In this document: positions 1 to 27,272 of the stretch, in pieces
Layout: every line of letters starts with the position of its first letter
Position numbering within the stretch: position 1 is the first letter of the stretch
NCBI GenBank assembly: GCA_005789975.1
Contig: SXWC01000129.1
Span: 1 to 27,272 of the forward strand
DNA: 27,272 bases
From: Planctomycetaceae bacterium
GTDB lineage: Bacteria > Planctomycetota > Planctomycetia > Pirellulales > UBA1268
Direction of reading: 5' to 3'
Made by a program: the position numbers and the translations under genes
Notes under the pieces: generated by a model
What the model saw: only the letters and a program-made list of their open reading frames with translations
Database searches by the model: none
Told to the model about the DNA's origin: nothing

Positions 1-1603
1 CGGCGGCGGCGGGTCCGCGCGGAAAGACCTGCTGTGCGTGATCGGTCACGATCGCCAGCCGCGAGACACGGATCATCGTCACGCTCACCACGTTGTCCTG
101 CCCGCCGAAGTCCTCACGGTGGCTGGCGATCAACCAGTAAGCGCCGGGTTCGAGCGTCGGGGCGTCGAATGCGGCCGCCACCGGGATGTCGTGGTGCGTC
201 GTCTGGTGGTCGGGTGTCGCCGGCAGATCGGCGGCATGCGTCCGCACGGCGGGAAGCGCGAGGATCGCGGTCCGGTCGGCGTCGTCGAGCCAGCCCACGT
301 GGGGCTTGCCCGCCTTCAGTCGGCCCTCGAAGTCGGCCTTCGCCAGTCGCAGGTGGACCTTGGCGAGGTTGCGGTAGTTCACGCGAACGACGGGCCAGGG
401 TCCGGCCCACGTCCGTTCGGCGACGATCGCGAGCTCCCGGCTCTCGATCTCCGTGACGAGATTGCGGCACATCGCGCCGCCGGGGCTCGTCGGATGTTTC
501 TCCGCCGCAGCCAGGGCGATCGCCCGGGCCTCGACGAGATCCCCCTGTTCCCGGACGAGCTGCGCCAGATGAAATCGGCCGAGCGTGGCCAACTCGTGGT
601 CGCCGGCCCGCTCGACGAACGACTCGAGCGCCGCAAGCCTGCGGTCGGCGAGATCGGGTCCGACGGCCGCCCCGCCCGCCCAGAGGATGCGGTCGAGGTC
701 GGCCGAGAGAAACGCCGAGCGGTCGGCGTCGCCGCGGTGGAATTCGAGCAGATCGCGGTAGAGGCCGGCGGCCTCGAGCAACGGCGACTGCGTGTCGGTG
801 GTGCCGGCCGCGGGGTTCCAGGCGAGAAACTCGGCGAGCGAGCCCAGTGCGGGGGAATCCGCGTCGAGTTCGAAGGCGTCCTCGGGTGCGGCGAGTCCGC
901 GCTCGCCGGAGGTCGCAAAGGCGATCGCCTCGCGGGCGAGCACGTCCCAGAGAGTGGGTCGCCAGCCGTCGGGCATCGTGCCGGCCTCGAGGACCGCCGA
1001 CCACTCCGCGACGGGAAGCTTCTGCAGCGCGGCACGCTCCGGGCCTCCTCCCGCGCCGAGCGCCGCGGCAAATCGCGCGCGGATCTCCCCGACGATCGTG
1101 GGCAGGTCCCACTCGGCGATCTTGGCGAGATCGCCGGCGTCTGCGCCCCCCCGCGTCCGCTGCTGGAACCGCCAGCGGTTTATCTGGAAAAAGCCCCATG
1201 TCCAGTTGGCCCGAATCGCCTCGAGCACCGGCCGCGTCTCCGGCGGCGCCTCGGCGGTCGCGGCTGCCAGCAGGATCAGTCGCTCGGGATCGTCCGGCGG
1301 CCGGTCGCCCGTCTCGGCGAGGATCCTCGTCGCGATCGCGCGGGCGACCTCCGCCCACGCCTGTTCGGCGGCCGCCGCCCGTTCGACGCCGGCGAGCGCC
1401 TCGGCGGCCGACTTCGGCCTGCCCTCGGCGAGCGCCTGCTCGACCCGCTGCCACGTTTCGGCCCGGGGCCCCTGCGGCTGCTCGGCGGCCCACGAGACGG
1501 GAAGATTCACGCCGAGTCCTCCGAAGATGGCATGCAGGCAAGCCAGACAAATCGTCGCGGCAACCAGGCCGCGGCGGGAGCGGATTCGAGTCGTCGCCAA
1601 CAT
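1..1603 (-). CDS. alpha-2-macroglobulin-like family protein, planctomycete type (N-terminal part, cut by window edge)
   Basis: The frame stays open for 534 codons from the ATG at 1603 to the left window edge, so the C-terminus lies outside. The first ~40 residues look like an export signal: RIRSRR, a hydrophobic stretch, then VSWAAEQ. A long helical region follows, with the blocks NWTWGFFQINRWRFQQRT and EWDLPTIVGEIRARF that I recognise from planctomycete alpha-2-macroglobulin-like proteins. The last ~150 residues (VVRVNYRNLAKVHLRL, LEPGAYWLIASH) read like the start of MG-type beta domains. Family members are large exported proteins thought to trap proteases; the thioester and bait regions, if present, are outside the window. 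A GGAGGG sits 9 nt before the ATG. The gene diverges from the operon at 1950. Other long open frames across this stretch give arginine-rich, low-complexity products. The family call is from memory of conserved blocks. Confidence 0.8.
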   Translation of the reverse strand, partial: MLATTRIRSRRGLVAATICLACLHAIFGGLGVNLPVSWAAEQPQGPRAETWQRVEQALAEGRPKSAAEALAGVERAAAAEQAWAEVARAIATRILAETGDRPPDDPERLILLAAATAEAPPETRPVLEAIRANWTWGFFQINRWRFQQRTRGGADAGDLAKIAEWDLPTIVGEIRARFAAALGAGGGPERAALQKLPVAEWSAVLEAGTMPDGWRPTLWDVLAREAIAFATSGERGLAAPEDAFELDADSPALGSLAEFLAWNPAAGTTDTQSPLLEAAGLYRDLLEFHRGDADRSAFLSADLDRILWAGGAAVGPDLADRRLAALESFVERAGDHELATLGRFHLAQLVREQGDLVEARAIALAAAEKHPTSPGGAMCRNLVTEIESRELAIVAERTWAGPWPVVRVNYRNLAKVHLRLAKADFEGRLKAGKPHVGWLDDADRTAILALPAVRTHAADLPATPDHQTTHHDIPVAAAFDAPTLEPGAYWLIASHREDFGGQDNVVSVTMIRVSRLAIVTDHAQQVFPRGPAAA

Positions 1604-1815
1604 GCTGACACACCCTCCATGTCGATCCAATAAAAAGAGTCCGACCCGCCCACGCTCACCCCGGCTCGCGGACCGCCGAAGTCTACGCGGAACACTTTTT
1701 TCAGACGCGGCAACGCCGCGGAAGGTTCCCGGAGGCTCTGCGGCGGCTGGGCTGACGCGGGGTTTTTCCCCGGAGAGAGTGGCTGAAGAAGGCCTTGAAG
1801 ACGGCCCGCGGTGCG

Positions 1816-1844
1816 TTGCCCCCAACCTCGCGAGGTGCTAGAGT
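1816..1844 (+). promoter_or_regulatory. possible promoter with palindromic operator in its spacer
   Basis: TTGCCC (1816-1821) and TAGAGT (1839-1844) are 17 bases apart and each matches 4 of 6 bases of the sigma-70-type -35 and -10 consensus. The spacer contains the perfect 12-bp palindrome ACCTCGCGAGGT (1825-1836). The direction fits the operon starting at 1950. The match is modest and promoter consensus is poorly known in this phylum, so this is a suggestion only. Confidence 0.35.
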
Positions 1845-1875
1845 TTCAGCGGTTCTCGGGGCGAAACGCCCTTTC

Positions 1876-1887
1876 CAACGGCCGTTG
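1876..1887. promoter_or_regulatory. 12-bp perfect palindrome, candidate operator
   Basis: CAACGGCCGTTG is a perfect palindrome 62 bases before the start codon at 1950. It is bracketed by the inverted pair CGAAAC (1862-1867) and GTTTCG (1887-1892). It lies downstream of the possible promoter at 1816-1844, so it would fall in the 5' leader if that promoter is real. Function unknown. Confidence 0.35.
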
Positions 1888-1949
1888 TTTCGTTCGCGCC
1901 GCCCGAGGCCCGGCCCTCCCGGCCGCCCCGGTGGCAATAAGGAGATCGC

Positions 1950-4900
1950 ATGCGGCTGCTGCGATTTGAAGTCGTCTGCCTGGTTTCGGCTGTTTTCGCC
2001 GGCCGGGCCCTGGATGCCGCCGGGATCGACTTCAACAAGGAGATTCGCCCGATCCTGGTGGAGAACTGTTTCTCCTGCCACGGTGCCGACAGTGCCGGCC
2101 GCAAGGGCGACCTCCGCCTCGATCTGCGGGACGAGGCGGTCGAGTCCGGAGCGATCGCTCCCGGAGACGCGGATTCCAGCGTGATGCTCGACCGCATCTT
2201 CTCGGACGATGCCGAGGAGGTGATGCCTCCTCCGGAAGCCAAGAAAACGCTGACGGCCGAACAGAAGGAGCTCCTGCAGCGCTGGATCGCCGAAGGGGCC
2301 GAATACCGGCCCCACTGGTCGTTCATACCGCCCACGCGGCCCCAGCCGCCCGTCGTGGAAAACGAAGCCTGGGTGCGAAACCCGATCGATCGGTTCATTC
2401 TGGGGCGGCTCGAGCAGGAGGGCCTCACGCCCGCCCCGGAGGCCGACCGCCGAACCATCGCCCGCCGGGTGTCGCTCGACCTGACAGGCCTGCCGCCCGA
2501 GCCGGCCATGGTCGATGCGTTCGTCGCCGACACCCGTCCCGATGCCTACGAACGTTTGGTCGACTCCCTGCTCGCCAGCGTCGAATGGGGCGAGCACCGC
2601 GGCCGTCACTGGCTCGACTACGCCCGCTATGCCGACACGCATGGCATCCACTTCGACAACTACCGCGAGATGTGGACCTACCGGCAGTGGGTGATCAACG
2701 CGTTCAATCGCAACATGCCCTTCGATGAATTCACGATCCTGCAACTCGCGGGCGATCTCGTCGGCGAACCGGGCCCCGGCGTCACCGCCGATCAGATTCT
2801 CGAGAACCGCATCGCCAGCGGCTTCAACCGCTGCAACATGACGACGAGCGAGGGGGGCGCGATCGACGAGGAGTATCTCGTCCTCTACACGCGGGATCGG
2901 ACGGAGACCGCGTCCGCGGTCTGGATGGGCCTCACGACCGGCTGCGCGGTCTGCCACAACCACAAGTTCGATCCGCTGACACAGCAGGAGTTCTACGAAC
3001 TCTCGGCCTTCTTCAACAACACGACGCAGGCGGCGATGGACGGCAACGTTCACGACACGCCGCCGATCCTCCCCATTCCGCGGCCGGAGGAACGCGCGCG
3101 GTTCACGGAACTCGAGAAAGAACTGTCGGCCGCCAAAGCGACCCTCGAGAGCCGCAGAAAAAACGCCCGGCAGGAGTTCGACGACTGGATCGACAAGGCC
3201 GACCCGGAGGTCGTGGCCCGGTCGCGGCCGCGGGACACTCCGCTGATGGAACTGCCGCTGCTCGAAGGACAGGAGAGCACGACGAGCCTCCTGGTGAACG
3301 GCTCGGCGACAAGCCTGCCGCTCACCGAATCGACCACCTGGCTGGCCGGCCCGGACGGGCCGTCCGCCATCCTGCTCAATGGCCGGGCCGCCGAACTGCC
3401 GGCCGCGGGTGACTTCGAGCACGACCAGCCCTTCAGCACGAGCTTCTGGCTTCGGGTGCCGGCCAACGACTCGAGTTATTCCGTGATCGCGCGGATGGAC
3501 GAACCCGCCGCCCATCGCGGCTGGGACGTCTGGGTCCAGGGAAGGCGGGTCGGGATGCACCTGACCCACGCCTTTCCGGACGACGCCATGAAGGTCGTCG
3601 CCTCCAAACAGCTCGCCGCAAACACCTGGACGTTCGTGACGCTCACCTACGACGGCTCCGGGAAGGCCGCCGGGGTGCGGATCTACTACGACGGCAGGCT
3701 TCAGGACAATCCGTCGGTCGAGGTCGATTCGTTCAAAAAGAACACGATCCGCACCACGGTCCCCCTGACGATCGGCAGTCGCACGCCGGGATCCGCGGCG
3801 CACGGCGTCGGCCTCGCGAGACTCGCGATCTGGGATCGGCCGCTTTCCGAGGGTGACGTGAATGGGCTCTTCCGGGCGACACTGCTCGCCGACATCGCCA
3901 AGCTGCCGGCCGGCGAGCGGGCCGGCGCCGCCGGCGGGTTGTACGGCCTGTGGCTCTCGACGTTTGACGAGACGTTCGTGCGGGCGACTGCCGCCATCGG
4001 CAGGGCTGAAACCGAGATGGCCGACATCCGGAAGCGGGGCACGATCGCCCACGTGATGCACGAGAAGAACGAGATGGCCAGGGCCTACGTCCTCGACCGC
4101 GGCGAATATGACAAACGGAAGGACGAGGTGCGGGCCGACACGCCCGACATCCTGCCCCCGTTCCCCGAGTCCCTGCCCAGGAATCGTCTCGGCCTGGCGA
4201 AGTGGCTGCTGCTTCAGGATCATCCGCTCACGACGCGGGTGACGGTCAACCGCTTCTGGCAGGAGGTGTTCGGCACCGGGCTCGTGCGGACCAGCGGCGA
4301 CTTCGGCACGACCGGCGAACTGCCGAGCCATCCCGAGTTGCTCGATTGGCTGGCGGTCGAGTTCCGCGAGAGCGGCTGGGATGTGAAGCAGTTGTTTCGG
4401 CTCCTGGTCACGAGCGCGACCTACCGGCAGTCGGCCGCGACGACGGACGAAAAACTGGCCACCGACGGCGGCAACCGGCTCCTCTCGCGCGGGCCGCGGT
4501 TCCGGATGGACGCCGAGATGATCCGCGATTCCGCGCTCGCCTCGAGCGGCCTGCTGGTCAGGCAGATTGGCGGTCCGAGCGTGAAACCCTACCAGCCGGA
4601 GGGCGTCTGGGAGGCGGTGGCGATCGACTTGAGCAATACCCGGGTCTACAAGCAGGACACGGGCGCGGCACTCTACCGGAGGAGCCTCTACTGGCTCTGG
4701 AAGCGGTCGGCTCCCCCGGCTTCACTCGAGATCTTCAACGCCCCCTCCCGGGAAGCCTGCTGCGTGAAACGGGAGCGGACCAACACCCCGCTGCAGGCCC
4801 TCGTGACACTCAACGACCCGCAGTTCGTCGAGGCCGCCCGCACCCTCGCCGACCGGGCGATCGATCTCGGCGGCACGACCGACGAGTCGCGGATCGATTT

Positions 4901-5126
4901 TCTGGCGAAGCGGGTGCTGTCACGGTCGCTCGATGCCGATGAGCTGGCGATCGCGAAGGCCTCGCTGGCGAAGCTCGTCCAACACTACGAGTCTCATGCC
5001 GACGACGCGAAGGCGGTGGTCGCCGTGGGGGAATCGAAGCCCTGCACCGCCGACGCCCCGCTGCTCGCGAGCTGGACGTTGCTCGCCAACGAGTTCATGA
5101 ACCTCGACGAGGCGCTCTGCAAATGA
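1950..5126 (+). CDS. PSD1 cytochrome c / DUF1549 / LamG / DUF1553 exported protein
   Basis: This 1058-residue protein has the standard planctomycete architecture. A short hydrophobic leader (residues 1-24) is followed by a PSD1 cytochrome c domain with CFSCH (C40, C43, H44), which would bind one haem c. DUF1549 runs from about 140 to 360 and contains a second CxxCH, CAVCHNHKFDP (C332, C335, H336). A LamG/concanavalin-like insert lies at about 430-635 (FSTSFWLRVP, NTWTFVTLTYDGSG, VRIYYDGRL). DUF1553 runs from about 743 to 1000 (NRLGLAKWLLLQDHPLTTRV, RFWQEVFGTGLV, TSATYRQS). The start is well supported by AAGGAG 5 nt upstream. The gene ends in an ATGA overlap with the next one, so they are probably co-translated. 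The biochemical role of this family is not established; it is usually regarded as a periplasmic redox protein tied to polymer degradation. Domain calls are firm, function is not. Confidence 0.93.
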   Translation: MRLLRFEVVCLVSAVFAGRALDAAGIDFNKEIRPILVENCFSCHGADSAGRKGDLRLDLRDEAVESGAIAPGDADSSVMLDRIFSDDAEEVMPPPEAKKTLTAEQKELLQRWIAEGAEYRPHWSFIPPTRPQPPVVENEAWVRNPIDRFILGRLEQEGLTPAPEADRRTIARRVSLDLTGLPPEPAMVDAFVADTRPDAYERLVDSLLASVEWGEHRGRHWLDYARYADTHGIHFDNYREMWTYRQWVINAFNRNMPFDEFTILQLAGDLVGEPGPGVTADQILENRIASGFNRCNMTTSEGGAIDEEYLVLYTRDRTETASAVWMGLTTGCAVCHNHKFDPLTQQEFYELSAFFNNTTQAAMDGNVHDTPPILPIPRPEERARFTELEKELSAAKATLESRRKNARQEFDDWIDKADPEVVARSRPRDTPLMELPLLEGQESTTSLLVNGSATSLPLTESTTWLAGPDGPSAILLNGRAAELPAAGDFEHDQPFSTSFWLRVPANDSSYSVIARMDEPAAHRGWDVWVQGRRVGMHLTHAFPDDAMKVVASKQLAANTWTFVTLTYDGSGKAAGVRIYYDGRLQDNPSVEVDSFKKNTIRTTVPLTIGSRTPGSAAHGVGLARLAIWDRPLSEGDVNGLFRATLLADIAKLPAGERAGAAGGLYGLWLSTFDETFVRATAAIGRAETEMADIRKRGTIAHVMHEKNEMARAYVLDRGEYDKRKDEVRADTPDILPPFPESLPRNRLGLAKWLLLQDHPLTTRVTVNRFWQEVFGTGLVRTSGDFGTTGELPSHPELLDWLAVEFRESGWDVKQLFRLLVTSATYRQSAATTDEKLATDGGNRLLSRGPRFRMDAEMIRDSALASSGLLVRQIGGPSVKPYQPEGVWEAVAIDLSNTRVYKQDTGAALYRRSLYWLWKRSAPPASLEIFNAPSREACCVKRERTNTPLQALVTLNDPQFVEAARTLADRAIDLGGTTDESRIDFLAKRVLSRSLDADELAIAKASLAKLVQHYESHADDAKAVVAVGESKPCTADAPLLASWTLLANEFMNLDEALCK

Positions 5127-6610
5127 ACCCTCCGATCCGCGGCCCGCTCGACGAACTGGGCCTGAACCTCACCCGCCGCCGCTTCTTCGAGCAGGGCAGC
5201 CACCTGCTCGGATCCGCCGCCCTGGCGGCGCTCGGGGCCGGCGAGTCGCGGGCGACGACGGCGGGCGAGGGCCCGGCCATCGAACGGGTGGCCGGTGCGG
5301 TCGGCCCGCACTTCGCCCCCAAGGCGAAGCATGTGATCTACCTGCACATGGTCGGCGGTCCTCCGCAGCAGGATCTCTACGACTACAAGCCGGTGATGAA
5401 CGACTGGTACGACAAGGACCTCCCGGAAAGCATTCGCAACGGCCAGCGTCTGACGACCATGACCTCCGGGCAGACCCGGTTTCCGGTCGCCCCCTCCATC
5501 TTCGGTTTCAAACAGCACGGCAGTTGCGGCATGTGGGTGAGCGAGTTGCTGCCGCACACCGCGACGATGGTCGATGAGATGTGCTTCGTGCGGAGCATGC
5601 ACACCGACGCGATCAACCACGAGCCGGCGATCACCTACATGCAGACCGGCAACCAGATCACCGGCCGCCCCTGCCTCGGCGCGTGGACGAGCTACGGCCT
5701 CGGCAGCCTCAACTCCGATCTCCCCACCTTCGTGGTGCTGGTGGCGAGGTCGAGCAAGCCCGAGCAGCCGCAGGCGATCGGGGCCCGGCTCTGGTCGAGC
5801 GGGTTCCTGCCGGGCGAGCATGCCGGGGTGAGTTTCCGCAGCGCCGGCGATCCGATCCTCTTCATCAGCGATCCGCCCGGTGTGTCGCCCGCGGTGCGCC
5901 GGGCCACGCTCGACGGCCTTCAGGCCCTCAATCAGCGGACGGCGGAGCGCATCGGCGATCCCGAGACCCGCACGCGGATCGCCCAATACGAAATGGCCTT
6001 CCGGATGCAGACGAGTGTTCCCGATCTCACGGATATCGCGACGGAGACCCCCGCCACGCTCGCCCTTTACGGCGACGACGCGAAGAACCCGGGCACGTTC
6101 GCCAACTCGGTGTTGATGGCACGGCGCATGGTCGAGCGGGGGGTGCGGTTCGTGCAGATCTACCTCAATCACTGGGACACCCATTCCAACGTGGTGGGCC
6201 GCCTCAAAAACGGCTGCAAGGACATCGATCAGGCCTGCGCCGGGCTGATCAAGGATCTCAAGGCCCGCGGCATGCTCGACGACACACTCGTGGTCTGGGG
6301 GGGCGAGTTCGGCCGCACCGTCTATTCCCAGGGTGGCCTGACCAAGCAGAACTACGGCCGCGACCACCATCCGCGGTGTTTCACGATGTGGATGGCCGGT
6401 GGCGGTTCGAAGCCGGGTAAAATCCACGGCGAGACCGACGACTTCTCCTACAACATCGTCGCGGATCCGGTGCACGTCCGCGACTTTCACGCCACGGTGC
6501 TGCACCTGCTCGGATTCGATCACGAGCGGTTCACCTACCGCTACCTCGGGCTGGATCAGAAACTCACCGGAGTCGAGCACGCGCGGGTCGTGACCGACTT
6601 GCTGGCGTAG
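5123..6610 (+). CDS. DUF1501 domain protein with Tat-like signal
   Basis: This 495-residue protein starts inside the stop codon of the preceding gene (ATGA, 5123-5126). The N-terminus contains TRRRFFEQGS (R18-R20) followed by a hydrophobic alanine/leucine stretch, a typical twin-arginine export signal for DUF1501 proteins. The body carries the expected family features: HMVGGPPQQDLYDYKP near the start, NHWDTHSN in the middle, GGEFGRT, and GRDHHPRCFTMWMAGGG toward the C-terminus. DUF1501 belongs to the alkaline-phosphatase/sulfatase-like fold, and these blocks probably contribute metal ligands. Length is normal for the family. DUF1501 genes are nearly always next to a DUF1549/DUF1553 gene in this phylum, as here. 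The substrate is unknown. The next gene follows after 24 bases. Confidence 0.93.
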   Translation: MNPPIRGPLDELGLNLTRRRFFEQGSHLLGSAALAALGAGESRATTAGEGPAIERVAGAVGPHFAPKAKHVIYLHMVGGPPQQDLYDYKPVMNDWYDKDLPESIRNGQRLTTMTSGQTRFPVAPSIFGFKQHGSCGMWVSELLPHTATMVDEMCFVRSMHTDAINHEPAITYMQTGNQITGRPCLGAWTSYGLGSLNSDLPTFVVLVARSSKPEQPQAIGARLWSSGFLPGEHAGVSFRSAGDPILFISDPPGVSPAVRRATLDGLQALNQRTAERIGDPETRTRIAQYEMAFRMQTSVPDLTDIATETPATLALYGDDAKNPGTFANSVLMARRMVERGVRFVQIYLNHWDTHSNVVGRLKNGCKDIDQACAGLIKDLKARGMLDDTLVVWGGEFGRTVYSQGGLTKQNYGRDHHPRCFTMWMAGGGSKPGKIHGETDDFSYNIVADPVHVRDFHATVLHLLGFDHERFTYRYLGLDQKLTGVEHARVVTDLLA

Positions 6611-6634
6611 GCCCCTTCTTCGCAGGAACCAGCG

Positions 6635-9600
6635 ATGCGCCGGCAGTGCGGGTGGGATTCTTCTGTTCGGACTTCCTGGCTCGTGGCCCATGGCCTGATG
6701 GCCCTCGGCCTGATGAGCGGCATGACGGCCCCTCCGGCCCTGTCCGCCGACCAGACGAAGGAACGCGACCCTCTCGAAACGGCCCGTGAACTCATGGCGC
6801 GGCCGGCCCGCCCCGCCCGGCCCGCCCTGCCGCGTGGCGGTTTGCCGCTCGAGTTCCTCGACGGCGAGCGGCTCGCCCTCGTGGGCAACTCCACCGCGGA
6901 ACGCATGAATCTCTTCGGCCACTTCGAGGCCCTCCTGCACCAGCGTTTTCCGGGCAAGCACCTCGTGGTCCGCAACTTCGCCCGGCCGGCCGACGAAGTG
7001 GGCAACCGTCAACGTCCGAGCGACTACACCGCGCTCGACGACCCGCTGGCGGCTTTTGGCGCCGACACCTACCTCATGTTCTTCGGCTTCAACGAGTCGT
7101 TCGCGGGGCCGGAGGGCCTGGAGCGGTTCAAGGCCGACTACGCGACGCTGCTCGATCAACTCGCCAAGACGTATCCCCGTGACGACACGGGGGCTGCCCC
7201 CCGGTTCGTGATCGTCTCACCGATCGCGGTGGAGCCGAGCGGCAACCCGCTGCTTCCCTCGGCCGAGCTGCAGAACACGAACCTCGCGCTCTACCGCGAC
7301 GCCGCCAAGGCGGTGGCGGTGGGCCGCGGCATCGGGTTCGTGGATCTCTTCGACGCCACCCGCAGGGAGTTCGCCGCCCAGCCCGGCCTGCAGAACACGA
7401 TCAACGGATGCCATCTGAACGAGGCGGGCGACGGCTTCGTCGGCGGCCTCCTCGATCAGGCGCTCTTCGGCGGGCCCGCCCCGCAGCAGCTCGGGGCCGA
7501 CCGCTTCGAGGCGCTCCGTTGGGCGGTCAACGACAAGTCGTGGGTGCACCTCCAGGACTACCGGATGGTCAACGGCTGGTATGTCTACGGGGGGCGTCGC
7601 ACCTGGGACACCGAGACCTTTCCCCGCGAGTACGTGAAGCTCCGCAACATGGCGGCCGCCCGCGACCGCTACGTCTGGGACATCGCCGAGGGCAGGCCCG
7701 TCGCCGCCGCGGTGGACGACTCGGACACCGGCGAGCTCTTTCTGCCGCCGACGCGGTTTGGCCAGCCCCGGCAGGCCTACAGCGAGAACGCCGAGGGCGG
7801 GCCGACGATCCTGCCGCCCGCCGACCTCATCAAGACCTGCACCGTGCCCCCCGGTTTCGAGCTCGAGTTGTTTGCCGACGAGACCCGGTTTCCGGAGCTG
7901 GCGAAGCCCGTCCAGTTGGCCTTCGATTCGCAGGGCCGGCTCTGGGTATCGACGATGCCGAGTTATCCGCAGTGGCAGCCGGGCACTCCCCGGCCAGCCG
8001 ACAAGCTCGTGATCCTCGAGGACACCGACGGGGACCATCGGGCGGACAAGAGCACGATCTTCTACGACAAGCTCCACTGTCCGACCGGCTTTCAGTTCTT
8101 CGACGGCGGCGTGCTCGTGATGGATCAGCCGCGGATGCTCTGGCTCAAGGACACCGATGGCGACGACCGGGCCGACGAGGTGGTTCACCTCCTCGACGGC
8201 TTCGCCACCGAAGACACACACCACACCGCCGGCGCCTTCGAGATGAGCCCGGGCGGCCTGCTCCACATGCTCGAGGGCGTGGCGATGAGCACGACGATCG
8301 AGACGCCGCACGGTCCGTTCCGCAACTTTGGCTCGCCGGGCGGCTACGTGTTCGACCCACGGACGCTCGCACTGCGTCACTTCGTGACGCCGGGCTACGG
8401 CAACCCGTGGTGCTACGTCTTCAACGAATGGGGCCAGGGGATCTGCGGCGACGGCACCGGCGCGAGCCAGCACTGGGACACGCCGCTGTCGGGCGCCCAG
8501 TACCGCGGCCGCAAGGGGATGAAGCCGGTGTTCGACACAGAGCGGATGCGGCCGGTGGTGGGGAGCGAGTATCTGCGGACGCGGCAGTTTCCCGACGACG
8601 TGCAGGACCAGTTCATCTACGCCTGCGTGATCAACACCAACGGCATGCCGCGCTGGACGATCTCCGACGACGGCGCCGGCTACAAGGGGGAGCGGGTCCG
8701 CCACGACCCCAAGGATCCGAAGACCGCCTTCGATCTGATCAAGAGCACCGACAAGCACTTCCGCCCGGTCGATCCACAGATCGGGCCCGATGGCGCGCTC
8801 TGGTTCGGCGATTGGGCGAATCCCCTGATCGGCCACATGCAGTACAGCCAACGGGATCCGAATCGGGATCATGTGCACGGCCGGATCTACCGGCTCGTCT
8901 TCAAGGACAAGCCGCTGCTCGCCCCCGAGACGCAGGCTGGCAGGTCCACCGCGGAGGTGCTCGAGCAGCTGAGGAGCCCGGAATGGCGGACGCGATACCG
9001 GGCCCGTGCCGACCTTCAGGCGCGGCCGCGGGCGGAGGTGCTCGCCGCGGCCGTCGAGTGGCTCGGCGGACTCGCCTCGACGGCAGACGCCGACCGCCTG
9101 CGAACCGAGGTGCTCTGGCTCCAGCAGAGCTTTCACGCGGTGGATGCCGGGCTGCTCGGCGAGCTCCTTGAAGCCGGCACGCCCGACGCCCGGGCCGCGG
9201 CCACCCGCGTGCTGGCCGACCACCGGGACCATTTTCCTGACGCCCTGGCGATGCTGTCGGCCAGGGCCGTCGATCCCCATCCTCGCGTGCGGTGCGAGGC
9301 GGTCCGCGGCCTGAGCCTCCTCCCCACGCTCGAGGCGATGCGGGCCGTGGTGGCGGCGGCGAACGTCACGCCGGCCGACCAGTACGTCGACTACACCTGC
9401 GACGCGGCCCTCGGCGCGAACGTGGGGGTGTGGAAGCGGGTCCATTCCGCCGGCGAGTTCGCGGCGCGGGGGTCGCCGGCCGCGGGAATCATCGACCGTC
9501 TTCTCGGACTGGAAAAGAAGGCGCAGGAGCTGCTGCCCCACCTCTCGATCCTGACGGGCAAGGAGCCGCAATCCGAGGAGGCCCGCTCCAAGGCGATGCA

Positions 9601-10027
9601 GGCCATCGCCGACATGAAGGGGGGTGATCGCGACAACGGCCATGCCGTGTTCAGCCGCGTCTGCATCGCCTGCCACAGGGTTTCCGGCGCCGGGGCGGAA
9701 CTCGGCCCCGAGCTGAACGGCGTGGCCGCGCGTCTCTCCTCCTTCAAGCTGGTGGAATCGATCATCAATCCCAACGCCGACGTGGCCGACAGGTATCTCT
9801 CCACCTCCGTGCTCACCAACGACGGCCGCAGCATCGTCGGCCTGCTCGTCGGCGAGACTCCCGATGAACTGGAGATCTTCGACGGCAAGCACCGGAAGAA
9901 GATCGCGGTCGCCGACATCGACGAGCGGACGAAACTCAGGCAGAGCAGCATGCCGGAGGGCCTCGCCGCCGCGCTCTCGCCCAACGAGTTTCTCGACGTG
10001 ATCGCGTTCCTCCAGTCGTTGAAGTAG
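6635..10027 (+). CDS. SGNH domain + PVC-type propeller + CxxCH haem protein
   Basis: This 1130-residue exported protein has three parts. After a signal region (about 1-38) comes an SGNH/GDSL-like domain (about 78-275) with block I as GNS (residues 84-86), FFGFNES as a likely block III, and NGCHLN (H260) as block V, where the usual Asp three residues before the His is Asn. A PVC-type beta-propeller starts near PPGFELELFADETRFPELAK (about 405) and includes two acidic loops, DTDGDHRADK (about 463) and DTDGDDRADE (about 506), that could bind calcium. A HEAT-like helical stretch (about 780-950) leads to a C-terminal haem domain with VCIACH (C1010, C1013, H1014). AGGA lies about 8 nt before the chosen ATG. 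Family members are thought to be periplasmic or surface redox proteins; a dehydrogenase plus ester hydrolase role is inference. It is third in the operon, 24 bp after DUF1501. Confidence 0.9.
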   Translation: MRRQCGWDSSVRTSWLVAHGLMALGLMSGMTAPPALSADQTKERDPLETARELMARPARPARPALPRGGLPLEFLDGERLALVGNSTAERMNLFGHFEALLHQRFPGKHLVVRNFARPADEVGNRQRPSDYTALDDPLAAFGADTYLMFFGFNESFAGPEGLERFKADYATLLDQLAKTYPRDDTGAAPRFVIVSPIAVEPSGNPLLPSAELQNTNLALYRDAAKAVAVGRGIGFVDLFDATRREFAAQPGLQNTINGCHLNEAGDGFVGGLLDQALFGGPAPQQLGADRFEALRWAVNDKSWVHLQDYRMVNGWYVYGGRRTWDTETFPREYVKLRNMAAARDRYVWDIAEGRPVAAAVDDSDTGELFLPPTRFGQPRQAYSENAEGGPTILPPADLIKTCTVPPGFELELFADETRFPELAKPVQLAFDSQGRLWVSTMPSYPQWQPGTPRPADKLVILEDTDGDHRADKSTIFYDKLHCPTGFQFFDGGVLVMDQPRMLWLKDTDGDDRADEVVHLLDGFATEDTHHTAGAFEMSPGGLLHMLEGVAMSTTIETPHGPFRNFGSPGGYVFDPRTLALRHFVTPGYGNPWCYVFNEWGQGICGDGTGASQHWDTPLSGAQYRGRKGMKPVFDTERMRPVVGSEYLRTRQFPDDVQDQFIYACVINTNGMPRWTISDDGAGYKGERVRHDPKDPKTAFDLIKSTDKHFRPVDPQIGPDGALWFGDWANPLIGHMQYSQRDPNRDHVHGRIYRLVFKDKPLLAPETQAGRSTAEVLEQLRSPEWRTRYRARADLQARPRAEVLAAAVEWLGGLASTADADRLRTEVLWLQQSFHAVDAGLLGELLEAGTPDARAAATRVLADHRDHFPDALAMLSARAVDPHPRVRCEAVRGLSLLPTLEAMRAVVAAANVTPADQYVDYTCDAALGANVGVWKRVHSAGEFAARGSPAAGIIDRLLGLEKKAQELLPHLSILTGKEPQSEEARSKAMQAIADMKGGDRDNGHAVFSRVCIACHRVSGAGAELGPELNGVAARLSSFKLVESIINPNADVADRYLSTSVLTNDGRSIVGLLVGETPDELEIFDGKHRKKIAVADIDERTKLRQSSMPEGLAAALSPNEFLDVIAFLQSLK

Positions 10028-10068
10028 CCGGCGCGGCCGTCCCGTCAGGCACGGGGTATCCTGCCGAG

Positions 10069-13000
10069 ATGATCTGGCATCACTCGTACGATCCGCTCGG
10101 CTCACCGCTTGCCTCGACGCTCGCGGCGGCGACACCGCTGGTCGTGCTGCTCGGACTTCTCGCCTTCGCCGGGTGGTCCGGCCTGCGGGCGGCGGTGGCC
10201 GGCCTCGTGGCGGCGATGCTGATCGCGGCGGTCGTGATCGGCATGCCGGGCGACGCGGTCGTGATGGCCGCGGTGCACGGGGCGCTCTTCGGGCTGTTCC
10301 CGATCGGCTGGATCGTCGTCACCGCGATGTTCCTCTATCGGCTCTCCGCAGAGGCCGGGGCGATCGACGTCATGAAGTGTTCGGTGATGGGGCTCTCGGC
10401 CGACCATCGCCTGCAGGCGCTGCTCATCGCCTTCTCGTTCGGCGGGTTTCTCGAGGGAGCCGCGGGGTTCGGCGCGCCCGTCGCCATTTCGGCGGCGTTG
10501 ATGGTGGGCGCCGGCTTTCCGGCCGTCGAAGCCGCCTGCCTGGCCCTGATCGCCAACACGGCCCCGGTCGCCTTCGGGGCCCTCGGCACCCCGATCATCA
10601 CGCTCGCCAAGGTCACGGGCCTGGAGGAGCAGGCGATCTCGACGATGGCCGGGCAGCAACTGCCGTTGTTCTCGCTGCTCGTTCCGGCCTGGATGGTCTG
10701 CACGATGGCCGGCTGGAGGGGGCTGATCGGCGTCTGGCCTGCGGTGCTCGTCTGCGGAGCATCGTTCGCCGTGACGCAGTTCGCGATGGCGACCTTCGTG
10801 GGTGCCGCACTCGTCGACGTGGTCGCCGGCGTCACGAGCCTCGTCGCCGTCGCGACCTTCCTCCGCTTCTGGAGGCCCGCCTCGATCTGGCGGCATGACG
10901 ACGGCTGGAATCACGCCGCTCATGCCCCGACCATGACGGCGAATCGATCCGATCCCATCGGCCGGGTCGCCTGGGCGTGGATGCCGTGGGCCTTGCTCTC
11001 GATCACGGTTTTCCTCTGGGGCCTGCCTCCCGTGAAGGCCGTGCTCGACGGCCGTGGTCTGTCGGTGCCGCTGCCTCGCGAGGTCGTGGCCCCGGAGTTT
11101 CCGGTGCCCTGGCTCGACGGCCGGATTGCCAAGGTGCCTCCCGCCACCCGCGAACCGCATGAGATCGAACGGGCCGTCTACCGGCTCAACTGGCTCTCCG
11201 CCGCGGGCACGGGCATCCTCGTCGCGGCGGTCGCCTCGGTTTTCTGGCTCGGCATCTCCTGGCGACGGGCCTGGTGCATCTGGTGGGAAAACCTCCGCGG
11301 CCTTTCCGAGTCGCTCGCCACGATCGCGGCCATGCTCGCCCTCGCGTTCGTGACCCGCTTCTCGGGGACCGACGTCACGCTCGGCATCGCACTGACGGGC
11401 ACGGGCGCGGCCTATCCCTTTTTCGCCCCGCTCCTCGGCTGGCTCGGCGTGGCGCTCACCGGATCCGACACGTCGAGCAACGCGATGTTTGGCAGCCTCC
11501 AGCGGGTGACGGCCGAACAACTCGGCCTCGATCCGATCCTGATCTGCACCGCCAACAGCACCGGTGGCGTGATGGGGAAAATGATCGACGCGCAGAGCAT
11601 CGTCGTCTCGGCGACCGCCACCGGCACGCATCGCCAGGAGGGGACGATCCTGCGGCGGGTCTTTCCGCACTCGCTCGCCCTCGCCGCGCTCATGGGGCTC
11701 CTGGTCTGGCTGCAGGCGGGGCCACTGGACTGGATGGTGCCGGTGGCGAAATCGGCGGGGACGGCCCCACGGTTCCCCCCGCCGGAGCCCGGGCCGATGT
11801 CGGCCCGCGCGGCCGACCTCCTCGCCCGTTGCCTCGCGGTCGAGCCCGCACGGCCGACCTTTGCGAAGGAGGCGATGGTGCCCTCCGTGGCGCGGATCCT
11901 CGCGAACAAGGACGCCGGGCGGGCCGTCACGGGCTGGCTGGCGGCCGCCGAGCAGGCCAACCGCACCGCCGCCCCGAAGCCGCCCTCCACGATCCCCGAT
12001 CCTTTCAACAAGCATGCCCTGGTGCATGCCTGGATGCTCTGTCGGGCAAGCCCGCACGTGCCCCCCGACACCGCCGCGAAGATCGCCGCAGCGACCAAGG
12101 AATATGTCTGCCGCTACGGCCATCGCGAGTGGCGGGGCTATGGGGCCCTGAACTTCCGGCTGATGAGCGACGGAGCGGCGCTGCTCGCGGCCGAGCAGTG
12201 GCCCGATCTCATCGACGCCGACGGCCTCGACTCCGCGGGCATCCTCGCCGCCACGCGACAACGGCTGCTCGGATATTTCGACGAGATCGTCCACCGCAAC
12301 AGCGCCGAATACGGGGCCCCGACGTATTCCGGCGTGAACCTCGTCGCCATGAAAATGCTCGCCGACTTCGCCCATGATGAGACCGTCCGTCACCGGGCGA
12401 CACTCACGCTCGACACGATGCTCCTGCACGTGGCTTGCGCATGGAACCGGGGCTACCATGTCAGCCCCGCGAGCCGCGCCAAGTTTTTCGCCGCGAGCAT
12501 GACCGGCCCCGACGCGATGGACTGCACCGCGGCGATCGGCTGGCTCTGCTTCGGCGCCGAGCGGCCGGTGGCGGGGCTCTGCGAGCAGCACTCCGGCTGG
12601 TTCGCGTTTCCGGGCACCTACCAGCCTCCGGCGATCCTGGCGCGGATCGCCGCCGCCCGCGCGGAACCCTTCACGCATCGCGGAAGTCGCGGCGACAGGC
12701 TTCGGCTCACGATCCATCACGAGCAGGCCTATGCCCTGGCGAGCGGATGGGAACGTCTCGAGACGCCCCGCGACCATCACTACAAGGAGTCGCGACGGCA
12801 GATGCTCAAGTGGGTCTCGGACAGTCCGCAGAGCTCGTTCATGCCGTTCCAGGACAACGCCCATCGACCCTATGATCTCGCCGAGAACAAGGCCAACGCC
12901 TTCGGCTACGGTGAGAACCCGTTTTCGCAGAGTCTCCAGCACGGCCGCACGCTCGTCGGCCTGACGGCGGTGCCCGACGACTATCCCTACTGGCGGATCG

Positions 13001-13542
13001 AGGTGCCGTTCAGCACGACGGGCTCGATCGTGAAGCGGCTGGATCGTGCTGGCTGGATCTGCTGCCACGCCGGTTCGATGCTCTTCGCCTTTCACCTCTT
13101 GGGCGACGCCCGCTGGGCCGACTCGCGGTCCAGGGAACGCTGCGACGTCCTCACGAGCGACGCCCGCCGAACCGGCTGGATCCTGGAGACCTCGCCCCTC
13201 GCGGATTTCGCGGGCGGCGGCACCGACGCCGAACTCGACCGCTTCGCCACCGCGGTCGTCGCCCGCACCACGGTCGATGCTTCCCGTCTCGCCGCCCAGC
13301 GGCCCCGGCTCACGTACACGTCGCTCGCGGGCAACGTGCTCGACATCACCTACCGTCCCCACGGCGAGCCCTACGTCGCCCAGCACACGATCGACGGCGT
13401 CGCCGTGGACTACGACTCCTTTCCCCTCCTCGGCAACCCCTGGGTGCACCAGGACCTCGATGGCGAAGACCTCGTGATCGAGCACGGCACCGACGGCCTG
13501 CGATACGACTTTCGTGCCTGGACCCGCCACGGCTCCCGATGA
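10069..13542 (+). CDS. L-lactate permease family transporter fused to a polysaccharide-lyase-like C-terminal domain
   Basis: This is one uninterrupted frame of 1157 residues. Residues 1 to about 560 match the LctP (LldP/GlcA) carboxylate permeases closely. Conserved blocks include FGAPVAISAALMVGAGF, NTAPVAFGALGTPI, YPFFAPLLGWLGVALTGSDT and STGGVMGKMIDAQSIVV, and many transmembrane segments are visible. Normal family members end at about 550-560 residues. Here the last membrane helix (FPHSLALAALMGLLVWLQ) runs through a proline-rich linker (about 565-580) into roughly 580 more residues with no membrane segments. That part is helical first (REWRGYGALNFRLMSDG, NRGYHVSPASRAKF, GPDAMDCTAAIGWLCFG), then looks beta-rich (about 870 to the end). 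This resembles the alpha-toroid plus beta-sandwich of heparinase or alginate lyases, but the assignment is tentative. The gene follows the haem protein by 41 bases, so co-transcription is likely. The start has only a weak GAG upstream. Confidence 0.85.
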   Translation: MIWHHSYDPLGSPLASTLAAATPLVVLLGLLAFAGWSGLRAAVAGLVAAMLIAAVVIGMPGDAVVMAAVHGALFGLFPIGWIVVTAMFLYRLSAEAGAIDVMKCSVMGLSADHRLQALLIAFSFGGFLEGAAGFGAPVAISAALMVGAGFPAVEAACLALIANTAPVAFGALGTPIITLAKVTGLEEQAISTMAGQQLPLFSLLVPAWMVCTMAGWRGLIGVWPAVLVCGASFAVTQFAMATFVGAALVDVVAGVTSLVAVATFLRFWRPASIWRHDDGWNHAAHAPTMTANRSDPIGRVAWAWMPWALLSITVFLWGLPPVKAVLDGRGLSVPLPREVVAPEFPVPWLDGRIAKVPPATREPHEIERAVYRLNWLSAAGTGILVAAVASVFWLGISWRRAWCIWWENLRGLSESLATIAAMLALAFVTRFSGTDVTLGIALTGTGAAYPFFAPLLGWLGVALTGSDTSSNAMFGSLQRVTAEQLGLDPILICTANSTGGVMGKMIDAQSIVVSATATGTHRQEGTILRRVFPHSLALAALMGLLVWLQAGPLDWMVPVAKSAGTAPRFPPPEPGPMSARAADLLARCLAVEPARPTFAKEAMVPSVARILANKDAGRAVTGWLAAAEQANRTAAPKPPSTIPDPFNKHALVHAWMLCRASPHVPPDTAAKIAAATKEYVCRYGHREWRGYGALNFRLMSDGAALLAAEQWPDLIDADGLDSAGILAATRQRLLGYFDEIVHRNSAEYGAPTYSGVNLVAMKMLADFAHDETVRHRATLTLDTMLLHVACAWNRGYHVSPASRAKFFAASMTGPDAMDCTAAIGWLCFGAERPVAGLCEQHSGWFAFPGTYQPPAILARIAAARAEPFTHRGSRGDRLRLTIHHEQAYALASGWERLETPRDHHYKESRRQMLKWVSDSPQSSFMPFQDNAHRPYDLAENKANAFGYGENPFSQSLQHGRTLVGLTAVPDDYPYWRIEVPFSTTGSIVKRLDRAGWICCHAGSMLFAFHLLGDARWADSRSRERCDVLTSDARRTGWILETSPLADFAGGGTDAELDRFATAVVARTTVDASRLAAQRPRLTYTSLAGNVLDITYRPHGEPYVAQHTIDGVAVDYDSFPLLGNPWVHQDLDGEDLVIEHGTDGLRYDFRAWTRHGSR

Positions 13543-13579
13543 CAGTCCGCCTTGGTGGTGGCCGGGGCTGGCAGGACGC

Positions 13580-14470
13580 TCAGCGGGCTCGGCGCCGGCC
13601 CGCGATCAGCGACCATGCCGTGACGGCGACGGGCACGGCCAGCCCGGCAACTCCGGCCGCGAGCACCACGGCCGTCAGGGGCGTGGTGTCGAATCGTGCG
13701 CGGCCGAGCGCCGTCTGCGCGACCGCATAGATCGCGACGCATACCGTGCCCGTGGTTGCCGAGGCCACGAGCCGCCACCGCACACGCTCGCCCAGACCGG
13801 CTTTTCGCGCCGCCCAGGCGATCGCCGGCAGCCACTGGATCGCATGGATCGCGACGCCGTGCGGAAACTTGGGCACGCCGGCGGCGCCGAGCCGGGTGGG
13901 ATCAAGGCCCTGTTCCTGCCGCAACTCGCCATGCACGCCCACCCAGATCCCGAGCAGGCAGGAAATGACGAGCAGGACGAGGCCGGCCCGCGCGGCGAGG
14001 AGCATGTCCGCCGGCCACGGTGGCCGCTGACGACAGAGGCGAACCGTGAGATCGAGCGACACCAGCGTGACGCCGATGATCAAGCCGCCCATCGCGTCGA
14101 AGAGGAATGAGTCGAGGGGCGTGTCGCGGTTGAAGTGGCTCCCCACGCCCCGCCACCGCTGCAGGTCGATGAGGGCCACCTCGACGAAGAGCGCCCAGGC
14201 CGTCGCGGCCGCGAGCCAGGCGTCGCCCGGCCGCCACGCGAGCTTCGACCACACCCAGCCCAGCGAAAGGCTCGTGAGACCACCCGAGATGCCAAACAGG
14301 ATCGGCTTCCGCCAGGTGACGGGGCCTTCCCACTGGCCGCCGAGCAGGGCCCACACCGGGACGTGCGCAAGCCCGCTGGCGACCATGATCACCCCCAGCG
14401 CGGCGAGCGGCCACGCCCGGCCGTCGAGCCACCAGCGGCGGGCGTCGGTCGTGAGGGGAGAGGGCTGCAT
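13580..14470 (-). CDS. multi-pass membrane protein of unknown function
   Basis: This 296-residue protein starts at the ATG at 14470 (MQPSPLTTDARRWW). An upstream in-frame start at 14668 would overlap the divergent reductase gene and adds non-hydrophobic sequence, so I rejected it. I count about eight likely membrane helices, for example WPLAALGVIMVASGLAHVPV, ILFGISGGLTSLSLGWVW, GGLIIGVTLVSLDL, AGLVLLVISCLLGIWVGV and TAVVLAAGVAGLAVPVAVTA. Conserved-looking polar spots are TWRKPILFG after the first helix and LIDLQRWRGVGSHFN, which could form a functional site. I do not recognise a named family and assign no role. It converges on the permease fusion with a 37-base gap and diverges from the reductase gene 40 bases away. 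Confidence 0.75.
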   Translation of the reverse strand: MQPSPLTTDARRWWLDGRAWPLAALGVIMVASGLAHVPVWALLGGQWEGPVTWRKPILFGISGGLTSLSLGWVWSKLAWRPGDAWLAAATAWALFVEVALIDLQRWRGVGSHFNRDTPLDSFLFDAMGGLIIGVTLVSLDLTVRLCRQRPPWPADMLLAARAGLVLLVISCLLGIWVGVHGELRQEQGLDPTRLGAAGVPKFPHGVAIHAIQWLPAIAWAARKAGLGERVRWRLVASATTGTVCVAIYAVAQTALGRARFDTTPLTAVVLAAGVAGLAVPVAVTAWSLIAGRRRAR

Positions 14471-14510
14471 GCAGTGGAAGTGTAGGCTGTCTTCGGCGAC
14501 ACTGCTGCCG

Positions 14511-15497
14511 ATGAACACACGCACTTTCGGGCGGACGGGCTGGGAGGTTTCCGAGATCGGCTTCGGGGCCTGGGGAATCGGCGGCAGCCAGTGGGGGGGC
14601 GCGGCCGAGGCTGACTCGATGCGAGCGCTCCACGCCGCCCTCGACTCCGGCATCACCCTCTTCGACACCGCGGACGTCTACGGCGACGGCCTTTCCGAGC
14701 GGCTCATCGCCCGGCTGCGGCGGGAACGGACCGAGCCCTTTCGCGTCGCCACCAAGGCGGGCCGCCGGCTCGACCCGCACACCGCCTCGGGATACACCGC
14801 GGAGAACCTCCGCGGGTTCGTCGACCGCAGCCTGAAAAACCTCGCGGTCGAACGGCTCGACCTCTTGCAGCTGCACTGCCCGCCCACCGAGGTTTACTAC
14901 CGGCCCGAGGTCTTCGCGGCCCTGGACGACCTGGTGACCGCCGGCAAGATCGCCTTCTACGGCGTGAGCGTCGAGCGGGTCGAGGAGGGGCTCAAGGCGA
15001 TCGAGTATCCCCATGTGCAGAGCGTGCAGATCATCGTGAACGCCTTCCGGCTCAGGCCGACCGAGCTCTTTTTCGAGCAGGCGGTCCGACGGCGGGTTGC
15101 GGTGATCGCCCGGGTGCCGCTCGCCAGCGGCATGCTCTCCGGTCGATTCACGCAACTCACGGAGTTTCCCGCCGACGATCACCGCGCGTTCAACCGTGGG
15201 GGCGCGGTGTTCGACAGCGGCGAGACGTTTTCCGGCGTCGACTACGAGACCGGCCTGGCGGCCGTCGAGCGGCTCAGATCCCTCGTGCCTGCGGGAGCGA
15301 CGCTCGCCCAGTTCGCCCTCCGCTGGATCCTCGCCTTCGAGGCGGTGACTTGCGTGATCCCCGGAGCCCGCCACGCGGCGCAGGTGGCCGACAACGCCCG
15401 AGCGGCCGACCTGCCGCCGCCCGATGCCGCCACCATGGCGGCCGTGCAGGCGATCTACGACGACGCCATCCGGCCGCTCGTCCACCACCGCTGGTAG
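14511..15497 (+). CDS. aldo/keto reductase
   Basis: This 328-residue protein begins MNTRTFGRTGWEVSEIGFGA, the usual start of the aldo/keto reductase fold, which fixes the ATG at 14511 although the frame is open further upstream. The catalytic tetrad is in place: D52 and Y57 in FDTADVYG, K82 in ATKAG and H122 in LQLHCPP. The NADPH-binding C-terminal part reads GATLAQFALRWILAFEAVTCVIPGARHAAQVADN. Such enzymes reduce aldehydes or sugar ketones with NADPH in the cytoplasm; the substrate cannot be told from sequence. Its stop codon overlaps the ribosome binding site of the flavoprotein gene, so the two are probably an operon. The promoter must lie in or near the 40-base gap shared with the divergent membrane-protein gene. 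Confidence 0.93.
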   Translation: MNTRTFGRTGWEVSEIGFGAWGIGGSQWGGAAEADSMRALHAALDSGITLFDTADVYGDGLSERLIARLRRERTEPFRVATKAGRRLDPHTASGYTAENLRGFVDRSLKNLAVERLDLLQLHCPPTEVYYRPEVFAALDDLVTAGKIAFYGVSVERVEEGLKAIEYPHVQSVQIIVNAFRLRPTELFFEQAVRRRVAVIARVPLASGMLSGRFTQLTEFPADDHRAFNRGGAVFDSGETFSGVDYETGLAAVERLRSLVPAGATLAQFALRWILAFEAVTCVIPGARHAAQVADNARAADLPPPDAATMAAVQAIYDDAIRPLVHHRW

Positions 15498-15506
15498 GAA
15501 TCCCGC

Positions 15507-16814
15507 GTGATCGGACAGGCCGACATCCTCGTGATCGGTGCGGGCGCGGCGGGACTGTTTGCGGCCACCTGGGCGGGACGCACCGCCGCCCGGGGAGGCG
15601 GGCCACTGGCCGTGGTCGCCGTGGACGGGGCCCGCAAGCTCGGCGCCAAGATCCTCGTCGCGGGCGGGGGCCGCTGCAACGTCACGCACCATGCCGTGAG
15701 CGAGGCCGATTACGCCGGAGCCACGCCGCCGGCGATCCGCAAGGTGCTGCGGAGGTTCGACGTCGCCGACACGACCGGTTTTTTTCGTGAGGCCGGTGTC
15801 GAGTTCTACCGGGAGGCCGACACGGGCAAGCTGTTTCCCACGACCGACTCCTCCCGCACGGTGCTCGACGCGCTTGTCCGTGAAACCCTCGCCGCCGGCG
15901 GCCGGCTCGTCCATCCGGCGCGGATCACCGGCATCGCCCGAGCCGACGCCGGCTTCATCGCGACGACCGAAGCCGGCGCCTTCCATGCAGCGCGTGTGAT
16001 TCTCTGCACGGGGGGACGGTCACTGCCCAAGAGCGGCTCCGATGGGGGCGGGTTCGCCCTCGCGCGATCGCTCGGCCATTCGCTCACCGATCCGATCGTG
16101 CCGGCGCTCGTGCCGCTCCTGCTCCCCGTCGGCCACTGGATCACGTCGCTCTCGGGCCTCGCGCTTGCCGCCACGCTGACGCTCCACTCGGGCACCGGCA
16201 AACGGCTGTTCACCACGACGGGCAGCACGCTCTGCACGCACCTGGGCCTCTCGGGCCCGGCCGTGCTGGACGTCAGCCGTCACTGGCTGGTCGCCCGGCA
16301 CGCCGATCCGGGGGCGACGCTTGCGATCAACTGGCTGCCCGGCGAGACGGGCGAGTCGATCGACCGCCTGCTCCTCGAGGGGAGTCGCCGCGGGCCGCTC
16401 GCCGTGCTGCGGGAGCGGCTCACCGAACGGCTCGCCCGCTGCCTCTGCGACTCGGCGGCCGCCAGGCCCTCCGGGGATCTCACGCGGGATGCACGCAAGG
16501 CGCTCGTGGCCGCGGTCACCGCCACGCCGCTGCCGATCACGGGCGACCGCGGCTTCACCGTCGCCGAGGCCACCGCGGGGGGCGTGCCCCTGGCCGAGGT
16601 CCGGCTCGAGACGATGGAGAGCCGCATCTGCCCGGGGCTGCATTTTGCCGGCGAGGTGCTCGACGTCGATGGCCGGATCGGCGGCTTCAACTTCCAGTGG
16701 GCATGGGCCAGCGGCTTCGTGGCCGGCACGTCGGCGGCACAGGCTTCGCTTCAATCGGCCGCCGGGGAGAACGCGGGCGACACGGACGCGGCCGGTCGCG
16801 ACACCACCTCGTAG
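15507..16814 (+). CDS. HI0933/BaiN-like NAD(P)/FAD-dependent oxidoreductase
   Basis: This 435-residue flavoprotein begins at a GTG (15507) with TAGGAA just upstream, overlapping the stop of the reductase gene. The N-terminal Rossmann motif is DILVIGAGAAGLFAA (about 6-20). It is followed by the family signature ARKLGAKILVAGGGRCNVTH (about 42-61) and VILCTGGRSLPKSGSDGGGF in the middle. The C-terminal FAD-contact block is LHFAGEVLDVDGRIGGFNFQWAWASGFVAG (written here as its known family equivalent; residues about 382-411). Relatives are cytoplasmic reductases of poorly known substrate; BaiN acts on bile-acid intermediates, but that role cannot be transferred. Length is normal, with a short hydrophilic tail. 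The last 64 bases overlap the end of the glycosyltransferase gene on the other strand. Confidence 0.92.
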   Translation: MIGQADILVIGAGAAGLFAATWAGRTAARGGGPLAVVAVDGARKLGAKILVAGGGRCNVTHHAVSEADYAGATPPAIRKVLRRFDVADTTGFFREAGVEFYREADTGKLFPTTDSSRTVLDALVRETLAAGGRLVHPARITGIARADAGFIATTEAGAFHAARVILCTGGRSLPKSGSDGGGFALARSLGHSLTDPIVPALVPLLLPVGHWITSLSGLALAATLTLHSGTGKRLFTTTGSTLCTHLGLSGPAVLDVSRHWLVARHADPGATLAINWLPGETGESIDRLLLEGSRRGPLAVLRERLTERLARCLCDSAAARPSGDLTRDARKALVAAVTATPLPITGDRGFTVAEATAGGVPLAEVRLETMESRICPGLHFAGEVLDVDGRIGGFNFQWAWASGFVAGTSAAQASLQSAAGENAGDTDAAGRDTTS

Positions 16815-17950
16815 CGGAAGCCGCCGCGGGTGAGGTCGAGCGTGCGGATGGCCGGCGGGGGGGGCAGAAACCCCACGACCGCCGCGACGACCTCTTCGTA
16901 GGGAATGTCGTTCACCAGCGCCCGGCCAAGCGGCCAGCGGAGGTGGTCGGTCGCCCCCGTGGCGGCCAGATGCCGTTCGGCGAGCGACGGCCGCACCCGG
17001 GGCGAGCGAATCACGACGCTCGGCGTGCGCCAGGGCGACCAGCGATTGGGGTCGGTGGGACCGACGAGCACGACCGCGGGCACACCCACCGAGGCCGACA
17101 TGTGCACGAGCCCGGTATCGACGCCGATGCAGAGATGCATCCGCGCCGCGAGCGCGGCGGTGTCGGCGAGCGGCACCGCCAGCGACAGGTCGTGAACATG
17201 AGCGGCCGCGGGGCCGAGTTTCTCACGGAGATCCCGGTGGGCGGCGGCGTCCGCCGGCCCCCCGCTGAGCACGATCTCGCAGCCGCGGTCCTCGATCAGC
17301 CAGCGGGCGAGCCGCCGCCAGCGGTTCGCCTCCCAGTGCTTCAGCACGTCGGTCGATCGCATCGCCAGGAAGACCCGCGTCCGCCTCGCGGGCAGGCGGT
17401 CGATGATCGCGGCGACGCGGCCGGCCGCCTGGGGCTGGATCCAGTTCTCGTTGTGGCCGTCGTCGATGGCGAGCTGCTCGCTGCGGAGCAGATCGAGGTA
17501 GGTCTCGACCTGATGGCGGCCGCGCCGGCGGCGAACCCGCCTGGTGAGGAGCAGGCTGCTTTCGCCGGCGAAACCGATCCGCTCCGGAATGCCGGCCAGC
17601 AGGGCGAGAGCGGCGGCCGACAACGAGGGCTTGAGCAGGTAGGCCTTGGCGTAGCCCCGCGAGCGGAGCCACGCCGCCTGCTCCGTGACGCCGGCGACCA
17701 CGCCGCCGCTGCCGCGACGATCCCGCCCCGGCCGCTTCCAGGGAATCAGCTCGTCCACATAGGGACAGGGAGCGAGCACGGCCCGGGCGGCACCTTGGGC
17801 ACAGACGTCGATCACGGCGGCGGGATGGGCCCGCCTCAGGTTCCGCAGAAACGGAATCGCGAGCAAGGTGTCGCCGATGTACTGCGTGCAGACCACGAGA
17901 ATCCGCTGCCTGCGGCGGTCGGCATCGGTATCTCGGGTGACGAGTGTCAT
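16751..17950 (-). CDS. glycosyltransferase family 9 (heptosyltransferase-like)
   Basis: This 399-residue protein starts at the ATG at 17950, which overlaps the stop of the upstream BamA-like gene as ATGA (17947-17950), implying translational coupling. The N-terminal domain has RILVVCTQYIGDTLLAIPFL, the place where heptosyltransferases carry their catalytic Asp in a GD motif. The C-terminal domain has CIGVDTGLVHMSASVGVPAV followed by VGPTDPNRWSPW, the nucleotide-sugar site typical of ADP-heptose:LPS transferases. The probable role is adding a sugar to lipopolysaccharide or another outer-envelope glycan on the cytoplasmic side. Placement after an outer-membrane assembly gene fits this. The exact donor and acceptor are unknown. 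A longer frame reaching upstream only mirrors the BamA-like gene in another frame. Confidence 0.9.
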   Translation of the reverse strand: MTLVTRDTDADRRRQRILVVCTQYIGDTLLAIPFLRNLRRAHPAAVIDVCAQGAARAVLAPCPYVDELIPWKRPGRDRRGSGGVVAGVTEQAAWLRSRGYAKAYLLKPSLSAAALALLAGIPERIGFAGESSLLLTRRVRRRRGRHQVETYLDLLRSEQLAIDDGHNENWIQPQAAGRVAAIIDRLPARRTRVFLAMRSTDVLKHWEANRWRRLARWLIEDRGCEIVLSGGPADAAAHRDLREKLGPAAAHVHDLSLAVPLADTAALAARMHLCIGVDTGLVHMSASVGVPAVVLVGPTDPNRWSPWRTPSVVIRSPRVRPSLAERHLAATGATDHLRWPLGRALVNDIPYEEVVAAVVGFLPPPPAIRTLDLTRGGFRYEVVSRPAASVSPAFSPAAD

Positions 17951-20900
17951 CGTGCAAAGCCGACGAAGAAGCTGAACAGCTGCTTGCTGTCGTAGGGGGC
18001 GTAGGCCACCGGGACGGCGAAGTCGAGCGCGATCGGCGCCGGCCCCATCGCCGGCAGCGTGATCCGCAGCCCCACGCCGGGGGCCACGCGCATGTTGTTG
18101 ACGGACACGTTCGATTCGACGGTGCCGACGTCGGTGAAGACCACGCCGCGGAGGGTGTCGTCGGCCGTGATCGGAAACATGTATTCGATCGTGTTGAGCC
18201 ACTCGAACGGACCGCCGACGATCGCCTCGCCGCCGCCCGGGGCGCTTTGCCGGGGGCTCGCTCCGCGGAACACGAAACCGCGGATCGTGTTGTAGCCACC
18301 CGCGAAGAAGTTGTCGTAGGCCGGCGTGTCGCTTCCCGAGAAGCCGAGCACCGAGCCGATCGAGAGCACGTGGCGACCGGAGCCGTCGGGCCGCTCGTTG
18401 AGCAGAAAATACTGCCGCGCCTCGGCGATGCCGCGCGGATACTGGAAGGTGCCGATCACCTGCTCGAACTCGAGCGTGGCGAGATGCCCCTGGGTGGGCA
18501 GGAACGGGCTGTCGCGGGTGTCGTGGACGAGACCGGTGCTGAAGCCGTACACGGAGTTCGTGCCGAGCATGTTGACGATGTCGGGGGCCAGCACCCGCGG
18601 ATTGAAGACATCGACGCTCTCGCCGCGGAAGCCGGCGTTGACCGAGAGATCGGGGGCGAACTGGAACTGGTAGCCCAGTCCGATCCGGCCGCCGGTGCGG
18701 GCTTCCGCCCAGTCGAAGAAGTATCGCGTGAAGTAGGAGGCCGAGAGTGAGAGGCCGATGCGGGTGTCGAAGAGATACGGCTCCTGGAACGTGGCCATGT
18801 ATCGCTGCAACTGCGTGCCGGGGGCTGCCTCGAGGCGGAACCGCTGGCCGGCGCCCCGGAAGGCGGTGCCGTTCTTGATGTCATCCCAGCTCCGCGGCAG
18901 TCGCAGGATGTCGAAGTTCTGCTCGTCGACGACGATGTTGCCCACCAGTCCGGCGTTGGAGTTGACGCCGGCACCGATCATGAGGCGGCCGGTCTGCGTC
19001 TCTTCGGCATCGACATCGACGATCACGTAGGGCTCCTGCCCCGGAAAGACCTGCGAGGGATCGGCGGCGAAGTCGGGCAGCACCCCCGGTTGCTGGAAGG
19101 CGGGCGGCTGGTTGGGATCGAACTGGGCCACGGGCGTCGCGGCGAAGGGGCCGCCCCCCGCCACGGCGGGCTGCAGGATCGGCGGCTGGCCCGGGGCTCC
19201 TGGAAAACCCGGCGCCACCTGTTGCTGCACGGTGTAGACCGGGGGTGGCGGCGCGACCATGCGCGAGTAGTCGAGCGTGTTAGGAGCCTGGGGCGCGAGG
19301 GCCGCTCCGCCCCAGCCCGGCTGTTGCGGCTGTGGCGGCTGTTGCACCACCGGCACCTGAAAACCGGCCTGTGGCTGAAAACCGGCCTGTGGCTGAAAAC
19401 CGGGCTGTGGCTGAAAACCGGGCTGCGGCTGAAAACCGGGCTGCGGGCTGAACGGCTGCTGGGCCTGCGGTGCGGCCGCGGCGGGATACTGGGGGCTTTG
19501 ACCGCGCCAGACGGGCTCGCCGGCGTAGGCGGCCGGCGGGGGCGAGCTCGGCTTCTTCGGCTGTGGCGGAGCCGGGCTGCCCGTGCCGGATGCCTGTTGC
19601 GACTGGTCGTTCCAATCGGCATCGAGCACGAGGTCGATCACACAATCGGTTTTTTCTTCGGCCAAGCCGTCCGGGCTCTGGCCGCGGAAGCCGGGCGGCC
19701 GCTGGGGCTCGGGCTCCTGGGCCACACGGGTGTCGGTGGGATCGGGCCTGGAGAAGACGATCTTCGGCCCTTCGCCCTTCGACGCGTCGGCCAGGAACAG
19801 GCTGCTCGACTTCAGCCGCCGCTCGTCGTCCCGCAGTTTGCGGATGTCGAGAATGTCGCCCGGACGCAGCGAGAGGCGGTTGAGCACCGTGCTGTGTCGC
19901 GTGTGGGGATGTTCGCCACGGATCCGCACGTTGATCTTGCCGACGCGGTACCGCTGCCCCTCGGTCACGTTGTACACGAGATCGAGCTGCCCGGGCTCCT
20001 CGAGGAACCGCGGATCGGCGCGGATGTCCGCGAACACGAAGCCTCGACCGCCGTAGATGTCGCGGATCAGGTTCAGGTCGGCGTCCATCTTCGACTGGTT
20101 GAAGTGCTCGCCCCCCTTGAGCTTGATGTCGCGTTCGAGAAACTCCGTCTTGAACCGGCTGTTGCCCACGAAGGAGACGTTGCGGACCGTGTACCGCGGG
20201 CCCTCGTTGATCACGAACGTGAGGTGCGTCCAGGCCCGATGCCCCTCGTGGACCACCTCGACCTCCCGGCCCACCTTCGCCTGGAAGAAGCCGAGACTGC
20301 GGTAGTAGGCGGTCAGCGTCTCGACGTCCTGCTCGATCACCTCGCGATCGACATTGCCGCCGATCAACCAGAAGACGCCGGGCTTCGACTTGATCTGGGT
20401 CAGCAACCGGGCATCGGTGGCGATCGTGTTGCCCACGAAACTCGTCCAGAGCGCCTTCCGGTTGAGGCCCTCGTCGATCAGAAACACCGCCCCCTTGTCA
20501 CCGGCCTTGTCGCCCTCCACCGTGGTGACCCGCGCCGTCTCGAAGCCCTTCTCGTGGTAGTGCGACTCGATCCGGCGGCGGGCCTCCTCGACCACGTAGG
20601 GATCCATCGCGTCGCCCACGTCGATCTCGGCCTGTTTCCGCAGCGAGCGGGTGGTCACCCGGTCGTTGCCGACATACCTCACATACCGGAGCATCGGCCG
20701 CTCGACGACCTGGAAGATCACGACCGTTCCCTCGGCCACCCGGACATACTTCGGGTGCACGTCGACGAACTTCCGCGAGCGATGCAGCGTGCGGACGTCG
20801 TCCTCGATCGTCTGGGAATCGAAGATCTGCCCGGCGCGGGTGACGAGTTTCGGCAGCTTCGACACGTCCGTGGCGTGATTGCCCTCGATCCGCACCTCCA

Positions 20901-21084
20901 CGATCACGTCGGCCGGGTTGGCCTTGGCGGCCGCGGTCTCCGCCGCGACCGGCGGCAGCGGCAGCGGTTCCGCGACGGTCTGGGCTCCGACCGGCACCAG
21001 GGCCATGCAGCCGGCCACGCCCACGGTGAGCGCGGCGAACAGCCGCAGTGAAAAACGTCGAATCGTGGTGACGCGCGTGGCCAT
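17947..21084 (-). CDS. BamA/TamA-like outer membrane protein with POTRA domains
   Basis: With the start at 21084 the protein has 1045 residues and opens with a clear signal sequence (TIRRFSLRLFAALTVGVAGC, then VPVGAQT). An upstream GTG at 21204 adds about 40 residues that bury the signal, so I prefer 21084. POTRA-type repeats fill about 55-460 (VIVEVRIEGNHATD, LRYVRYVGNDRV, VRNVSFVGNSRFK). A proline/glutamine-rich low-complexity insert spans about 460-680. The beta-barrel is about 690-1045 and includes the conserved GGYNTIRGF loop motif. BamA proteins fold and insert outer-membrane proteins; planctomycetes are diderm and carry such homologues. The barrel end, QLFSFFVGFAR, carries two extra residues after the usual terminal Phe. 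The long insert between POTRA and barrel is unlike the Escherichia coli protein. Confidence 0.92.
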   Translation of the reverse strand: MATRVTTIRRFSLRLFAALTVGVAGCMALVPVGAQTVAEPLPLPPVAAETAAAKANPADVIVEVRIEGNHATDVSKLPKLVTRAGQIFDSQTIEDDVRTLHRSRKFVDVHPKYVRVAEGTVVIFQVVERPMLRYVRYVGNDRVTTRSLRKQAEIDVGDAMDPYVVEEARRRIESHYHEKGFETARVTTVEGDKAGDKGAVFLIDEGLNRKALWTSFVGNTIATDARLLTQIKSKPGVFWLIGGNVDREVIEQDVETLTAYYRSLGFFQAKVGREVEVVHEGHRAWTHLTFVINEGPRYTVRNVSFVGNSRFKTEFLERDIKLKGGEHFNQSKMDADLNLIRDIYGGRGFVFADIRADPRFLEEPGQLDLVYNVTEGQRYRVGKINVRIRGEHPHTRHSTVLNRLSLRPGDILDIRKLRDDERRLKSSSLFLADASKGEGPKIVFSRPDPTDTRVAQEPEPQRPPGFRGQSPDGLAEEKTDCVIDLVLDADWNDQSQQASGTGSPAPPQPKKPSSPPPAAYAGEPVWRGQSPQYPAAAAPQAQQPFSPQPGFQPQPGFQPQPGFQPQAGFQPQAGFQVPVVQQPPQPQQPGWGGAALAPQAPNTLDYSRMVAPPPPVYTVQQQVAPGFPGAPGQPPILQPAVAGGGPFAATPVAQFDPNQPPAFQQPGVLPDFAADPSQVFPGQEPYVIVDVDAEETQTGRLMIGAGVNSNAGLVGNIVVDEQNFDILRLPRSWDDIKNGTAFRGAGQRFRLEAAPGTQLQRYMATFQEPYLFDTRIGLSLSASYFTRYFFDWAEARTGGRIGLGYQFQFAPDLSVNAGFRGESVDVFNPRVLAPDIVNMLGTNSVYGFSTGLVHDTRDSPFLPTQGHLATLEFEQVIGTFQYPRGIAEARQYFLLNERPDGSGRHVLSIGSVLGFSGSDTPAYDNFFAGGYNTIRGFVFRGASPRQSAPGGGEAIVGGPFEWLNTIEYMFPITADDTLRGVVFTDVGTVESNVSVNNMRVAPGVGLRITLPAMGPAPIALDFAVPVAYAPYDSKQLFSFFVGFAR
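19360..19448 (-). repeat. 18-bp tandem repeat coding for FQPQPG/FQPQAG
   Basis: Five consecutive units are visible. In plus-strand orientation they are AAAACCGGCCTGTGGCTG twice, AAAACCGGGCTGTGGCTG once, AAAACCGGGCTGCGGCTG once and a fifth diverging unit. Read on the coding strand they give FQPQPG and FQPQAG hexapeptides at about residues 546-575 of the BamA-like protein. The unit is a multiple of three, so copy-number change would keep the frame. Confidence 0.9.
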
Positions 21085-21381
21085 CGAGGGTGCGGTTGCC
21101 CGGGGTGTCGCGGCGGGAGCGGCGGAGAGATACCGGACCCTGCTGCGCCGCCACAAGCCGAAAAGCCCGCCGGTGGCGATCTTCCCGGCGAGCCGGGCCA
21201 CCACGGATCAAAAAAACACGCCACCAAGGGGCCGCTTTCAACCCGTCTTGCCCAGACGGCGATTCTTGACTCCGGCACTCACACCGGGGTATTTTTCAGG
21301 GGCTTCCCACCGTGAATGTCAGCCGGTTCGACGAGGAATCGGCGTTTTTGTTCCTCGGCTGTCCCGGCCGCCGGCTCCATC
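21085..21381. other. divergent intergenic region between the BamA-like and YrdC-YwlE genes
   Basis: Nearly 300 bases lie between the two chosen start codons. The left part could code an N-terminal extension of the BamA-like protein but looks non-functional as protein. A perfect 6-bp inverted repeat CCGTCT-TGCCC-AGACGG (21243-21259) lies just upstream of the plus-strand promoter candidate at 21266-21295. On the minus strand TTGAAA (21236-21241) could serve as a -35 for the BamA-like gene, but the element 17 bases on, TGTTTT, is poor. Confidence 0.55.
21266..21295 (+). promoter_or_regulatory. probable promoter of the YrdC-YwlE/RpiB genes
   Basis: TTGACT (21266-21271) and TATTTT (21290-21295) are 18 bases apart and match 5 of 6 and 4 of 6 consensus bases, which is good for such a GC-rich genome. 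Transcription would begin near 21302, leaving about 80 bases of leader to the ATG at 21382, or 14 bases if the ATG at 21316 were used. Confidence 0.5.
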
Positions 21382-22521
21382 ATGCCGCCGATGGTCATCG
21401 ATCTGCGCCGCACCGAGGACACCCGCGATGTCGTACATCGCGCGGTGCAGGCGCTGGCGGAGGGGCGTTGTGTCGCGTTTCCGACCGAGACCGACTACGT
21501 CGTGGCCGCCAGCGGCCGCTCGGAACAGGCCGCATCCCGTCTCGGCGCAATGGTGACCAGACGGGCGGGCGAGCCCCTGCTCACGCTCGCGCTCAAGACC
21601 GCCGACGAGGCGCTCGACTGGGCGCCGCGGATCTCGCCGGTCGGCCGCCGTCTCGCCCGCCGCTGCTGGCCGGGGCCGGTCTCGATGCTCGTTCCCGACG
21701 ACCACGCCGAGAGCCTCGTCCATCGCCTGCCGGACACATCGCGGACCGGGCTCGTCGGCGGGGGGCGGATCCGGCTCCGCATTCCCGGTCACGCGATGCT
21801 CGCCGACTGCATGAGGATGCTCGCCGGACCGGTGGTGCTCGCGGAACCGGGGGCTCCCGATGCGGGTCAGGCCATCACCGCCGCCGATGTCATCGAACGC
21901 TGCCCCGACTCCCTGGCGATGGTGATCGACGACGGCCGCACCCGCTACGCGCAGCCCGCCTCGACGATCGAACTTGCGGACGGCTCATTCAAGGTCGTCC
22001 GGCCGGGGGTCGTCAGCGAGGAGACGCTGCGGCGGCTCTCGAGCCTCATGACGCTCTTCGTCTGTACCGGCAACACCTGCCGCAGCCCGATGGCCGAGGC
22101 GCTCTTTCGGGTCATGGTGGCCGAGCGACTCGGCTGCCGGCCCGACGAGATCGAACAGCACGGCGTGGTCGTGTCGAGCGCCGGCCTGGCGGCCTGGGGA
22201 GGAGGCCCCGCGAGCGGGCATGCCGTCGAAACGATGGTCGAGATGGGGGGTGATCTCAGCGGCCACGAGAGTCAGCCGCTCACGGAGTCGCTCGTGTCGC
22301 AGGCCGACATCATCCTGACCATGACCAACGCACACCGGGCCGCAATCCTTGCCCAGTTTCCCGGGGCCGGGGGGCGGGTGGCCATGCTTTCGCCGGAACG
22401 CCGCGACGTGCTCGACCCGGTCGGGGGAACCCTCGAGACCTACCGGAAATGTGCCCGCCAGATCCACGGGCATTTGGTCGCCAGAATGGATACACTCGGC
22501 ATCGAACGACGGATCGCGTGA
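21382..22521 (+). CDS. degenerate YrdC-like domain fused to a YwlE-like protein-arginine phosphatase
   Basis: The protein has 379 residues from the ATG at 21382 (MPPMVIDLRR); starts at 21316 and 21391 are also possible. Residues about 5-215 follow the Sua5/YciO/YrdC fold (GRCVAFPTET, RRCWPGPVSMLVP, STIELADGSFKVVRPG). Several signature positions are changed: PTxTVYGL reads PTETDYVV (34-41), the KxR lysine is V58, and the SANxSG motif is replaced around AEPGAPDAG (154-162). This half therefore probably does not make threonylcarbamoyl-AMP. Residues about 223-379 are a low-molecular-weight phosphatase with the C-x5-R loop CTGNTCRSPMAEALF (C228, R234) and a general-acid LDP near the C-terminus. 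T232 corresponds to Thr11 of Bacillus YwlE, which favours phospho-arginine over phospho-tyrosine. RpiB follows 53 bases downstream. Confidence 0.88.
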   Translation: MPPMVIDLRRTEDTRDVVHRAVQALAEGRCVAFPTETDYVVAASGRSEQAASRLGAMVTRRAGEPLLTLALKTADEALDWAPRISPVGRRLARRCWPGPVSMLVPDDHAESLVHRLPDTSRTGLVGGGRIRLRIPGHAMLADCMRMLAGPVVLAEPGAPDAGQAITAADVIERCPDSLAMVIDDGRTRYAQPASTIELADGSFKVVRPGVVSEETLRRLSSLMTLFVCTGNTCRSPMAEALFRVMVAERLGCRPDEIEQHGVVVSSAGLAAWGGGPASGHAVETMVEMGGDLSGHESQPLTESLVSQADIILTMTNAHRAAILAQFPGAGGRVAMLSPERRDVLDPVGGTLETYRKCARQIHGHLVARMDTLGIERRIA

Positions 22522-22574
22522 TCCGGCGACGGACGGGCGGACCGGCGGACGAGGACGAGGGAGTTTCGGGACCC

Positions 22575-23054
22575 ATGCGGATTGCAATCGGCAGCGATCA
22601 TCGGGGCGTGGCTGCACGCCGGCGGCTCATCGGGCTTCTGGAGCGGATCGGCAACGAGGTTGTCGATTGCGGCTCCAATGGCGAGCAGGCGGTCGACTAT
22701 CCCGACATCGCCGCCGACGTGGCCCGCCGCGTGAGCAACAACAGCGTGGATCGTGGCATCCTGCTCTGCTGCACGGGCGTGGGCATGTCGATCGCGGCGA
22801 ACAAGCTCCCGGGCGTCAGGGCCGCCACCTGCCACGACGAGGTCACGGCCGAGATGAGCCGGCGGCACAACGACCTGAACGTCCTCTGCCTCTCGGCGGA
22901 GCTGATCGGCCCCGAGGTGCAGGACAAGATCATCCGCACCTGGCTTTCCACGCCGTTCGAGGGGGGCCGCCACGCCCGCCGCGTGGCCAAGATCGCGGCG
23001 CTCGAAACCGGCTGCGGGGACGGCACAGCCAGCCCAGCCCACGCCGGCGACTGA
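22575..23054 (+). CDS. rpiB: ribose-5-phosphate isomerase B
   Basis: This 159-residue protein starts at 22575 with MRIAIGSDHRG, the standard RpiB opening (D8, H9); an earlier in-frame ATG at 22449 lies inside the previous gene and is rejected. The catalytic cysteine block reads GILLCCTGVGMSIAANK, with C65 at the catalytic position and C66 replacing the more common glycine. The later block HNDLNVLCLSAELIG is also conserved. The enzyme interconverts ribose-5-phosphate and ribulose-5-phosphate in the cytoplasmic pentose-phosphate pathway. Being downstream of a YrdC-YwlE protein repeats the Bacillus ywlC-ywlE-ywlF order. The hydrophilic tail after residue 145 is not part of the fold. Confidence 0.95.
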   Translation: MRIAIGSDHRGVAARRRLIGLLERIGNEVVDCGSNGEQAVDYPDIAADVARRVSNNSVDRGILLCCTGVGMSIAANKLPGVRAATCHDEVTAEMSRRHNDLNVLCLSAELIGPEVQDKIIRTWLSTPFEGGRHARRVAKIAALETGCGDGTASPAHAGD

Positions 23055-23075
23055 CGATGGCGCAGCGGCCGTAAC

Positions 23076-23090
23076 CCCGGCAAACGGGGG
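23076..23090 (+). repeat. short hairpin 21 bases after rpiB
   Basis: CCCCG-GCAAA-CGGGG forms a 5-bp perfect stem just beyond the rpiB stop. No T-run follows it, so it is not a standard intrinsic terminator, though it might aid termination or protect the transcript end. Confidence 0.3.
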
Positions 23091-23168
23091 CACGACGGGG
23101 AGCCGCGGAAAGTCGTCGTGTCGTAACGGTCGTACCGCCGCCGGGAGCGGGGGGCGGCAGAAAAAACG

Positions 23169-23207
23169 CTTCAAAATCATTGAAGCCGTGCGGGGCGTTG
23201 GTATCGT
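23169..23207 (+). promoter_or_regulatory. possible promoter overlapped by a palindrome
   Basis: The inverted repeat CTTCAA-AATCA-TTGAAG (23169-23185) has perfect 6-bp arms, and its right arm supplies TTGAAG (23180-23185) as a potential -35. TATCGT (23202-23207) lies 16 bases further on. Both elements match 4 of 6 consensus bases. A protein bound to the palindrome would block this promoter. It precedes the hypothetical gene at 23275 by about 68 bases. Confidence 0.35.
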
Positions 23208-23274
23208 CGGAACTGCAACCCGGCACCGCGAACCGTGCGTGGCGCCGACGACAGCCCCGAGGAATCACCCCGGC

Positions 23275-23844
23275 ATGCCTCTCGCACATCATCCCGAACC
23301 GGAAGAGATCGAATGCCTGCTCCGCAACGGCGAGTTGCGGACGGCGATCGAGCCCTACCTCGATGAATCGATCTGGGAGATCGACTTCCGCAACCTGCCC
23401 ACGCCCGCCGAGAATCGCTTCCTCGAATCGATGCTCGCCTGGGAACTCGCTCCGCTGACGCCGGTGGCCCGCTGGTTCGAGCCGCAGCTGGCCCTGCAGC
23501 CCGCCTGCACACTCGACGACGAGCAACTGCACGATCGGCTCTGGCGGACGATCGAGACGCTCTACGAAAAGCGGATCGTGCTCGACTTCACCGACCACCT
23601 CTCCGACCGCGACCTCTACGTCCTGATCCGTCGGGACATCCTCCCCGCGAAGATCAAGCAGGTGGACATCCCCGACAACTTCGTCCACTGGGACTGCAGC
23701 AGCACCAGCGACGGCGATCAGACCGCCTGGCTCGTCTACTACGCCAGCGACGACGAGCGTGAGGAATGGCGACTGGAGGAGGGCCGGGACCTCCCGCCGA
23801 AGAGGGTGCCCGCCTTCCCGCGGGCGTTGCCCGTCGCGCGGTAG
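23275..23844 (+). CDS. hypothetical soluble protein, 189 residues
   Basis: I do not recognise a named family. The start at 23275 (MPLAHHPEPEEIECLLRNGE) has GAGGA 11 bases upstream; an earlier ATG at 23188 would add a tract rich in R, T and H that looks non-coding. The protein is acidic, has no signal peptide or membrane segment, and looks well ordered: helical N-terminal half (TPAENRFLESMLAWELAPL, DEQLHDRLWRTIETLYEKR) and a mixed second half (VLDFTDHLSDRDLYVLIRRD, NFVHWDCSSTSDGDQTAWLVYY). The charged end PPKRVPAFPRALPVAR may be flexible. It stands alone with its own possible promoter, followed by the repeat-bearing region. Composition and codon use look genuine, so I consider it a real gene without assigning a function. 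Confidence 0.75.
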   Translation: MPLAHHPEPEEIECLLRNGELRTAIEPYLDESIWEIDFRNLPTPAENRFLESMLAWELAPLTPVARWFEPQLALQPACTLDDEQLHDRLWRTIETLYEKRIVLDFTDHLSDRDLYVLIRRDILPAKIKQVDIPDNFVHWDCSSTSDGDQTAWLVYYASDDEREEWRLEEGRDLPPKRVPAFPRALPVAR

Positions 23845-24086
23845 CTGTTCGCGGACAAAGTCATCCACGACCATCCTGCTCGGCGCGGGATCTGCGTGCC
23901 ATCGCCTTCGTCTTTGATCGTCGGGAGTCCCCGGCCTGGCGGTTCTCGCCACGAAGAGAAGCGTTGGTGGCGCGAATCGCACAAGACTCACTGCGGGCGT
24001 TGCGTCCGCTCGTTCCCGTGGTGCAGCGGCGTTCGACGCTGCGGGTGGCCTCTTGGTCACGGCCGTTCACGAGCAGGGTGCCGGGA

Positions 24087-24104
24087 GGGGCTGCCCATGC
24101 CCCG
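24087..24104 (-). repeat. inverted copy of the repeat core
   Basis: GGGGCTGCCCATGCCCCG is the exact reverse complement of the core CGGGGCATGGGCAGCCCC found in units 1 and 3 of the downstream direct repeat. Flanking bases show only weak similarity beyond a shared CCGG. Confidence 0.8.
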
Positions 24105-24174
24105 CGAGCCGGCGTTGCCGGCCAGCGAAGGCAGGATGCCGAAGCGCAGCCGGCATCGAGCGAACGGAGCCCAG

Positions 24175-24436
24175 GATGGGCGGAGTGAGCGTCCGGCGAC
24201 GGGGCATGGGCAGCCCCGACCTTCACAAGACGTTGCGATCACCTCCGGCAACCTCCGTGCCGAACAGGATTGCCAGGATGGGCGGAGTGAGCGTCCGGCG
24301 ACGGGCCATGGGCAGCCCCGACCTTCACAAGACGTTGCGACCACCTCCGGCAACCTCCGTGCCGAACAGGATTGCCTGATGGGCGGAGTGAGCGTCCGGC
24401 GACGGGGCATGGGCAGCCCCGACCTTCACAAGACGT
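24175..24436 (+). repeat. direct repeat of ~102 bp, two full units and one partial
   Basis: Unit 1 is 24175-24276, unit 2 is 24277-24377 and a partial third unit of 59 bases is 24378-24436. All begin GATGGGCGGAGTGAGCGTCC and contain CCCCGACCTTCACAAGACGT. Units 1 and 2 differ at only a few positions, for example GGGGCATGG versus GGGCCATGG and TGCGATCACC versus TGCGACCACC. Units 1 and 3 contain the 6-bp hairpin CGGGGC-ATGGGCA-GCCCCG. The third unit breaks off abruptly after GACGT. The high identity suggests recent duplication. The repeat is too long and too contiguous to be a CRISPR array. Confidence 0.9.
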
Positions 24437-24494
24437 CGTGCAGGCGTTCGACCGGGATCGGTCGCCGGCCCCGGACGGGCGATTCTGCTCGTCC

Positions 24495-24519
24495 GAGGTG
24501 GTGAAAAGTTCACCGCCTC
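24495..24519. promoter_or_regulatory. 11-bp-arm inverted repeat, candidate operator
   Basis: GAGGTGGTGAA-AAG-TTCACCGCCTC has 11-base arms with a single mismatch that becomes a G-U pair in RNA; the central GGTGAAAAGTTCACC is perfect. It ends 15 bases before the possible promoter of the squalene-cyclase-fold gene. No T-run follows directly, so an operator is more likely than a terminator. Confidence 0.45.
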
Positions 24520-24534
24520 GGGCCTTGCAGACGT

Positions 24535-24564
24535 TTTACCCGCACGCCATGCCGTGCTTATGAT
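24535..24564 (+). promoter_or_regulatory. possible promoter of the squalene-cyclase-fold gene
   Basis: TTTACC (24535-24540, 4 of 6) and TATGAT (24559-24564, 5 of 6) are 18 bases apart in the correct orientation. The predicted start of transcription near 24571 leaves a leader of about 48 bases to the ATG at 24619. Confidence 0.45.
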
Positions 24565-24618
24565 TCGACGGTCGCGTCTGGCGCCGCTGGACGCCAGCCC
24601 CTCCGCAGGAAATCAGCC

Positions 24619-25725
24619 ATGCGCTCCCCCCTTGCGCCACTCGTCCTCTTGCTCGCGCTGCCGGCGGCCGGTGGCCCTGCGACGGCCCTGGCCGCCGACC
24701 CCGCCGCGATCCGCGACGCGCTCACGAAGGGGGCCGCTTTTCTCGTCGAAAAGGAACAGGCGGCCGACGGTAGTTTTTCAGCGGACGTCGGTCCGGCCGT
24801 GACGGCCCTGGCCGTAACGGCCCTGGTGCGGGCGGGCGCGCCGGTCGATCAGCCGGCGGTGCAGAAAGGCCTCGCCTACCTGCTCTCATTCAGGCAGCCC
24901 GACGGCGGCATCTACGCCCCCGGCTCCCCGGTCGCCAACTACGAGACCTCGATCTCGATGCTGGCGCTGCACGCCTGCAACACCGACGGCCACCTCGCCG
25001 AAGAGATCCGGGGAACGACCGAGTTCGTCAAGAAACTGCAGTGGGACGACGGCGAGAACAAGGGCCGGGGCGACCCCGCCTACGGCGGTGCCGGCTACGG
25101 CAAGAAGTCGCGGCCCGACCTCTCCAACACGCAGTTCATGATCGAAGCCCTGCGGACCGTGGGCGCCCGCGCGGATGACCCGGCGATCCAGCGGGCCCTG
25201 GAGTTCGTGTCGCGAACGCAGAACCTGCCCGGGCCCCACAACCCGCTTCCGTTTCCGGAAAAGAACCCCGATGGCGGATTTTACTACACACCCGCCGCGG
25301 GCGGTGAGAGCCAGGCCGGCACCACGCCCGAGGGCGGCCTGCGAAGCTATGGCTCGATGACCTACGCGGGGCTCAAGAGCATGATCTTCGCCGGCGTCAC
25401 CCCGGACGACCCGCGGATCAAGGCGGCGATCGCGTGGCTTCAGAAGCACTACACCTTCGAGGAGAATCCCGGCATGGGGCAGGCCGGCCTCTTCTACTAC
25501 TTCCACACCGCCGCCAAGGCCCTCGACACGCTGGGCGTGGAGACGTTCACCGACTCGGAGGGCCGCGAGCACCGCTGGCGGGACGAACTCTCAACCGCCC
25601 TGCTCGCGCGACAGCGGGAGGATGGCTCGTGGGTCAACGCCAACGAGCGCTGGATGGAGGATCAAGCCGACCTCGTCACGAGTTACGCGCTGCTCGCCCT
25701 GTCCTATTGCCTGCCGCGGCAGTGA
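24619..25725 (+). CDS. secreted prenyltransferase/squalene-oxidase-repeat protein
   Basis: This 368-residue protein has AGGA 8 bases before its ATG and a clear signal peptide (LAPLVLLLALPAAGG, cleaving near ALAADP). The body is built of alpha-alpha-toroid repeats of the terpene-cyclase/prenyltransferase superfamily, each with a short glycine-rich turn: KEQAADGSFSADVGPAVTAL, SFRQPDGGIYAPGS, NPDGGFYYTPAAGG, RQREDGSWVNANERWMEDQ. A DxDD cyclase motif is not visible. Together with the export signal this argues against a squalene cyclase. Exported planctomycete proteins of this fold are common and of unknown role; glycan or peptide binding is possible. It is a single gene after the repeat region, convergent with the TIM-barrel gene 67 bases away. 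Confidence 0.9.
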   Translation: MRSPLAPLVLLLALPAAGGPATALAADPAAIRDALTKGAAFLVEKEQAADGSFSADVGPAVTALAVTALVRAGAPVDQPAVQKGLAYLLSFRQPDGGIYAPGSPVANYETSISMLALHACNTDGHLAEEIRGTTEFVKKLQWDDGENKGRGDPAYGGAGYGKKSRPDLSNTQFMIEALRTVGARADDPAIQRALEFVSRTQNLPGPHNPLPFPEKNPDGGFYYTPAAGGESQAGTTPEGGLRSYGSMTYAGLKSMIFAGVTPDDPRIKAAIAWLQKHYTFEENPGMGQAGLFYYFHTAAKALDTLGVETFTDSEGREHRWRDELSTALLARQREDGSWVNANERWMEDQADLVTSYALLALSYCLPRQ

Positions 25726-25735
25726 CCGCCGGGAG

Positions 25736-25752
25736 CACGCCCGATCGGCGTG
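25736..25752. terminator. weak hairpin between convergent genes
   Basis: CACGCC-CGATC-GGCGTG has perfect 6-bp arms and sits in the 67-base gap between the convergent stop codons at 25725 and 25793. It lacks a T-run on either side, so termination by it alone is doubtful. Confidence 0.25.
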
Positions 25753-25792
25753 AAACCGAACCCGGGCGGGCGCGGATCACCCGGAAGCCGTG

Positions 25793-26617
25793 TCAGACGT
25801 CGCACATCGCGACCGCCTGCCGGAGCCCCGCGAGCGCGTCGCGGGTGGGGATGAACTCCTGGCCGACATAGCCCGTGTAGCCGATGTCGAGCAGCTTCCG
25901 CATCAACGGCGGGTAGTTGATCTCCTGGTTCTCGTCGAGCTCACCGCGTCCCGGACAGCCGGCCACGTGGATGTGTCCGATCACGTCCTTGCACTGCTCG
26001 ACACGACGCATCAGGTCGCCGTTCATCACCTGCACGTGATAGAAGTCGAACAGCACCTTGACGCGGGGAGAGCCCACCTTTCGCACGATGTCAGCCACGT
26101 AGTCGATGTCGTCTCCCTGGTAGCCGGGATGCCCCTTCATCGGATGTGTGTCGTCGCGGGTGTTGAGGTGCTCGAGGCAGATGTTCACACCCTTCTTTTC
26201 CGCATGCGCCGCGATCTGCTTCAGGCCCTTCACGCAGTTGCCGGCCCCCTCGTCCGCCGCGATCTCGCCGCTCCGCGGATCGTCGGCATCCCGCCACTTG
26301 TAGCCCGTGAAGGCGATCACGGCCGGGAAACCGGCCTCGGCACAGGCATCGATCATCCCGGTGGTGCGGGCGATCACCTCGTCGTGGTAACGCGGGTTGT
26401 TGAATCCCTTCATGAAGGGCGCCCCCGGCATCCCGTTGGCCGCCAACGCACAGACCAGCCCGTGTTGCTTGAGCGTCGGCCAGTCCTCGGGGGCGGCGAG
26501 TTCGATCGAGACGCAGCCGAGATCCCTGGCGACCTGACACATCTTCTCGGTGGTCCACTTGTCACCGGCGACGTTGTAGCACCAGTGCACAAGCGACTGT
26601 TTGATGCGGCCCTTCAT
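25793..26617 (-). CDS. hydroxypyruvate-isomerase-type TIM-barrel sugar isomerase
   Basis: This 274-residue protein starts at the ATG at 26617, with AGGAG 8 bases upstream. It belongs to the xylose-isomerase-like TIM-barrel family (AP endonuclease 2 fold). The opening KGRIKQSLVHWCYN, the metal-site regions CLEHLNTRDD, VLFDFYHVQ and GHIHVAGCPGRGELDENQEI, and the final GQEF carry the usual Glu, Asp, His and Glu ligands. These features match the hydroxypyruvate isomerase (Hyi) subgroup, whose members interconvert hydroxypyruvate and tartronate semialdehyde; many planctomycete homologues act on unknown sugars. There is no signal peptide, so it is cytoplasmic. It is divergent from the epimerase gene and convergent with the squalene-cyclase-fold gene. 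Confidence 0.88.
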   Translation of the reverse strand: MKGRIKQSLVHWCYNVAGDKWTTEKMCQVARDLGCVSIELAAPEDWPTLKQHGLVCALAANGMPGAPFMKGFNNPRYHDEVIARTTGMIDACAEAGFPAVIAFTGYKWRDADDPRSGEIAADEGAGNCVKGLKQIAAHAEKKGVNICLEHLNTRDDTHPMKGHPGYQGDDIDYVADIVRKVGSPRVKVLFDFYHVQVMNGDLMRRVEQCKDVIGHIHVAGCPGRGELDENQEINYPPLMRKLLDIGYTGYVGQEFIPTRDALAGLRQAVAMCDV

Positions 26618-26918
26618 GGAAACGGCTCCTGCGGGTGAATGAAAAACCGGGAGGCCGCCGCGGCAGCGACCGGGCCGGCGGCCGCGGGGATCGCTCTGCG
26701 ACGGATGAACTGTTCGTCACTCGATGAATATGCGGGGCCCGGGGCACCGCCCATGGTGGCGGCCGCGGCGTGAAATAGACTCTTTCGTGCGACTCGTTCC
26801 TGCCACAGTCTGGCGTTGGGGGGAATTCGACGCAAGCGTCCACGACCCCGGCGTCCACGACGGTGGAATGATCGGCGGTCGGTCCGTTCCGATACCGATC
26901 GACACACGGGAGCTCGGC
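26618..26918. other. divergent intergenic region with an 11-bp direct repeat
   Basis: These 301 bases separate the TIM-barrel gene from the epimerase gene. No gene is visible. GCGTCCACGAC occurs twice in direct orientation, at 26836-26846 and 26851-26861, 15 bases apart, about 58-83 bases before the epimerase start, and may be a regulator binding site. I found no promoter with acceptable matches. Confidence 0.5.
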
Positions 26919-27272
26919 ATGTCCTCGATCAAAAGAATCCTCGTCACCGGCGGGGCTGGTTTCCTCGGCAGCCACCTCTGCGAACGGCTCGTCGATGCGG
27001 GGCACGACGTCATCTGCGTCGACAACTTCTTCACCAGCCAGAAGTCGAACGTCGCCCACCTGCTCGACCGCGGCAACTTCGAGCTCGTGCGGCACGACGT
27101 CATTCACCCCCTCTGGCTCGAGGTCGATGAGATCTACAACCTCGCCTGCCCCGCGGCCCCGGGCCACTACCAATACAACCCCATCACGACGATGAAGACG
27201 AGCGTCATGGGGGCGATCAACGTGCTCGGCATGGCCAAGCGATGTCGGGCGAAGGTCTTGCAGGCATCGACC
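26919..27272 (+). CDS. UDP-glucuronate decarboxylase-like NAD-dependent epimerase (N-terminal part, cut by window end)
   Basis: The first 118 codons from the ATG at 26919 are present and the frame is still open at the window end. The N-terminal NAD-binding motif is [13 protein letters not shown] (G11, G14, G17), followed by [14 protein letters not shown], where the acidic residue selects NAD. The stretch [19 protein letters not shown] with [18 protein letters not shown] is characteristic of UDP-xylose synthase/UDP-glucuronate decarboxylases in the short-chain dehydrogenase family. The product would be UDP-xylose for envelope or extracellular glycans. The catalytic Tyr-x3-Lys lies beyond the edge and cannot be checked, so a closely related UDP-sugar epimerase remains possible. 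Confidence 0.88.

Follow-up and report, generated by a model that had tools for sequence, protein, structure and literature searches.

Does a planctomycete gene join a transporter and a polysaccharide-active enzyme in one molecule, and if so, what might the two parts do for each other? The question is raised by an open reading frame at positions 10069 to 13542 (forward strand) of the window, the whole 27,272-nucleotide stretch of DNA analyzed here. The frame encodes 1157 residues plus a stop codon, and a preliminary description made from the sequence had read it as a lactate-permease-family transporter continuing, without a break, into an enzyme-like domain. Long frames are common at the G+C content of the window (69%), and an antisense ORF of 1142 aa overlaps positions 10069 to 13542; the evidence for a fusion is therefore that each half has homologues and that both stand in a single frame. 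Both domains are full length in one frame, and fused relatives (P0002, P0008, and locus L004) are described below. We regard the fusion as confirmed and genuine.

Each half of the protein has homologues

The first 558 residues (10069 to 11742) form an LctP-family permease. PF02652 aligned with residues 16 to 548 over positions 2 to 521 of its 522 (E value of 2.9e-147; 492 bits against a cutoff of 27), and TIGR00795 matched residues 7 to 550 with 490 bits, above its cutoff of 341, which bears out the description of a full-length transporter of this family. The protein resembles the lactate and glycolate permeases LldP and GlcA in matching across the whole permease, but it falls short of their equivalog cutoffs (497 versus 918 bits and 444 versus 1121 bits, respectively) and carries about 580 additional residues. 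A sequence search of the PDB returned no match to the permease; the predicted structure resembled NaDC1 (Foldseek E value of 8e-4), with a weaker resemblance to TRAP membrane subunits. A full-length model built from alignment A3 (mean pLDDT of 61.7; permease good, tail poor) was consulted only for the linker and the helices of the permease and in a single Foldseek search. Alignment A2, made of LctP-only and tail-only proteins, was set aside in favor of A3 because its LctP rows landed on the tail. The last modeled permease helix spans residues 524 to 550 (11638 to 11718). It precedes a linker (residues 559 to 576; 11743 to 11796) that has no counterpart in unfused permeases and falls in a region of low model confidence (approximately residues 561 to 601), where the alignment is thin.

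The tail, approximately residues 577 to 1157, was modeled at a pLDDT of 95.8, with helices in its first half and beta structure in its second. Twelve helices occupy residues 577 to 862 (11797 to 12654), a region that includes invariant Asn695 and Arg803 and near-invariant Tyr753, and the beta-rich half occupies residues 868 to 1156 (12670 to 13536), with invariant Glu907 and His1000. The first helix begins at residue 577, close to residue 580, where the preliminary description had placed the start of the tail. The best solved-structure matches of the model were polysaccharide lyases (heparinase III, glycosaminoglycan [GAG] lyases, PL8, and PL17), and the model has the fold that defines the toroid plus beta-sandwich lyases (PL12 heparinase III, PL8, PL17, PL21, and PL33). 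The likeness to these enzymes lies in the predicted fold of both halves; the tail differs in its 7 to 12% identity, in scoring below all family profiles, and in being joined to a permease. The heparinase- or alginate-lyase-like architecture proposed beforehand thus reappears in the model, and a structure-based search of the tail points to an enzyme-like fold.

Residues 574 to 1157 matched at least 122 proteins at an E value of ≤1e-3, in a search that scored only the 7994 candidates with the most shared words and listed 120 matches. The tail matched no Pfam family at an E value of ≤1 and no NCBIfam family. Across 37 tail members, Pfam at an E value of ≤0.1 gave nothing but one chance match to another family (0.092), and its heparinase II/III profiles PF07940 and PF16889 matched neither the tail nor these members. 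The PDB yielded no match by sequence and an unrelated best of 6 by profile (E value of 0.11), and plasmid records yielded none. With at least 122 members, the lyase-fold family of the tail is without a name and lies outside the Pfam and NCBIfam models.

Fusion to enzymes appears to recur in one permease clade

The same fusion was found in related sequences. P0002 (1157 aa; a cluster of 9 sequences from 2 contigs) is 99% identical to the window protein, and P0008 (1159 aa) is 74% identical to it in the tail and 79% in the permease. L004 (record VGYR01000002.1, a planctomycete MAG) carries at 6258 to 9737 a fused ORF of 1159 aa that is 76% identical to the window protein across its full length and near-identical to P0008. 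In two close relatives the halves are separate genes. The LctP gene of L005 stops at 7784 and adjoins an enzyme gene with its own signal peptide; that of L001 ends at 4844, and the enzyme gene, again with a signal peptide, starts at 7863, with ApbE and FMN_bind/4Fe-4S genes on the opposite strand between them. The stop, spacer, and signal peptide of the split forms are all missing from the fused forms, in which 22 residues (window) or 29 residues (L004) separate the permease end (...WMVP) from the first conserved tail motif. The preliminary description had held that two separate genes in all close relatives would point to an assembly error: L001 and L005 do have them, whereas P0002, P0008, and L004 are fused.

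Trees of the two halves were compared. The tail tree of 23 sequences (window, five loci, and 17 of the 131 homologous proteins) placed the window and P0002 with P0003, P0040, P0042, L001, and L005/P0041 (support of 83/96) and placed L004/P0008 with L002, L003, P0045, P0049, and two SGNH-fused rows (100/100); a single clade of the four LctP-fused tails was rejected (p-AU of 1.0e-5). The permease tree was built from 48 permease halves of 57 candidate rows (9 were left out because they were short, duplicated another row, or gave no match). In it, L001 and L005 fell with the window and L009 fell with L004, and one fusion clade was rejected there as well (p-AU of 1.0e-7). The simplest reading of these trees is that the tail-LctP fusion arose twice separately; one old fusion that later split several times, with a signal peptide regained on each occasion, would be a less simple history.

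A different enzyme is attached at the same place in P0133 (1016 aa). Its permease belongs to the same clade and is 77% identical to that of the window, and the junction again follows ...WMVP, but the enzyme part is a complete sulfatase (PF00884, E value of 3e-37, with SGSH_C). At L135 and L136, a sulfatase-like gene with 27 to 28% identity to the P0133 sulfatase lies 131 bp behind an unfused LctP gene. Fusion to enzymes thus seems to recur in this permease clade, twice with the lyase-fold tail and once with a sulfatase, and the LctP fusions noted are a lower bound, since the protein search listed 120 matches, the best of 791. Some long frames were not counted as fusions: P0161 (PF07586 plus LctP) looks frameshifted in the middle, the frames of 901 to 2227 aa in genomes G073, G136, G114, and G120 contain an internal stop, and for the frame of 1227 aa in G005 the DNA has a stop after LctP. 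Two proteins of 788 aa each (P0179 and P0184) combine LctP with leucine-rich-repeat Pfam domains, and in P0179 the repeats are C-terminal of the permease.

The tail probably lies outside the cytoplasm

A simple hydropathy rule detected an N-terminal hydrophobic stretch in 34 of the 36 unfused tail relatives of alignment A1 (P0049 and P0071 were the exceptions). The last permease helix is preceded by 3 to 4 Lys/Arg in 20 residues and followed by 0 to 2 in all 17 scored loci; 14 of the 31 loci, with a different motif, were left out of this scoring. Alignment A3 gave the reverse count (1.6 before and 2.5 after), with residues at positions 561 to 573 in only 19 of its 43 rows. Few Lys/Arg occur within the first 20 residues. 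No experimental LldP topology was found in the literature searched. The signal peptides of the unfused relatives and the basic residues ahead of the last helix suggest that the tail is probably outside the cytoplasm, which the preliminary description had raised as a condition for joining release and uptake. The last helix would then probably run from the inside to the outside and act as the export anchor of the tail. The sulfatase fusion P0133 would need the same orientation, and the recurrent fusions support an LctP C terminus on the outside independently of topology predictors.

The joined architecture is rare among sampled planctomycete genomes

Among 72 genomes from the G004 family, 53 had a permease match. 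Five genomes (G001 to G005) had a close tail homologue and three more a weak one, only G004 had the fusion, and 48 of the 53 permease-bearing genomes were without a close tail homologue. Sampling of 97 genomes from the order of G001 gave a permease match in 47, with an open frame never above 709 aa, and some tail match in 11, of which just G001 and G005 had it at full length. Across 343 sampled genomes of the phylum, the tail was matched at an E value of ≤1e-60 in two (G001 and G285), and a search for LctP in the tail-bearing G285 found no match. At 30 of 31 LctP loci (among them L001 and L005), the frame stops 1 to 12 residues past the aligned permease; at L004, it continues for 605. The permease and the fold are of known kinds. 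Their joined architecture, or any LctP-enzyme or transporter-lyase fusion, was not found described in the open-license PMC literature searched, as judged mainly by titles and the starts of abstracts.

The slot behind LctP is variable

The gene upstream of the fusion (6635 to 10027, forward strand) encodes SGNH hydrolase, DUF7133, HEAT_2, and cytochrome c domains by Pfam, and the order is the same in L004. Downstream lie a gene without a Pfam family (13580 to 14668, reverse strand), conserved in position in L001 to L005, an aldo/keto reductase (14511 to 15497, forward), and an HI0933-like flavoprotein (15507 to 16814, forward), the latter two assigned by Pfam and synteny. The order at the locus is PSCyt/PSD1, DUF1501, SGNH-DUF7133-HEAT-cytochrome c, LctP, the tail where present, the unnamed gene (other strand), aldo/keto reductase, heparinase where present, flavoprotein, and glycosyltransferase 9 (other strand). 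In L001, L003, and L097, the heparinase gene lies between those for the reductase and the flavoprotein, and the window has none there; PF07940 was verified in the heparinase of L001 and in the L003 genome, and L097 has no tail within the available stretch.

Among relatives, the position directly behind LctP holds ApbE/NosR-like genes, an aldo/keto reductase, a sulfatase-like gene, or the tail. ApbE with FMN_bind/4Fe-4S (NosR-like) genes on the other strand follows LctP in many relatives (e.g., L001, 4774 to 7871) and not in the window. The tail family has other partners too: an SGNH hydrolase domain precedes a tail relative in L003 and P0004 to P0007, and in P0034 a tail relative is fused to a beta-helix (PF13229 above its cutoff; GH141_M at 25.3 bits, under its cutoff of 27). 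These fusions and the heparinase neighbors suit polysaccharide work by the tail family. The genome of L001 has a second tail copy, at the contig end of L006 (1 to 1035), with DUF1501 and PSCyt genes close by. A scan of the locus for promoters and terminators gave nothing useful.

Proposed anchoring, with or without coupling

We propose, with a probability of roughly 70%, that the gene encodes a two-domain membrane protein, an LctP permease whose periplasmic C terminus bears an appendage with a polysaccharide-lyase fold. The last permease helix would have replaced the signal peptide of a formerly separate enzyme gene; the enzyme, once exported, would stay attached on the outer side of the permease, where it might cleave an acidic polysaccharide or oligosaccharide in a lyase-type reaction. 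It is more doubtful whether the acidic product or a derivative would be imported by the same molecule. We speculate, as a tentative extension that is more likely wrong than right, that the periplasmic C terminus of this LctP clade is a recurrent docking point at which an enzyme frees an acidic product at the permease mouth, one molecule both cutting and importing. If this is true, a secondary transporter with a cutting enzyme outside would be a simple way to keep polysaccharide breakdown products. The recurrent fusions suggest acidic sugars, or what these are broken down to, as candidate substrates of this LctP permease.

Partial parallels exist. Escherichia coli has a periplasmic enzyme, NanM, upstream of an inner-membrane acidic-sugar transporter, NanT (PMC10017367); the likeness is a periplasmic enzyme serving a transporter, and the difference is that these are separate proteins of other families. 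Planctomycete multidomain sulfatase genes also join polysaccharide enzymes, alginate-lyase domains included, and transporter fusion is not mentioned in the portion of the report that describes them (PMC4807772).

An alternative hypothesis, to which we give slightly less than an even chance, has the same structure and differs in denying the coupling: deletions joined neighbors in the variable slot behind LctP, the helix became an export signal and anchor, and the substrates of the two halves are unrelated. Anchoring alone fits the different genes behind LctP in relatives, the many tail-less LctP genes, the changing partners (two fusions with the tail, one with a sulfatase), the attachment of tail relatives to SGNH hydrolases too, and the free-standing tail of G285. 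That tail without LctP, together with the 48 permease-bearing genomes without a close tail homologue, also argues against obligate coupling. Yet the recurrence of such fusions, each of a polysaccharide-type enzyme to the same permease clade and with constraint on the two parts, exceeds what a bare anchor would need; as an anchor, a spare helix or lipoprotein signal would presumably be equally serviceable. The recurrence and the kind of partner favor import of the enzyme product by the permease.

Conserved residues and predicted activity of the tail

A further hypothesis, which we consider unlikely, accepts the lyase fold and gives the tail another job, such as a C5-epimerase-like, binding, or nonlytic enzyme role. 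Lyases account for 11 of the 12 best structure matches, which speaks against it; the remaining match is human dermatan sulfate epimerase (6hzn), as an epimerase-like role would predict, and the failure to reach the Pfam and NCBIfam lyase families is in its favor as well.

Residue conservation was counted in 131 tail homologues, only where the local alignment covers the site (tail numbering; adding 573 gives protein numbering). Asn122 (123/123), Glu174 (125/125), Arg230 (129/129), Lys232 (129/129), Glu334 (131/131), Glu376 (131/131), and His427 (130/130) never changed, Tyr180 differs in 1 of 125 homologues, and Asn171 differs in 3 of 125. In the protein, Asn122, Tyr180, Arg230, Glu334, and His427 are Asn695, Tyr753, Arg803, Glu907, and His1000. 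The 58-residue spacing between Asn122 and Tyr180 is also seen in the locus-linked heparinases of L013, L014, and L097, where it separates the leading Asn of NNW from the final Tyr of EG..Y..Y. The HxHxD motif of these heparinases has no tail counterpart at the same spacing, a point for a nonlyase role; the invariance of the polar residues Asn122, Glu174, Arg230, Glu334, and His427 in all covered homologues and the heparinase gene in the same locus of two relatives are points against it. Comparison of the tail profile by hhalign with planctomycete heparinases, in sets of 3, 21, and 24 proteins, gave nothing significant; for the second of these sets, the top local alignment placed the Asn122 and Tyr180 regions opposite Asn and Tyr regions, a nonsignificant result that is not evidence. 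From the fold, the invariant residues, and the neighbors, catalysis by the tail is predicted as likely.

The fused tail remains under selective constraint. Its dN/dS was 0.23 to 0.26 for the window against five relatives and 0.17 to 0.24 for L004 against five, compared with 0.17 to 0.23 among four other tails (one SGNH-fused), and the invariant tail columns are retained (52/52) in P0002, P0008, and L004.

The junction and the remainder of the window

The fusion would be only formal if the halves were made separately, by reinitiation at Met577 or by cleavage of the linker. The ATG at 11797 directly before the tail, with GGAG a few bases upstream, and the low model confidence of the linker are compatible with this, but a tail begun at Met577 would lack the signal peptide typical of its relatives, and the L004 linker has no Met ahead of the tail; we judge separate production improbable. 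An assembly or sequencing error at the junction, which the stop found there in the close relatives L001 and L005 might bring to mind, is highly improbable given P0002 with its 9 sequences from 2 contigs, the separate L004/P0008 fusion, and the loss of stop, spacer, and signal peptide together rather than of one base.

Three other features of the window were noted. A frame at 21316 to 22521 fuses a Sua5/YciO/YrdC domain to a following low-molecular-weight phosphotyrosine phosphatase domain. The reverse strand at 17947 to 21204 encodes an Omp85/BamA-like protein that contains POTRA domains and an insert rich in proline and glutamine, and an 18-base tandem repeat lies at 19357 to 19452. At positions 24171 to 24436, a 102-base unit is repeated in tandem (2.6 copies with 96% matches).
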